From the NCBI GenBank assembly GCA_022653735.1, contig JALCSU010000006.1, positions 1 through 64,000 on the forward strand: DNA of 64,000 nucleotides. The letters run 5' to 3'. The first letter of the stretch is position 1. Each line of letters opens with the position of its first letter. This document shows, piece by piece, positions 1 through 64,000 of this stretch. The DNA is from Bacteroidales bacterium (GTDB lineage: Bacteria > Bacteroidota > Bacteroidia > Bacteroidales > UBA932). The notes beneath the pieces are model-generated. The model saw nothing but the letters and a program-made list of their open reading frames with translations. It had not been told where the DNA came from and did not search any database. The translations under genes were made by a program, and so were the position numbers.

Positions 1-2
1 TC

Positions 3-1706
3 TTCCAAAGCAAGAACTTCGGAGTCAGGTGGTCTCACTCTCAAGATTCGAAGAAACATCCTGGAACAACGTTTTCGGCATCAGTGAACTTTTCCAGCCC
101 TTCGAACAGCCGTTACAATTCAAGGTCTGTTTCTGAAGCTTTGCAGAATCAGATTTCCTCCTCGATTTCATATTCAAAGAATTGGAACGGGAAATTCAAT
201 CTCTCGATCAATGCGATGCACAGCCAGAGTTCCAGAGACAGCTCATACGCATTTACCTTCCCTAACCTCACGTTTTCTGTCTCCAGATTCTACCCGTTCA
301 AGATCAAGAACAGGGTCGGGAAAGAAAAATTCTATGAGAAATTCTCTCTGGCCTACAACACTTCATTGCAGAATAAGATTAATTTCAAGGCATCTGAATT
401 CGGCGAGCCTGGTTTCTTGGACAAATTCCAGAACGGAATGTCACACCGGTTTACCATTGGCCTGCCGGACTTCACGCTGGCAAAATATTTCAACTTCACT
501 CCTAGCGTGAGCTATGGCATGAATTGGTTCTTCCGTAAAAACGAGGCCTATTTCGATTCGCAGAAAAATAGCGTGCAAAGAAATCTCACTGGGCAGTTCT
601 CTACATTCGGAGTGACTCAGACATATTCGGGATCGGTGTCCATGAGCACTCGAATCTACGGAATGTTCAATTTCGGCAAATTCCATAAGATACAGGCCAT
701 CAGGCACGTGATTTCACCTAGCGTAAGTTTCAGCTTCACTCCTGAGCAGGGTACGAGATTAAACGGATGGAGAACTCTGAATTATATCGACACGACCGGC
801 GTGCAACGCTCATACGACTACAATATCTACCAAGGCCAGATGAACTCCGTTCCTGGACAAAATAGCAAGGCGGCCTCGATGAGCATTTCTATCGGAAACA
901 ATCTTGAGGCGAAAGTCAGAGACCAAAGAGACACGACAGGGAAAGGTTCCAAGAAGGTCAAAATTCTGGATCAGTTCAACATAAGCACAGGATACAATTT
1001 CCTTGCTGACTCATTGAACATGAGCAATGTGGGCATTACCATGTCAACCTCCATCTTCGGTAAGCTCGGACTGAACGGAAACATGAACTTTGACCCTTAT
1101 GCGATTAATGACCACGGGCAAAGGATCAATAAATTCAACATAGTTGAGACCGGCGTGCCACTAAGGCTCACGAACATAAGCGCATCTCTTTCATATTCAT
1201 TGTCCGGTAAAGGAGCGATTAATGGAAATGATGGATCAAAATCAGGGAAAGACGGCGGATCGGAGAATGCTGCTGACTATTATAGAAGGATATATTATCA
1301 TCCTGTCACTAATGAATATATTCCTGGCGGCTGGTTGTACTACACAAACCCTAATGTGCCGTGGTCTGTGAATTTCAGCTATTCTTATAGTTTGAGTAAG
1401 CAGTACTCCTATACGAATGAAAAACTCGTGAAAAGGAATAACATAACTCAGACGCTTGGAATTTCCGGAAACGTCCAGCTCACGCCTAAGATGTCCTTCC
1501 AGTTCACGTCTGGTTACGATTTCACTGCCCTGAAAATGAGCACTACGCAAATCTCGGCCAGGTACGACCTGCACTGCTTCAATATTGCCGTATCTTGGGT
1601 GCCTACAGGCAATTACAAATCCTACAATTTCATAATTTCCGCTAATGCAGCAGCCCTTGCAGACCTGCTTAGATTTAAGAAGAGCACAAGTTATTGGGAC
1701 AGATAA
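3..1706 (+). CDS. LptD-like outer membrane beta-barrel protein, 5' truncated by window edge
   Basis: Frame is open to the window start (FQSKNFGVRWSHSQDSKKHPGTTFSASVNFSS...); alternating aromatic/polar beta-strand pattern; resembles the Bacteroidota LptD-like family. Confidence 0.7.
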   Translation, partial: FQSKNFGVRWSHSQDSKKHPGTTFSASVNFSSPSNSRYNSRSVSEALQNQISSSISYSKNWNGKFNLSINAMHSQSSRDSSYAFTFPNLTFSVSRFYPFKIKNRVGKEKFYEKFSLAYNTSLQNKINFKASEFGEPGFLDKFQNGMSHRFTIGLPDFTLAKYFNFTPSVSYGMNWFFRKNEAYFDSQKNSVQRNLTGQFSTFGVTQTYSGSVSMSTRIYGMFNFGKFHKIQAIRHVISPSVSFSFTPEQGTRLNGWRTLNYIDTTGVQRSYDYNIYQGQMNSVPGQNSKAASMSISIGNNLEAKVRDQRDTTGKGSKKVKILDQFNISTGYNFLADSLNMSNVGITMSTSIFGKLGLNGNMNFDPYAINDHGQRINKFNIVETGVPLRLTNISASLSYSLSGKGAINGNDGSKSGKDGGSENAADYYRRIYYHPVTNEYIPGGWLYYTNPNVPWSVNFSYSYSLSKQYSYTNEKLVKRNNITQTLGISGNVQLTPKMSFQFTSGYDFTALKMSTTQISARYDLHCFNIAVSWVPTGNYKSYNFIISANAAALADLLRFKKSTSYWDR

Positions 1707-1730
1707 TATTGCAATATTGAATTTTTTATT

Positions 1731-1738
1731 TATATTTG
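1731..1738 (+). promoter_or_regulatory. Bacteroidota -7 box (TATATTTG) upstream of rho
   Basis: TAnnTTTG consensus in the intergenic region. Confidence 0.45.
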
Positions 1739-1824
1739 CATCGCCTTCCTAACACGACTTCTGAAGGCATTCACTTTTTGTAAACAAAATCTTACCATTT
1801 TTTCTCTGGCAATACTTTATTTTT

Positions 1825-3705
1825 ATGGCATATACACTATTTGATTTAAACTCCATGAGCATTGATGAACTACAGTCAATAGCCCAGAAGTACAATGTTA
1901 AGAATTTCAAGAAACTCGATGCCGAAAATCTTGCTTTCGCTATCCTAGATGCTCAGGCAAGCGAAATTTCTCATAATCCAGTTCCTGAAGCTCCTGCTAA
2001 GAAGAAACGCGGCAGGCCAAAGAAAGCAGCTGACGCAAAACAAAAGGAGGAATCCAAGCCTGCCATCGAGAAGCCAGAGCAGCCGAAAGCTGAAGAAAAG
2101 CCTCAGAAGCAGGAAGAAAAACCGAAGGTCACGCTTGAAGAAAAGGCACCTAGCACTAAGAGAGGACGTAAACCTAAGCAGCAAGCGGCAGGAAAACCTC
2201 AAGCGGAAGAGAAACCAGAAATGGAGGCTGTAGAGGTAATACCTGTTGAAAAGCCAGAAAAACCTGTTAATGAAAATGCTTCGGTGGCCCCGGAAAACAA
2301 TGAACCGGCATTACCACTTGAGCAACCTCAGGAATCGAGCAACGATCGCAAATTCATTCATCAGCTTTTTGACGAATTGAAGGACGACCCGTCACAGAAT
2401 AATATTCCAGGGAAGAAAAAGCAAAAGAATAATAATCAGAACAGGTTCCAGAACCAGCAGAATAAGGGTCAGCGTCCGAACGGACCTATGCCTCAGCAAA
2501 ATAATCAGCAGAACCAGTTCAAGCCTCAGCGCCAGCCGGAAATTGAATTCGAAGGTACCGTAGAGGCTACTGGCGTGCTGGAAATAATGCCAGATGGCTA
2601 TGGTTTCCTTCGTTCTTCTGATTACAATTACCTGAATTCACCTGATGACATTTATGTTAGCCAGGGCCAGATTAAGGCGAACGCTCTGAAATCCGGAGAC
2701 ACGGTTACTGGGGAGATTCGGCCTCCTAAGGAAGGCGATAAATATTTCCCGCTGGTAAAAATCAAATACATAAACGGAAGGACTCCGGAATTCATCCGTG
2801 ACAGGGTTCCGTTCGATTTCCTGACTCCGTTGTTCCCGAACCAGAAATTCAATTTACTGGGCCACGGCCATGAGAAAGACACTTCCTGCCGCATCGTGGA
2901 CATGTTTACCCCTATCGGCAAGGGTCAGCGCGGACTCATCGTCTCTCAGCCGAAGACAGGTAAGACCATGCTTCTGAAATCAATTGCGAACGCCATTGCT
3001 GACAATCATCCTGAAGTTTACGAGATAGTGTTGCTAATAGACGAACGACCTGAGGAGGTGACCGATATGAGCCGCAGCGTACAGGCAGAGGTGATAGCTT
3101 CGACTTTTGATGAGCCGGCAGAAAGGCACGTCAAGGTTGCGAATATGGTACTGGAGAAAGCTCGCAGACTCGTTGAATGTGGTCACGACGTAGTAATATT
3201 GCTAGATTCCATCACTCGCCTAGCACGCGCGTACAACACCGTACAACCGGCATCTGGAAAGGTGCTTACTGGCGGCGTGGATGCGAATGCCCTTCAGAAG
3301 CCAAAGAGGTTCTTCGGAGCGGCGAGGAATATAGAGGGCGGCGGTTCGCTGACCATATTGGCAACTGCACTCACAGAAACTGGTTCCAAGATGGATGACG
3401 TGATCTTCGAGGAATTCAAAGGCACTGGTAATATGGAGCTCCAGCTGGATCGCACTCTGGCAAACAGGAGGATATTCCCTGCCGTCAATGTCGTACTTTC
3501 GAGCACTAGGCGTGACGATTTGCTGTACAGCCCGGAAGTGGCGAACAGAATCTGGATATTACGCAAGCTGCTTGCCGACATGAATCCTACCGAGGCCATG
3601 AATTTCATGTTGCAGCTCATGGATGAGTACAAGACCAATGAAGCCTTGCTTGACAACATGAATAAGGTCTCGCCTCGCGAAGCCAAATACTACGACACGT
3701 ATTAG
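1825..3705 (+). CDS. rho: Transcription termination factor Rho with extended Lys/Gln/Asn-rich N-terminal insertion
   Basis: [46 protein letters not shown]... Rho ATPase core. Confidence 0.97.
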
Positions 3706-3731
3706 ATTCTGACACGTCAGAATTTATAAAT

Positions 3732-3763
3732 ATCCTGGGATGAACTAATATTCGTCCCAGGAT
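3732..3763. terminator. Bidirectional terminator between convergent rho and carB
   Basis: ATCCTGGGA...TCCCAGGAT stem followed by T-rich tract. Confidence 0.6.
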
Positions 3764-6700
3764 TTTATTTGCACCTCATCAAGCGGCATTGCGCAGAACG
3801 CCCGGATGAAAGCCGTAGCTAGGCGCGAATTAGTGAACAGGGTCACATTGAAATCGACGGCAGCGCGACGAATCTTGTATCCGTTGGATTGCTCCAAGGC
3901 AGAATGATCTTTCGGAACATTGATCACCATATCAACTTCCTTGTTCTGAATCATTTCCAGTGCCGGTCTGAAGCGCCCCTTAAGGTTAGGATTGTCGCAT
4001 TCGCTAGGCCATAGCACTTTAGTGCACGGAATGCTGTTCTCTACGAGATATTTATATGTTCCGCCGGTGGCGAACAATTCGTAATCATGCTCCACCAGCA
4101 GCTTACAAGCATTCAGCATGTCGGCTTTCTGCAAGGCATCGCCGGTTGAAAGCAGGATTCGTTTCTCTGGAATGCGCTGGCCTACGGAAAGCAAAGATTT
4201 TATCAGTGCCTCATTAAGGTCATCACCAAGGCAGCCAACTTCTCCCGTAGACCTCATGTCGACACCCAGCATAGGATCGGCTTCTTCAAGCCTAGCGAAA
4301 GAGAACTGGGATGACTTCACACCCACGTAATCCAAGTCGAATGCACTTTTCTGAGGCGGAGCCGGATGAAGCCCGAGCATAACCTTGGTCGCAAGCTCGA
4401 TGAAATTGATTTTAAGCACCTTGGAGACGAACGGGAACGATCTGGAAGCCCTTAGGTTACATTCTATCACCTTAATCTGGTTATCCTTGGCGAGGAACTG
4501 AATATTGAAAGGACCTGAGATATTCAACGCGCCGGCAATAGCCCTGGCAATCTTCTTTATGCGACGGACAGTCTCTACGTAAAGCTTTTGCGGAGGAAAT
4601 TGGATTGTGGCATCGCCAGAGTGCACTCCAGCATATTCAATATGCTCTGAAATCGCATATGCCAGCACTTCCCCGCCGTCAGCTACAGCATCGAACTCTA
4701 TCTCTTTAGCCCTTTCGTAGAATTTGCTTATGACGACAGGATGCTCCTGGGACACTTCTGCAGCAAGCGATAGGAATTCCTGGAGAGACTGCGCATCGTA
4801 GCATACGTTCATTGCGGCACCGGAAAGCACGTACGAAGGCCTTACCAACACAGGATAGCCGACCTTGTCTAAGAATTCGTCTACGTCTTCTTTTGTCGTA
4901 AGCTCTCTCCATTCAGGCTGATCCACGTCCAGAGCATCCACGATGGTAGAGAATTTATGCCTGTCCTCAGCCTTATCTATGTCCTCTGCACTTGTTCCCA
5001 GAATATGCACTCCGTGATTGAATAGCCTTAGTGCCAGATTGTTAGGAATCTGGCCTCCGACAGAAACCACTACGCCGTGAGGCTTTTCAAATTCCTCGAT
5101 GTCCATGACACGCTCGAACGTAAGCTCGTCGAAGTAAAGCCGGTCGCACATATCGTAGTCGGTGGAAACTGTTTCTGGGTTGTAATTGATCAGCACTCCC
5201 CTGTAGCCCTGTTTCTGAATAGCCTGAAGGGAAGAAACGGAACACCAGTCGAATTCAACCGAACTTCCTATTCGGTAGGCTCCTGACCCTAGAACGATGA
5301 CTGATTTGCCATCATTTTCATATTCAATGTCATTCTTGGTGCCATTGTAAGTAAGATAGAGGTAGTTTGTCTTTGCCGGGAATTCGGCGGCCAAGGTGTC
5401 TATCTGCTTCACGACAGGCACAATGCCGCGCGATTTCCTATATTCCCGTACCTTATCCATATATTCATAGGCATTAACCGTGTCTTTGTAGACTGCCCTC
5501 TGAATCTGGAAATCCGAGAATCCTTCCTGTTTCGCCTCTCGCAGCAGTACATCGGGCAGATCCTCTATCTTGCCGTAGCCCTCCATCTCTTTGAAAGTGC
5601 CGACTATCCTCTCCAGCTTCTCTAAGAACCATTTGTCAATCTTCGTCAGCTCATGGATGCGCTCAACTGAATATCCCGCTTGCAAAGCCTTGGAAATCAC
5701 GAATATTCGTTTGTCCGTCGGTTCTCTGAGGGCTTCCTCGATGTCTGCCACCTTCAATTCTTTGTTGCCCACGAAGCCGTGAGCCCCTTGGCCTATCATC
5801 CTGAGGCCTTTCTGAATAGCTTCTTCGAAGGTGCGGCCGATAGCCATCACCTCGCCTACGGATTTCATCGACGAACCGATTTTGCGGGAAACCCCGTGGA
5901 ATTTGCTCAAATCCCAGCGCGGAATCTTGCACACGATGTAATCCAGCGCAGGTTCGAAGAATGCAGGTGTCGTCTTAGTGACGGAATTCTTAAGGTCGAA
6001 AAGACCGTATCCCAGGCCAAGTTTCGCCGCTACGAAGGCAAGAGGATAGCCTGTAGCCTTGGAGGCTAGGGCAGAAGAACGGCTGAGACGGGCGTTAACC
6101 TCGATAACCCTGTAGTCCATGGCATCCGGATCATAGGCGAACTGTACGTTGCATTCGCCTATGATTCCGATATGGCGAACGATCTTTATGGAAAGTTCGC
6201 GCAGATAATAGTAATCCTTGTTCGTAAGCGTCTGCGAAGGGGCGACCACGATGCTCTCGCCGGTATGTATGCCCAGCGGGTCGAAGTTCTCCATGTTGCA
6301 GACAGTGATGCAATTGTCGTATTTGTCTCGGACCACCTCATATTCTATCTCCTTCCAGCCCTTCAATGATTTTTCCACCAGCACTTGCGGAGAAAAGGAA
6401 AAAGCCTTCTCGCATATTTCTTCTAGTTCTTCATCATTGTCACAGAATCCTGAGCCAAGACCGCCCAAAGCATAAGCGGCGCGGATAATGAGCGGATAGC
6501 CAAGCTCTTGCGCTGCCCTCTTCGCGTCCTTTATGTTGGCGGCAGGGTGAGACTTGATGGTCTTTACACCGATTTCATCCAGCTTTTTCACGAACAATTC
6601 CCTGTCCTCAGTGTCCATGATGGCCTGCACGGGAGTCCCAAGCACTTTCACTCCGTACTTTTCCAAAACGCCTTTCTCAAAGATTTCCACTCCGCAGTTA

Positions 6701-6984
6701 AGCGCAGTCTGGCCCCCGAACGAAAGAAGAATCCCCTGAGGTCGTTCTTTCTCGATGACTTTCTCCACAAAGAACGGAGTGACCGGAAGGAAATAAATCT
6801 TATCGGCCACACCCTCAGATGTCTGGACGGTCGCGATGTTAGGATTGATTAATATCGTCTCTATGCCTTCCTCGCGCAACGCCTTGAGAGCCTGAGAGCC
6901 AGAGTAGTCGAACTCCCCAGCCTGGCCTATTTTCAAAGCGCCAGATCCAAGAATAAGAACTTTTTTTATGCTAGCGTCTTTCAT
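3745..6984 (-). CDS. carB: Carbamoyl-phosphate synthase large subunit
   Basis: 1079 aa; LGSGALKIGQAGEFDYSGSQALKAL, duplicated ATP-grasp halves, C-terminal MGS-like domain. Confidence 0.97.
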   Translation of the reverse strand: MKDASIKKVLILGSGALKIGQAGEFDYSGSQALKALREEGIETILINPNIATVQTSEGVADKIYFLPVTPFFVEKVIEKERPQGILLSFGGQTALNCGVEIFEKGVLEKYGVKVLGTPVQAIMDTEDRELFVKKLDEIGVKTIKSHPAANIKDAKRAAQELGYPLIIRAAYALGGLGSGFCDNDEELEEICEKAFSFSPQVLVEKSLKGWKEIEYEVVRDKYDNCITVCNMENFDPLGIHTGESIVVAPSQTLTNKDYYYLRELSIKIVRHIGIIGECNVQFAYDPDAMDYRVIEVNARLSRSSALASKATGYPLAFVAAKLGLGYGLFDLKNSVTKTTPAFFEPALDYIVCKIPRWDLSKFHGVSRKIGSSMKSVGEVMAIGRTFEEAIQKGLRMIGQGAHGFVGNKELKVADIEEALREPTDKRIFVISKALQAGYSVERIHELTKIDKWFLEKLERIVGTFKEMEGYGKIEDLPDVLLREAKQEGFSDFQIQRAVYKDTVNAYEYMDKVREYRKSRGIVPVVKQIDTLAAEFPAKTNYLYLTYNGTKNDIEYENDGKSVIVLGSGAYRIGSSVEFDWCSVSSLQAIQKQGYRGVLINYNPETVSTDYDMCDRLYFDELTFERVMDIEEFEKPHGVVVSVGGQIPNNLALRLFNHGVHILGTSAEDIDKAEDRHKFSTIVDALDVDQPEWRELTTKEDVDEFLDKVGYPVLVRPSYVLSGAAMNVCYDAQSLQEFLSLAAEVSQEHPVVISKFYERAKEIEFDAVADGGEVLAYAISEHIEYAGVHSGDATIQFPPQKLYVETVRRIKKIARAIAGALNISGPFNIQFLAKDNQIKVIECNLRASRSFPFVSKVLKINFIELATKVMLGLHPAPPQKSAFDLDYVGVKSSQFSFARLEEADPMLGVDMRSTGEVGCLGDDLNEALIKSLLSVGQRIPEKRILLSTGDALQKADMLNACKLLVEHDYELFATGGTYKYLVENSIPCTKVLWPSECDNPNLKGRFRPALEMIQNKEVDMVINVPKDHSALEQSNGYKIRRAAVDFNVTLFTNSRLATAFIRAFCAMPLDEVQIKSWDEY

Positions 6985-8057
6985 AACTTGCTGATAAATT
7001 CGTCGAACAAAAATTTTGTGTCAGTCGGGCCGCTGGAAGCCTCGGGATGGAACTGAACCGAGAAAAACGGCTTTGTCTTGTGCCTGATGCCCTCGTTTGT
7101 GCCATCATTCATGTTAACGAACCACGGTTCCCAGTCCTCGCCCAGAGTTTTGTCATCTACTGCGAAGCCATGGTTCTGGGAAGTGATGAAGCAGCGATTT
7201 GTGCCGCACATCCGGACAGGCTGATTATGGCTGCGATGACCGTACTTTAGTTTGAAAGTGTTTGCTCCGCCTGCCCTTGCGAGCAGCTGGTTGCCCATGC
7301 ATATTCCGAATATAGGCTTGTCGGCTTTCATCGCCTTACGAAGATTGGCGACCGTAACATTGCAGAATTGCGGGTTTCCAGGACCGTTCGATATGAACAA
7401 TCCGTCATATTCCAGAGCATTGAAGTCGTAATCCCAAGGCACCCTGATGAGCTTCACTCCCCTTTCAACGAAGCACCTGAGTATATTGTGCTTCACTCCG
7501 CAATCAACCATCACGACCGTCTTGGGGCCGCTGCCATATTCAATGACTTTGTCGCAGCTTACGATCTGTATCTGATTCTCAAGGTTGGGATCATCCACAG
7601 GAAATTCTTTCTGGCAACCTTGGGGCACTATCATTCCCAGCATGGAGCCTTTCTCTCGAAGAACCTGCGTAAGCGCCCTAGTGTCAATGTCGTATATTCC
7701 AGGAATATGCTGTTCCTTTAGCCACTCGTCAAGGCTTTTCACGGCATCCCAGTGGCTATATTCAAAGGAATAGTCGCTAATGACCAAGCCACGGACCCAG
7801 ATTTTCTCAGATTCGAAATTTTTCGATATTCCGTTTTCATCCGCTCCTTCATCTGGAACACCGTAATTTCCTATCAAAGGATAAGTTACGCAAAGAATCT
7901 GACCCGAGTATGACGGGTCGGTCAGGCTTTCGGGATACCCTACCATGGCGGTGGAGAAAACGACCTCCCCATCTGTCGGCTTGTCGTAGCCGAAAGAATA
8001 GCCGTGGAATTCCATGCCGTTTTCTAGCCTCAGTACTGCTCCAAGTTTTTCTTTCAT
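6981..8057 (-). CDS. carA: Carbamoyl-phosphate synthase small subunit
   Basis: GLFISNGPGNP, FGICMGNQLLARA and FSVQFHPEASSGP class I amidotransferase motifs; start chosen at MKEKLGAVLRLENG. Confidence 0.95.
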   Translation of the reverse strand: MKEKLGAVLRLENGMEFHGYSFGYDKPTDGEVVFSTAMVGYPESLTDPSYSGQILCVTYPLIGNYGVPDEGADENGISKNFESEKIWVRGLVISDYSFEYSHWDAVKSLDEWLKEQHIPGIYDIDTRALTQVLREKGSMLGMIVPQGCQKEFPVDDPNLENQIQIVSCDKVIEYGSGPKTVVMVDCGVKHNILRCFVERGVKLIRVPWDYDFNALEYDGLFISNGPGNPQFCNVTVANLRKAMKADKPIFGICMGNQLLARAGGANTFKLKYGHRSHNQPVRMCGTNRCFITSQNHGFAVDDKTLGEDWEPWFVNMNDGTNEGIRHKTKPFFSVQFHPEASSGPTDTKFLFDEFISKL

Positions 8058-8246
8058 CTCTTGAATATAAAAAAGACCATTCCAAATTGATGAAATGGCC
8101 CAACGTTTCAAAAAATAGACAGAACATCCTTCCCCGCGTCATGGAAAGACGCACTGCAAACATGCAATGTTCCAATAGACTCACTCATTCCGGACGTTCG
8201 TTTTGGCAAAAGTAGCAAAAAAATCCTAATTTCGCAGAAATATTTC

Positions 8247-9668
8247 ATGAATATGAATCTGGCACGTTATGACGACACCATTGCTGCCCCTGCTACGATT
8301 CCAGGGACAGGAGCAATCACAGTTATCAGGCTGAGCGGAGGCAGGACATTTGACATATTGGACAAAGTCGTGACATTCAGCCACGGGTCTGCTTCAGAGG
8401 CATTGCCGAATACAATAAAGTACGGGAACATTTTGAATTCTGATGGCTCTGTCCTGGACGAAGTGCTTGTCAGCATATTTAGAGCCCCTCATTCTTACAC
8501 TGGTGAGGATTCCGCGGAGATTTCCTGCCATGCGTCTTCTTACATTGCCTCAGAGATTCTTCGATTGCTATGCGATGCCGGGGCTCGCTCTGCAGAGGCA
8601 GGTGAATTCACTCGCAGAGCTTTCATCAATGGAAAGATGGACTTGTCTCAGGCCGAGGCTGTCGCAGATGTGATTTCTGCTAACAGTTCTGCATCACTGC
8701 ATCTTGCGATGAGTCAGCTTAGAGGCAATTATTCTTCCAAGCTTAATGTGTTGCATGACAAATTATTGGAAATGTCATCTTTACTAGAACTTGAGCTAGA
8801 CTTTTCCGAAGAAGACGTAGAGTTTGCTGATCGAGGCAAACTGAGCTCTCTGCTCGAAGATGTCTTGGCTCATATCCGGATGCTGAAGGATTCTTTCAAA
8901 TATGGCAATGAAATAAAGAATGGAGTTCCTGTTGCCATTGCAGGGCGCGTGAACGCCGGCAAGAGCACTCTCCTGAATGCCCTCTCTGGAGAAGAAAGAG
9001 CCATCGTCACTGACATTCCAGGAACGACCCGCGACACGCTAGAGGAAACTGTCATCATAGATGGAATTTTGTTCAGATTCATCGACACTGCCGGCCTGCG
9101 AGACACCGATGATCCCGTAGAGAAAATCGGCGTTTCTCGGTCGTATGAGAAGCTAAAAAAAGCCTCTGTCGTGCTTGCCGTGATTGACGTTACTTCAAGC
9201 GAAGAAGAAAACACTGCTTCGATTACTGATATTGCAAAAAGGATCGATCCGAAGAATCAGAAGCTTATCGTATTGTTCAATAAAACTGACGAATTGGCTC
9301 CTAACATAAATGTTAGTATTCTAAACAATAGTGTTTTATCTACTGAAAATAAAACTGATATCATATATATTTCAGCAAAGACTGGTTTCGGATTGGATGA
9401 ATTGAAAAAACGGCTCTCAGAGACCCAGAAAGACAAAACTTTCAATTCTGACGATGCAATTGTGACGAATTTGCGGCATTTTTCCGCCCTCGCCGAGGCA
9501 GAAAAATACCTCCTTCATCTCAAATCTGCGATGTCGTCCGGAGTCTCGAATGACCTGCTCGCCGAAGACCTCCGCCAAGCCAATTACGCCCTCGGCATCA
9601 TCACCGGCGAAGTCACCACCGACGAACTCCTCGGCAACATTTTCGCACATTTCTGCATCGGGAAATAA
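8247..9668 (+). CDS. mnmE: tRNA uridine-5-carboxymethylaminomethyl modification GTPase MnmE
   Basis: GRVNAGKSTLLNAL, DIPGTTRDT, C-terminal FCIGK. Confidence 0.97.
   Translation: MNMNLARYDDTIAAPATIPGTGAITVIRLSGGRTFDILDKVVTFSHGSASEALPNTIKYGNILNSDGSVLDEVLVSIFRAPHSYTGEDSAEISCHASSYIASEILRLLCDAGARSAEAGEFTRRAFINGKMDLSQAEAVADVISANSSASLHLAMSQLRGNYSSKLNVLHDKLLEMSSLLELELDFSEEDVEFADRGKLSSLLEDVLAHIRMLKDSFKYGNEIKNGVPVAIAGRVNAGKSTLLNALSGEERAIVTDIPGTTRDTLEETVIIDGILFRFIDTAGLRDTDDPVEKIGVSRSYEKLKKASVVLAVIDVTSSEEENTASITDIAKRIDPKNQKLIVLFNKTDELAPNINVSILNNSVLSTENKTDIIYISAKTGFGLDELKKRLSETQKDKTFNSDDAIVTNLRHFSALAEAEKYLLHLKSAMSSGVSNDLLAEDLRQANYALGIITGEVTTDELLGNIFAHFCIGK
9651..9668 (+). repeat. Putative attL core at mnmE 3' end (TTCTGCATCGGGAAATAA)
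   Basis: Near-identical copies at 39671-39688 and 56871-56888, all encoding CIGK-stop; integrase lies just downstream. Confidence 0.75.
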
Positions 9669-9788
9669 ATACACCGAACCACCCTCTACGCGCCCCGTAT
9701 AAAACCTCCTAACTCTCACATAATCAACGATAAAATGTTGAAAACTTTTCCGGATTAGTTTGGGCTAATTCGGGATTTTTTTGCTATA

Positions 9789-9818
9789 TTTGAACCACAT
9801 TTGAACCACGCGTGGTTC
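9789..9818. promoter_or_regulatory. TTTGAACCAC direct repeats and GAACCACGCGTGGTTC palindrome overlapping a TATATTTG -7 box
   Basis: Two direct copies plus one inverted copy; the repeat also occurs at 39624-39633 beside attR. Confidence 0.6.
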
Positions 9819-9956
9819 AAGACTATGGAGGGCACCGGCCGAATACCATCCCTTTACATAGGTTTACGTAGATTTACAAACTTGTACCCAATTAGAAGGG
9901 TCAAACGGCACGTTGAAGGTCTTGCGCCTCATCTCCGCCAAAATGATGTAAAAAGT

Positions 9957-11021
9957 ATGCACATTGTGACAAAGACATGCTCCTGCTGCGGCAACACGTT
10001 TACCACGGACATCCCGAGGCAGACGTACTGCAGCGTCGCCTGTCGCAATACGCAGAACACCCGCATCAAGCGCCAGCGCAAAGAGGCACGCAAAGCCAGA
10101 GCCGAGGTGAAGGAAGCGCGAGCGACGCTCGAAGGAAAAGCCCACCTCTCAATCACCGAAGCCGCCAAATTCCTCGGGGTATCCCGCCCTACCCTGTACG
10201 CCCGCATCGAGCAAGGAGAACTCGTCCCTATCCGCGTCTCTTCCCGCACCGTCCGCATTCCAATGGAGCAGCTCAAAGCGGACAGCCACCTGACGCCCCA
10301 GCCCAGCAAAGGCGACTTCTCCGTGCTCATATCAAAGGCCGAGGTCTTGGAGAAGTACAACATCTCCGAATCCTGGCTGATGCGACGAATGAAAGAAGAA
10401 GGCTTCCGCCCGCGCATCATCAAAGGCAAAGCCTTCTACCCCAAAAAGGAAGTGGACCGGATGTTCAAGCCCAAGCCCGTATATAATAAGGAAGACTGGT
10501 ACAACGCTGAGGATCTGATGCAGAGCGAAGGAATCACGCGCAAATACATCTCCGCCTACGTCCGCGAAAAGAAGATTCCTGTCCAGCGGGACGGACGCCT
10601 ACTCCTGATTTCCAAGAAAGAATGGGACCGCAGCCGCCTCTTCCAGGGCGACATAGAGAAGAACTACCTCACCGTAGACCAGGCCAAGAAACACTATCAC
10701 CTCGGCCAGCAAACTTTCTACGACAAAGTAAAGGCGGCAGGCCTTGAGGGCACCCGCACCGGTGTCTTCGTCTACTACAAGAAAGCCGACCTCGACCGCC
10801 TCTTCAAAGACAAAACCCCGAAAATCCCCGCTGAGATTCGCAAGAACTACATGCGCAGCGGCGACGCACTCAAATACTACCACCTCGGCCAGAAACGCTT
10901 CAGCGAAGAAACTCAGGCCGCTGGCGTGACCAAAGTCCGGACGGAAGGCAACTACGTCTGGTACAAGAAAGATGAACTCGACAAGTTATTCAAAAAGATA
11001 AGCGATAATGGGAACAACTAA
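9957..11021 (+). CDS. Zinc-ribbon protein with several tandem MerR/HTH_17-like DNA-binding domains
   Basis: CSCCGNTFTTDIPRQTYCSVAC followed by repeated LSITEAAKFLGVSRPTLYARIEQGEL-like units; upstream of and overlapping the integrase. Confidence 0.65.
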   Translation: MHIVTKTCSCCGNTFTTDIPRQTYCSVACRNTQNTRIKRQRKEARKARAEVKEARATLEGKAHLSITEAAKFLGVSRPTLYARIEQGELVPIRVSSRTVRIPMEQLKADSHLTPQPSKGDFSVLISKAEVLEKYNISESWLMRRMKEEGFRPRIIKGKAFYPKKEVDRMFKPKPVYNKEDWYNAEDLMQSEGITRKYISAYVREKKIPVQRDGRLLLISKKEWDRSRLFQGDIEKNYLTVDQAKKHYHLGQQTFYDKVKAAGLEGTRTGVFVYYKKADLDRLFKDKTPKIPAEIRKNYMRSGDALKYYHLGQKRFSEETQAAGVTKVRTEGNYVWYKKDELDKLFKKISDNGNN

Positions 11022-12117
11022 AGTAACACTACGCCAGCGGCTGCTGCCAAGCGGCAAGATTACGCTCTACTTCGACTTCTACCCGCCCCTGAGAGACCCG
11101 CACTCACGCAAGTACGTCCGGCACGAATACCTGGGCATATACCTCGTAAACAAGCCCCGTTTCCAGAGCGACAAGGATGCCAACAAAGAAAAGATAGCCC
11201 AGGCCGAAGCCATCCGGTCAGAGCGCGAACTGGCCATCATCCGCGGCCAGTACGACTTCCTGGACAAGACCAAGCTGAAGATGGACTTCCTCGCCTACTT
11301 CAAAACCAAGCTGGACACGAAAGATCAGAAATGGATTCGCGTCTACGACCACTTCAGCAACTACTGCGGAGGCGTATGCAAGATGGGCGACATCACCGTC
11401 CCCTTCTGCGAAGGCTTCCGTGAATACCTGCTGAATGCCAAGCAGCTCAAGCACCCCGACAAACAGCTCGCCCAGAACTCCGCAGCCGGATACTGGTCCA
11501 CCTTCCGCGGCTTCCTCAAAATCGCTTATCAGGAGAAACTGCTGCAGGAGAACGTCAACGACTACCTGGAGACCATCGATGCCGTAGATGGCCGCCGGGA
11601 GTTCCTCACGCTGGAAGAAGTGCGCCAACTGGCCGCCACGCCCTGCGACACGCCCGATCTCAAGAACGCCTCCCTGTTCAGCTGTCTCACCGGTTTACGT
11701 ATCAGCGACATCCTCGCCCTCAATTGGAGCAACATCGTAAAAGCGACCGACGGAGGCTGGTGTATCCGCATCAAGACCGAGAAGACCGACACCGAGGCCA
11801 CCCTTCCACTCTCCCAGGAAGCCTACGAACTCTGCGGCACGCCCGGCACCGGACTCGTTTTCAAGAACCTCAAGCGGCACTACACCCAGAAGCCGCTCCA
11901 GGACTGGCTCAAAGATGCCGGCATCACCAAGCACATCACCTTCCACTGCTTCCGCCACACCTTCGCCACCCTCCAGGTCAACGAAGGCACCGACATATAC
12001 ACCGTCTCCCACCTGCTCACCCACGCCAATGTCGGAACGACGCAGATTTACGCCGACATCGTGGACAAGAGCAAGAGAGACGCAGTAGAACGCATTAAGA
12101 TAAAGGAGGACAAATGA
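11008..12117 (+). CDS. Tyrosine recombinase/integrase
   Basis: SCLTGLRISDILALNW, HITFHCFRHTFATLQ and LLTHANVGTTQIYADI catalytic motifs. Confidence 0.95.
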   Translation: MGTTKVTLRQRLLPSGKITLYFDFYPPLRDPHSRKYVRHEYLGIYLVNKPRFQSDKDANKEKIAQAEAIRSERELAIIRGQYDFLDKTKLKMDFLAYFKTKLDTKDQKWIRVYDHFSNYCGGVCKMGDITVPFCEGFREYLLNAKQLKHPDKQLAQNSAAGYWSTFRGFLKIAYQEKLLQENVNDYLETIDAVDGRREFLTLEEVRQLAATPCDTPDLKNASLFSCLTGLRISDILALNWSNIVKATDGGWCIRIKTEKTDTEATLPLSQEAYELCGTPGTGLVFKNLKRHYTQKPLQDWLKDAGITKHITFHCFRHTFATLQVNEGTDIYTVSHLLTHANVGTTQIYADIVDKSKRDAVERIKIKEDK

Positions 12118-13691
12118 TAAAGTTTAATCTTCTCAATTCGATAATAGGCGGCCAGTATCGCCTTATCGTGATGCCAGAGATTCCGCATTACAAGAGAATT
12201 GCCCCTATACTTGACAAGCGCCCAGACAATCTGGAGAATATTATTACGAATCTCAAAGCCATATCCGGCATCACAGATCCAGAGTGGTTCTCATATGAAA
12301 AGGGAGCAGACATCAATGCGCTGCTGGACGGTGCCGCGAAGAAATATACGCCGATAGTGGACGACCCGTATCTCATAAAGATGCCGGACATATCCATTGA
12401 AGACAAGCATTACAGTCGCTTCTACAAGGCGATGGTAGACCTTGAATGCCTGCGGATACGGCATCAGTTGCTGGATTACAGCCACGACGTAAAAGACGAC
12501 TACCAGACGCGTAAGGAGGTTAAGTCCACTCTTTCAGAACTCTCCAGAAAGACCAACGAAGCGGCGTGGGAAGCCATCCTTATCGGTGACGAGATGTTCC
12601 CCAGGAAAGACGTTCCGCTGGATATTAGGATGAATTCCGCAAAGGAACCGATGGCGATATACGATTACCTCACATTCAGTCTCGTCAACCTGTATTACGA
12701 ACTGGTGCTGCTATTTAAGCCCATTCTGAAAGAATCAGATTACATACAGCCTTTCGAGTTCGAGTTTGACCGCGGCATTGATGGTTTCCTGCCTTATGAC
12801 CTTCCCGGTGAATTCAATCTCACGGAACTTATTCACAAAGCGCAGCGTTGTATCGTGGATGATAAACCGGGCGATGCATCCAAAGTGCTCGCGGAACTGA
12901 AAGACCATGCGGAAGAAGTTGAATCACGCCCCGCCCTGTTGAAAGTTGCGGCAGCGTTGGAGAACTTCATCTTTATCTCTTCCACTGGTACGCATGTGAC
13001 GGATGTGAAACAACTCATTGAGAAGACGGTCGTCTCCCCTGTCGTGAAGGCTCAGCGCGAAGCGTTCAGAGCCGAATATGAGAAAGAAGATACCGCCCTG
13101 GAACGCTCCAACGTAATTGAAGAACTACTCAGTGATTACGATTTAAATAATTGCTTTAAGTGCGAGCAATCAATTAAATATCATTTAGCAACATTCCTGA
13201 ACAAACAGAACGAACTATATCTCCAAGACCCCGCTGCGGTATACGTTACCAGACGAAAGTCCGGTCAGAAGCCTGGCTCCCCTAAGCCGCTTCCGGTCAG
13301 CACGGCGATGCCGGTCAAAGACAAGATTGCTTGCGTTCACAAACGTATTGCTTTCCTTGATGGAATAGACCCCGACACACAAGATCGTGTTATGCCGAAA
13401 ACGGACTTCGAACTGCTCAAGACATATCTTGAAGACCTTGTGAAAAGTAACCAGTGTCCTGTAATCACACACCGCGTACCAAGAATACCCAAGGGTGTCA
13501 CCTGGGTTCGCTATACGGTGTATCTTATACATCAGGACATATTTCACGACAACATCCAAGATGAATGGATAGATTTCCTATATCGGGGACTGGTCAACGA
13601 CAAAGACCCTGAATGGGATGTGTTGAAAAAGCGATTTAGTATCCCCCCAAGCGGATACAACCAATACGTTAAGCGTATTACGGGAGAGTAA
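12114..13691 (+). CDS. Hypothetical protein, 525 aa
   Basis: Long ORF overlapping the integrase stop. Confidence 0.7.
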   Translation: MIKFNLLNSIIGGQYRLIVMPEIPHYKRIAPILDKRPDNLENIITNLKAISGITDPEWFSYEKGADINALLDGAAKKYTPIVDDPYLIKMPDISIEDKHYSRFYKAMVDLECLRIRHQLLDYSHDVKDDYQTRKEVKSTLSELSRKTNEAAWEAILIGDEMFPRKDVPLDIRMNSAKEPMAIYDYLTFSLVNLYYELVLLFKPILKESDYIQPFEFEFDRGIDGFLPYDLPGEFNLTELIHKAQRCIVDDKPGDASKVLAELKDHAEEVESRPALLKVAAALENFIFISSTGTHVTDVKQLIEKTVVSPVVKAQREAFRAEYEKEDTALERSNVIEELLSDYDLNNCFKCEQSIKYHLATFLNKQNELYLQDPAAVYVTRRKSGQKPGSPKPLPVSTAMPVKDKIACVHKRIAFLDGIDPDTQDRVMPKTDFELLKTYLEDLVKSNQCPVITHRVPRIPKGVTWVRYTVYLIHQDIFHDNIQDEWIDFLYRGLVNDKDPEWDVLKKRFSIPPSGYNQYVKRITGE

Positions 13692-13712
13692 TATCTGCCG
13701 ATGTCGAACCGA

Positions 13713-13747
13713 GGACGGTGAAAAGGAGTAAAAACCTCTCACCGTCC
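13713..13747. terminator. Terminator-like hairpin
   Basis: GGACGGTGA...TCACCGTCC stem downstream of 13691. Confidence 0.5.
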
Positions 13748-13940
13748 TTCTCTTTTGCTCATTTTCTCGTGCTGATTATCAGCGACTTATCGCAGTAGAA
13801 GACAGAGAATAGGGTGAACCCCGTTCACTTCTGGAGCACCGCCCTTTCACCTATTTCCTTCGCGGCTGTCATTTGAATTCACAAGTGGCGGCTCACGGTT
13901 CAGCGGCGCGTTCCGGAGTCTATGCAGCCGCTGATAATTT

Positions 13941-14306
13941 ATGTTACAAAACACTTTTACTCTTGAGCAGATGCCCCAGATCGTGGCATCTCTCGAACAG
14001 AAGGTTGACCGGCTTGTCAACCTGGTCCTTGAACTCAAGGACGCCAAGGGGAATACCCCCGACGAGTGGATGGACGTTGAAGGCCTGATGGCCTACCATC
14101 CCGACAAACCCGCTCGCAAGACCATCTACGACTGGGTCACGCTCAGGCGCGTACCTTACCACAAAGATGGCAAGCGGCTCCGTTTCCTCCGTTCCGAGAT
14201 TGACGCCTGGCTTGCCGGCGGCTATCACAAGACCGAGGACGAGATGCAGGAGGCGGCCGTGGATTACGTCAACTCTAAACGTGGAGGGCTGCGCTATGAT
14301 CAGTAG
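13941..14306 (+). CDS. Helix-turn-helix (excisionase/HTH_17-like) protein
   Basis: WMDVEGLMAYHPDKPARKTIYDWVTLRRVPYHKDGKRLRFLRSEIDAWL. Confidence 0.75.
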   Translation: MLQNTFTLEQMPQIVASLEQKVDRLVNLVLELKDAKGNTPDEWMDVEGLMAYHPDKPARKTIYDWVTLRRVPYHKDGKRLRFLRSEIDAWLAGGYHKTEDEMQEAAVDYVNSKRGGLRYDQ

Positions 14307-15213
14307 AGAAGCCATCCTCGCCAAGACGCACTACGGCACGGGAATCTATTCCCACATTCTGCGTCAGTTCTACCCCGGCGAGACCGTGATGAAAATCTCC
14401 GGTCGCGACTGCGGCATCTGCAGGAATCCATTTGCCGATGGCAGCGAGACCCTCCACGTCTGGACGGAAAAGATTCACCCGGAAGAGAAACTCTCCGACG
14501 AAATCGCCCGTCACAAAGACCAGTTCGACGCTATCCCCGAAGGCGACTGCTTCGACTTCGCCAAGCTGTACTGGAGGAAAGACGGACAGGATCTGCTCAT
14601 CGCCATCAACGAAGACCTGTTCCTCCATCTTGAGGAGGGCTACAGCCCCTACGACCGCAACGCGGTCCCGGTGAAGCCGCTCCCCTCCTTCTCCTTCTTC
14701 AAGGCTCCGGTCACGAACAAGACTCCTCACAAGTCCATCACGCTGCTGGATGTCTGTAACTACATCACCGGTCACTACGCTCAGGCCGAGACCGAGAAAC
14801 TCCGCTCCATCGAAGACAAGGACGCCAGACGCAAGTACAAGGCTGCCCACTTCGCATACTGCACGTTCTCCGGTGTGTTCTCCGAGCGGTCCAACGACAA
14901 CCTGGTGGAGCATAGCGGCTACCTCTGCCTCGACTTCGACCACGTTCAGGACATAGACGCTCTAAAGCGGACGCTCCTGGACGACCCGTACTTCGAGACC
15001 GAGTTGATGTTCCGCTCTCCCAGCGGTGACGGGCTCAAGTGGATTGTCAAAATCAACGTAGCGTTGATGCCGCACTCCGACTACTTTCGTTCCGTCTCCA
15101 ACTACCTGGTTCAAACCTACGGCATCGAGCCGGACAAATCGGGCAAGGACGTGTCCAGAGCGTGCTTTTTGCCCTTCGACCCGGAAGCGTATCTCAACCC
15201 TGAAATCTGTTAG
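14296..15213 (+). CDS. BT4734/VirE N-terminal-like primase-associated protein
   Basis: FSGVFSERSNDNLVEHSGYLCLDFDHV...ETELMFRSPSGDGLKWIVKI. Confidence 0.75.
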   Translation: MISREAILAKTHYGTGIYSHILRQFYPGETVMKISGRDCGICRNPFADGSETLHVWTEKIHPEEKLSDEIARHKDQFDAIPEGDCFDFAKLYWRKDGQDLLIAINEDLFLHLEEGYSPYDRNAVPVKPLPSFSFFKAPVTNKTPHKSITLLDVCNYITGHYAQAETEKLRSIEDKDARRKYKAAHFAYCTFSGVFSERSNDNLVEHSGYLCLDFDHVQDIDALKRTLLDDPYFETELMFRSPSGDGLKWIVKINVALMPHSDYFRSVSNYLVQTYGIEPDKSGKDVSRACFLPFDPEAYLNPEIC

Positions 15214-15215
15214 CG

Positions 15216-17030
15216 ATGGAAAAAATCCCATTTGATCCCCACGCATGGGCGAATAAAGTAACCCCTGCGACCGAACGTAAAACTTCATCCTCTGTCGTCA
15301 ATACCGGCGACAGGGCCGATGATGTTGAAATCGTTCTTCAGCGAATTGAAGCGGGTCATATTGACATCACCACCGGCTACGACAACTGGCTGGACATCGG
15401 CTTTGCCTTTGCCGATGAATTCGGTGAAAACGGCCGTGACTACTTCTATCGCGTCAGCAGATTCCACCCGGAGTACAACGAGCGCATTACCGACGAGCAG
15501 TACGACAAGTGTCTCAGGGCGCACGGAACCGGTGTGACCCTCAACACGTTCTTCCACAAGGCCAAGGAAGCGGGCGTTTCCCTTCACACCCGCGAGCGCG
15601 TATGCGCAACTTCCGCAGAATGCGCGAAATCCGCAGACACATCTCCTGCGCATATTGCGGAAACTGCGGATTCTGCGCAAAAGCAGCCCGACGATGTCGA
15701 AGAGCCTCCGCTCCCCGTCTTCTCCCCTGCCGTCAGAGACCTTCTCCCCGCACCGCTCGATACGATCGCGGCCCAGTCCACTTCGGACGAAGACTGCGAT
15801 ATGCTCATCCTCGGTGCTCTTTGCGTTCTTTCATCCTGCCTTCCTCACATCTCCGGAGTTTACCACGGACGGAGAGTGTACCCCAACTTCTTCCTGTTCG
15901 TCACCGCCGGTGCGTCCGCAGGCAAAGGGCGTCTTACGCTCTGCCGGCACCTTGCGGAGCCCATCGACGATGCGCTGCACCAGAAGTGTGACGATGAAGA
16001 GAAGGAGTACAAGAAGAAGATGCAGGAATTCAAGTCCGCAAAGAACAAGTCCGGGCTTGAGATACCGGAAGAGCCGCCGATGTTGATGCACTACATCCCT
16101 GCCAACAGCAGCGCCACGGTGGTCTATCAGATCCTGAACGACAACGGTGGCAAAGGGATGATGTTCGAGAGCGAAGGCGACACCCTTGCCAACATTTTCG
16201 CTTCCGACTACGGCAAGTATTCCGACGGCTTCCGCAAGGCGTTTCACCACGAAAACATCTCGTTCGCCAGACGCAAGGACCGCGAGCGCGTGTTCATCAA
16301 GGAGCCCAAGTTGTCCGCCCTGCTTACCGGCACTCCGAACCAGATTCTCAATCTCATAACGGATGCCGAGAACGGCCTGTTCAGCCGCTTCGCGTTTTAC
16401 TGCCTGCAGACGGAACTCGTCTGGCTCAGTCCGTTCGCCTACAAGGAGGAGGTTACCCAGGACGATTTCTTTTTGGAACTCGGGGCCGGAGTTAAAGACC
16501 TGTACGACATCCTCAAAGCCGGGAAGGACCTCCGTTTCTCTCTGACCGAGGAGCAGGAACAGGACTTTGACAGCCGCTTTTCCGACTCGCAGATGGCGCT
16601 TTACAACCAGTACGGTGACGCTATCGTCGCCTCCATCAGGCGTCTAGGTCTCATTACTTACCGTATAGCTATGATTCTGTCCGCCTTGAGGCTGACAGAG
16701 GATGGTGACTTCGAGAGCGACATCGTATGCCTGGAACAAGATTATCAGACGGCTGCCGCCATCTGCGAGGTGCTTGTGGCTCACATGGCGCGGGTATACA
16801 AAATGCTGCCGGAGACTCCGGTCGCCATCAAGTCCAAGCGCAGCGACAAGCCGAAGGTTTACCAGCGCTTCTACGATGCCCTTCCGGGCACCTTCGACCG
16901 GAAGACATACTCTGATGTGGCCGTGGCCGTGGGCCTCAACCCGCGCTCGATTGACCGCACCATCGGACAGTGGTGCGACGAAGGGCGTCTGGAGAGAACC
17001 GCGCACGGCCAATATGCCAAGGTTAAGTAG
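15216..17030 (+). CDS. PriCT-2 plus DUF3987 primase/helicase-like protein
   Basis: N-terminal YDNWLDIGFAFADEFGENGRDYFYRVSRFHPEYNE (PriCT-2-like) and C-terminal DUF3987-like ATPase region. Confidence 0.75.
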   Translation: MEKIPFDPHAWANKVTPATERKTSSSVVNTGDRADDVEIVLQRIEAGHIDITTGYDNWLDIGFAFADEFGENGRDYFYRVSRFHPEYNERITDEQYDKCLRAHGTGVTLNTFFHKAKEAGVSLHTRERVCATSAECAKSADTSPAHIAETADSAQKQPDDVEEPPLPVFSPAVRDLLPAPLDTIAAQSTSDEDCDMLILGALCVLSSCLPHISGVYHGRRVYPNFFLFVTAGASAGKGRLTLCRHLAEPIDDALHQKCDDEEKEYKKKMQEFKSAKNKSGLEIPEEPPMLMHYIPANSSATVVYQILNDNGGKGMMFESEGDTLANIFASDYGKYSDGFRKAFHHENISFARRKDRERVFIKEPKLSALLTGTPNQILNLITDAENGLFSRFAFYCLQTELVWLSPFAYKEEVTQDDFFLELGAGVKDLYDILKAGKDLRFSLTEEQEQDFDSRFSDSQMALYNQYGDAIVASIRRLGLITYRIAMILSALRLTEDGDFESDIVCLEQDYQTAAAICEVLVAHMARVYKMLPETPVAIKSKRSDKPKVYQRFYDALPGTFDRKTYSDVAVAVGLNPRSIDRTIGQWCDEGRLERTAHGQYAKVK

Positions 17031-17058
17031 TCCCCGCAAGGGGGCTACTCAGCCTTTT
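17027..17058 (+). terminator. Intrinsic terminator after DUF3987 gene
   Basis: GTAGTCCCC-gcaa-GGGGGCTAC then CTTTTTT. Confidence 0.7.
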
Positions 17059-17165
17059 TTCATTTGATTGAAATTCCGTAAGTTACAGATTAAGCGAGCA
17101 ATAAACAGATAAAAACTACCGGCAAACCGATATTTTTTGTAACTTTGTAGAAATATGAATTGCTT

Positions 17166-18077
17166 ATGAAGTTGTTCGAAGACATGACTCAAGCTCGGCC
17201 ATTCATCAAATGGGTTGGAGGGAAGACACAGTTGCTGGATGAGGTTCGCAAATCGCTCCCTCGCGATTTCGCATCCCGTCAGCAAGTTACTTATGTGGAG
17301 CCGTTTGTTGGTGGTGGCGCCGTTATGTTCTGGATTCTTCAGGCATATCCCAACATTGAGAGAGCTGTCATCAACGACATCAACCAGGAACTTATCTGCA
17401 CCTATCGTGTAATCAAGGAGAACGTGGAGGAACTGATAGCAGAACTCGCTCATATCCAAGAAGAGTATATTCCCCTGGGCGCAGAAGACCGCAAGGCTTT
17501 TTTCATTGAGAAGAGAGCCCGTTTCAACACGAAGCAGACCACTCCGGTAGAAACGGCCGCACTCTTCATCTTCCTCAATAGGACGTGCTTTAATGGCCTG
17601 TACAGGGTCAATTCCAAAGGCGAATTCAATGTTCCTCACGGCAAGTATGCTAATCCCCGTATTTGCGATGCTGATAATCTCCGTGCATGTTCCAGTGTCC
17701 TTCAGAGGGTAGAAATCCTCTGCGGTGATTTCGCGGAAACTGGACGCTTCGCCGGCCCTAATACCCTGTTCTATTTTGACCCGCCGTATAAGCCCATCAC
17801 CGAAACTTCATCCTTCACGTCATATGCAAAGGAAGGCTTCGACGATAGCGAGCAACTCCGACTCCGCGACTTCTGTGACCAGATTAGCAAGGAAAAAGCC
17901 CTCTTTGTAGCCAGTAACTCTGATCCGAAGGACGTGAATCCTACAGAGAATTTCTTCGACACCATATACCAACACTTTGTCATCAAAAGAGTATCCGCCG
18001 CCAGAATGATTAATTCCGATGCTTCTGGCCGCGGCGCCATCTCTGAACTGATGATTTCTAACGTAGTTAACGCGTAA
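17166..18077 (+). CDS. dpnM: D12-class DNA adenine methyltransferase (M.DpnII/Dam-like, GATC)
   Basis: PFIKWVGGKTQLLDEV, TLFYFDPPYKPI. Confidence 0.93.
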   Translation: MKLFEDMTQARPFIKWVGGKTQLLDEVRKSLPRDFASRQQVTYVEPFVGGGAVMFWILQAYPNIERAVINDINQELICTYRVIKENVEELIAELAHIQEEYIPLGAEDRKAFFIEKRARFNTKQTTPVETAALFIFLNRTCFNGLYRVNSKGEFNVPHGKYANPRICDADNLRACSSVLQRVEILCGDFAETGRFAGPNTLFYFDPPYKPITETSSFTSYAKEGFDDSEQLRLRDFCDQISKEKALFVASNSDPKDVNPTENFFDTIYQHFVIKRVSAARMINSDASGRGAISELMISNVVNA

Positions 18078-18079
18078 GT

Positions 18080-18937
18080 ATGAGAGATTTTATGACTTGG
18101 TTGGCGGGCTTCCGCTCCGCCATAGCTGGCTATAAGTATTACACCGACTTTGAGAAGATTTACAAGAATGTAGACGCTATCAAGGTTGAGCTCAACATCA
18201 TGAATTCCCTAATAGGATGTCAGGATATTGAAAAGGGATTCGTGGCGCTGTACCGGCGTTATCCGGAAATCCTCAAGTGTATTCCTATCCTGCTTGCCAA
18301 GCGTGAATCTGACATCCTTACCGTGGACTTTGACGGCGAGCACGTCTGGAATTTCAAGAAGGCCAACTACCACATTGAGGAATACACTGTTTTTATGCGT
18401 GAGACCGGCCTGTTCGACCTCATGCAGCAGAAGCACATCCACAATCTGGTGGACTACGTTACCGGCGTAGAGACCGGCTTGGACTCCAATGCCCGTAAGA
18501 ATCGCGGTGGTCACGTGATGGAAGACCTGGTGGAAGGTTATCTTATCAAGGCCGGTCTGGAGAAGGATAAGACTTACTTCAAGGAGATGTACATCCACGA
18601 AATTGAGCAGAAATGGGGCATTGACCTGTCCTGCATCTCCAACGAGGGCGGCACAGAGAAACGCTTCGATTTCGTCATCAAGCGCCCCAATATGATTTAT
18701 GGCATCGAGACCAATTTCTACGCCAGCGGTGGCTCCAAACTTAATGAGACTGCCCGCAGTTACAAGACCATCGCCCTGGAGACCAAGAATCATCCCAAAT
18801 TCAAGTTCGTCTGGATTACTGATGGCCAGGGCTGGGGCTCTGCTCGTAATAACCTAAAGGAGACCTTCGACGTTTTGGAGAATCTCTACAATATCATGGA
18901 CCTCGATGAAGGTGTGATCGCATCGAAACTGATATAA
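18080..18937 (+). CDS. dpnB: DpnII-family type II restriction endonuclease
   Basis: NRGGHVMEDLVEGYL...EKRFDFVIKRPNMIYGIETNFYASGGSKLNETARSYK; sits between the two methyltransferases. Confidence 0.93.
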   Translation: MRDFMTWLAGFRSAIAGYKYYTDFEKIYKNVDAIKVELNIMNSLIGCQDIEKGFVALYRRYPEILKCIPILLAKRESDILTVDFDGEHVWNFKKANYHIEEYTVFMRETGLFDLMQQKHIHNLVDYVTGVETGLDSNARKNRGGHVMEDLVEGYLIKAGLEKDKTYFKEMYIHEIEQKWGIDLSCISNEGGTEKRFDFVIKRPNMIYGIETNFYASGGSKLNETARSYKTIALETKNHPKFKFVWITDGQGWGSARNNLKETFDVLENLYNIMDLDEGVIASKLI

Positions 18938-18942
18938 CCCAA

Positions 18943-19824
18943 ATGCCCACAGCCTACTACAAATCACAGGATAAAAACTTCACGCTCCTGCAGGGAGATT
19001 GTATCGAGCTTTTGAACTCCTTCGATTTCAAGTTCGATATGATTTTCGCAGATCCGCCATATCATCTGTCAAACGGTGGCATCAGCATACAGAGCGGCGT
19101 TCCCGTGTCTGTAAACAAAGGCAAGTGGGATAAGTCCCAAGGATTTGAGGAGGACTACAAGTTTGATAAAACATGGCTGGCAGCCTGCCGTGAGCATCTG
19201 AAATCAGATGGCACTATCTGGGTCAGCGGAACATATCACAACATTTTCTCCGTTGCTCGTTGCCTTACGGAGCTGGACTTCAAGATTCTCAATTGCATCA
19301 CGTGGGTAAAAACCAATCCTCCACCCAATCTGTCCTGCCGGTATTTCACATACTCAGCGGAGTACATCCTGTGGGCTCGAAAGGAGCAGAAAGTGGCTCA
19401 TTACTACAACTATGAGCTGATGAAGGAAATCAACGGTGGTACTCAGATGCGTGATGTCTGGACGTTGCCGGCTATTGCACCGTGGGAGAAATCATGCGGC
19501 AAGCACCCCACCCAGAAACCGTTGTGCGTCCTGTCGAGAATCATTCAGGCTTCTACGAAACCTGGTGCCTGGATACTTGATCCGTTCACAGGAAGCAGTA
19601 CTACCGGTATTGCGGCCAACCTTCTGGGACGCCGCTTCCTCGGCATTGACCAGGAAGAAAAATTCCTCGAGATGAGCAAAGCCCGTCGCGAGGAACTGAA
19701 CAGCATCAATCGTAGAGGAGAGATTCTGGAGAAATTAGAGAAGCAGGCCAAACTCTTCCAGGATAGCGACATCCGCGTCCTGTGTGAGCCGGAGGCGTAT
19801 TACGGTCCCGAACTTCCGTTCTAA
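18943..19824 (+). CDS. dpnA: DpnA-like site-specific DNA-methyltransferase
   Basis: MIFADPPYHLSNGG, KHPTQKPLCVLSRII, DPFTGSSTTGIAANLLGRRFLGID. Confidence 0.92.
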   Translation: MPTAYYKSQDKNFTLLQGDCIELLNSFDFKFDMIFADPPYHLSNGGISIQSGVPVSVNKGKWDKSQGFEEDYKFDKTWLAACREHLKSDGTIWVSGTYHNIFSVARCLTELDFKILNCITWVKTNPPPNLSCRYFTYSAEYILWARKEQKVAHYYNYELMKEINGGTQMRDVWTLPAIAPWEKSCGKHPTQKPLCVLSRIIQASTKPGAWILDPFTGSSTTGIAANLLGRRFLGIDQEEKFLEMSKARREELNSINRRGEILEKLEKQAKLFQDSDIRVLCEPEAYYGPELPF

Positions 19825-20384
19825 TATTCTCTGTGTCGAATCACCAAATTAAGGACATTCTTGAAGTCCCGTTGGCCCAAAATGCACTCTTTTGTCCACT
19901 GAAGCGCCAGTTTGAACTGGTGGGCGTCAGGTGTCTGTTTCTCACACAAACAGAATAGTTCAAGGATAATGGCAATTCCACCGATGGACATTGTCCCTGG
20001 AGTACTAACATTTGCAAACTTGGTCTCGATCTCTTTTAGGGTGCGAGGCTGATAAAGCTTACGCTCTTCCAGTGAGTCGAAAGGCTTGCAAGATTCATAG
20101 AACTCAAGATAATAGTCCAGTAAACGAACAACCGCATCTTTGTGGTGCTGTGCTTTTAGCAGTAAGTCTACTACCCATTCGTCGTGGGGAAGAAGGAATG
20201 GCTTCGCATCAGGTTTTGGCTGAAGAATCTTCACGCGGAAATCCAGATCGGGTCGTGCTCCTTTTTTCCCTTGAAAGATACCGATTGCTGTTCCATCAGA
20301 AGCCACAAAGGTGTGAATGGCAGGACCTTTAGGATCACGGTACTGCCACATCTCATTGTCAATGAAATACTTTGGATTATACAT
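19821..20384 (-). CDS. Hypothetical protein in XRE-controlled module
   Basis: ORF downstream of 20395..20925 on the same strand; start chosen at MYNPKYFID. Confidence 0.6.
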   Translation of the reverse strand: MYNPKYFIDNEMWQYRDPKGPAIHTFVASDGTAIGIFQGKKGARPDLDFRVKILQPKPDAKPFLLPHDEWVVDLLLKAQHHKDAVVRLLDYYLEFYESCKPFDSLEERKLYQPRTLKEIETKFANVSTPGTMSIGGIAIILELFCLCEKQTPDAHQFKLALQWTKECILGQRDFKNVLNLVIRHREY

Positions 20385-20394
20385 AGGCAAAATG

Positions 20395-20925
20395 CTAAAT
20401 GCTTCTAATACCATTGTAAAGCATATTGCGACCACTCCAATTCCAGTATGTTATATCCTGTTCAATAAAGAGCCACTTAATACACTTGCAAATCATGTCA
20501 ACAGGATAGCCACTCTGGAAGGTAAACGCATTATACTCCAAAGGATCAATCTCGTTGCAGTTAAAAATACGGTCTATGATAGCACGAAGACTTGAATATT
20601 GCGCAGGGTCTTCTGCCTTCTTCGCTGCAAGGTCATCTAAGATATTATCGTGAGAAGGCCTATTGCTATGGGATACACGGCCATTTTTGCTTACATGCTT
20701 AAATCTTTGATTTGAAACACGTACCTCAAAGTCGAAACCTTTATTAAGATTCGTGGGCCTCTTCAAATAAATCCGGTTGCCAGCATTATCTGTTTCTACG
20801 TTATATTCGAAATTGCTTGGTGCGCCAGCAGCACCGTTTGGCTCATTTAGAAACAGCTCTGTTAGAGTACGCCTATAATCCGCTCTGGAATTTTCGTTAA
20901 TAGTAACTGGGAGAATTGTTGCCAT
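20395..20925 (-). CDS. Hypothetical protein in XRE-controlled module
   Basis: ORF immediately downstream of the XRE gene. Confidence 0.65.
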   Translation of the reverse strand: MATILPVTINENSRADYRRTLTELFLNEPNGAAGAPSNFEYNVETDNAGNRIYLKRPTNLNKGFDFEVRVSNQRFKHVSKNGRVSHSNRPSHDNILDDLAAKKAEDPAQYSSLRAIIDRIFNCNEIDPLEYNAFTFQSGYPVDMICKCIKWLFIEQDITYWNWSGRNMLYNGIRSI

Positions 20926-20926
20926 A

Positions 20927-21136
20927 TCAGAATAAATCTTTGATGTCCAATTTCAATGCTTTAGCGATGCGCTCGATATTACAGAGGGTAATGTTCTTTT
21001 CTGCACGTTCTATCATACCGATATATGTTCGATGTACACCAGCCAAGTCAGCAAGCTGTTCTTGTGACAGATTACGTTCTTTTCTAAGCTCTTGAACTCT
21101 CTGTCCGAAAGCCTTGAGAATAGGTTCTTTTTCCAT
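20927..21136 (-). CDS. XRE-family regulator resembling RM controller (C) proteins
   Basis: FGQRVQELRKERNLSQEQLADLAGVHRTYIGMIERAEKNITLCNIERIAKAL; close homolog at 49031. Confidence 0.85.
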   Translation of the reverse strand: MEKEPILKAFGQRVQELRKERNLSQEQLADLAGVHRTYIGMIERAEKNITLCNIERIAKALKLDIKDLF

Positions 21137-21172
21137 TATGTAATTGCTTGATTTACTAATTACAAAGGTAGA

Positions 21173-21207
21173 TATGCTAACTAAAGTTATCAACATACTA
21201 TGGTTAG
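21173..21207 (-). promoter_or_regulatory. Operator-like site upstream of XRE gene, matched at 48959-48993
   Basis: CTAACCATAGTATGTTGATAACTTTAGTTAGCATA (minus strand), 34/35 identical to 48959-48993 in the same position relative to the start codon. Confidence 0.75.
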
Positions 21208-21251
21208 CAATATGTTCCGTAATTAAAATTGCTCTTACCGAAATAAAACGT

Positions 21252-21259
21252 TATATTTG
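21252..21259 (+). promoter_or_regulatory. Candidate -7 box (TATATTTG) for pAgo with ~150-nt leader
   Basis: TAnnTTTG consensus upstream of 21415. Confidence 0.4.
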
Positions 21260-21414
21260 TGAACAAGCAGTAGTATAGTTCTTTGTCATCCTGTAGGCTG
21301 TTATTTATTGCCAATTATCGTTTTTATTCTCCCAATAATGGGAACAATATAGAAGCTGGGGTCTCCTCTCGCGGGAGGCTCGAACCGAGTGTTTAATTTA
21401 AGTTTTTAAACATT

Positions 21415-23505
21415 ATGATTATCAACATTTTATCGGTCGATTTTATCACAGACGTAATCGACCTTGAGGTGAACAGAGAAAGAAAAGAACACGGACACAT
21501 CCGGAGTCTATTCAAAGACCAGTGTCCCGAACTGTGGGCTGCTGAGCCCACCCTCTCCGCCACCCGCCGTCTCTATTTCTCCATCACCAGCAACGCTCGT
21601 GAGTGTTTTGGTGATTCTTACTTTGCCCGCATCCGCCTTGGTGCTGATCGGGATCTGACTAAAAGCGTTTTAAAACAACGTCTTTACGACTATTTCCGAC
21701 AACGTGCCATTGTCGGTTATGATTTCGTAGACAACATCGAAGTCTGGATTGAGGACTCAGAACAAAAGCAGGAAGGCTGCACGCAGTACCTCCGTTTCTC
21801 CATTGTACCCAAAGACCAGACCGTCACTTCAGGATGGGAATTGCTCGTGTCATACAATGGGCACTCCATCGTATATGACACACCCCTTTCCGCCCTTGAC
21901 CTCAAAGCAACACGCTATAAGGTTATTGTTGGAGACGAAGTGGTTAAAGTAAGGGACCTCACTCCCGAGCAAAAACGAGAAATCTCCTCCATCTTTCCAG
22001 TCGTCAACAAGGAGCTGTCCAGAGAACTCGGTGTCATTGAGCATTATGAGAAGATTCCTAACCGCTATGCCGACACCCTGCCCAAGATTCGTTCATTCGC
22101 AAAAGAGTATCTATACACAGAAGAATTCAACTCCACAGTACTGAAGATAACCTGCAATGATTTCATCACGGTGCCTGACGACAAGCTAACCGAGGTAACA
22201 CAGGGCTCCAACGTGCTGCTCTTCGGCCGCAGCCAGATTAGTTTCGACCCGTACACCGGCTTATTCGGCAATCGAAATGGAGGCGGATACGGTCCGTACA
22301 GTGCAACAGAAAAAACAAACGTCCGCTTCTTTTTCATCGCTCAAGAGAGTCAGAAGGATGTTTGCCGGTCGCTCTACTGCATTCTGAAAGACGGAATGGT
22401 AAAGAATCCTTCCACCGGTGCGTACTTTCAGAAATACAAATCGCTTGCGGACGACATCCTGCAGCCTTTTAACACTGACAAGAATGGAAGCATCTTTTTT
22501 CAATCAGTTGAGACCGCTGTCGAGGACATACGAGCAGGCCTGGCAAAGAAGCAGTGGGATGACAACGCCTTCTACGTGGCTCTCTACATCAGTCCAGTAG
22601 ATCGTGATGACCCTAACCCGGAGAGGCACGACATATATTTCAAGGTCAAGGAAATGCTGCTGGAGAAAGGGGTCACCTCGCAGGCTATTTACAACGAGAA
22701 CCCTGGCAAGAATGCATTCCAGTTCCATCTTCCCAATATCAAAACCGCAATACTTGCCAAGATAGGTGGCATCCCCTGGCAGTTGCAGACACGCAAGAAA
22801 AGTAACGACGTTATCATAGGTGTCGGGGCATTCAAGTCCGAGAAGATTGGTAAGAGATACATTGGTAGTGCTTTCTGCTTCAATAATGAAGGTGTTTTCC
22901 AGAACTTCGACTGCTATCGAGATGATGACCTTGACAGCCTTGTGGGCGATATTCGTAAGGCATTGGGCCATTTCGTTATTGAGAGCGGTAATCCCGACCG
23001 TGTAATCATTCATTATTATAAGACGATGAAAGAAAGGGATTCTGCGAAGATTACGGATATGCTGTATAAACTCGGTTTCTCTATCCCGGTATATATCGTC
23101 ACCATCAATAAAACTGAGGCATCTGATTATGTCGGATTCGATACTGAAGACCCTGGCCTTATGCCGAAGAGCGGCACTATAGTCAGGCTCTCGTACAACG
23201 AATTCTTGTTGTATAACAATGCCCGCTATGATAAGCCTGGCAGATACGATTTCCTCTTCCCAGTCAAATTGAAACTGAAGAAGGTCTATAATAACGCGGC
23301 CCCCGAGGACAAAGAATTGCGCATGGACGAAGCCCGTGCCCTTCTTAACCAGGTCTACAAGTTCAGCCGGATGTATTGGAAGTCTGTTAAGCAACAGAAT
23401 CTGCCCATCACCATCAAATACCCGGAGATGGTCGCAGAGATAGTTCCTCACTTCCGCAAAGAAGAACTCCCCGCTTTCGGCAAAACAAACCTCTGGTTCT
23501 TGTAA
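21415..23505 (+). CDS. Prokaryotic Argonaute (MID-PIWI), 696 aa, catalytic residues apparently substituted
   Basis: HLPNIKTAILAKIGGIPWQL, DVIIGVGAFKSEK, PDRVIIHYYKTMKERD, QVYKFSRMYWKSVKQQNLPITIKYPEMVAEIVPHF...LWFL. Confidence 0.88.
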   Translation: MIINILSVDFITDVIDLEVNRERKEHGHIRSLFKDQCPELWAAEPTLSATRRLYFSITSNARECFGDSYFARIRLGADRDLTKSVLKQRLYDYFRQRAIVGYDFVDNIEVWIEDSEQKQEGCTQYLRFSIVPKDQTVTSGWELLVSYNGHSIVYDTPLSALDLKATRYKVIVGDEVVKVRDLTPEQKREISSIFPVVNKELSRELGVIEHYEKIPNRYADTLPKIRSFAKEYLYTEEFNSTVLKITCNDFITVPDDKLTEVTQGSNVLLFGRSQISFDPYTGLFGNRNGGGYGPYSATEKTNVRFFFIAQESQKDVCRSLYCILKDGMVKNPSTGAYFQKYKSLADDILQPFNTDKNGSIFFQSVETAVEDIRAGLAKKQWDDNAFYVALYISPVDRDDPNPERHDIYFKVKEMLLEKGVTSQAIYNENPGKNAFQFHLPNIKTAILAKIGGIPWQLQTRKKSNDVIIGVGAFKSEKIGKRYIGSAFCFNNEGVFQNFDCYRDDDLDSLVGDIRKALGHFVIESGNPDRVIIHYYKTMKERDSAKITDMLYKLGFSIPVYIVTINKTEASDYVGFDTEDPGLMPKSGTIVRLSYNEFLLYNNARYDKPGRYDFLFPVKLKLKKVYNNAAPEDKELRMDEARALLNQVYKFSRMYWKSVKQQNLPITIKYPEMVAEIVPHFRKEELPAFGKTNLWFL

Positions 23506-23736
23506 TAGAGATGCTCGGATTGCGCAAAATGCGCGAAATACGCAGAATACGCAGTGCCAATGGGAAGATAAAGGCCGATTGCGGACGGTGTCGATATGTG
23601 GGCCGATAAGGAAAGCGGTACTTGCCCTTCCGGGACGGACGAGCCGCCCGGAAAGGCAACCTTCAATGCCACCCTTCGCTGCAAGATTGTGGCCGGACAA
23701 GCCGCCCACAAACTTGCTGACGCCCTCCCCGCAGAA

Positions 23737-23871
23737 ATAAGGAAAAGCGGTCACGGTCAGCAGTCAGTTGCTCCGCTCGCTGCGCTTGCTCCACAACTGC
23801 CAGCTCACCGTGCTGGTTTATCCCCCACCGCCCCCAGGGGCCATAATCGCCCGGGAGCCGTAGTGCCGGAG
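23737..23871 (+). repeat. Hairpin repeat copy A (~135 bp)
   Basis: High similarity to 32064-32202; nested stems CACGGT/ACCGTG and CAGTTG/CAACTG. Confidence 0.75.
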
Positions 23872-23873
23872 CG

Positions 23874-24266
23874 CGCAACCTCGTCCTGCCCAAGTACCGC
23901 GCCGTCATCTTCATCAACGGCTGCTTCTGGCACGGCCACCGCGGTTGCACCAAGTACGTCGAACCCAAGACGAACGCCGGATTCTGGAAAGAAAAGATAG
24001 CCCGCAACATCGCCCGCGACGAACTCAACGCCCAGCGCCTCGACACCCTCGCCTGGACCGTCATCACCGTCTGGGAATGCGAACTCGGCAAGAATACAGA
24101 TGCCACCATCGACCGCATAGAGGCCGATTTACGGGCCGCAAAGGAGAAATACGACAAATGGACTGCTCTCCGCCGCGAGAGCCGCGAATACGCCCGAGAA
24201 CAGGCCAGAAAGCATCGTGAAATCTTGCCCAGGTCGAAGCCGAACTCCACCTGCCCAAAAGTCTGA
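23874..24266 (+). pseudogene. vsr: Very-short-patch-repair (Vsr) endonuclease, N-terminally truncated
   Basis: NLVLPKYRAVIFINGCFWHGHRGCTKYVEPKTNAGFWKEKIARNIARDELNAQRLDTLAWTVITVWECEL; no start codon, fused to the repeat. Confidence 0.8.
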
Positions 24267-24413
24267 GGCGTTATGCTAAAAGAATAGTAGATGAAGAATA
24301 GTTCTTGGTTTTGCTATAAATAACTCTTTCATAACCTTTAACATCTTTTAACAGAAAAGATTTGCCCTCCCGAAATTGGCTTCATACCTTTGCGGAAACA
24401 AACGCATAAGTGT

Positions 24414-25226
24414 ATGAATATTATTGATTTAGATTTAATTTTAGACAGAAACTCCGATCTGGGAGACCGGGGTTTTCAGAGCGACGGAAGGACCACCAGT
24501 CTGATGTCAATGCCAAACGAGTTGAAAGGGTTTGAACCGAAGAATGAAGGTGAGTACATGTACAAGGAAGCGTATAGTTTCCTGGCCAACGACAATCCCG
24601 TGATGGGCAGGCACTTTTTGGAAAAAGCCTATGAATTGGGTAACTTTGCTGCTGGCAACGATTTGGCCTATGGTCTTTGTCACGGATGGTTCGGCGAGCG
24701 GGATTATGACACCGCCACTAAAATCTACCGGAAGCTGGCCCGCAAAGGAGACCCTGATGCCATGAACAACTACGCCTTCAGTTATCTGTTGGGAACGGGC
24801 GTAAAGAAGAACCTCCGGCTTGCCGAGTTCTGGATGTGGAAGGCCATCTGGAAAGGGAACATCCACGCGGCCGCCAATTATGCCCAACTGGTTCTGGAGA
24901 ACACGTTCAACAAAATCAGCAAGAGCCTGGGAATGTGGCTTTGCTTCTGGGCAGCAGATTGTGGCGAACCTACAGCGATGAACGACCTTGGCCTGAGCTA
25001 TGAAACCGGCATTTTGGTCAAAAAAGACCTCAAAAAGGCCTATGAGTGGTTCATGAAATCGGTAGAGCATGGCGGTGGAGCCTGCGCCGAATTCAACGTC
25101 TCCCGGTGCTACAGGTTCGGCCTGGGAGTAGAAGAGGACGAAAGGAAGGCCGATGCTTGGCAGAACCTGGCTATAGAACACGGATTTGACATTGAAGCAT
25201 ACAATAACCTATATGATCTCGGATAA
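24414..25226 (+). CDS. Sel1-repeat protein
   Basis: Repeats such as ATKIYRKLARKGDPDAMNNYAFSYLLGTGVKKN and AYEWFMKSVEHGGG. Confidence 0.8.
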   Translation: MNIIDLDLILDRNSDLGDRGFQSDGRTTSLMSMPNELKGFEPKNEGEYMYKEAYSFLANDNPVMGRHFLEKAYELGNFAAGNDLAYGLCHGWFGERDYDTATKIYRKLARKGDPDAMNNYAFSYLLGTGVKKNLRLAEFWMWKAIWKGNIHAAANYAQLVLENTFNKISKSLGMWLCFWAADCGEPTAMNDLGLSYETGILVKKDLKKAYEWFMKSVEHGGGACAEFNVSRCYRFGLGVEEDERKADAWQNLAIEHGFDIEAYNNLYDLG

Positions 25227-26067
25227 ACAAACCAACGCTGTGTACCTGGCCGAAGGCCTGCAGCACTATATGCCCGCATTCAAGAGAATTCTTGACGAAC
25301 TCGACTCTGCGCGTGTCCATCTGCATACTCTTCCTCTCACCAAGTCCAAGAAGCATATCTGGGCGCGGGATTATATGCCCATCCAGCTCGATAAGGGCCG
25401 CTTCCTGCAGTATGCATATCACCCTGACTACCTCTATGGATTCGAGGACTTTATCCCTGATTATAAGGGCATCTGCAAAGAAATGAACCTCGAATGCGTC
25501 ACAACTGACATCATTATGGACGGCGGCAACGTGGTAAAGTGTGGCGACAAGGTCATTATGACCGACAAAATCATCAAGGAGAACCCGATGCGCTTCTATA
25601 AGGATTTGCTCAGAGAGCTGGAAAATCACTTCCAAGCGCAGATCGTTTTGATTTCCAGAGACCGATATGATCGCTATGGCCATGCAGACGGAATGGTCCG
25701 CTGGATCGACGGAAACCGCGTCCTCCTGAACAACTATGCCGATTTTGACCCGAAACTGGGGAAAGAACTGCGGAAGGAGCTGTCCGAGCATTTCACCGTG
25801 GAAGAACTGCGCTACGGCACCAACAAGCACCTCAAGATCAACTGGGCGTACATCAACTTCTTGCAGACGGAGAAATGTATCTTTGTGCCTGGGCTTGGTA
25901 TCGAAGAAGACCAGATGGCCGTCGAGCAGATCCAGAAGTTCTATCCCGATTACAATGTTCGTCTCGTACGCGATTGCTGGGACATCATCAAGGACGGCGG
26001 CGCCCTCAATTGCGTCAGCTGGAATATCCTTGCCGATGAACCCGAATGGTCACCGGAGGAAGCTTAA
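25213..26067 (+). CDS. Agmatine deiminase/peptidylarginine deiminase-like protein
   Basis: IWARDYMPIQL, DGGNVVKCGDKVIMTDK, YGHADGMVRWIDG. Confidence 0.75.
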   Translation: MISDKQTNAVYLAEGLQHYMPAFKRILDELDSARVHLHTLPLTKSKKHIWARDYMPIQLDKGRFLQYAYHPDYLYGFEDFIPDYKGICKEMNLECVTTDIIMDGGNVVKCGDKVIMTDKIIKENPMRFYKDLLRELENHFQAQIVLISRDRYDRYGHADGMVRWIDGNRVLLNNYADFDPKLGKELRKELSEHFTVEELRYGTNKHLKINWAYINFLQTEKCIFVPGLGIEEDQMAVEQIQKFYPDYNVRLVRDCWDIIKDGGALNCVSWNILADEPEWSPEEA

Positions 26068-26086
26068 CGTTTAGCCCTGCAACCTT

Positions 26087-27181
26087 ATGACACGTTTAGA
26101 AGAAGTATTGACACAATTCAACGCCCGTGAGGCGAATGAGAAGACCATCATTAAGGAGTTCCGGAAGATAGCAGAAGTCGTTTTCTGGGGTGGCTACTTC
26201 CTCGTGAACAAAAAGACGAGAATCTATCCCGTCGATATTGAGTTCTATCTTTATGGAGAGAAGGCTCGGGAAGAAGCTTGGATGCAGGATAAGAAAATGA
26301 TTCATAGGAAGACCGGCAAATACGATGTTCCATATTTCCCGAACAAAGGCTCATTGTATCCGCATACCTTTGGCATAGATGTCACTTTCGAGAATCCAGA
26401 TAAGGAGTATCGTGCTTCATTTCTTATCAGATCATATCGAAGGGACAACGGCAAAGTCGAAACGCATCCGTCATATCTCTGGGAAGATATGTTCGGAGAG
26501 CAGAGTTTCAGCGGTGAAGGCCTTAGGGTGATATGGAAGGACGAAGAGTCTACTGAGCCGAAGGAGATCATACAAAGCACCAGGCTCAACCTGAAAGACG
26601 AGAAGAAGGAGCAAGACCTGAAACCTTGGCGATTCTACAAGAAAAGCGAGCAAAAGAACTTGGAGTTTGCAAGGACCTTCGGATTCCCTCCGCTGATGTG
26701 TGATGAGCCGAAGATATTAATTCTCGGCACACTCCCGGGAGGCGAATCGTTGGCTCATAAGCAGTATTACTATTCCAATTCCAACCGCATCTGGGAGGTA
26801 TTAAGCCGTCTCAAAGGAGAACAGATGCCGATTGGTTATGAGCAGAAGCAAGCATTTCTGTCCAAACATCACATCGCTTTGTGGGATTACTACCAATCCG
26901 CCATTCGCCCTGACAGCAGCAACGACAAAGACATTCGTGATGGTAAGCCCAACGACATACTTGGCTTCATGGCCAAGCATCCGTCCATCAATGTCGTCGC
27001 CATCAACGGCTTCGGGAAATATGACGACTTCGGTGTGCAGATCGAGAGAGACTTGAAAAAGAATCCTGCACTGGCCAATGTGAAGGTTTTGCGCTTACCG
27101 GAGACCAGTGGGAGCAACAAGAACTATGGCTGGGGCGACCTGGACAAGCTATCCGCGGAATGGGAACAAATCTTTGACTGA
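26087..27181 (+). CDS. Unknown N-terminal domain fused to a uracil/hypoxanthine-DNA glycosylase-like domain
   Basis: C-terminal PKILILGTLPGGESLAHKQYYYSNSNRIWEVL...HHIALWDYYQSAIRPDSSNDKDI...VVAINGFGKYD. Confidence 0.7.
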   Translation: MTRLEEVLTQFNAREANEKTIIKEFRKIAEVVFWGGYFLVNKKTRIYPVDIEFYLYGEKAREEAWMQDKKMIHRKTGKYDVPYFPNKGSLYPHTFGIDVTFENPDKEYRASFLIRSYRRDNGKVETHPSYLWEDMFGEQSFSGEGLRVIWKDEESTEPKEIIQSTRLNLKDEKKEQDLKPWRFYKKSEQKNLEFARTFGFPPLMCDEPKILILGTLPGGESLAHKQYYYSNSNRIWEVLSRLKGEQMPIGYEQKQAFLSKHHIALWDYYQSAIRPDSSNDKDIRDGKPNDILGFMAKHPSINVVAINGFGKYDDFGVQIERDLKKNPALANVKVLRLPETSGSNKNYGWGDLDKLSAEWEQIFD

Positions 27182-27186
27182 CCCCT

Positions 27187-27672
27187 ATGTACGAGAATGA
27201 ATCAGCAGCAGTTCGTCTGGGAGTAGAGTTCCTGACGACCTTGACCGAGAAAGACTATCTCACCGACCTATCCTTCGACCCCGTCGATTTGGAAAGTAAG
27301 TTGAACGAGATAGAGGCCGATGTCATTTTTCTCATATCCAATCTTCCGGTCGAGGCCATTGACGATGATGAGGAAAGAGAAGAAGAATATCCAGGCGATT
27401 TCGAGGACAGCGAGGAACTGGAAGATGAAGTCGTTGAGTGTGAGAAACTGATTGCGCAGGCAAAGGAACTCTTGGCCGCCGTTCGGGAGCATTACTTGCC
27501 GTCCGAAGCAGCAATGGCATCAATTGCATCGAATCCTTCACTCCAGCCGGAGCCGATCAAACCCAAACCGGCTGTTCAGGCAACCGGCAGGAAGAAGAAA
27601 GACGTCGATTGGTCCTTCATCTGGATCATTATCATCCTGGGCATCCTCATTCTTTCCGCCATCTTATCATAG
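27187..27672 (+). CDS. Hypothetical protein with C-terminal transmembrane segment
   Basis: WSFIWIIIILGILILSAILS tail. Confidence 0.6.
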   Translation: MYENESAAVRLGVEFLTTLTEKDYLTDLSFDPVDLESKLNEIEADVIFLISNLPVEAIDDDEEREEEYPGDFEDSEELEDEVVECEKLIAQAKELLAAVREHYLPSEAAMASIASNPSLQPEPIKPKPAVQATGRKKKDVDWSFIWIIIILGILILSAILS

Positions 27673-27704
27673 AAAACGTTCGGTTAGTAGTATTGTCGAC
27701 GTTC

Positions 27705-28289
27705 CTACAGCAATTCCGTCAGAATCCCAAGTTCCAGGGCCTCTGAGGCTGTAATGAACCAGTCTTTCTTCTTCTGCAGGACCTCGTTCAACTGCTCTTC
27801 AGTTACCTTCGTCTTGGATTTAATGATACTGAAAAGAATCTCGTTGATACGGGAAGCTTCAGCCACGGTATCCTCCATCTCCCGGAGTGTTCCGAACGAG
27901 AGGCCTGATACTTGGTGAATCATAAAGGTTGTATTTCGGTACGCCTTGCGCACCTTAGCGCCCAAGGCGACGATGACGCCCATTGACATGATCTTCCCTG
28001 TACAAATCACTTCAACAGGTGTGTTTGATGATTTGATGACATCGTGTAGCGCTAAACCATCATAGCATGCACCGCCATAGGTGGAGAGATAGAATTCAAT
28101 TGGCGTAAGTTTGGCCGGCGACGGATCTTGTCCATTATCAATGGCCCATTGCCGACACTGTTTCAGGTATTCCTGGTCAGAGATGTTGATTTTGACGATT
28201 TCCTTGATTGCGCTTTCCACTGTTGCGCTTTTGAATTCCCCAAAGAAGGTGAGCACTTTGTCCTTTGGCTCAAGTTGCTTTATTTCCAT
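27705..28289 (-). CDS. ClpP-like serine protease
   Basis: LSTYGGACYDGLALHDVIKSSNTPVEVICTGKIMSMGVIVALGAK, TTFMIHQVSG, KDWFITASEALELGI. Confidence 0.85.
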   Translation of the reverse strand: MEIKQLEPKDKVLTFFGEFKSATVESAIKEIVKINISDQEYLKQCRQWAIDNGQDPSPAKLTPIEFYLSTYGGACYDGLALHDVIKSSNTPVEVICTGKIMSMGVIVALGAKVRKAYRNTTFMIHQVSGLSFGTLREMEDTVAEASRINEILFSIIKSKTKVTEEQLNEVLQKKKDWFITASEALELGILTELL

Positions 28290-28408
28290 ACTCTTATTCT
28301 TTTTCTGGCGACAAAGGTAATCGGGGCTTCGGCAAGATTCAGGCAAATGCACTTTTTCTATATTCTGCCATTATTTTGCCGAAGATATGGCTATCTTTGT
28401 GGTCAGAT

Positions 28409-29326
28409 ATGGCAAAGAATTATTTCAAATCTTACATTTGGCTACTGGAAACGCTCCAGAGCCGCGGGCCGCAGACGTTGGCTCAACTTAGGCAACTATG
28501 GAGGCGGAGTACGGTAAACGAATTCGGCAGTGACCTTGCCGCGCGCACGTTCGCGAATCATATTGAAGCAATATCCGACATCTTCGGTATCGAGATTGTT
28601 TGCGACCGTAGAGACAACACTTATAGCATCGTCAACGAAGAAGATATGGACGGCACAGGTATCCGCGCCTGGATGCTGGATGCCCTTAGCTTGAACTCCC
28701 TTCTCAACGAGAGCGCTGGCATGAAAGACCGAATCTTCTTCGAGAATGTGCCTTCCAGCCACCAGTTTCTGACCACCGTCATCCAGGCCATCCGTGACAA
28801 TCGGAAGCTGAAGGTTCGCTACCAGGGCTACCGGATGGACGAGGAACGGACCTTCGAGCTGGAGCCGTACTTTATCAGAGAATTCAAGCGCCGTTGGTAT
28901 CTGTATGGCCATAAGGATTACGACAAGGACTTCAAACCACACATGTACGCGCTTGATCGGATGCTCGAGGTGGAGATACTTCCCGATACGTTCAAGGTAC
29001 CGGAAGGTCTGGATGCCAAGGCCTGGTTCCAGTCTCTATACGGAGTGCGCAAGTATGACGATATGAAGAGCCAGCAGGTCCTCTTGAAGGTCCACGGCAA
29101 ACAGGTTCGCTACTTCCGCTCCCTTCCACTGCATAGCAGCCAGGAAGAGATCGAAACACACCGTGACCATAGCGTCTTTGCCTACAACCTTGCTCCTGAC
29201 TATGACTTTAAGCAGGATATTCTTTCGTTTGGTGATACCATTGAAGTCTTGGAACCGAAAACGCTTCGTACAGCAATCAAAGAAACGATCAATCAATTAA
29301 ACACCTATTATGATGATGAGCAATAG
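28409..29326 (+). CDS. WYL-domain transcriptional regulator
   Basis: HTH followed by VRYQGYRMDEERTFELEPYFIREFKRRWYLYGH...MYALDRM. Confidence 0.85.
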   Translation: MAKNYFKSYIWLLETLQSRGPQTLAQLRQLWRRSTVNEFGSDLAARTFANHIEAISDIFGIEIVCDRRDNTYSIVNEEDMDGTGIRAWMLDALSLNSLLNESAGMKDRIFFENVPSSHQFLTTVIQAIRDNRKLKVRYQGYRMDEERTFELEPYFIREFKRRWYLYGHKDYDKDFKPHMYALDRMLEVEILPDTFKVPEGLDAKAWFQSLYGVRKYDDMKSQQVLLKVHGKQVRYFRSLPLHSSQEEIETHRDHSVFAYNLAPDYDFKQDILSFGDTIEVLEPKTLRTAIKETINQLNTYYDDEQ

Positions 29327-30281
29327 CAAGAGGTTGGACGAATCTGCCAAATCAAAAGGCCTGTATAAGTTTTTTCAAGGCAACGCGTTCCTTACTTCCG
29401 GTAACGTACAGCTAAAATCGAATTATTCCAAGGGCAAAGAGTCTCCTTGGTCACTCGCTTTTGCTGGACACTGTATAAAGGATATCTTCAAGATTGACGA
29501 TCCGACGTTTTGCTCCAAGTTCGTGCAAGCTATCAGCGGCGATGGACAAGAGGCTAATAAGATTACGACACTTCACTCCTCATCGCTTGCATCATTACTG
29601 GTGTTCTATTCGGTCAGTAAAGACAACCCCATCTATTTGACGGTTAATGGTAAAGAGGAGAAATTTATAGAGAGCCGATTTGAGGTTAAAAATGAGGTAA
29701 GTCCTGGTAGTGGTAATTACTCCAATGTTGATGTGGTCCTATTAGGCGAGAACTGCATTATGTACCTTGAATCTAAGTTCTCTGAGTATCTAGGGAGCAA
29801 GCCTGTTGAAGTGAAGAAGGTTGATTACTATGACAAGATTTATGAAAGACTAGCAGGCACACTCAAAGAGGCTGGTGTCCATTTAGTGGAAAAGGAGTCA
29901 AAGCGCTTTCTTGATAGCGTAGAAGATAAGTCTTTCTATAACGAGGGAGTCAAACAGATGATCTCCCACTATCTCGGCGTTACCACCGAGTTGATGAAAG
30001 GAGAGGATTGCTTTAGCGGGAAGAAGGTCGTTCTTGGAGAAATCCTCTTCAAATTTGGAGATAGAGTTCCTAAGGCTTCTGATAAATACCAATCTTATAA
30101 AGATGCATATAGCATTTTACAAAAAGGGCTTGCTCATTGCGCAGAGGAAGATGGCAAGGGACTCATTATCAACAATCTAATGACGTATCAGAGCGTTCTC
30201 GGTTCAGAAGCGAACCACAAATTCTTAATGAATCTACCTGAAAGCATACGCCAGTTCTATCGTTTCGATGAAATCATATAA
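29310..30281 (+). CDS. Predicted PD-(D/E)XK nuclease-like protein
   Basis: NVDVVLLGENCIMYLESKFSEYL has a D...ExK arrangement; overlaps the WYL gene. Confidence 0.5.
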   Translation: MMMSNSKRLDESAKSKGLYKFFQGNAFLTSGNVQLKSNYSKGKESPWSLAFAGHCIKDIFKIDDPTFCSKFVQAISGDGQEANKITTLHSSSLASLLVFYSVSKDNPIYLTVNGKEEKFIESRFEVKNEVSPGSGNYSNVDVVLLGENCIMYLESKFSEYLGSKPVEVKKVDYYDKIYERLAGTLKEAGVHLVEKESKRFLDSVEDKSFYNEGVKQMISHYLGVTTELMKGEDCFSGKKVVLGEILFKFGDRVPKASDKYQSYKDAYSILQKGLAHCAEEDGKGLIINNLMTYQSVLGSEANHKFLMNLPESIRQFYRFDEII

Positions 30282-30283
30282 CG

Positions 30284-30850
30284 ATGCTCATCAAGACCAG
30301 TAATAAGGCCATCTTCGCATTCTCCGACACCCACGGCAATCATCGCCACCTGCAGGTGCCGGAGAATGCAGATATTGTCATTTGTGCCGGTGATGCCGTG
30401 GAGGATGATCTAAAAGGCGTCGAGTATGATGATTTCATCTCTTGGTTCGGGGCGCTTCCGGCCAAATGGAAACTCTTTGTCCCGGGCAACCATGAACTAT
30501 CTTTTGACCTGAACCAAGCCAATGACATCATACGCAAGTTTGAGGCTGCCGGCATCACTGTTTTGCAGGATGCCGTAGAGGATTGCGACGGTGTAATTAT
30601 CGGCACTGTTTCCGGGAACGCAAGGATTGCCGATGAAGATATCCCCATCGATCTTGACATCCTTGTTACTCATTATCCACCATACGGCGTCCTCGATGAA
30701 GATCTGGGCTCCCCGGAGATACTCAACTTCGTTCTGAAGGCAAAACCCAAGTGGCATCTCTTCGGCCATATTCACGCAACTGAGGGACAACAGCTCCAGT
30801 TGGGCAGCACCACCTGCCAAAATATTTCCGTTTTTAACGCTATTTCTTAG
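30284..30850 (+). CDS. Calcineurin-like metallophosphoesterase
   Basis: FSDTHGNHRHL, ICAGDAVED, FVPGNHELSF, HLFGHIH. Confidence 0.88.
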   Translation: MLIKTSNKAIFAFSDTHGNHRHLQVPENADIVICAGDAVEDDLKGVEYDDFISWFGALPAKWKLFVPGNHELSFDLNQANDIIRKFEAAGITVLQDAVEDCDGVIIGTVSGNARIADEDIPIDLDILVTHYPPYGVLDEDLGSPEILNFVLKAKPKWHLFGHIHATEGQQLQLGSTTCQNISVFNAIS

Positions 30851-30904
30851 CTTCTGCCGAATTTCTGCCGAAGGTTCGGTTATTTTTGCCGAAAAAAGTA
30901 AGAT

Positions 30905-31366
30905 ATGGCAGAAATAATCAATCAAATCCCCGGTTACGAAAAAGGTCGTGTACAGCGCATCAACGCCACTGACGAAGTGAGCGAATCCTTCATCGTTGCC
31001 CAGATGGCCGATGACCTCCGCAAGAAGTGGAACACCTCCGTCCTCTGCGTCTCTCTGGACGGCCACAAAGAGACCATCGAATCCTTGATTTCTCAGGAGA
31101 AGGCAGTCGGCAGGGTATATGTCCTGGATCAGAAGAACCCCGAGTTTGAAGTGGTCTACCGCAAGGCCACCGGCATCATCAACCGCCGCTTCGTCCGCGC
31201 CCTCATCATCAGCGGAGCAGAGCGTCTGACCGCCAAGTTCTTCAAAGACCGCCCGGAGAAAGGTCAAGAATGGATAACCAGTCGCCTTGAAGGGCTGTCT
31301 GGTGGCATGGGACTCCCTGTCATCCTCGTTGAAGTCCACGAGGAATCCGCTGAAATTCAATCTTAA
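30905..31366 (+). CDS. Hypothetical protein
   Basis: ORF with TATTTTTG-like box upstream. Confidence 0.6.
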   Translation: MAEIINQIPGYEKGRVQRINATDEVSESFIVAQMADDLRKKWNTSVLCVSLDGHKETIESLISQEKAVGRVYVLDQKNPEFEVVYRKATGIINRRFVRALIISGAERLTAKFFKDRPEKGQEWITSRLEGLSGGMGLPVILVEVHEESAEIQS

Positions 31367-31380
31367 TAATACTTCATCCA

Positions 31381-31881
31381 ATGAAACGAACAATTCTTAT
31401 CGTGATGCTGGTTCTATCCGGCATCCTGGGCCACGCCCAAAGCACAAATCCGCTGAACTATAGCGGTCGTATGTACGTCGAGGCCATTGAAATCTACGCC
31501 ACGCCTCGATACATTTCCTATGAGGACCACGCCATCGTATCCCAGCAGATGCGCATTCCGTCAGTCGAAATCACCAAGATTGACATGGACTTTGAGAAAG
31601 GGACCGTGACCGTCAAGGATAACGAAATGAAAATCAGGGTCAACGGCTGCAAGAGATATGAGGCCGATCATGGTTGGAAAGTAGTCGTCTATATGGAATT
31701 GGTCAATGAGGGAGATAAGGCCGAATTGGTCTGGCCGGAGTTCGGGAAGCCATATTTCCAGCAAATCACAAAGGTCGATGATGGCGTCAAGATTGCCAGG
31801 ATGATTCTATCCCGAAAGCCATACGTGGCCACTGAAGAAGAAGCATTAATGGACCTGCTGCAGGGATTGGGCACGATGTAA
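31381..31881 (+). CDS. Hypothetical secreted protein
   Basis: Signal peptide MKRTILIVMLVLSGILGHAQS. Confidence 0.65.
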   Translation: MKRTILIVMLVLSGILGHAQSTNPLNYSGRMYVEAIEIYATPRYISYEDHAIVSQQMRIPSVEITKIDMDFEKGTVTVKDNEMKIRVNGCKRYEADHGWKVVVYMELVNEGDKAELVWPEFGKPYFQQITKVDDGVKIARMILSRKPYVATEEEALMDLLQGLGTM

Positions 31882-32063
31882 CAATAAAGCGGTCAAGCCC
31901 TCTTCACTACGCTAAAGCTCCGTTCAGAAGGCTTGGTTCCGTCCTCCGGGGCACAGAGCGCCCCTACGAACTCCACTTGTGCCAGCTCCACTGCGAGACT
32001 CTTCCCTACGGGCAAAGCCACTCCGGTCAGAGACTCGCGGCCGTTCCGCGGCGCGCTTCGCGC

Positions 32064-32202
32064 ATTAAGAAAAGAAGGTCACGGCCAGCAGTCGGTTGTT
32101 CCGCTCGCTGCGCTTGCTCCACAACCGCCAGCTCGCCGTGCTGGTCAGTCCCCCTCCAGCTCCCCGAGGGGAGAGCATAAACGCCCGGGAGCCGCAGTGC
32201 CA
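32064..32202 (+). repeat. Hairpin repeat copy B (~139 bp)
   Basis: Homologous to 23737-23871; stems CACGGC/GCCGTG and CGGTTGT/ACAACCG. Confidence 0.75.
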
Positions 32203-32234
32203 GCACGGCCGTCCCTGCCCCGAATCCGCGAACA

Positions 32235-32372
32235 TTAACATAATCCCATCGGGATTGTGTAACTCCTCGCTCGACCGGCATCACCCGCTTGAAGGGCATC
32301 ATTATTCGACGGGACACTGCCCCGCCCCAACGTCCTGCATGCTGCGGGTTAGCACAATCCGGATTATGTTAA
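32235..32372. repeat. ~138-bp unit bounded by inverted repeats
   Basis: TTAACATAATCC(catcg)GGATTGTGTAAC at left; right end GTTAGCACAATCCGGATTATGTTAA is its inverted copy. Confidence 0.65.
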
Positions 32373-33473
32373 GTACGCTCCGTCAGTAAGTTGCGAGGGT
32401 TCTACCTCCGAACTCCCGGGCGAGGCGGCGGCAGGAGAGGAGTTCGCTCAGGGAGGGGACCACCCCTCCCCTCCGTCGCTCACTCCGCACTTTGCGCGTC
32501 TTCGTAGGACCGTCAGTGCCGTGCCGTCCCCGCTCCAGTTGTCGTCTCCTCCGCAAGCTCCGGAGACCACAACTTCCGCTACGTTCTTCAACAGGAGGCT
32601 TAGGTGGTGTTCGTGGGCGCAAAGTGCCGCCACGAAGACCGTCTGTGCTTCTCGACCGTCATCTCTCGCATTCAGCGTCGGTGCAGTGCGGGCATCCTGC
32701 CGCCTTAGGCACCTGCCGGTGCTGGGTCGCTCTCTCTCCGTAAGCGAGGCAGTCGGACAAGCCGCCAGCCTCGCTTACTCCGCTCCGCTCCTCGGTAAGC
32801 CTACGGCTTGGTTATCCCCGGCCGCTATTCCTCCACACCTCTGCCGGGGTAAACCCCGACAGAAGTGTTCCGGGCAGCCGGGAGGCAGCCGTTCCGGCTG
32901 CTGGCGCAGACAGTGTCGAAACAAGTCCGCCACAGACTGCGCCGGAGCCTCAATGCCAGGCAGCATACGCTGCCGCGAACGTCGTACCGCTATCCGGGCA
33001 AGTGAGCCGTCCCGGCTCAGTCCGGTGAGGCCGTCTGTCCACCCTTCGCGTCCGGTCTCCTCCGCTCCATTGCTCCGCCCTGACGGGCTCCGCAGTATTC
33101 CGCTCCAGAGCCCAGCCGCCCCCACGACGCCAGACCGCCTCCCCGGACACGCTCCACTTCGTTCCGCGTCCTATGGCACTGCCAGACTCTTAGCCGCCAC
33201 CCGCAATCCCTTCGCACACCACCCCGGCGACTAAGAGACTGGACAGCACCATAGGCCACCCTATTGTCCTTCGATTCAGCGTCGGTGCTAACACCGGGCG
33301 ACAACCCTCGAGCGACCGGCGAAGAAAGGGTATAAATATATATCAGGGAAGCAGCGGCTCCCGCCGCTGCGGGTGCTTTGAATGTTGGTTAAATCGCTGA
33401 TTTTTGGTACCTTTGTATTGGCTCCGAGGTTCCTATTTGCTACCTCTCAACCCAAAACTTGTAAACTTAGGCT

Positions 33474-34181
33474 ATGCCCCAATTTCGTCCATCCATACTT
33501 GTGAATGACGCCTACGGTTCCGCAGGCAATACCACCTGGTATCATAGGGATGGCAAGTGCTATACCCGGAAGCGTTCGCATCCCGTCTATGGCGGTACTG
33601 CAGGCCAGTTGGAGCATCTGGACGTGCATCGCAGGGCATTGGCCGCCTGGAGGACTGTCCCCCACTCTACACAGCTCGTCTGGAACAGTCTCGCGGCGGA
33701 GGTGGAACCGCATCGGCCTCCTTTCGATCACCTGGCGCATATCTCCGGCCAGAATCTGTTCGTGTCGGCTTACCACGGATTCTTCACGCTGGGAGACGAG
33801 CATCTTCCCGAGCCGCAGCGCTTTGAATCCTTCCCTCCTTATGCCATCGAGCTATCCAACGCCACGGCCGTAGACGGTACGCTGATGATACCTGTATCAG
33901 TGATTCTCGGGGTGGAGCCTGCACCGGAGCGCTACCGGCTTCTTGCCAAACTTCAACTGACTGAGCCTGGCCGTGGATGTCATCCTGGTATGCTTCGGAA
34001 TTATCTCGCGGATGAACCTTGTGGACCAGATCCGGTCCACGTCAGGATACCCGACTATGTTTCCCGTGCCGGTGCCGCTTTGAACGAATACCAGGTACAC
34101 GGCCGTTTCATCCTTCTGGACACCGTGACCGGCTATCGTAGTCAGTACCACAAGGAATCCTTCCTCGTCTCGGTACAGTAG
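33474..34181 (+). CDS. DUF6266-like hypothetical protein, paralog of 36720..37412 and 38224..39282
   Basis: RPSILVNDAYGSAGNTTWYHR...RALAAWRTVPHSTQLVWNSLA...ISGQNLFVSAYH. Confidence 0.55.
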   Translation: MPQFRPSILVNDAYGSAGNTTWYHRDGKCYTRKRSHPVYGGTAGQLEHLDVHRRALAAWRTVPHSTQLVWNSLAAEVEPHRPPFDHLAHISGQNLFVSAYHGFFTLGDEHLPEPQRFESFPPYAIELSNATAVDGTLMIPVSVILGVEPAPERYRLLAKLQLTEPGRGCHPGMLRNYLADEPCGPDPVHVRIPDYVSRAGAALNEYQVHGRFILLDTVTGYRSQYHKESFLVSVQ

Positions 34182-34192
34182 AAGATGCCGTC

Positions 34193-34960
34193 CTAATGGT
34201 TCTTGTCCAGGATGGAGACGCAGTAGTCGATGCCCTTCATCTCCGCCCGCAGTTCTCTCCTCTTGGACGGAACATCATCCAACTCGAGCAGGCGGAATTT
34301 GATTTCTTCCTTGCGCTTCAGCATCAGTTCCCGGGCTGTCTGGTAATGATACTCCGCGCTGATGAGCACCGGCTTCTCCGGCTCGTCAGAACCGCCGAGC
34401 GCATCCAATACCTCCCATACTTTCTCGTGATTGGACGGCATGGCGGAGCCATCGTAGAAGAATTCCAGAGCGACTTTGTAGGCCTTGCAGAACGTGGTCT
34501 CAGTGATGGCCCGGCTATGATTCGCAGTTCCCCTTCTATAAACGATGTTATCCTCGACTTCAATTTCATACACAGCACATTCTTCCTCCTGGGTGCAGGT
34601 GATGGAGTAATGCCGGCTGGGATTTCTCAGGAAGGCATGGAACGAGAATCTATGCCCGGTATCGTCCTTCTGGATGTAATACTCCCCACCGTGAAGCATC
34701 GCCTTCTGCAGTGCGTCGAAACTCTTGTTCCATTGCTTCCTGAACGCATCCTGTGTAATCCTCCGGACGCTCTCATACCTTTGATCGTCCAGAAAAGAAT
34801 CATCGAACACAAAGTCGATGGCAACGTAGGCAGTTAACCCGAATCCTTGCGGATCTCCTTTGTCGGCACACAACTGAAGGCTGTCGTTTGTCTTCCAAAG
34901 TTCAGTACAGCCGTGGAGGTCGTAACTCTTTCTTGTGGCGGCGTAGTATCTATCGGTCAT
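34193..34960 (-). CDS. Hypothetical protein
   Basis: 255-aa ORF with coding-like composition. Confidence 0.6.
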   Translation of the reverse strand: MTDRYYAATRKSYDLHGCTELWKTNDSLQLCADKGDPQGFGLTAYVAIDFVFDDSFLDDQRYESVRRITQDAFRKQWNKSFDALQKAMLHGGEYYIQKDDTGHRFSFHAFLRNPSRHYSITCTQEEECAVYEIEVEDNIVYRRGTANHSRAITETTFCKAYKVALEFFYDGSAMPSNHEKVWEVLDALGGSDEPEKPVLISAEYHYQTARELMLKRKEEIKFRLLELDDVPSKRRELRAEMKGIDYCVSILDKNH

Positions 34961-35022
34961 ATCGAGCGGTTTTTGAATCGACTACAAAGTTACACGCTTC
35001 CCCAGACAAAGAAAAGCGACAA

Positions 35023-35052
35023 GCCCCGGCAATCCTCTTGGACTGTCGGGGC
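35023..35052 (-). terminator. Hairpin terminator GCCCCGGCAATCC-N6-ACTGTCGGGGC
   Basis: Strong stem downstream of 35096; same hairpin at 36660-36689. Confidence 0.6.
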
Positions 35053-35095
35053 CTATTCATTTCGATAAACAGAGAATTCACAATTCTGATATACT

Positions 35096-35845
35096 TCAGA
35101 TGTAGGTTGCCGTTTCTAAAGCAATATAAAGTTTGTTTAAACTATGGTTGGCATTGTTCAAGCCTTTGGCTTCATATCCATTTGTATCCAAAATGTCACC
35201 TGCTTCAAAAAAAGCATACAACTTCAAATTGTAGAAGTCGCACACAGATTGAACTCCAGCCAATTCCATTTCTACAGCGATGCACCCTTCTTCCATACGT
35301 TTGCGTACAAGTCCTTTTGTTTCTCTGATCATCGAATCTGTCGTCCATATTTTACCTGTAATATATGGTACAGATAATTTGTCGAAAATTATGGAAAGTT
35401 CCTTGCTTGCGGCTATATCAATATAGTCGGATGGTGCTGCAAAATAATATGAACACCCGTCCCCTCTGTAACTTTGTGTCGGTATGATAAATCTACCTTG
35501 TGTGGTTGTACGGTCAAGACTGCCACAGGAACCGAACATAATGAACTTTGATGCTCCAGTTAGCCAGCTTGCAAGATGACATTGAGAGGATGCTACTGCT
35601 GAACCTATTCCTGACAGGTAGAAAGTTATCGTAACTCCTTTATAAGTTGTTTTATAGATATGCGTGTCGCCATTGCAAGCCGACATAGTTGCAATAATTT
35701 CAGATTCGTAGGAATCAAGTAAATGCCGATGAATTTCCTTCGAGAATATTATCAGGCATATATCTGCAAAATCTCCACGTCTGCCGTAGAAATCAAACAG
35801 ATTGATCATTGGTTCAGTTTCAATATCATAACTATCAGTAATCAT
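35096..35845 (-). CDS. Nucleoside phosphorylase-family protein
   Basis: IMFGSCGSLDRTTTQGRFIIPTQSYRGDG, GCIAVEMELAGVQSVCDF. Confidence 0.8.
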   Translation of the reverse strand: MITDSYDIETEPMINLFDFYGRRGDFADICLIIFSKEIHRHLLDSYESEIIATMSACNGDTHIYKTTYKGVTITFYLSGIGSAVASSQCHLASWLTGASKFIMFGSCGSLDRTTTQGRFIIPTQSYRGDGCSYYFAAPSDYIDIAASKELSIIFDKLSVPYITGKIWTTDSMIRETKGLVRKRMEEGCIAVEMELAGVQSVCDFYNLKLYAFFEAGDILDTNGYEAKGLNNANHSLNKLYIALETATYI

Positions 35846-35856
35846 AGCATATTGAA

Positions 35857-36357
35857 TCAGATGTGAGTTTTATATTGCTCCGGTATCTCAAGATTGAAAG
35901 TTCTGCATAACAACAGAACATCGTGGACATCATTTTCATCGTATTCATATCCAAGATGGAACTGTACCTGTGCCTCCGGGTTTATGCAGAACACCTCAAT
36001 ATTCCCGATTTTTCCTTTACCTGAGAAAGTTTCGCTTGGGAAAGTGTATCCGTCATATAGAATTCCATCTTCGACATATTCGAAACAATGCAGATCGATT
36101 ATTCTTCCGTTGTCATCTTTCCAGACAGTATGGCTGTCGGTCGTATAGTCCATTATAACTTCTCTGTATCCCTTCCCTGTAATCACGGATATGGTTATAC
36201 AGTAGTCTTTCTTCTCTACGAACAGATCGATGTCGTTATGTATTCTTGTTTCTCTGCCTATAAGTGCATCGACACCCCAACCGCCGTCCAAAAATACCTT
36301 TACAGATGCTTCAGACAGCATTTCAAGAATCTCACATACATCAAAACAAGTTACCAT
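35857..36357 (-). CDS. LinA/Lnu-like nucleotidyltransferase
   Basis: VKVFLDGGWGVDALIGRETRIHNDIDLFVEKKD. Confidence 0.7.
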   Translation of the reverse strand: MVTCFDVCEILEMLSEASVKVFLDGGWGVDALIGRETRIHNDIDLFVEKKDYCITISVITGKGYREVIMDYTTDSHTVWKDDNGRIIDLHCFEYVEDGILYDGYTFPSETFSGKGKIGNIEVFCINPEAQVQFHLGYEYDENDVHDVLLLCRTFNLEIPEQYKTHI

Positions 36358-36367
36358 AAAATTCGAA

Positions 36368-36601
36368 TTAATTACCCTGCTTTCCGCGCAAGACACCTAT
36401 CAAGTCAGCCACGGCCATGAGAATTCCCAAGACCCAGAAGCATGCACCTACATATCCTTTTGTGCTTGAGAATCGGCCAATAGCGTTTATCAACAAGTAG
36501 ATGAAGAGTGCCAATTCGAGAATATCTTTGATAATACGCCATGTCTTTGAATCAAAGAATTGCTTTGTGCGTACCCAAAATTTATCTGTAGTATTTGCCA
36601 T
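36368..36601 (-). CDS. Small membrane protein
   Basis: Two hydrophobic segments in 77 aa. Confidence 0.45.
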   Translation of the reverse strand: MANTTDKFWVRTKQFFDSKTWRIIKDILELALFIYLLINAIGRFSSTKGYVGACFWVLGILMAVADLIGVLRGKQGN

Positions 36602-36659
36602 ACAAATTTCGATTTAGCGAACGCAATTTACGCATTTTCTGCGAGATGGCCATACGAAA

Positions 36660-36689
36660 GCCCCGGCAATCCGTGAAGACTGTCGGGGC
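36660..36689 (-). terminator. Hairpin terminator, copy of 35023-35052
   Basis: GCCCCGGCAATCC-GTGAAG-ACTGTCGGGGC. Confidence 0.6.
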
Positions 36690-36719
36690 TGACTGGTTCA
36701 GGCTTTTGGCCCGTGAGAA

Positions 36720-37412
36720 CTACTCACCTGCGGTCCAGGTGACGGAAGCCAGCATGATGCCGGACTTCTCGCCTGTGGCGCTGTTCACGAAGTAGTAACG
36801 GAAGAACACCTTGGGAGCGCCGGCACCCAGGACACCGTTCTTGGCTTCGTAATCGGACTTGATGTCCACGGCGGAGGTGGAAGGGCTGGAGACCATCTTG
36901 ATCTGCGCGGCCTTGCTGTAGGCACGGCTGACACCGTTGGACTGGCCTTCGGTAGCCTCGATGACCAGTTTGAGGTTGGTCACGTCAGCGGGAACGGCGT
37001 CCAGCTTGAAGGTGAAAGCGCTGCCGGTGCAGACGATGGTGCAGGCACCCGGAGTCTCGACACCCACGAGGGTGGGCGGAGTGGTGAGAGCGGAACCGCC
37101 GCAAGCGACGATCCAGTAGTTCAGGCGAGTGAAGAGATTCGCGCCCGAAATCTTGCCCTTGGTACCGAGGACGGACTTGGCCTCCTGGCTCAGGGCGAGT
37201 TTGTTCCAAGCCAGGATCTGCTCGTTCGTCAGACTGCGCCACATGGTGGTGAGCCTCTTGAACACAGCCTTGACCTGTGCCTGGTCAGAGGTACGGACAC
37301 TGCCGCCGTATCCGCGGTTGCGGATGTACTTGCGGTTCTTCACTTTCGCAGCGGTCACGCCCTTGGCGCTGCCGCTCATCTCCTCAAAGGCGATGGAAGG
37401 AATGTACTTCAT
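36720..37412 (-). CDS. DUF6266-like hypothetical protein
   Basis: PSIAFEEMSGSAKGVTAAKVKNRKYIRNRG...WRSLTNEQILAWNKLA...ISGANLFTRLNYWI. Confidence 0.6.
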   Translation of the reverse strand: MKYIPSIAFEEMSGSAKGVTAAKVKNRKYIRNRGYGGSVRTSDQAQVKAVFKRLTTMWRSLTNEQILAWNKLALSQEAKSVLGTKGKISGANLFTRLNYWIVACGGSALTTPPTLVGVETPGACTIVCTGSAFTFKLDAVPADVTNLKLVIEATEGQSNGVSRAYSKAAQIKMVSSPSTSAVDIKSDYEAKNGVLGAGAPKVFFRYYFVNSATGEKSGIMLASVTWTAGE

Positions 37413-37478
37413 AGCTAAAAAAGTTTTTAATAGGTTAAGTAATAAGTATTTATGATGTTCATAATCTATTTCTCCCCG

Positions 37479-38216
37479 TTATTCGCCATCCCTCACGAGG
37501 AAGGCGAAGATGAATGGATCATATCCGGTGCTTTCGAAACCGCTCATTCTCTCCGGGCAGGTGAACATTCCGTTCTCCACGTGGGCCAGCGAGAATCCGT
37601 TGACAGAAGGATTGTACTGGTTGGAGCCTCCGAGGAAAGGAACATCCGCGTTCACATCCGTAGGGAAATCCCCCATCTGCGCTTCCCACGGCTGGTTCCG
37701 GTAAGAGTAGGAGCAGCTCGAGAACTGCATATGGAGAAACACCCAGTGTTCGAATATGACGCAGAAGGTGTCGGAACTCCAATAAAGGTAGCGTGTCTCT
37801 TGGGTCATATTGATGCGTGTCCTGGTTCCCTTGATGGGATTACCCGGCTGATTGAGCGTCGGATAGAGTGCCTGGATGAAGATGGTAATCTCGCCCTTAT
37901 CGTCGAAATTGGTGAACTTCTCCAGACAGATCGTATTCTTGTCTTTAATCCACGTTTTAATGGCCGTACCACCGTCATTGTTCCAGGTATAGGAAGAATA
38001 CACGTAGCGGTCTTGGAACGTCAATATGGCGCCCGCAACGGCACTCCTGTTGATGCTGAGGTCCGGGACATATATCTCAAGTGTATCCACGCCTTGATAA
38101 GCTGCATTCGTGGGGTCGTAGGAAAACTTGGCGTTGAGAACAACGTAGTTCTCCGCCTGGTAGTCCTTGAACTGGATGGAGCCTGCTCCGAAGTTATTTC
38201 CTGTACTGTTGAACAT
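37479..38216 (-). CDS. Hypothetical protein between DUF6266-like paralogs
   Basis: 245-aa ORF, co-directional with both neighbours. Confidence 0.6.
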   Translation of the reverse strand: MFNSTGNNFGAGSIQFKDYQAENYVVLNAKFSYDPTNAAYQGVDTLEIYVPDLSINRSAVAGAILTFQDRYVYSSYTWNNDGGTAIKTWIKDKNTICLEKFTNFDDKGEITIFIQALYPTLNQPGNPIKGTRTRINMTQETRYLYWSSDTFCVIFEHWVFLHMQFSSCSYSYRNQPWEAQMGDFPTDVNADVPFLGGSNQYNPSVNGFSLAHVENGMFTCPERMSGFESTGYDPFIFAFLVRDGE

Positions 38217-38223
38217 GGCCGTA

Positions 38224-39282
38224 TCAATAGAGGATGCCCGGGCCGAAGACCTCGGTAGGTTTCACATAGTAGCCGCCACGGTGGGCAAAGGTGATAGAGG
38301 TGCCATCCCAGCTGGAGTTGCGCAGCCAGATGATGTAAGACTGTGCGGCAAGGCCGGCATTGCCCTCTCCCATGCCGCGGGCAAGAGCCATACTGGTGCC
38401 GATGCAATCCGAAGGAAGTTCATCTTCGAGGTATGCTTCGGACGAAGCGACATTGCTATGGCCAAGGCAAACTGTATCGAAGGAGATGACCGGAGCGCCG
38501 GTGGAGAAGTCCACGTCACATTCGGATACGTGGCTTTCAGGCTTAAGGTCGGCCATCGTTATCTTGTTGCGCTTGACGTAACCCTCAGCCTCGGCTTCAG
38601 CTTCAGTCTCGCAGACCTTGCTGTCGTAGGTGGTCTGGCCCGTGAACCCGGTCTCAGGATCAAGCCAGTACATTTCGAGGAAGACCTTCTCGCCCACTGC
38701 CGGTTTCACACCGATGGTCTTGAAATAGAGATAGGTCATGTCGGCATCGCCCCAATCATCCTCCATACCCGGAGAGAGGATGACGGTCTTGCTCCAGGCG
38801 TTCGATACACCGGCAGACTGACCGGCGGACATCTTGATGACCAGTTTGTATCCAGCCTCGTGCGTGATTCCCTTGATGACGATGTTCTTCGTAGTCACCC
38901 AGAGTTTGTCATACACCACGTTGGGAAGGCATACGAGCTGCTCGGGCGCATCGTGAAGGATAGACTCCCCTGCCATCGTCCTGCTCACGTTGAGGCGGAT
39001 GTAAAGATTGAGTCCGCTTATCTGGGCGGCCTGCCCGAACACCGACTGTCCGGAGGTGTGTTCAGCGAGGTGGTCCCACCCGAGCATCTGGGCTTCGGTC
39101 AGGGTCTTCCAGGACTTCGTTATCTTAGACATCGACGCACGGCGGGCAACTTGGGCGGAAGTCGCTACTCCGGTCGGAAAGCACTTCAAGGAAAGGATGC
39201 TACGGCCGCCTACCTGGCGAGCCGTAACACCCTTTGCCGACCCAGAGAATCCCCCGAAAGCGATGGAAGGAAGTGCAATCAT
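38224..39282 (-). CDS. DUF6266-like hypothetical protein with C-terminal extension
   Basis: PSIAFGGFSGSAKGVTARQVGG...WKTLTEAQMLGWDHLA...ISGLNLYIRLN; GQSAGVSNAWSK matches GQSNGVSRAYSK of 36720..37412. Confidence 0.6.
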   Translation of the reverse strand: MIALPSIAFGGFSGSAKGVTARQVGGRSILSLKCFPTGVATSAQVARRASMSKITKSWKTLTEAQMLGWDHLAEHTSGQSVFGQAAQISGLNLYIRLNVSRTMAGESILHDAPEQLVCLPNVVYDKLWVTTKNIVIKGITHEAGYKLVIKMSAGQSAGVSNAWSKTVILSPGMEDDWGDADMTYLYFKTIGVKPAVGEKVFLEMYWLDPETGFTGQTTYDSKVCETEAEAEAEGYVKRNKITMADLKPESHVSECDVDFSTGAPVISFDTVCLGHSNVASSEAYLEDELPSDCIGTSMALARGMGEGNAGLAAQSYIIWLRNSSWDGTSITFAHRGGYYVKPTEVFGPGILY

Positions 39283-39623
39283 AGTTTAAGTATATCTAAT
39301 ATCAAAAGTCGATTCTCATTCAACTCTTGCACAAATATACAAAACTATTTTCTAATTAACAATCAACTAATTACACATATTTACCTAAACCAAAACAAGA
39401 AGTAAACAACCCGAAACAAACGGACAAGGGAGGAACCTGCCCGGAACGATCCGCGCCATACGTTTGTCCTCAATCGAGTCTTTTGTTGATGCTTACCATT
39501 CGCTCAGAGCCTGGCCACACTCCTTGCCCGTCTGAAGATTTTTTCCGATATTTGCGTTGGTCGATTCGCTCTCAAATTCAGTCCGGTTTAGTGACAAGTG
39601 ATACCCGTTTTTTCTGAACCATA

Positions 39624-39707
39624 TTTGAACCACGAACGACTTAACTAATTGATTATCAATTAGATTTATAGACTGCATCGGAAAGTAAGTGCATGATAAT
39701 CAATTAG
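39624..39707. repeat. E1 right-end repeats: TTTGAACCAC, and GATTATCAATTAG / GATAATCAATTAG flanking the att core
   Basis: TTTGAACCAC 39624-39633; GATTATCAATTAG 39651-39663; GATAATCAATTAG 39695-39707. Confidence 0.6.
39671..39688 (+). repeat. att-like core 2 (GACTGCATCGGAAAGTAA), E1/E2 junction
   Basis: Matches mnmE 3' end with synonymous changes (C-I-G-K-stop). Confidence 0.72.
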
Positions 39708-39730
39708 TTATAACTAAACTGAAACTCAAA

Positions 39731-39883
39731 TTTGTGTGACAAAACTAGCTGAAAATGAGCTCTGAAAAGAGACATTTCGGCTAGTTTCGCTTTTTGGGGG
39801 TTTAATTTGATTTACGGTCGTTTAGGTCCATTTTGTCACAGAGTTTGTCACAAAATCACCTTCTGTGACAGGTTTTTGTCACA
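39731..39883. repeat. TTTGTCACA/TGTGACA repeat cluster, E2 left end
   Basis: Copies at 39832-39840, 39844-39852 and 39875-39883; inverted at 39864-39870 and near 39735. Confidence 0.65.
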
Positions 39884-40226
39884 CTTACCCCCAAAAGTTA
39901 CCGAAACTGCCGTTTTATGAAATGTTTACGGAGTTTTAACATGAATAAGCAGTGTTTTTAAATTGGTACTGCCCTGTCATATCTTCGTCTGTTGTAGTAT
40001 CGCAGCCGTAAACATGTTTATAATACTATACAAGTACCATTTATTTGTCCCATTTTGCTAGATCATCTACCGTTTTTTTTGAGTTTTAACCCCGGAATTG
40101 TCACATGTCGCAAATGGCAAATATGTACTTTCCAAGTTGAGAAGTACATATTTGCCAAATTACATCTCATCGGGGGTGATTAGAACGAGTGGTCATTTAA
40201 TAGGTACATACTACGACATTTTACTA

Positions 40227-40571
40227 TCAGCTTCGATTTAGGATATTAACAATTACCTCGACCTGATCTTCAGGATGGACTTCAGGAGAGATTTTGGTTA
40301 TGCGCACATCGTAAATATCATCCAGTCCCATATCCAGATACTTGGAGATGTCGTGGTTATGACCACGCGGGATGAATCCCAGTTTGTACTCGCCGCAGTA
40401 GATGGCGACGGCGTAAGGGTCAAAGGCGTTGTCGGCCTCACGGACCAGATCCAGCTTGGTCCCGACCTTAAGATGTTCGAAGGCCTCGCAGCCATCCCAA
40501 TAACCGAATCCGGCGATGTGGAAGTTGTCCAGATGGACTTTCTTGATGGGTTTGATGTCTTTTGTTCTCAT
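40227..40571 (-). CDS. HIRAN-domain protein
   Basis: NFHIAGFGYWDGCEAFEHLKVGTKLDLVREADNAFDPYAVAIYCGEYKLGFIPRGHNHDISKYLDMG. Confidence 0.85.
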   Translation of the reverse strand: MRTKDIKPIKKVHLDNFHIAGFGYWDGCEAFEHLKVGTKLDLVREADNAFDPYAVAIYCGEYKLGFIPRGHNHDISKYLDMGLDDIYDVRITKISPEVHPEDQVEVIVNILNRS

Positions 40572-40665
40572 AACTGCTTTATTATTAAGGTTTCTGAGAC
40601 AAAAATAGAACGAGGCTGCACCAGAAAGTGGTACAGCCACAGAAAAGATTCGAAAAATGTTTCGA

Positions 40666-41187
40666 TCAATGGAGGAAGTCGAACTCTTTGAGTTTGCGTT
40701 TGGCGAGGGCGTGGTCCTCGCGATAGGCAATCCGGTAGTTTTCCTTGGCTTTATCCATGTCCTTCTCCCCTGCCCAGCCTTATTCGTAGAATTCTCCGAC
40801 ACGGTAGCATGCGTACGGGAGGTGGCAGGATTTGTAGAGTTCAAATGCGCGTTTCTGGTCCTTAGGATAGCCCAGAGTGCCTTTGCGGAGAACATCGGCA
40901 AGGTTGCTCTTGGCCAGGTCATCGCCCAGGGCAACGGCACGCTCGTACCAGTACACGGCCCGCTCAATGTCCTTCTCGATGCACACGCCGTCCTCGAAGA
41001 AGGTGCCGATGCTATTGACAAAATCAGGGTCATTGAAGGCCTCATGCTCATCATAGTTCGCAACGATGTCGAGCATATCTTCCACTTGCTCGCGCGAAAA
41101 GCCGTGGTCTTCGGGGTTGCTGGTGTTGGTGAGGAAGAACTTGCGACGGTTTACCGGGACTTTTGGCTCTATCTGTTTCTTATCCAT
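40666..41187 (-). pseudogene. Sel1-repeat protein with in-frame TAA
   Basis: ...YRVGEFYE*GWAGEKDMDKAKENYRIAYREDHALAKRKLKEFDFLH*; TAA at 40780-40782, same frame continues 38 codons. Confidence 0.8.
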
Positions 41188-41200
41188 AGTATGCCGCTAT

Positions 41201-42943
41201 TTAGGATTCTTTGATGAGGTTGTTGGCCTTCAAGTAGTCAATGAACCCGTCAAGGATACTGGTATGGCGGGTAAGAATATCAGCTTCAGAGAAGTCCGAC
41301 TTTGCGTTCGCAAGGTCAAGCAGCTCTTTGACTTTCGTGCCATCCTTCTTCTTGCCCTGACTTTCAAAGCCATAATAGTACTTCTTCTTGTCCTCAAACT
41401 TATAATCGCTTGCGCGAATATTGATGCGCTTCTCAAGGATTGCCTTATTACCCAGCTTCTCCACGTTGTACTTATTGGACATCGTCTCATGGCTTACGCG
41501 GTTCTTGGCAAAGATGTGCTCAATGTCGAACAGCGTTTCCAGAGACATCAACGGCTGTGCATCATCCTGGAAGGCCCACCAAGCCAACATCGACTTGGTG
41601 ATAGGACGCATATTGTAGAAGTTGTAGTCGCGGAACATGTTGGAGATCTGCTGCTCTTCAAACTTAAAGTTGGCGAAGTCCACGGGCTGGCCGGCGACAA
41701 TCTTCAGCATTTCGGCATAGACCGGAGTACGGAGGGAGTTGACACCCGGTTTGAAAACCGAATAAGCCCAAATGAAGGCCGTAATCGTGTTCAGGAAATG
41801 GTAGAACGGTTCGTCCTCCAGCTTACCCTCAGCGTCCTTATTCTGCATGAAATAGACGGATGTGAAGTAGCGCCACATACCATTCGGGGCATAGTTCAGG
41901 ACGAACAGACGACGAAGGACGCGAGTAGAGAACTTCTCTACTTCCTGATTGGCCACGTCGTTCCAGAAGTCGGCCAGCTTCTCCAGGTTTGAGAGCGTTT
42001 CGTCCTTGTACATCAAGGCATACTTATCCAGCTCATAGAATTTGCGGAGAGCGATGGTCGTGGTGTCACTTTGGCCACGGGTTGCCCTAATATAATACAT
42101 GTAGCGTGTGAACAGTTCGTCCATCGGCGTTCCGGAAATGGGATGGAAAATCGTCTCGGTCTTTTCTTCCAAGGCCTTCCAGCGCTGTATGAACTGATCT
42201 TTCTGTCCTTTGCCGGTGTAGAACTTATAGAACTGCGCCTTGAAGATGTCGGAATCCGAGAGCGGAAGTCCGCGGTCATTAAGGGTTGAGAAGATACGGA
42301 GTGCTGTATCCTGGGATTCCGCCTCAATGGGAAGCAAGATGCAGTTGTTCATGATTCGCTGCGGCAAGTAGGCAAAGAACGCCGGATATTTGTGAAGGAA
42401 TTCGTCTATCTGCTTCTGGAAGAATCGATAGTTCTGGGCATAGGTGCTCTTCTGCTCCTTCTTAACCTCGCCGGTACGGAGAATTGTCAGGAATTCTTCC
42501 TTGTCGTTATCTGTAGCGACCTCGCTGTCAATCTTCAACTTTCCTGTATCCGGGCGACCGAACTCATCGGTTTTCCAAATGCACTTCTCAATGGCCTCGC
42601 GGGTACGTTTCGCATTGTCGTCCTGCATGTAGCCGAAAAGCGAATAGAACGCACGCAGAAGGAGCATTAAGGTTGTCAGTCGCTGCTGGCCATCGATAAT
42701 CTCCTGCTGTTTGTTGGCGTTCTTGAATGTAACGATGGGGCCAAGGAAGTATTCGTCGCTATCCTTGTCGAATTTTGAGTAATCCGCTCCAGGGAAGGCG
42801 AAATCGAATATATCATTCCAGAGCGTAAGGCACTGTTCCTCACACCAGGCATAGGGCCTCTGATAATCGGGAATCAAGAAGTCGGCTTTGGTGTCCGAGA
42901 ACAACTCGTTGATGGTTTTCTGATCTACATTCAGCTTTGACAT
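41201..42943 (-). CDS. DUF262-domain (GmrSD/ParB-like) protein
   Basis: IPDYQRPYAWCEEQCLTLWNDI, EIIDGQQRLTTLMLLL, FDIEHIFAKNRVS. Confidence 0.87.
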   Translation of the reverse strand: MSKLNVDQKTINELFSDTKADFLIPDYQRPYAWCEEQCLTLWNDIFDFAFPGADYSKFDKDSDEYFLGPIVTFKNANKQQEIIDGQQRLTTLMLLLRAFYSLFGYMQDDNAKRTREAIEKCIWKTDEFGRPDTGKLKIDSEVATDNDKEEFLTILRTGEVKKEQKSTYAQNYRFFQKQIDEFLHKYPAFFAYLPQRIMNNCILLPIEAESQDTALRIFSTLNDRGLPLSDSDIFKAQFYKFYTGKGQKDQFIQRWKALEEKTETIFHPISGTPMDELFTRYMYYIRATRGQSDTTTIALRKFYELDKYALMYKDETLSNLEKLADFWNDVANQEVEKFSTRVLRRLFVLNYAPNGMWRYFTSVYFMQNKDAEGKLEDEPFYHFLNTITAFIWAYSVFKPGVNSLRTPVYAEMLKIVAGQPVDFANFKFEEQQISNMFRDYNFYNMRPITKSMLAWWAFQDDAQPLMSLETLFDIEHIFAKNRVSHETMSNKYNVEKLGNKAILEKRINIRASDYKFEDKKKYYYGFESQGKKKDGTKVKELLDLANAKSDFSEADILTRHTSILDGFIDYLKANNLIKES

Positions 42944-42974
42944 ATGTTTGTTCTTTTATTATTTGTCAGGTTGG

Positions 42975-43877
42975 TTAATCGTATTTGTACATATCCAGGG
43001 AGGCCTTCAGCCACTCTTTCATCTGCTTCCTTAATTCTACTGGCTCCATAATCTCGATGTCCGGACCTCCAGATGCGAGCGCATTGACGAAATCGTAGGT
43101 AGGACGAATTTTGAAGGTAAAATCGGCATAATTATCCGTAGTCTCGACTTCCTTCTGGGAAGGATGATACGGGAGGGTGCGCATATAGTTGGGGGTATGG
43201 CCATAGGCACGTACACGGATATGCTGGAGAGGCACATCCGTATCAGCCAAAACACCGTAGAACTCGCTGAAATAGGCTTCTGCAGAGAAGCCATCCGGCA
43301 GTTTGAAGGTCTGGTCCATGATCTTGACAGAGCGCATCCTGTCCAGTGAATAGGTAATGAGATACTTCCCATTCGAGGAGAGGAGATACCAGCGCTGGTG
43401 CCACAGTTTCAATGCATATGGTGCGACATAGATATTGTAGCCGCTGTGGCCAAACCGGGCGTAGCAAATCTCGACCTTGTGCCCAGTCTTGATGGCTTTA
43501 ATGAGCGTTTGTAGGTGTTCTTCACCGGCAGGGACGTTCTCCAGCAGAATCCGGTCGTGGATGGATTGGCTGTCTGCCAGAACGGAGCCAACTGTCAGGG
43601 AGTTGAGCATCCAGCGTTCCAGAGTATCATCATCCAAAACCTCCGGGTTATCGATATAATACCGGTAGCCATCCTGTGCATCACATTCGATGATTACGCC
43701 AAACATATACAGGACCGCTTCACGATGTCGGTTGAAGGTGGACCTGGATAGAGGATTACCGTCGGCCACATCATCGTCCTGCCACTTTTCGTTGAGTTCT
43801 TCAAGCGTCATACGTCCGTACCGGCGAAGGGTATTCACCAGCCAGAAGTATTGTGAGAATATGAGGGATGGCTTCAT
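42975..43877 (-). CDS. WYL-domain transcriptional regulator
   Basis: VEICYARFGHSGYNIYVAPYALKLWHQRWYLLSSNGKYLITYSLDRM. Confidence 0.85.
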   Translation of the reverse strand: MKPSLIFSQYFWLVNTLRRYGRMTLEELNEKWQDDDVADGNPLSRSTFNRHREAVLYMFGVIIECDAQDGYRYYIDNPEVLDDDTLERWMLNSLTVGSVLADSQSIHDRILLENVPAGEEHLQTLIKAIKTGHKVEICYARFGHSGYNIYVAPYALKLWHQRWYLLSSNGKYLITYSLDRMRSVKIMDQTFKLPDGFSAEAYFSEFYGVLADTDVPLQHIRVRAYGHTPNYMRTLPYHPSQKEVETTDNYADFTFKIRPTYDFVNALASGGPDIEIMEPVELRKQMKEWLKASLDMYKYD

Positions 43878-43880
43878 GTG

Positions 43881-45254
43881 CTATTCTGCCTTTGGTGTTT
43901 CTCTTTCCCTGATGGCTTCTTCCCACAGGCGGTCGAGGATGTTGGCCTGTTTGGCGGTGAGGAGCTGGCCGGAGTGTCCTTTGTTCCAGTTGAGTTCGGG
44001 AATAGCCTCCTGAAGCTTGGCTGTGGGGATGAAGGCGACGGAATCCGGCTCATTCAGTTCATAGATGTCCATATCCATGTAATAGACCTCGCGCCCCTTT
44101 CCGGACCAGTCGTCAGACTTGTAGGGATCGGATGTAAATACGCCACGCCACACGGCTCCGGTCTGGCCATCGCCGACGCGAATCATATAGAAGTGGTCGC
44201 CCTTCTTGGCTTTCTGCCACTCATAGACACTCCAGTCAAACTGGAAGCCTTGCGGACACTGGGAGTATGCCTCACGATAGTCGGCATATTTGAAGCTGGA
44301 GATGGCGGGATTCCATTTCAAAGTGAATGTGTTGACGTGGGAAAACTCCTGGCCTTCAAGAGTCTCAAATAGCGCATCCCACTCCTCTGCCGGCATGACC
44401 TTTATTGCGAACTGGCAAGCATCGACACGCTCATAATAAGGATTCCCCTCCATCTTTTCCATGAAGTACTTGGAATCGACAAGCTTGGTCTTGGACTCGT
44501 CGGTAGTCATCAAGGAGACCTTCTGGCTCACACCCACGAATGTGTCAGCCACATTGGCAAGGAAGCGGATAGTAAACTCCTCTCCGTCTGGCGTCTTGAC
44601 GTTGCCCAATCCGGAATCGGTGAAATCTTCCCACCACCACTGGACGCCGACGAAGTCGTGGAATGCCTGAGCGACAATCTCCTGGAGTTCCTCGATGGGA
44701 CACTCAGGATCTGCCGTGGGCAGCATCAGCTGATGACGAAGTCCCTGGACACCAATGACGCCACCTTCCACAAAGACGTGCTCGAGCAGCGCTACCATAT
44801 TTTGGGCACGATAGGCCATCATAGCCTCGATATTTCCCTGTACCAGGGCAATGGGATGCTCGGAGTTGTCGTTGAGATAGACAGCCGATTCAGGATAGAT
44901 CTTCTGCATTGCCTGCATCACGCAGAAGGCAAGCTGAACGTCTCCCCACGAGGCAAGCCAAGGCAACTCGATATGGGCGATGTCATCATCAAACAGATAG
45001 AACTGAAGGCCCTGGGCGGACTGCCCTTTAACCGCGAGTTCGTCGTGATTCTTGATGCCTTCCTCGGGATCGTAGGACGAGATAAGAAGGGTTCCGGGAT
45101 AGCTGGCTTCCTCCATCAGCGTGGGGACGCGTGACCAGATCTTGTCGAGTTCAATGCCGTTTATGCCGAATACGTGGAATACATCCTCTTCGTGCTCGAT
45201 TGGTGGTCTTTTCGGTTCGTCCATATCTGTGGCTTGTTTAGTGTTGCGTGACAT
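43881..45254 (-). CDS. Hypothetical protein, 457 aa
   Basis: Long ORF in the vWA/WYL/DUF262 cluster. Confidence 0.7.
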   Translation of the reverse strand: MSRNTKQATDMDEPKRPPIEHEEDVFHVFGINGIELDKIWSRVPTLMEEASYPGTLLISSYDPEEGIKNHDELAVKGQSAQGLQFYLFDDDIAHIELPWLASWGDVQLAFCVMQAMQKIYPESAVYLNDNSEHPIALVQGNIEAMMAYRAQNMVALLEHVFVEGGVIGVQGLRHQLMLPTADPECPIEELQEIVAQAFHDFVGVQWWWEDFTDSGLGNVKTPDGEEFTIRFLANVADTFVGVSQKVSLMTTDESKTKLVDSKYFMEKMEGNPYYERVDACQFAIKVMPAEEWDALFETLEGQEFSHVNTFTLKWNPAISSFKYADYREAYSQCPQGFQFDWSVYEWQKAKKGDHFYMIRVGDGQTGAVWRGVFTSDPYKSDDWSGKGREVYYMDMDIYELNEPDSVAFIPTAKLQEAIPELNWNKGHSGQLLTAKQANILDRLWEEAIRERETPKAE

Positions 45255-45297
45255 AAGATTACAAATTTAATGATTTTGTGCGAAATACGCTGCGGCA

Positions 45298-45996
45298 CTA
45301 CTTCTTATCCTTGTCGTAGTACTCCTCGGAGAACTGTTTACGCATCTTCTTGCGGTCGGCTACGGAGGCGCTGGCGCAGCAAGGTGCGGCCATCTTGTCG
45401 TAGTAGCGGGACTGGGCGTCATTTTCGTTAGCGAATACGTCGGCGGTACCCTTAGAGCTCTGTTCCCACAGGACGGTGTTGGTGATGGAGATTGTGGTGG
45501 CGATGTGGATGATGTCCTCCCCTGCTCCGATGAAGGAAAACATCCAGCCATCCTCTTTGCAGTTTTCGATAAGAGCCTTGACTGCAGGGCCAGTCCATTC
45601 CTTGGATGCGTTTTCCTCACCGTCTGTGATGATGGTCACCAGGACCGCTGCATCTTCAATCTTTTCAATGTCCTTCTTGAGCTGTTTGATGGTCTTGCCG
45701 ATGGCATCGAACAGCGGAGTGCAGCAGCAGGGGTCGTACTGCTTGAGGGTGAGTTTCTCGGCCTCGGCGATGGGCGTCTTGTCGTAGATCATGTCGATTC
45801 CGCAGCCACAGAATGCGGCGAGGGAGACGAAGTGCTCCTGGGTGTCCAGATGCTTGAGCTGGGCTGCCTTAATGGTGCCAAGCGTCTCGTTGTAGCCATT
45901 TACGGCCTCCTTGCGGATACATTCCATAGAACCAGATTTGTCGAGGATTACGAGGTTGTAAACCTGAGTCTTTGCGGGGGTGTTCGTCTTTTCCAT
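45298..45996 (-). CDS. von Willebrand factor A domain protein
   Basis: YNLVILDKSGSMECIRKEAVNGYNETL...VTIITDGEENAS. Confidence 0.88.
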   Translation of the reverse strand: MEKTNTPAKTQVYNLVILDKSGSMECIRKEAVNGYNETLGTIKAAQLKHLDTQEHFVSLAAFCGCGIDMIYDKTPIAEAEKLTLKQYDPCCCTPLFDAIGKTIKQLKKDIEKIEDAAVLVTIITDGEENASKEWTGPAVKALIENCKEDGWMFSFIGAGEDIIHIATTISITNTVLWEQSSKGTADVFANENDAQSRYYDKMAAPCCASASVADRKKMRKQFSEEYYDKDKK

Positions 45997-46139
45997 TGCT
46001 TTGCGAGTTTTAAAGGTTGTGTTATTTCTTGGGACAAAGTTAGAGGGGCGCTGTCCCATTTCGTGGTACAGGTCTAAAAAATGTCAATTATTTGCCGTAG
46101 TTGGCAAAAGCTGTGACCTTTGTAGAAAATCTTCTTGAT

Positions 46140-46502
46140 ATGAACGAATATACATTTGAGATGGTTCCGGGTCTGGTTGGCCGGATTGCGGAACTGCTGG
46201 AGAGCATCGACTCGAAGTTGGACAAGGTGAATGTCGCTCCGATTCCTACGGATGACACGCCGGAGTTGATGAATGTCAAGGATCTTGGCAGGTATCTGCC
46301 GTCGCATCCTGCTCCATCTACCGTGTACGGTTGGGTCAATGACAATACCATCCCCTACTACAAGCAGGGCAAGACATTGATGTTCAAGAAGTCGGAGATT
46401 GACAGGTGGCTGCTTCGCACCCGTGTGAAAGACAACACGGAGCTTATGGAGGAGGCGCAACGGTATTGCGCCACGCATCCCTTAGGCGGCAGAAGGAGGT
46501 AG
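46140..46502 (+). CDS. HTH_17/excisionase-like protein
   Basis: LMNVKDLGRYLPSHPAPSTVYGWVNDNTIPYYKQGKTLMFKKSEIDRWL. Confidence 0.75.
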   Translation: MNEYTFEMVPGLVGRIAELLESIDSKLDKVNVAPIPTDDTPELMNVKDLGRYLPSHPAPSTVYGWVNDNTIPYYKQGKTLMFKKSEIDRWLLRTRVKDNTELMEEAQRYCATHPLGGRRR

Positions 46503-46507
46503 CTGGT

Positions 46508-46855
46508 ATGGAGCAGATCAATGTGGCCATGATTCCGGCAGTTCTGGGGCGGATTGTCCAGGAGCTGGAGATCATAGACCGCTGGCTCACGCTAAAGACC
46601 GAGCCGGTCCTGAACGGCACCATCGGCCCGCAGGAGGATTGGATCGACATCTACGAACTCCGGCGAATGATTCCCGGTAACCCGAAGATTGAACTGGTCC
46701 GCAGCTGGCTGTATTTCCACGGTATACCCCACTACAAGTCTGGCCGGACGACCCTTTTCCGCCGCCAGGAGATTGAGGCCTGGATTGAGCGGTCGCAGAG
46801 GAATGGTCTTGGCGACTTCTGGACGAAGAAGAGGAAGTATAAGAACAATGAATGA
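46508..46855 (+). CDS. HTH_17/excisionase-like protein, paralog of the preceding gene
   Basis: WIDIYELRRMIPGNPKIELVRSWLYFHGIPHYKSGRTTLFRRQEIEAWI. Confidence 0.75.
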   Translation: MEQINVAMIPAVLGRIVQELEIIDRWLTLKTEPVLNGTIGPQEDWIDIYELRRMIPGNPKIELVRSWLYFHGIPHYKSGRTTLFRRQEIEAWIERSQRNGLGDFWTKKRKYKNNE

Positions 46856-46904
46856 CAATCCTGTAATTTCCGTTGAAGTTGAATGGAGACTAACATGATA
46901 AATG

Positions 46905-48788
46905 TCATTGTTCCTCTGACGACTTGTCGTTGGTAATGCATTGTTCTATCTTAGAAGCAATACTAAGGATATTGTCCCTATCAACGAGTTTCAACGACTT
47001 GGATTTCTGCCTTAAAAATTGAACGAGTTTCTTCATCGTTTCTTTTTCTTCTAATGAAGAATGCAAATCTCTTTTATACGCTAAAAAATCGTTGTATAGT
47101 TCAACTTTAGCTGAATTACTTAACCCTGATATTCTATTTGCCGCAATTCTAAGATTTACTCCAGAAAAGATATTTGCATCATAGTCTTTGCGTCCTAAGA
47201 TTTCATGACGCCTATGAATAAGCCTTGTTACGTCGTCAAGGTTATGATCGCTTAATGACTCCCACACCTTTTTACAGATTTTCTCTCTATATTCGTTTTG
47301 GTAGCAATTAAGGCGATTGGAGCAGTAAGCCGTTAGCTCATTGAACTCAGGTAAACCACTTCCCGAATATGTTTTTCCATATGCTGAATCATAGGAAAAA
47401 TACACAGTAGCATCATATGGAGACGTAGCTTTCCCAATAATACTATCAATCGTCTTCTTACTATCTCTTAACAGCGTCTTCTTGTTGAGTCTGACAATCT
47501 TGGAATTATTTAACCTAAATAGGACACCAGCAGAATGAAGTAATGTAGGTATGTTATCAATACAACCTTCGGCAATATTTGTTCTTACGCTAAATACGTA
47601 TTGTTGAAGATCCTCATTCTCAAGGTTAGAATAGAACCAGAGCCTCTCCCAATCCTTTTGCGAAGCATTCTTGAAGAACATGTTTTTGGAAAGAATCTCG
47701 TCGAGGTTATCTATAAAACCTTCCGTTAGAAACTGACAAATAGCTGATACAGGAAAAGAATAATGAGAGGAGTAAATGCCATATTTTGACAGGCAGTCCG
47801 AATACTTGTCCTTTTTCGAGGAGTCATTTCGCTTATCTTCAAATAGCTTAAAGCTTTGATACTCTTTAATTCCAGTATTACCCGAGGACAACTCAAAAGA
47901 ACTGATTAAGAAATATGTGAGGACGTTTTTGATAAACTCCTGGAAAACGTCTTTATCCTTTTTGTACTTATCACCAATCAGTTCACAGAAGATTCCAAAA
48001 GACTGTAACGCGATTTTGAGCGAACGGAGATTCTGTAATCTTGATAAAGAAAAAATATCTTGGACCAAGTTGCTATTATTTGCGATAATAGCATTGTTAG
48101 TATCCTCAATAATACTCTTGACCGAATCGGACACTTCTAAATCAAACTTAAATGTCTGACCTACAAGTTTTTCCTTTATTTTGTAATACTTATTTGTTTC
48201 CCCCGATTTGAGAGCCAACTCTTCTTCATTAGCAATAAGAATGACCTTGCAATTGGAATGCTCAGTAAACTGGTTAAGAATACCGAATAATTGTTCATTG
48301 GGAATAAGGCATCTCTCCAAATCATCAAAGACTAGGATTCTGTTGCCAACAACTTTATCATTTTCAATGAATAGCTTGATAAAGGACTCCACGTCAATAG
48401 TCCCCGAAAGATCATCTGTCTGCCCATCCCCATTTAAGTCAATTATGCATTTGGAGACAGCCTTTATAGCCCCTCCGAAAACGAGTTTGAGAACGTTTGT
48501 CCCACGCGAATTCAAAATAGGATAGATCTGTTTCCAAATGGCATGATACAAACCAGAGATTGTTGATATCCCGTTGAGAGTAACGTAAATTGGCTTCAAC
48601 TGAATACTATTATCATCCCCCTTGGCCCTAGCGTTCCACGTGTCCATTAGTTGGGTTATGAAATATGTTTTTCCGCTACCCCATTTTCCAGCAATGAGGA
48701 TGGCATAATGGACATTCTTATCGCAAAGATATGCCTGGATGCTTTTCTGGATATTCTTTTTTATTTCATTCATTTGAATAATAGTCAA
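46905..48788 (-). CDS. KAP-family P-loop NTPase
   Basis: AILIAGKWGSGKTYFITQLM (Walker A), NRILVFDDLERC (Walker B). Confidence 0.82.
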   Translation of the reverse strand: MTIIQMNEIKKNIQKSIQAYLCDKNVHYAILIAGKWGSGKTYFITQLMDTWNARAKGDDNSIQLKPIYVTLNGISTISGLYHAIWKQIYPILNSRGTNVLKLVFGGAIKAVSKCIIDLNGDGQTDDLSGTIDVESFIKLFIENDKVVGNRILVFDDLERCLIPNEQLFGILNQFTEHSNCKVILIANEEELALKSGETNKYYKIKEKLVGQTFKFDLEVSDSVKSIIEDTNNAIIANNSNLVQDIFSLSRLQNLRSLKIALQSFGIFCELIGDKYKKDKDVFQEFIKNVLTYFLISSFELSSGNTGIKEYQSFKLFEDKRNDSSKKDKYSDCLSKYGIYSSHYSFPVSAICQFLTEGFIDNLDEILSKNMFFKNASQKDWERLWFYSNLENEDLQQYVFSVRTNIAEGCIDNIPTLLHSAGVLFRLNNSKIVRLNKKTLLRDSKKTIDSIIGKATSPYDATVYFSYDSAYGKTYSGSGLPEFNELTAYCSNRLNCYQNEYREKICKKVWESLSDHNLDDVTRLIHRRHEILGRKDYDANIFSGVNLRIAANRISGLSNSAKVELYNDFLAYKRDLHSSLEEKETMKKLVQFLRQKSKSLKLVDRDNILSIASKIEQCITNDKSSEEQ

Positions 48789-48958
48789 ACTTAATATGAT
48801 ACCATTTACACTGATAAATAAACTCCGTATTTCTTGCCATCAAGAATATACAAATTTAACGTTTTTTCTTCATTATCTTTTTGTACCCGTTTATAAACAA
48901 AAATATGTGATAATCGTACTATATACCAGTCTGTGAGGTAATCAGCGCGAATGCGGTG

Positions 48959-48993
48959 CTAACTATAGTATGTTGATAACTTTAGTTAGCATA
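48959..48993 (+). promoter_or_regulatory. Operator-like site upstream of XRE gene, matched at 21173-21207
   Basis: CTAACTATAGTATGTTGATAACTTTAGTTAGCATA, one mismatch to the E1 copy. Confidence 0.75.
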
Positions 48994-49030
48994 ATTAACT
49001 TTACAATTTGAAGAAATCAACACTCTTTCA

Positions 49031-49258
49031 ATGGAAAAAGAGCCTATCCTTCTGATGTTCGGCAAGAACGTCCAGAAGATTCGTAAGATTCGGCATCTTT
49101 CACAAGAGCAACTCGCAGAGCTTGCTGGAGTTCATCGTACCTATATTGGAATGATTGAAAGAGCAGAGAAGAACATTACTCTTTGCAATATTGAAAGAAT
49201 TGCAAAAGGACTTAATGTGCCCATTATTGACCTACTATCCGACAAGATCAATGACTGA
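49031..49258 (+). CDS. XRE-family controller-like protein
   Basis: FGKNVQKIRKIRHLSQEQLAELAGVHRTYIGMIERAEKNITLCNIERIAKGL; overlaps the restriction gene. Confidence 0.88.
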   Translation: MEKEPILLMFGKNVQKIRKIRHLSQEQLAELAGVHRTYIGMIERAEKNITLCNIERIAKGLNVPIIDLLSDKIND

Positions 49259-50360
49259 TTTTAAGATTCCGCCCCGTTCAGTTAAAAGCGTTAAGTCGCT
49301 TGATGACTTGCAGTTGATTCTTTCTCCATTAGTGGGAAGAGACTTCGTATTATCTGGCGCGCCACGTACTGATGGCTCTGAAATGCGCAAATTAATATGC
49401 AATACTCTAGACCAACATGACCCTGCGGAAGCCGCGCGGTCTGGAGAATATCAGATCATTCCACCAAGAGGGAAAGGGATACCTCGTATCCTTCGAGAGT
49501 TAATTGATACGTATGTAGTTACATCTGGCGACAATTATAATCTTCAGGTTTGGAATAGAATCCCAAATAGTAACTCAGTTCTTATTCAGTATGCTTCTGG
49601 GGAGGTTATACGCTGTAGTGATATTCGCATAGTATTGATCAAGGTTACAGACAATAAGATTCAGTCGATCATTATTACTACACCCAGTTTTATTGAGCAG
49701 GAGTTTGGCGTATTTGGGAAGCCTACCATCAAGCATCAATTAATGATTTCCGACAAGAAAAGATCAGACATTGTCAGCTCTGAGAATCATATCCTATCTG
49801 AAAAAGACAACTCCAAGCTCTCCTATAGATTGACAGATATCTATCAAGGGCATGATATGTCTTCGGGACTATTGCAAGAGCCGAAAGAGGAGTATCTATC
49901 TATTAAGTCTTTAACTCAGATTGTCGCATCAAAGTTGGTCGGAATCAAACTTGATACCGCCGATACCAAGACAAGAGGGCAACGTCTGGAAAGAATCACG
50001 ATGGAGTTATTAGGTTATAGTTATGAAGAAATGGAAGTCCTCCAAGGACAGTACCCGGATGTTCCTGACCAGCTTCTCGAGGTTAAACTTCAAGATTCAC
50101 CAACCGTTGATTTAGGAATGCATACTCCGGAAGTGGCAGAGCCTTTATCCGAGTATTCAGACATTACATCGCAAGATATTCGCTATCTCATTGCCCTTGC
50201 GAATAAAACTACAGGTGTGATTGAAGGTGTAGTATTAATGCCTGGAGCAAAACTGGGAGATTACTTTACCTTTGTCAGTGAGACAAGTTTTAAGTGCCAG
50301 AGATCAATACCCATGGACTTTTTCAACAAACAGTCAGGGTCATGTGTTATAAAGCAGTAA
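49251..50360 (+). CDS. Predicted type II restriction endonuclease
   Basis: YPDVPDQLLEVKLQDSPTVDLG (D...ExK-like); convergent with methyltransferase, downstream of XRE gene. Confidence 0.7.
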   Translation: MTDFKIPPRSVKSVKSLDDLQLILSPLVGRDFVLSGAPRTDGSEMRKLICNTLDQHDPAEAARSGEYQIIPPRGKGIPRILRELIDTYVVTSGDNYNLQVWNRIPNSNSVLIQYASGEVIRCSDIRIVLIKVTDNKIQSIIITTPSFIEQEFGVFGKPTIKHQLMISDKKRSDIVSSENHILSEKDNSKLSYRLTDIYQGHDMSSGLLQEPKEEYLSIKSLTQIVASKLVGIKLDTADTKTRGQRLERITMELLGYSYEEMEVLQGQYPDVPDQLLEVKLQDSPTVDLGMHTPEVAEPLSEYSDITSQDIRYLIALANKTTGVIEGVVLMPGAKLGDYFTFVSETSFKCQRSIPMDFFNKQSGSCVIKQ

Positions 50361-52017
50361 CCCCAAATGCTTGATAAACATACTGGTTTATCTCTTTCTC
50401 AAGGACAGCTATCTGGTGTGGGTCAGAGATAGTGTTTATTTGTTTAACCAACGAGATAATCCTAATAGAGGCCGGATTATCTAAAGGTGGCATGGGGTAT
50501 TTAGCAATGTACTGTGTTAAATATCGACGTCTGCCAGAATATAGCTTATTGTTGAAACTCAAGTCGTGATAGCGTTCCATGAGAGGAGAGTTGGCAACTC
50601 CTTCAATTAGATATAGACGATTAAGCTCCTCGTCAGTCTGTGCAACTATCCAATAGCAATTACCATTGACTATTGCACCACTATCATCAAAACAAAAACG
50701 GGGAGATACACTTATATCCGGGAATACAATTTTGGGGTATTGCCATAGAGCCGGGTTTTGAGGGACCCACAACTCATACCAATTCCTTCCTGCTTCCATC
50801 AAATACTTTCGCGCAGTAAGCTGGGCATAATACTTTTTTAAATACTTATGTGCTTTGGGATACTTACTTATATCATAAACCGCTTTTTTGCCTGATTCAG
50901 AATAATGGGGGTAAAGTGCTTTTGAGCACTGCGAGTAATTGCAGCCCCAACGTACAATATTCTCTTGCGATATTAGAGTTCGCAACAAATCATCCTCAGG
51001 CATTGACGGCTCATCTTCCCACCTAGGATTCAGAAAGACATTATCAGCACAAGATTTAATACCGACTCTGACTTTAAAAACATCTCCGACGTAAAACCCT
51101 GTATTGCTACGAATAGTTTCCAGCCAAGTATCATCGCTATTACTTGTAATCGTCCAGGGCTCCTTGCCACTATTCTCAAAGCAAATCCTACCGGAATCAA
51201 CTCGATACATAGTGTTCCCAACTTGGTAAAGTCCACCATTGGATTCAGATAGTAAATCATAAATACTATTAGCGATAGTGGGCGATTCAGAGATTGACTC
51301 TGCGGCTTCGTATATCTTCGATGCTACGCAAGATGCCTGCGCCCTGTTATGTCTGCGTCTTCCTATAAAAATAGCCGGAAGAACAGCGGCGTCAAACAAT
51401 TTAGTGTCGCCGAGATCAATGATTTCAATAATCTCGAAATTATTCAGCAAAAAGGAACGAATACTGGCTCCACTTTTTGTGGAGAGGTATCTATTTGACG
51501 TGATGACACCAATAATTCCTCCTTCTTTCAATGCATAAGTCATGCATTTAAGAAAAGGAAAATATAAATCAATACGACCTGAAAGATTAAACTGCTGAGC
51601 AAGTTTTTGCGCTCTTTCTGCGCCTAAATTTTGGGTGCGTACATACGGCGGGTTCGCGATAATAATATCGGCTTTTACTGAATTGTTGTCAAATAAACCG
51701 TCTCGGTATTCTTCATAAAGGTCAAGAAAATCTTGATTATGTAGTTCGAATGATAACGTCCTATTTTTAATACAACTCTCGGCGATGCTTAGATACTCCC
51801 TGTCAGTATCATATCCAACAAGATGTGGAGAGTATTGTTTGAATGTAGAAAGGGCGGCTTGTAATAAAGATCCTGTTCCGCAGGCTGGATCGAGTATAAC
51901 TGGTTGAGATATATGCTCGCTACTATCGAAAATCCTTTGGGCCACAAACTGAGCAAGACCTTCAGGCGTGAAGGTTGCACCGGAATTCTTGATCTCAGTC
52001 TTCGTTCTCTTGTTCAT
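50347..52017 (-). CDS. N6-adenine DNA methyltransferase (gamma-type, NPPY)
   Basis: GATFTPEGLAQFVAQRIF, ILDPACGTGSLLQAAL, DIIIANPPYVRTQNLG. Confidence 0.92.
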   Translation of the reverse strand: MNKRTKTEIKNSGATFTPEGLAQFVAQRIFDSSEHISQPVILDPACGTGSLLQAALSTFKQYSPHLVGYDTDREYLSIAESCIKNRTLSFELHNQDFLDLYEEYRDGLFDNNSVKADIIIANPPYVRTQNLGAERAQKLAQQFNLSGRIDLYFPFLKCMTYALKEGGIIGVITSNRYLSTKSGASIRSFLLNNFEIIEIIDLGDTKLFDAAVLPAIFIGRRRHNRAQASCVASKIYEAAESISESPTIANSIYDLLSESNGGLYQVGNTMYRVDSGRICFENSGKEPWTITSNSDDTWLETIRSNTGFYVGDVFKVRVGIKSCADNVFLNPRWEDEPSMPEDDLLRTLISQENIVRWGCNYSQCSKALYPHYSESGKKAVYDISKYPKAHKYLKKYYAQLTARKYLMEAGRNWYELWVPQNPALWQYPKIVFPDISVSPRFCFDDSGAIVNGNCYWIVAQTDEELNRLYLIEGVANSPLMERYHDLSFNNKLYSGRRRYLTQYIAKYPMPPLDNPASIRIISLVKQINTISDPHQIAVLEKEINQYVYQAFGVTAL

Positions 52018-52114
52018 TTTCGAATACTTTACTATGCAAATTTACGAAATAAAAAAAAGGATAAAAAACCTAAACACGGTTTTTTTCTAACCCGGGTCTC
52101 AAACATATAAAAAC

Positions 52115-52144
52115 TGTTACCCTCAACAAAAGCCGAGGGTAACA
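52115..52144. terminator. Terminator-like hairpin
   Basis: TGTTACCCTC...GAGGGTAACA. Confidence 0.5.
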
Positions 52145-52179
52145 TATAGAGATTGAAATAGAAGTCTAAACCGACTGAA

Positions 52180-52612
52180 TTATGCCCGGCCTTCAACGTA
52201 GTTAATAATCCCTTCCACGTGCAGCGCAACAATGGACTTCTTCCCCTCCTCTGATTCGAGGAAGCTCAACGAGACCTCCGAGTCCATGAAGCCGTTCTCA
52301 GTGAGGACCGCAGCACAATAGGTGTGCTTCAGGATGTAGAATGGCTTTTCATAGTCTGGATCACCATCGCTGTAGTCGGTACGGAGCCGGTGGCCGGGAA
52401 GATGTCTCTGGGCGGCTTTGTACAGGCAAGTGGCCAACTTGTCGGACTCTGTGTGTCCGGGAAAAGTGTAAGCGCACCAGCCAGTGGCACTGTGCCACAT
52501 ACGCCCACTGCCGGCTGCATTGACGAGGATGCTGACGACGAAGGTGTCGTGGGGTTCGTGACCGTGGCGGATGGCTACACGGCTGATACGTCTGCAGCGT
52601 GCTGTCGCTGAT
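52180..52612 (-). pseudogene. N-acetylmuramoyl-L-alanine amidase C-terminal fragment
   Basis: HGHEPHDTFVVSILVNAAGSGRMWHSATGWCAYTFPGHTESDKLATCLYKAAQRHL...KHTYCAAVLTENGFMD; stop 5' of the homology and no start. Confidence 0.7.
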
Positions 52613-52615
52613 TAT

Positions 52616-52834
52616 TTACCTGGACCCCAAAATCCCATATATTCCAATGATTGCACCATAAAGAATCAATACTTCTCTTAGAATACTGATTGCTGAGCTT
52701 ATATATTCCCCTATGGGAGAGAGGAGATGGACTCTGGTACAAGCAATTAGAATTCCACAAATGAAAATAGCAATAGCTATGACTAATCGTAATTGACAGA
52801 TTGTTTTGTTCTCTTTATTGTTTTGTTTATTCAT
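52616..52834 (-). CDS. Small membrane protein
   Basis: Hydrophobic ICQLRLVIAIAIFICGILIACTR and C-terminal segment; adjacent to amidase fragment (holin-like position). Confidence 0.45.
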   Translation of the reverse strand: MNKQNNKENKTICQLRLVIAIAIFICGILIACTRVHLLSPIGEYISSAISILREVLILYGAIIGIYGILGSR

Positions 52835-52980
52835 ATTCGTGCCAGCGCCGGGTTGTCCTAGCCTTTCTCGGCCCCCGGTCTGACTGGCTTTGTGAACTCC
52901 ATCGCATAAGGCGTACGTTTCATTCACATTGCAAAGTTCGCATGAGGGATTTTTGCCGCAAAAGGCCGCAGATAAAATAT

Positions 52981-53013
52981 TAACTCCTTGAAATCGTGTG
53001 TTTCAAGGAGTTA
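52981..53013. terminator. Strong hairpin terminator
   Basis: TAACTCCTTGAAA...TTTCAAGGAGTTA, 13-bp perfect stem. Confidence 0.65.
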
Positions 53014-53069
53014 TTCTGCGGTGCAAACCGAAAGTTCTGCGGGGAACTGCGGGATAGTGCAATTGCGGG

Positions 53070-54533
53070 TTACTTAATGCATGAGGATAGAATCTTGATA
53101 TTAGTATTCTGGATTCTTCTTGTGCCGTCATTGAGTTTATTTATGCTATCAACGGTCTCATTAATGCTTTTGCAGGCTATAGCATACCAATTAGCATCAA
53201 GGTGGTTACGGAGACATTTCATAATAAACTTAATGCTGCCAATATAACCAGTATGAGCGCCAGCATTTTTGGCCTGTATCATCATTGAGGAGAAATTAGC
53301 CTGGTCAATGGCATAGGTGAATTCTTCAAGGGTGACGTTGATAAAAGCGACATCCACCCATTCATTGTACAAAGTCTTATAATCGATAGTTTTGTGATGG
53401 ATGGTTTTCAGATCTTCTGGCTTGACATACGATTCCCGAATCTTTATTTCGGGCACAAGCGGAATGGTCTCAGTATCGATGAAATACTCGTGAGCGATTT
53501 CAAGGACGTTCCTCTCACAAATGTCGAGGTAAAAGCGCATAGAGGCAACATCGACAGCGGGTGTACGTCCACATTTACTAAGGACCTTTCCCTGATTGGC
53601 AGCGTATGTTTCATAGATACCTGTCAACAGTGAAACAACCCAGTTGATGATGGCAGCATCAATGTCAGAAGCAATATCAGAATTGGCCTGAAGCCGGGCA
53701 ATGTAGTCCTGGAAGTAAGAATGAATGAGGGTTGTCATTGGCTCGTCACAGTGCCGATAGATCTCGTCGTATGACATCATAGGATTATCAGAAGTCATCT
53801 GGTGGCAAAAAGTGACACACTGCTCCACTAGGACTTCGAAAAAGCGCTTTTTGTTGTCATTGACATTGACAATGGCGCGTTTCCGGAATTCGAGACCCAG
53901 CTTATCCGTGTATTTGGCTCGTAGATCATCATATTCTCCTATCCACATATTGTACGGAATGAGATTCGCCAAAGAATCCGGCATTGCAGGGAGAAGACCT
54001 TCAATCCGATAGTGGAAATAGCGGTAGAACAATGTATAGGTATTTATTTTTACTGGCCACTTATCCTTTGATTGACATTTCTGAAGATCTTTCTTGGCAG
54101 CAATGTCGGATGCAAGGTAAAGGGTTGGTATAGCTTGGTATTGTTCCTCTATAATCTCTCTGGTCTTCAAGAGCCAGTCGAACATCAACCGGATGCCAGA
54201 GCGTGGGTCGTTTCGGTAGGATTGCTTAATCTGAGCAGCATAGCTCTCCATCAACGCATAAATGAAGTGAGGATACTCTTCGAAATAGAGATCATTCTTT
54301 TGGAGTTTGTTCTCTACATCATAGCAGCGCGCAAACATATCCCGAACCATACCAGAGAATGCGAACTCGTTAGCGAAGGGCTCTGTAAGACATCCGCCGT
54401 GAACTTCCATTCTCAGATGGGCGAACCGTGGAAGAGAAAGAAGGCTGAAATCGTAGAGGACAAGTCTTTCCTGAGGAATCTTATTTGAGCTACTGCTTGG
54501 TTGCATAATGGGCTTCTCTGGATTATTCGTCAA
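53070..54533 (-). CDS. Hypothetical protein, 487 aa
   Basis: Long ORF downstream of the AbiE pair, same strand. Confidence 0.7.
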   Translation of the reverse strand: MTNNPEKPIMQPSSSSNKIPQERLVLYDFSLLSLPRFAHLRMEVHGGCLTEPFANEFAFSGMVRDMFARCYDVENKLQKNDLYFEEYPHFIYALMESYAAQIKQSYRNDPRSGIRLMFDWLLKTREIIEEQYQAIPTLYLASDIAAKKDLQKCQSKDKWPVKINTYTLFYRYFHYRIEGLLPAMPDSLANLIPYNMWIGEYDDLRAKYTDKLGLEFRKRAIVNVNDNKKRFFEVLVEQCVTFCHQMTSDNPMMSYDEIYRHCDEPMTTLIHSYFQDYIARLQANSDIASDIDAAIINWVVSLLTGIYETYAANQGKVLSKCGRTPAVDVASMRFYLDICERNVLEIAHEYFIDTETIPLVPEIKIRESYVKPEDLKTIHHKTIDYKTLYNEWVDVAFINVTLEEFTYAIDQANFSSMMIQAKNAGAHTGYIGSIKFIMKCLRNHLDANWYAIACKSINETVDSINKLNDGTRRIQNTNIKILSSCIK

Positions 54534-54546
54534 TACAGATAATAAC

Positions 54547-55338
54547 TTATTGAATTAGTTCGACTAGCGTTTCCCGGACAGTCTCCCATGCAGAAATCGG
54601 ATCGTACGATGTTCCCGGCCGAAGCAACTTGACCGTATCTCCAATGAATTCCGGATCTGCCAGTTTCTCCTCCATATTGGCCACAAACTGCTTATATGTC
54701 GGAGGCGTCTCCACTACGAAGCCGATATAGCGTTTATAACAACGAACCACCTCTTCTGGATTCACTTCTGCATTTTGAAGTGCATATGCAAGATCGAAAA
54801 GGTCGCGGCCTTTTTTTCGCTGATAAAGCGCGCGCATCTTTGTCCCAAGCAGCTCTTCCAGTTTGTAGGTGGTGAGATTGCATGAACCAGAAGCCCAGAG
54901 GCTCTCATAAGAGAATGGAACTCTGACAAGACCGAGTTCATTGAAATGCTCATAGCAGTTAATCTCGACCTTGAGACGGATCTGAACAACCGGAGGGACC
55001 TCTGACTGAATTCGGAAAAGCATCGTATTATTGAAACGTTTGGGCTTGATGACCTTGTCCGGAAGATAACTGAGCACCTCCCCTAGCCTGAAAAGGATGG
55101 GCTTGATAGGTCCAGGATTAATCTGTACCAAGTCAATGTCCTCAGAATATCTTGGCTGGGGTGCAAGATAGAGCTTATGAAGAGCTGTTCCTCCACGGAA
55201 AGCCAGTTCTGATGCGAGGAATTCATCCGAGAATATGTCGGTCAAGGCTCGCGTGATGATGAGGTCCTGCTCAACATTGGCGATATCTTCCCAGGGAACC
55301 TGTTTGTTCCAGTGCGTAATAGCTGATCGAGGAATCAT
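54547..55338 (-). CDS. abiEii: AbiEii/AbiGii-family nucleotidyltransferase toxin
   Basis: ELAFRGGTALHKLYLAPQPRYSEDIDLVQ. Confidence 0.9.
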   Translation of the reverse strand: MIPRSAITHWNKQVPWEDIANVEQDLIITRALTDIFSDEFLASELAFRGGTALHKLYLAPQPRYSEDIDLVQINPGPIKPILFRLGEVLSYLPDKVIKPKRFNNTMLFRIQSEVPPVVQIRLKVEINCYEHFNELGLVRVPFSYESLWASGSCNLTTYKLEELLGTKMRALYQRKKGRDLFDLAYALQNAEVNPEEVVRCYKRYIGFVVETPPTYKQFVANMEEKLADPEFIGDTVKLLRPGTSYDPISAWETVRETLVELIQ

Positions 55339-56135
55339 AGGTCGTCTATTTCGATTTCGGTATTGACAATGATATTCCAGCGCTTGTCCAGGATTGCTCC
55401 GTCGTCGTTCTTGTGGGTTGAGAGCCGGAACCGGTTTAGCTTAGGAGACACTATCTTCAATTCCTGATAAAGATCATCAGCTTGTGACTGATTCATCAGG
55501 ACATTCTCCAGAATGTAACCAAGCCGTTGAACTGTTGCGATAGTAGATGGCGAAAGCAGTCCCCTCTCAGCTGCTCCAGTCCAAACTGTCTGTTCAGACA
55601 GTTCTTCGATTACAGTCGCCGCCCTAGAAAGGCCACCAACGTGTTGCTCATATTGGATAAGATCAAGAGCCGTGAGTTCCGGGCCAGAGAACTTGATAGT
55701 TCCGGTCTCTGAATTAATTTCCTTCAGAAAGCTGACAGGAATAGATGAGCGATAATTCCAATCGAGAATGGAGAACCGTGTCATTCTGATCCGGGGCGGA
55801 ACTGTCATGACGGAAAACTCCTGGGGGCGTTGATGGGCTGCGCCCAATAACTCCGCAGCATTTAGCAAGCAGATATAATAAGGCCGACGAAGATGGTCCA
55901 TTAATTGGTCTACGTAATAAACCGGTGGAACAATACCCTTTGCTGCATAATGTGGAGGGATAACAACGTAGAATCCCTTGAAAGGTTGAGCTATCACCTC
56001 ACTCTTGACTATCCTATATAAGCTATTACTTATTTGTTGTGGCGTAAATGACGGGAATGCGTTCGTCACCTCTTCATAAGTGAAGATTGGACGGCCTTCG
56101 ACTTCCCGATTATGCACCCATTCGCGAACACTCAT
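55335..56135 (-). CDS. abiEi: AbiEi-type antitoxin/regulator
   Basis: Winged HTH N-terminus, FKGFYVVIPPHYAAKGIVPPVYYVDQLM; translationally coupled to AbiEii. Confidence 0.88.
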   Translation of the reverse strand: MSVREWVHNREVEGRPIFTYEEVTNAFPSFTPQQISNSLYRIVKSEVIAQPFKGFYVVIPPHYAAKGIVPPVYYVDQLMDHLRRPYYICLLNAAELLGAAHQRPQEFSVMTVPPRIRMTRFSILDWNYRSSIPVSFLKEINSETGTIKFSGPELTALDLIQYEQHVGGLSRAATVIEELSEQTVWTGAAERGLLSPSTIATVQRLGYILENVLMNQSQADDLYQELKIVSPKLNRFRLSTHKNDDGAILDKRWNIIVNTEIEIDDL

Positions 56136-56746
56136 TTTCTTAGTTTTGTTACAAAGATAATCATTTTTTGATTAGTTTGCGCACTATAATAGGAAAAATG
56201 ATGGGTTGCTTTATTTAAACGGCTTTAATCGAAATATCAGAAGAAAAGATTCATTTAATCAGGTCATTCCCACATTTGGCCAAAAATCGTTCACCCATTT
56301 GGCCAATTATTGTTCCCGAACTTGGATGCTGCAAATATGAAACTGTGAATAGTAAAAATAACCTCGGGAAACAGGGTTTCCGCATCACACTTTCATAGTT
56401 TTAAAACTATCCTAATTGAGGTTCATTTCCTTGTGTAATCTCATTATTGTGCCATAAAGATCTTTCGGGTTGAAGGAAAAAACCATCGGCTTGTCCTGTT
56501 TGGTTCATGTATTAGATATAACGAACGAACTAAACAATCATCTACAAAGTCGGGAATCCAAGGAAAAGTGAAACCTTGTATAGTGATTTGATCTTGGAAT
56601 GATTCAAGATAAGAAAGGATGCTTTTCTGGGATTGAAACATCACCTTTTCGCGACAGATATCTGAGGACCTCTAAAGCGCCTTTTTTTCTCCTTTAACCC
56701 GAAATAATGGGGTATTATCCGCAATTCGTAACTACTCGAGAGATAA

Positions 56747-56800
56747 TTTGTCACAGTCTTTGTCACAAAAACCGTGTATTCTGTCACACGTGTGACAAAA
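56747..56800. repeat. TTTGTCACA repeats and TGTCACACGTGTGACA palindrome, E2 right end
   Basis: Direct copies at 56747-56755 and 56759-56767; palindrome 56782-56797. Confidence 0.65.
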
Positions 56801-56870
56801 CGCCATTGTAACTTATTGATAATCAGTCTTTATTATCGTGTGCAAAAATCACTTTGGAAAGTTCATGTCT

Positions 56871-56888
56871 TGCTGCATCGGGAAGTAG
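56871..56888 (+). repeat. att-like core 3 (TGCTGCATCGGGAAGTAG), E2 right boundary
   Basis: CTGCATCGGGAA-TA- match to mnmE 3' end; encodes C-I-G-K-stop. Confidence 0.68.
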
Positions 56889-57021
56889 TGCTAATTTCAA
56901 GGCGATAGCCCAAATACAAAACGAATATAACAAATGTTAATTTCGCTGCTTTCTTCGGGAATTTTTAAGGGCAATTGTCTCCTATCTCATTTCGCACAAA
57001 TTGTGCTTGATTTGTCGAATT

Positions 57022-57071
57022 TTTGTTGCATCCTTGTTGCTGGCTAAAAAAACAGCAACAATGGCAACAAA
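57022..57071. repeat. Imperfect long inverted repeat
   Basis: TTTGTTGCATCCTTGTTGCTG / CAGCAACAATGGCAACAAA. Confidence 0.5.
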
Positions 57072-57326
57072 TCGGAAACATAGTATACAGGTATGACAAA
57101 GAGCAGACTCCCATTGTCTTCTCATCAAATGCAGACAAGAACGCAGCACTTCTGAACTGCGATTCAAAACTGAAATCCATCCTGCTATTCTCCGCAAGCC
57201 TATGCAACATCACGCAAGAAGAACTCTTCAAGCTTGATGACATCAACTCCGAAGACGGCATCACCCTCTTCACCCTCATCAAAATACTCGCACAAGTCTA
57301 TGAAATCAGGAAAGAGGATTTGGAGA

Positions 57327-58382
57327 CTATTCAATGATGCTTTCTGAGTCTTCGTTGTGCTTTTCCTTGTTCTTAAGGACTAATTCCTTACTAGTATTGG
57401 CGTAACAATACACGCAGAAATGCCTGCAGGTATTATACATACCAATATCCTTGCTTATCATACATCCACATATCTTACGCTGCCCCTTATCCTTGAGATT
57501 TTTCCCCTTTTCAGGAATAACGAGTTCAGACCGAAATAGACCGCTAGACGATTTTGGTAGTTTACCAGTACGTAAATAATAGATCAGTTCTTGGTCTTCT
57601 GAAAAAATGCGCTCCATCAATCCCCCATCAATGCAACGATTATGTTCGATTCCATATGATTTAAGATCAATCTCTTCGGCACAAGTCGCTAGTGTTAAAC
57701 ACCAGCCTTCGGTCTTCCAATGTTCGCGTAATTTCGCAAGACCATCTACGAGTTCAAGTCGCTTGTCTCCTTCTGGTTCCGCAAATTCAACATTATCTTT
57801 TGTAAAGAATGGCGTCTCCTTTACAAGATTATTCTGAACCTTTCGATATGCCCGGACATCAATAAAACTGAAAACGAGTTTGTCTGTATATCCTTTAATT
57901 TTGTTACCTACATGGTAAATCTTAGTCAGCAACTGACGCGGAGTCAACTGTTCCGTCAGCACGAGCGGATCGAAGCGCCATATCACCTTTTCCTTGCCAA
58001 TCTTTTCAGATAGTCTCTTAAATACTTCAATACGATGCTGGAGAGCAGGAACATTGGGCTCAAATCCCACTCTCTCATAATCATTTAGGGTGACCTGAAA
58101 ATAATAATGGATCCCTCTTTTGTCTAATTCCGGTAGATACTCAATCATCGGTTCGGGGTCTTTTGTCCAAAAGACAACAACCTTAGTATCCTTAAATGAG
58201 ACATACATCGGCTGTTGGTTAAACGGATTGTACCAAACGCAATATCCGGCCTTCAATCGGTTGATGAACCACTTGGCATAGAAAGCAGGGATGTCGGTCG
58301 AGCGGCTCGCCGAAATGATTACAGGGCAAACAGCGTCCACGCTCTCTCCGTTTTTGTTGATGATTGTAGTCTTCTCGGCCAT
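57327..58382 (-). CDS. DUF1848 (radical-SAM-like) protein
   Basis: VIISASRSTDIPAFYAKWFINRLKAGYCVWYNPFNQQPMYVSFKDTKVVVFWTKDPEP; C-terminal cysteines CGCMISKDIGMYNTCRHFCVYCYAN. Confidence 0.85.
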   Translation of the reverse strand: MAEKTTIINKNGESVDAVCPVIISASRSTDIPAFYAKWFINRLKAGYCVWYNPFNQQPMYVSFKDTKVVVFWTKDPEPMIEYLPELDKRGIHYYFQVTLNDYERVGFEPNVPALQHRIEVFKRLSEKIGKEKVIWRFDPLVLTEQLTPRQLLTKIYHVGNKIKGYTDKLVFSFIDVRAYRKVQNNLVKETPFFTKDNVEFAEPEGDKRLELVDGLAKLREHWKTEGWCLTLATCAEEIDLKSYGIEHNRCIDGGLMERIFSEDQELIYYLRTGKLPKSSSGLFRSELVIPEKGKNLKDKGQRKICGCMISKDIGMYNTCRHFCVYCYANTSKELVLKNKEKHNEDSESIIE

Positions 58383-58388
58383 ATTAAA

Positions 58389-59817
58389 AATTTAAGTTTC
58401 GCAAGTAAAATTTAATGAAAAAGCTAGGTTGAAAATCGATGAAACATTTGGTTATTCCATTGATTTTCAGTATATTAAAGTGGTCAAACAACAATATACA
58501 CCTAGCATGAACAAAGATAGACAATTGGTTTCGGAGTTGCGCAATTTTTTCACGGGAAGTGGTTGCGGACTCGGCATTCAGAGGATAATGAGAGTTCTTG
58601 AAACCATAAACATCACTGAAAAGCAGATGGCTTTCGAAAAGAGACCCAACTGCAAGTTCACCTGCGCCCAGGTGATCCAGATGATGATTCTCTTCCCGTT
58701 CTTCTCCATAAAGAACGTGGCGAACTATGTTGGCTGTCCTCTTCAGTCCCTCTTTGACTGTCAAAAGGATATGTTCTACCGGGTTCTTTCCAATGACAGA
58801 ATTGACTGGCGTCACATTCTCCGCTATGTCAACAAGAAACTTGCGAACAATATAGCCGTACGCTCCGATAACCGGAACGCCGAATATCCCACCTGCATGA
58901 TTGTGGACGATACGGACATGCCGAAGACCGGACGCAAAGGCGAAATGCTCGGACGCGTTCACTCCCATGTGGACAAGCGCAGAAGCATCCTCGGCCACAA
59001 AGGACTCTTCCTTTGCCGTACTGACGGGCGCACGCAGATGCTCATTGATTTCACCCTGTTGGGAGAGAAAGGAAGAGTAACTTCCAGGCCTCAAGGCCTT
59101 TCCAAGAAGGATATTGATGCCCGATTCAGTAAAGCGCGCGATGCGAAGTCCAAGGTCCATAAACGCAAGGAAGAGTACTTTCAGGACAAGATATCTAGCA
59201 TGAAGAAGATGCTCAGCCATGCTTCCATTGAGCATCTTGGCTTTGACTATCTCCTTGTGGAAAGTTGGTTCACATGCAGAGAAGTCGTCAAATATATCAG
59301 ACGCAAAGGAAGCAAGTCCCATCTGCTTGGCATGATCAAAATGAGCAAGACGAAGTAGAGAGGACATGACTGCCACTGCCATCGTTTCCGCAATGGTAAG
59401 GAAGAAGGCTGTAAAATACTCGCGTGCCCATAAATTCTACTACTTCTGGACTGATGCCGTCTTTGCCGGCAAGGCAGTCAGACTGTTCTTCTATCGCTTC
59501 GGCCACAAGGGTGAATGGAAAGCTCTGTTGTCAACCGACACTTCTCTGACACCCTACAAGGCCTATCAGATATATTCTATGCGCTGGTCCATTGAAGTAT
59601 CCTTCCACGAGATCACGACACAGACTGTCGAACTCTCCGTCACCGAAAAGATATGGGGCTCATACTGCAACTCGTAGCTGTAGTCGCCAATCTGTTCTCC
59701 GCCGACTCCGATGAACTCCTGACCAATATCATAAACGAAAACAAACAACTTGAAGCGATAATGAGAGTGGCCCGACAACTACAACCAGCCGCTTGAATCA
59801 CTTGCGAAACTTAAATT
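58389..59817 (+). mobile_element. IS4-like insertion sequence with 18-bp terminal inverted repeats
   Basis: AATTTAAGTTTCGCAAGT at 58389-58406; inverse ACTTGCGAAACTTAAATT at 59800-59817. Confidence 0.82.
58429..59796 (+). pseudogene. DDE transposase (IS4-like) split by a stop and a frameshift
   Basis: 58429..59358 and 59366..59677 are consecutive parts; C-terminus LILQLVAVVANLFSADSDELLTN...RVARQLQPAA* in a third frame. Confidence 0.78.
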
Positions 59818-60000
59818 ATTATATATAACCTGCTTTGTTTATTGCAAATTTAGTCAATAATTGTATACGAAGTATTCATTTGACTCGAAAAACACAACAA
59901 AGAGCAAAAAATAGACAACACGCTGTCAAGGAAACCCCTCATTAAATAAGATTCCTCTATTTTGGGTGCGGCTGTATGGTTATCGAACTATAATGTTTGG

Positions 60001-60861
60001 TCAGTCTTCCTGCGATTGGTCGTCGATTTGTCTTATTGTCTCAGATGGGTTGAGCGTCTTGGCATTTTCCTGAGATATGACGCTTCTCCCAAGCTGCTCC
60101 TCAAGTGCTTCACGGGCAACTTTGGCAACCTTCCCTCCCCTATGCGCTATATCTACGTTGTGTGCAATAGTGGCCGGATCTTCGTTCTGGGAAATCTCGC
60201 GTGTGGCAACCTCGGCCAGTGTCGTGAGAGCGCTCTCAGTATCGGTCATATTGTCTCTCAGATTTTCCTTCTTAAGACCCTTGTAGTGCTTGTATTCTTT
60301 GGCCGACATCCCGGACCATACCTCATAAATGGCATTAGTCAAAATAGCGTACTGTTTCTCTTTTACGCCTACACGTTTCCACTCATCAGTGAGTTTCTTC
60401 CTCTCCTTCTTGCCCTGTAGCCTCTGATTGATCCACTCTTCCGAGTATCCCTTACGGCGATACATATCAATGGCACGGTCGATAGAAATCTCGGGATCGA
60501 TCATTTCATCGATACGCTCACTGGCCACCTGAGCAATCCATATCTTGATTGGCTCAACCTTAGGTGAAGGGATGGACTGTACAAGGCGGAAAAGCTGCTC
60601 TTGGTCTGCAACATCTGTGGAATACATCTTTCCATCAGCAGACTTCATCTTCAGTTGTCCGATAATTTCGGACGACTCATGCCAATAAACAATGGGATAT
60701 GGAAAGCTGCGACCAGCAGCCTCCGCTAAATAACGGAAGCACTTTTGGAATATGAGACAGAGTGGCACTGAGATATGTTTCCACGAGCAAGCCCCGGAGT
60801 TAGTCGCTTGTCTGTTCATCCTCCAGCAGTGTGAATAATTCCTTGTCAAGAAATGCGACAA
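60001..60861 (-). pseudogene. BRO/DinD-like protein, conserved C-terminal part with an unrelated N-terminus
   Basis: QLKMKSADGKMYSTDVADQEQLFRLVQSIPSPKVEPIKIWIAQVASERIDEMIDPEISIDRAIDMYRRKGYSEEWINQRLQG; no recognisable Bro-N domain. Confidence 0.6.
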
Positions 60862-60988
60862 CGGCCATCAACTTCAATTGGCCGGCAGAAGGCGTCGTCT
60901 TGATGTCGTCAATATGACCGCCGTCCACGCGACAGAGCAACCAGAACGGTTCTTCGCCCAGATGCCAGAATGGTGTTGCAACCTTTTT

Positions 60989-61306
60989 CTAGTCAGGAGT
61001 TTCAAGATACCGAACTTTCTTCCCTGTCCGTTTGGCATATTCGATTTCGCTGCGGGTGCTGGTGCCAATGTAGCCGCCGACATTGATGACGAAGATTTCA
61101 TCCGCCATGTCAATCTTGCGTTTGTGCATATCGTCCAGCATCTCCTTGGTACCTTCAGTCCAAACCTCGTCATCGCCTGAATGTCCGAACAGACCGACGC
61201 TGATTACTATGTTTCCTTCGAGCGTAAGACGTTTCTGCACTTCAATGAACTGGTCCTTGAAACGCGTACTGCCACAGAGGGTGACGACTTTATATTTTCC
61301 TTCCAT
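60989..61306 (-). CDS. Nucleoside 2-deoxyribosyltransferase-like protein
   Basis: VVTLCGSTRFKDQFIEVQKRL...ADEIFVINVGGYIGTSTRSEIEYAKRTGKKVRYLE. Confidence 0.75.
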   Translation of the reverse strand: MEGKYKVVTLCGSTRFKDQFIEVQKRLTLEGNIVISVGLFGHSGDDEVWTEGTKEMLDDMHKRKIDMADEIFVINVGGYIGTSTRSEIEYAKRTGKKVRYLETPD

Positions 61307-61494
61307 ATAATTTTCAGCGATATCTATGCTTCAGCAAAGTTAACGAAATTCCCACGAAATCATATTCTTACCCACTCCCCTGTTGACGGAAACAGGCAAG
61401 ATATGATCTCTTGGCTATTATTGATATTTATATTATATTTTTCATATTATTATATGCGATATAAGGCAATATTCGCAGTTAGTCATATTATTTT

Positions 61495-61812
61495 ATGGAA
61501 TATAGCATTGACATATTCGATAAGAACCCGGAGCGGCTGGCACTGATTCTGGCACAGAATTGCCGCAGGCGGAGGCTGGACCAGGGAATGAGCAGGCGCA
61601 GTCTCGCAGAGGCGACAGGCATTCCGGAGCCGACAATCGAGCGCTTTGAGACCAAGGGCAAGATTTTTCTTGAATCATTCCTCAAACTGGTTATCAAATT
61701 CGGCTGGTTCGACGAGATGAACGCAATTATGGGAAAGTCAAAGTTCTCTACCGGCGAGGAACTCAAGACTATCAACAGAAACAGAAACCGAAACAGACAG
61801 AAAGGACGATGA
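61495..61812 (+). CDS. XRE/HipB-like regulator, orphan
   Basis: ILAQNCRRRRLDQGMSRRSLAEATGIPEPTIERFETKGKI; no toxin gene follows. Confidence 0.65.
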   Translation: MEYSIDIFDKNPERLALILAQNCRRRRLDQGMSRRSLAEATGIPEPTIERFETKGKIFLESFLKLVIKFGWFDEMNAIMGKSKFSTGEELKTINRNRNRNRQKGR

Positions 61813-63090
61813 AGGATATGCGGGTTCGCTGCCTTCGAAGACAGTCTTCCGGACGGATACGGGCTGTACCTGCTGGACAGGATGCTGCGCCGCGAAGGCA
61901 GTTCCTACGGCGTCCTCCATCCAGAGTCGCTCCGTCCGGTTATTCAAGGCGTTCTTGATGAAGGTGTAGTTTACGGCGCCTACTTTCAGGCCGAGCCGGC
62001 ATGCGTCAATTAATCGGTCGTTGCCATGGCGTTTGCCAAGTGCAAGGACGCCCATGCACGATTTGTAAAGCTGCTCCGGATACTCCTTCCTGGCCAGTAT
62101 CATCTCGATGTATGCCTTCACGTCCACGGATATTTCCGCGGCCATCTTTATGAACTTGTCGCCATTCCATTCACTGTAAGCGCGATGGGGGGATGGCAGA
62201 TGATCAGGGACGGTAGTGTACTTGAACATTGCGTAGTCGCGCAGATGATACGCTATCTGGGAGCCCTTCTGGTATATTCGTACTTCATGGCTATTGTAGG
62301 ATATCTTAACCTTCTCTCCGATATAACGGAAAGGAACGCTGTAGCAATGGCAGTCCTCCGTCAACTGCACGTGGCAGTTCTTCATGACTGTGCCCATCCT
62401 GGACCGCATGATCTCAAACGGACGCTCGGACAGGGGCTTGAGATAGGCTGCCTCTTCCTCAAACAGGTCCTTGCGGCTATAGGGACGTCCCTGGAAGTGA
62501 CGCTCGTTAAGTTGCCGCAGCGGCTCTCTAATAGCAGCGTTTATCTCCTCGATGGAGAAGAAGGTCATATTCCTCAGCGGCGCAAAGATTTGCTGGTAGA
62601 CCATTCGCACGTGCCGTTCAACTAGCGATTTGTCCTTTGGGTGGCGCACCCTCGCCGGCAGCACTCCGGTATCGTAGTGATGCGCCATCTTCATCAGCAA
62701 GGAATTAATTTCCGCCTCATATTTGTCAGCCTTGGACACGGCACTCTTGAGGTTGTCCGGCACGAGGACCTGAGGCACGCCTCCATAGTATTCCAATGCG
62801 TGGCGCAGACTCTCCGCAAAGCACTCCTGAGACTGGCTCGGGCCGGCTTCGACATAAGTGTATTCGCTGTGTCCTAAGGTCGTGAGCAAGACTTCCGCTT
62901 CCTTTACTTCGCCCGTGGCTCTGTCTACGTATGGGATCTTCTTCCCCGTGTAATCGATATACAGCTTGTCGCCGGGTTTGTGTTCCACGTGCATGGTAAC
63001 ATCCACGGTCTCAGCCCGTCCCCTATATAGCTTGCAGAACTGAGGATAACTGTATCCGTCCGGATTCTAAAGCCGGTATTCATTGAATGA
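61738..63090 (-). pseudogene. istA: IS21-family IstA transposase, N-terminally truncated, no istB
   Basis: EYRL*NPDGYSYPQFCKLYRGRAETVDVTMHVEHKPGDKLYIDYTGKKIPYVDR...; premature TAG just upstream of NPDGY. Confidence 0.8.
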
Positions 63091-63179
63091 ACATTTTTCA
63101 TTTCGATTCGTTTTCCTGCCATGTCTGTTTGTGTTTGAGATTCTCTCAAACTTAGCAAACAAGCTGGAATTGGATCTCT

Positions 63180-63300
63180 GAAGGCCCGGGGGGCAGCTTC
63201 GTAATTATTACCATATTGACCCCCGAGGACACTCTTCTATCACGGGGGCAATATCGTGAGAATAGGGGGTCAGGATGATAATTGCAGGGGGGCAGCTTGG
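63180..63300. repeat. Probable IS21-type terminal repeats
   Basis: Two GGGGGGCAGCTT copies and related GGGGG(T/C) motifs near the istA remnant. Confidence 0.45.
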
Positions 63301-63329
63301 AAAATATTTCACACGTATAGAAAGATCTA

Positions 63330-63680
63330 TTAATCCTCGGCCAGAATGTAACTGGTATTCTTGCTACCTTCCTCTCCTTTTAGCAAGATTCCCTTTTCAA
63401 TTAAATCATTGATGTCACGAAGGGCGGTTGCTTGTGAAGTCTTGCAGATTTTTGCCCACTTCACGGTTGTGAGCTTGCCGTCGAATCCATCCCATAAGCG
63501 GTTCACGACCTTGACTTGGCGCTCATTCATCGCCACGTCACGATGCTCCTGCCAGAACATGGATTTCTTCACCACGCGACTAACGATGTCCACGCTGCGT
63601 TCCATTGCGTCCTTCAGTGTCTGAAGGAACCACTCGAGCCATAGGGTAATATCAACGTCTCCTACTGTGGTTCTTTCCAG
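63330..63680 (-). pseudogene. Fic-family protein C-terminal fragment
   Basis: ALERTTVGDVDITLWLEWFLQTLKDAMERSV...NERQVKVVNRLWDGFDGKLTTVKWAKICKTSQATALRDINDLIEKGIL. Confidence 0.75.
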
Positions 63681-64000
63681 AGCAAGGTCTGCACGCCAGC
63701 TTCCCGCCGTGACGGACAGTACCAAGGTGGAGGTCCGTGTCGTGGAGAAGATTGTCAGAGACACGGCCTGGGTCGAGCTGCCGGTCATCAAGGAGAAAGT
63801 GGTCACCCGGGACACCGCCTCCGTATTGGAGAATAAATACGCCAAATCCGAGGCTTCCGTCTCCGATGGAGTCCTTACCCACTCGCTCTCCACAAAGCCC
63901 GTCAAGGAGCCCGTAGCGGTCGAATACAAGGAGATTGTGCGCGACTCCCTCGTCTACCGGGACCGGGTGGTCACGCAGACCGTGGAGGTCGAGAAGAAAC
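63680..64000 (+). CDS. Partial spanin/Rz-like coiled protein, 5' truncated at junction and 3' truncated by window
   Basis: RSARQLPAVTDSTKVEVRVVEKIVRDTAWVELPVIKEKVVTRDTASVLENKYAKSEASVSDGVLTHSL... open to the window end. Confidence 0.5.

Follow-up and report, generated by a model that had tools for sequence, protein, structure and literature searches.

A putatively non-cutting, PAZ-less long-B Argonaute on a Bacteroidota integrative element, transferred as a single gene with no fixed partner nuclease

Results

The window, i.e., the whole 64,000-nucleotide stretch of contig JALCSU010000006.1 analyzed here, contains a 696-residue open reading frame (ORF) with an ATG start at 21415 to 23505 on the plus strand. 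Pfam PIWI (PF02171) matches residues 403 to 677 (E = 3.6e-11), and the PADLOC prokaryotic Argonaute (pAgo) model PDLC02385 matches the ORF from end to end (7e-211). This full-length match argues that the pAgo assignment is not due to chance, and the two matches corroborate the MID-PIWI half reported in an earlier note on this DNA. The protein family is already catalogued, since PDLC02385 covers it, although the model itself carries no information on mechanism or context.

A new finding is that an integrative element of Bacteroidota carries the pAgo gene. The element begins after mnmE (8247 to 9668) with a helix-turn-helix (HTH) protein, a tyrosine integrase (11008 to 12117, plus strand), and accessory genes. 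A protein with a BT4734-like (formerly VirE N-terminal) domain (14167 to 15213, plus strand) follows, together with the PriCT_2-DUF3987 replication protein of the element (15216 to 17030, plus strand). We take the old VirE-N domain to be PF08800, now named BT4734-like_N; it is fused to DUF3987 in some relatives, e.g., L043. A direct repeat of the mnmE 3′ end was considered as the right end of the island and rejected, as no exact repeat of at least 14 bp exists. The order continues with a restriction-modification (R-M) locus, two overlapping ORFs, an HTH gene resembling R-M control (C) proteins, and the pAgo.

The R-M system upstream of the pAgo (17160 to 19824, plus strand) is a complete DpnII-type one. 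It comprises a D12-class, DpnM-like adenine methyltransferase (17160 to 18077; Pfam, PADLOC), the DpnII restriction endonuclease (18080 to 18937; Pfam, 2e-105), and an N6/N4 DNA methyltransferase of the DpnII-type system (18943 to 19824; Pfam, PADLOC). On the minus strand lie the two overlapping ORFs (19821 to 20435 and 20395 to 20925) and the C-protein-like HTH gene (20927 to 21196), which diverges from the pAgo. The region 48957 to 49194 shares 75% DNA identity with the C-protein region and is apparently a second copy of such an HTH gene. The first ORF, also present in L020 (98.5% amino acid identity), is probably the partner of the second. In two viral contigs, homologs of the second adjoin a DpnII locus, in stretches without pAgo; therefore, both ORFs were assigned to the R-M locus and rejected as an effector of the pAgo. 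An AF2 model of the second ORF had no confident match in the PDB. The possibility that the two are one frameshifted gene was dismissed because L020 keeps both frames.

The nearest downstream gene, a Sel1 gene at 24390, opens an exchangeable module (24390 to 31881) that encodes Sel1, PAD (deiminase), UDG-like, and ClpP proteins, a WYL regulator, and a REase-like protein, among others. An approximately 137-bp direct repeat (85%; left copy 23738 to 23867, right copy 32066 to 32201) flanks the module. In L019, whose pAgo is 99.7% identical, colinearity with the window at 99.8% extends up to 24259 and the module is absent; L020 lacks it too. This rejects Sel1 and the deiminase as pAgo partners. Thus, the suggestion that an unrecognized neighbor on either side could be a conserved partner finds no support. 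Just 3′ of the pAgo, 23873 to 24260 appears to be the remnant of a mismatch endonuclease of the Vsr type; the Pfam Vsr profile (1.5e-6) matched with its C-terminal part only. Separately, a 19-kb scaffold filed under a Desulfovibrio metagenome-assembled genome (L018, JALHHV010000075.1) is nearly identical to the window, very likely through a binning error. The earlier note had also seen no known effector next to the pAgo. This holds immediately downstream, where no SIR2, TIR, TM, or PD-(D/E)XK gene is found; upstream lies the complete DpnII-type locus.

The catalytic residues of the pAgo are substituted. In the window protein, G469-V470-G471 (22819 to 22827, plus strand) stands in place of G-x-D, so that the first catalytic aspartate is G471 (IIGVG). 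Likewise, H533-Y534-Y535-K536 (23011 to 23022, plus strand) replaces H-R-D-G, and the last D/H is E671. In an alignment of 60 homologs (A1), 57 have G and 3 have N at the first position; the counterpart of HRDG is H-[FY]-Y-K, with H533 invariant and tyrosine at position 535 in 52; and 49 carry E at position 671. With two catalytic aspartates replaced by G471 and Y535, the window pAgo is predicted to be unable to cut. The MID pocket for the guide 5′ end (Y408, K412, Q423, and K449; 22636 to 22761, plus strand) is, on the other side of the ledger, conserved family-wide: Y408, K412, and K449 are kept in 59/60 homologs and Q423 in 58/60, and all four align with the YKLK...SQ...K motif of AfAgo. 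The C-terminal W-F-L is also intact across the family. The same substitutions and the same kept pocket across 60 homologs therefore bear out the earlier reading of these motifs.

An AlphaFold model from the same alignment (pLDDT 90.5, pTM 0.88) found its best fold matches, over the full length, in RsAgo complexes (Foldseek, 2.5e-28). The alignment shows no DEDX catalytic tetrad, as in other long-B pAgos. The family profile scored AfAgo at 152 bits (1.6e-43), EcAgo at 144 bits (5e-41), and RsAgo at 128 bits, against 59 bits for the SPARTA pAgo and 63 bits for the long-A AaAgo; long-A and short pAgos did not exceed 63 bits. EcAgo (PDB 23wq) is taken here, from its name and length, as the BPAN Ago. 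The predicted L1 strands run to residue 178 and the L2 helix starts at 217; the roughly 38 residues that separate them form no beta-barrel and leave no room for a PAZ domain, in line with the earlier note. The N-terminal region of about 230 residues, in which the earlier note saw no obvious TIR, SIR2, or nuclease domain, is not an unexplained addition; the model and the full-length RsAgo match identify it as the N-L1-L2 half usual for a long pAgo. The proposed kinship with short pAgos that work with TIR/SIR2-APAZ partners must be abandoned in view of the profile scores, the RsAgo fold match, and the single-chain long architecture. Furthermore, no APAZ or effector gene of the SPARTA/SPARSA/SPARDA kind lies beside the pAgo. 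Placed by profile scores rather than by a tree with reference long-A and short sequences, the window protein is, as judged from its sequence, a single-chain, PAZ-less, inactive long-B pAgo with N-L1-L2-MID-PIWI architecture.

This form has already been outlined (PMC10954474). The best profile match, the truncated, split long-B AfAgo of Archaeoglobus fulgidus (PDB 1w9h, 6t5t), is likewise PAZ-less, with an inactive PIWI and the same MID residues. However, AfAgo consists of two chains, N-L1-L2 and MID-PIWI, and an effector-like gene lies downstream of it (PMC10954474), whereas the window pAgo is one chain with no dedicated effector. The best fold match, long-B RsAgo of Rhodobacter sphaeroides (PDB 5awh, 6d8a), is similarly an inactive single chain with G at the first catalytic site. 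It differs in retaining a reduced PAZ (PMC10954474) and in an N-terminal half that is about 60 to 75 residues longer by alignment.

The family occurs in roughly 4 to 7% of sampled genomes at the class, phylum, and order levels around the window, and at 31 loci of the species collection, nearly all from Bacteroidota by record titles. No relatives of the pAgo were found in viral and phage searches, and those on plasmids are distant only. ORFs of the relatives came from a simple caller, which makes their starts approximate. Neighborhoods were counted over the 42 main-clade loci that remained after dereplication and had sufficient upstream sequence. No dedicated partner gene is conserved among them, and no downstream family recurs beyond three GmrSD cases. 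Other neighbors come from unrelated defense families, such as reverse transcriptases (UG19, AbiP2), MkoA- and TmtA-like proteins, and Schlafen-AlbA, besides GmrSD. In L032, L040, L044, L052, and L113, the pAgo is followed at the island edge by long genes of efflux type (CusA-like by eye) or by neighbors of such genes. This may account for the RND transporters described next to long-B pAgos (PMC6299218), which would then belong to the chromosomal flank and not be partners.

R-M genes lie within six genes of the pAgo in 30 of the 42 loci (type I in 20, type III in 6, and type II in 4) and were undetected in 12; in L032, L033, and L040, the pAgo is preceded only by an HTH gene. A same-strand upstream gene ends within 60 bp of the pAgo in 29/42 loci, and HsdR or Res is immediately upstream in 10/42, often with gaps of 0 to 29 bp. 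These counts make a functional R-M link plausible, in which guide-bound pAgo would mark foreign DNA and recruit the resident nuclease or translocase (HsdR, Res, or a type II enzyme), any R-M type serving. In elements collected by starting from the primase gene, R-M genes accompany the pAgo in 7/7 cases and occur in 5/10 elements without it (p = 0.04), but the detection models were built from pAgo loci and are biased toward the pAgo side; hence, a specific link is suggested at most. Since half of the pAgo-less elements have R-M genes, adjacency is partly a property of the island. Type I operons tend to end with HsdR, which places an appended gene beside it. Across the 45 labeled main-clade loci, the tree requires at least 17 switches of R-M label versus a shuffled mean of 20 (8/300 shuffles gave as few), indicating that the R-M type is only weakly inherited with the pAgo. 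Close pAgos beside unrelated R-M types make a specific protein contact hard to sustain, and 12 loci offer no detectable R-M to couple with. We regard R-M coupling as plausible but unlikely. A more elaborate form, in which the dead pAgo plugs into the ends of type I, II, or III operons, steers their nucleases to guide-complementary DNA, and moves as a one-gene cassette, seems to us slightly less likely still.

The pAgo has been transferred as a one-gene unit, with no fixed partner nuclease. In similar pairs (87 to 95% DNA identity), homology spans the start to the stop codon, and both flanks differ. The pAgos of L030 and L048 are 94.6% identical over a stretch beginning 1 bp inside the start and ending 1 bp past the stop; one has HsdMS-AAA upstream and GmrSD downstream, and the other has HsdR upstream and a TPR/AraC-type protein downstream, while their left arms (DUF3987 and HTH genes) are 93.9% identical. 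The L118 and L120 pAgos (87%) have type III and type I surroundings, respectively, those of L023 and L024 (87%) also differ in their flanks, and L028/L043 show a similar pattern. In the first three pairs, the homology breaks off on each side no more than about 20 bp from the start or stop codon. The same pattern could result from selection that keeps genes intact and closely packed. Both L029 and L031 carry a 155-bp copy of the 3′ end of the pAgo; it closes the downstream module on the right and adjoins the shared right-end motif of the element. In L035, the pAgo is the last gene, with this motif 52 bp after its stop. Thus, in this group the pAgo appears to have once been the terminal gene of the element, modules having been swapped on either side of it.

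Such 155-bp remnants, the broken copies in L047 and L021, and the catalytic loss could be read as signs of a decaying passenger without function. Against this, dN/dS is 0.03 to 0.18 in nine closely related pAgo pairs (0.03 for window/L020), and the C-terminal WFL and the MID pocket remain intact across the family. The pAgo is therefore under purifying selection, functional though non-cutting, and we consider decay highly improbable.

The primase-first control also bears on what the pAgo does for its carrier. With the truncated contig L137 left out of the count, 7/17 elements carry a pAgo, compared with a rough base rate of about 5% of genomes, and the gene is present in 5/8 testable close elements of one type. 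An upstream HTH family co-occurs with it (5/7 elements with pAgo versus 0/10 without, p = 0.003). This enrichment, the HTH family, and the terminal position in L035 would fit a pAgo that serves the element itself, e.g., by excluding competing elements or plasmids or by stabilizing the island, rather than general phage defense. However, this HTH family is missing from the window, and full-length pAgos in L041, L046, and L076, among others, have no BT4734/DUF3987 gene in the flanks read; we find this reading rather improbable. A link by clustering between the window HTH and the element HTH family F4 was rejected, the sequences being different.

Discussion

Song et al. (2023) sorted long-B pAgos into subclades with linked effectors, one near "VirE-N" proteins (og_54), and a partnerless remainder left for future study (PMC10620215). 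The long-B pAgos assayed there use an effector. BPAN, BPAS, and BPAM belong to the same inactive long-B clade as the window pAgo, but what defines them is a gene for a dedicated nuclease, SIR2, or TM protein directly downstream (PMC10620215), which main-clade relatives of the window pAgo lack. These members match the residual "og_54 VirE-N/no partner" group, and the window pAgo thus probably belongs to the long-B group left without an effector. In the window, VirE-N (BT4734-like) is encoded on the element, and DUF3987 is a predicted helicase of mobile-element replication (PMC5862659). From this we infer that the og_54 "partner" is a replication gene of the carrier element, not a functional partner.

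A dedicated effector acting in trans, as an equivalent of those in BPAN/BPAS/BPAM, was also weighed. In divergent relatives (L058, L078, L082, L130, and L131), a SIR2 gene directly follows the pAgo, so that these look BPAS-like, and the genome (a 76% complete metagenome-assembled genome) encodes one SIR2_2 protein elsewhere, on contig C5, that is 24 to 30% identical to theirs. The REase-like protein of the downstream module is another candidate. This protein (29310 to 30281) matches Pfam REase-ARP, its gene overlaps the end of the WYL-domain regulator gene (28265 to 29326), and it is possibly a regulated nuclease; we found no paper explaining "ARP". The REase-like gene is, however, absent from L019 and L020, no main-clade pAgo has a downstream SIR2, and the SIR2 association separates on the tree with 2 changes (0/300 shuffles gave as few). 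An effector in trans is accordingly doubtful.

Without a cutting site or a fixed partner nuclease, the pAgo would have to bind DNA alone or borrow other nucleases. We favor, at roughly even confidence, a guide-directed, non-cutting DNA binder, a self-contained one-gene module that interferes without a fixed effector. By analogy with RsAgo and AfAgo, which suggest an RNA guide and a DNA target, the intact MID pocket would load a short 5′-phosphorylated guide, probably RNA. The loaded protein would pair with invading plasmid or phage DNA, and its stable binding could block replication or transcription. Alternatively, the target may be exposed to whatever nuclease is at hand, whether of the host or of the island-borne R-M. 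A dedicated abortive-infection effector would not be needed in either case.

The exchange of surroundings around nearly identical pAgos, e.g., L030 versus L048, is a natural experiment on whether an inactive pAgo needs a fixed effector. The present analysis delimits one effector-less long-B family, of the kind that Song et al. (2023) left open, which is under selection for function.
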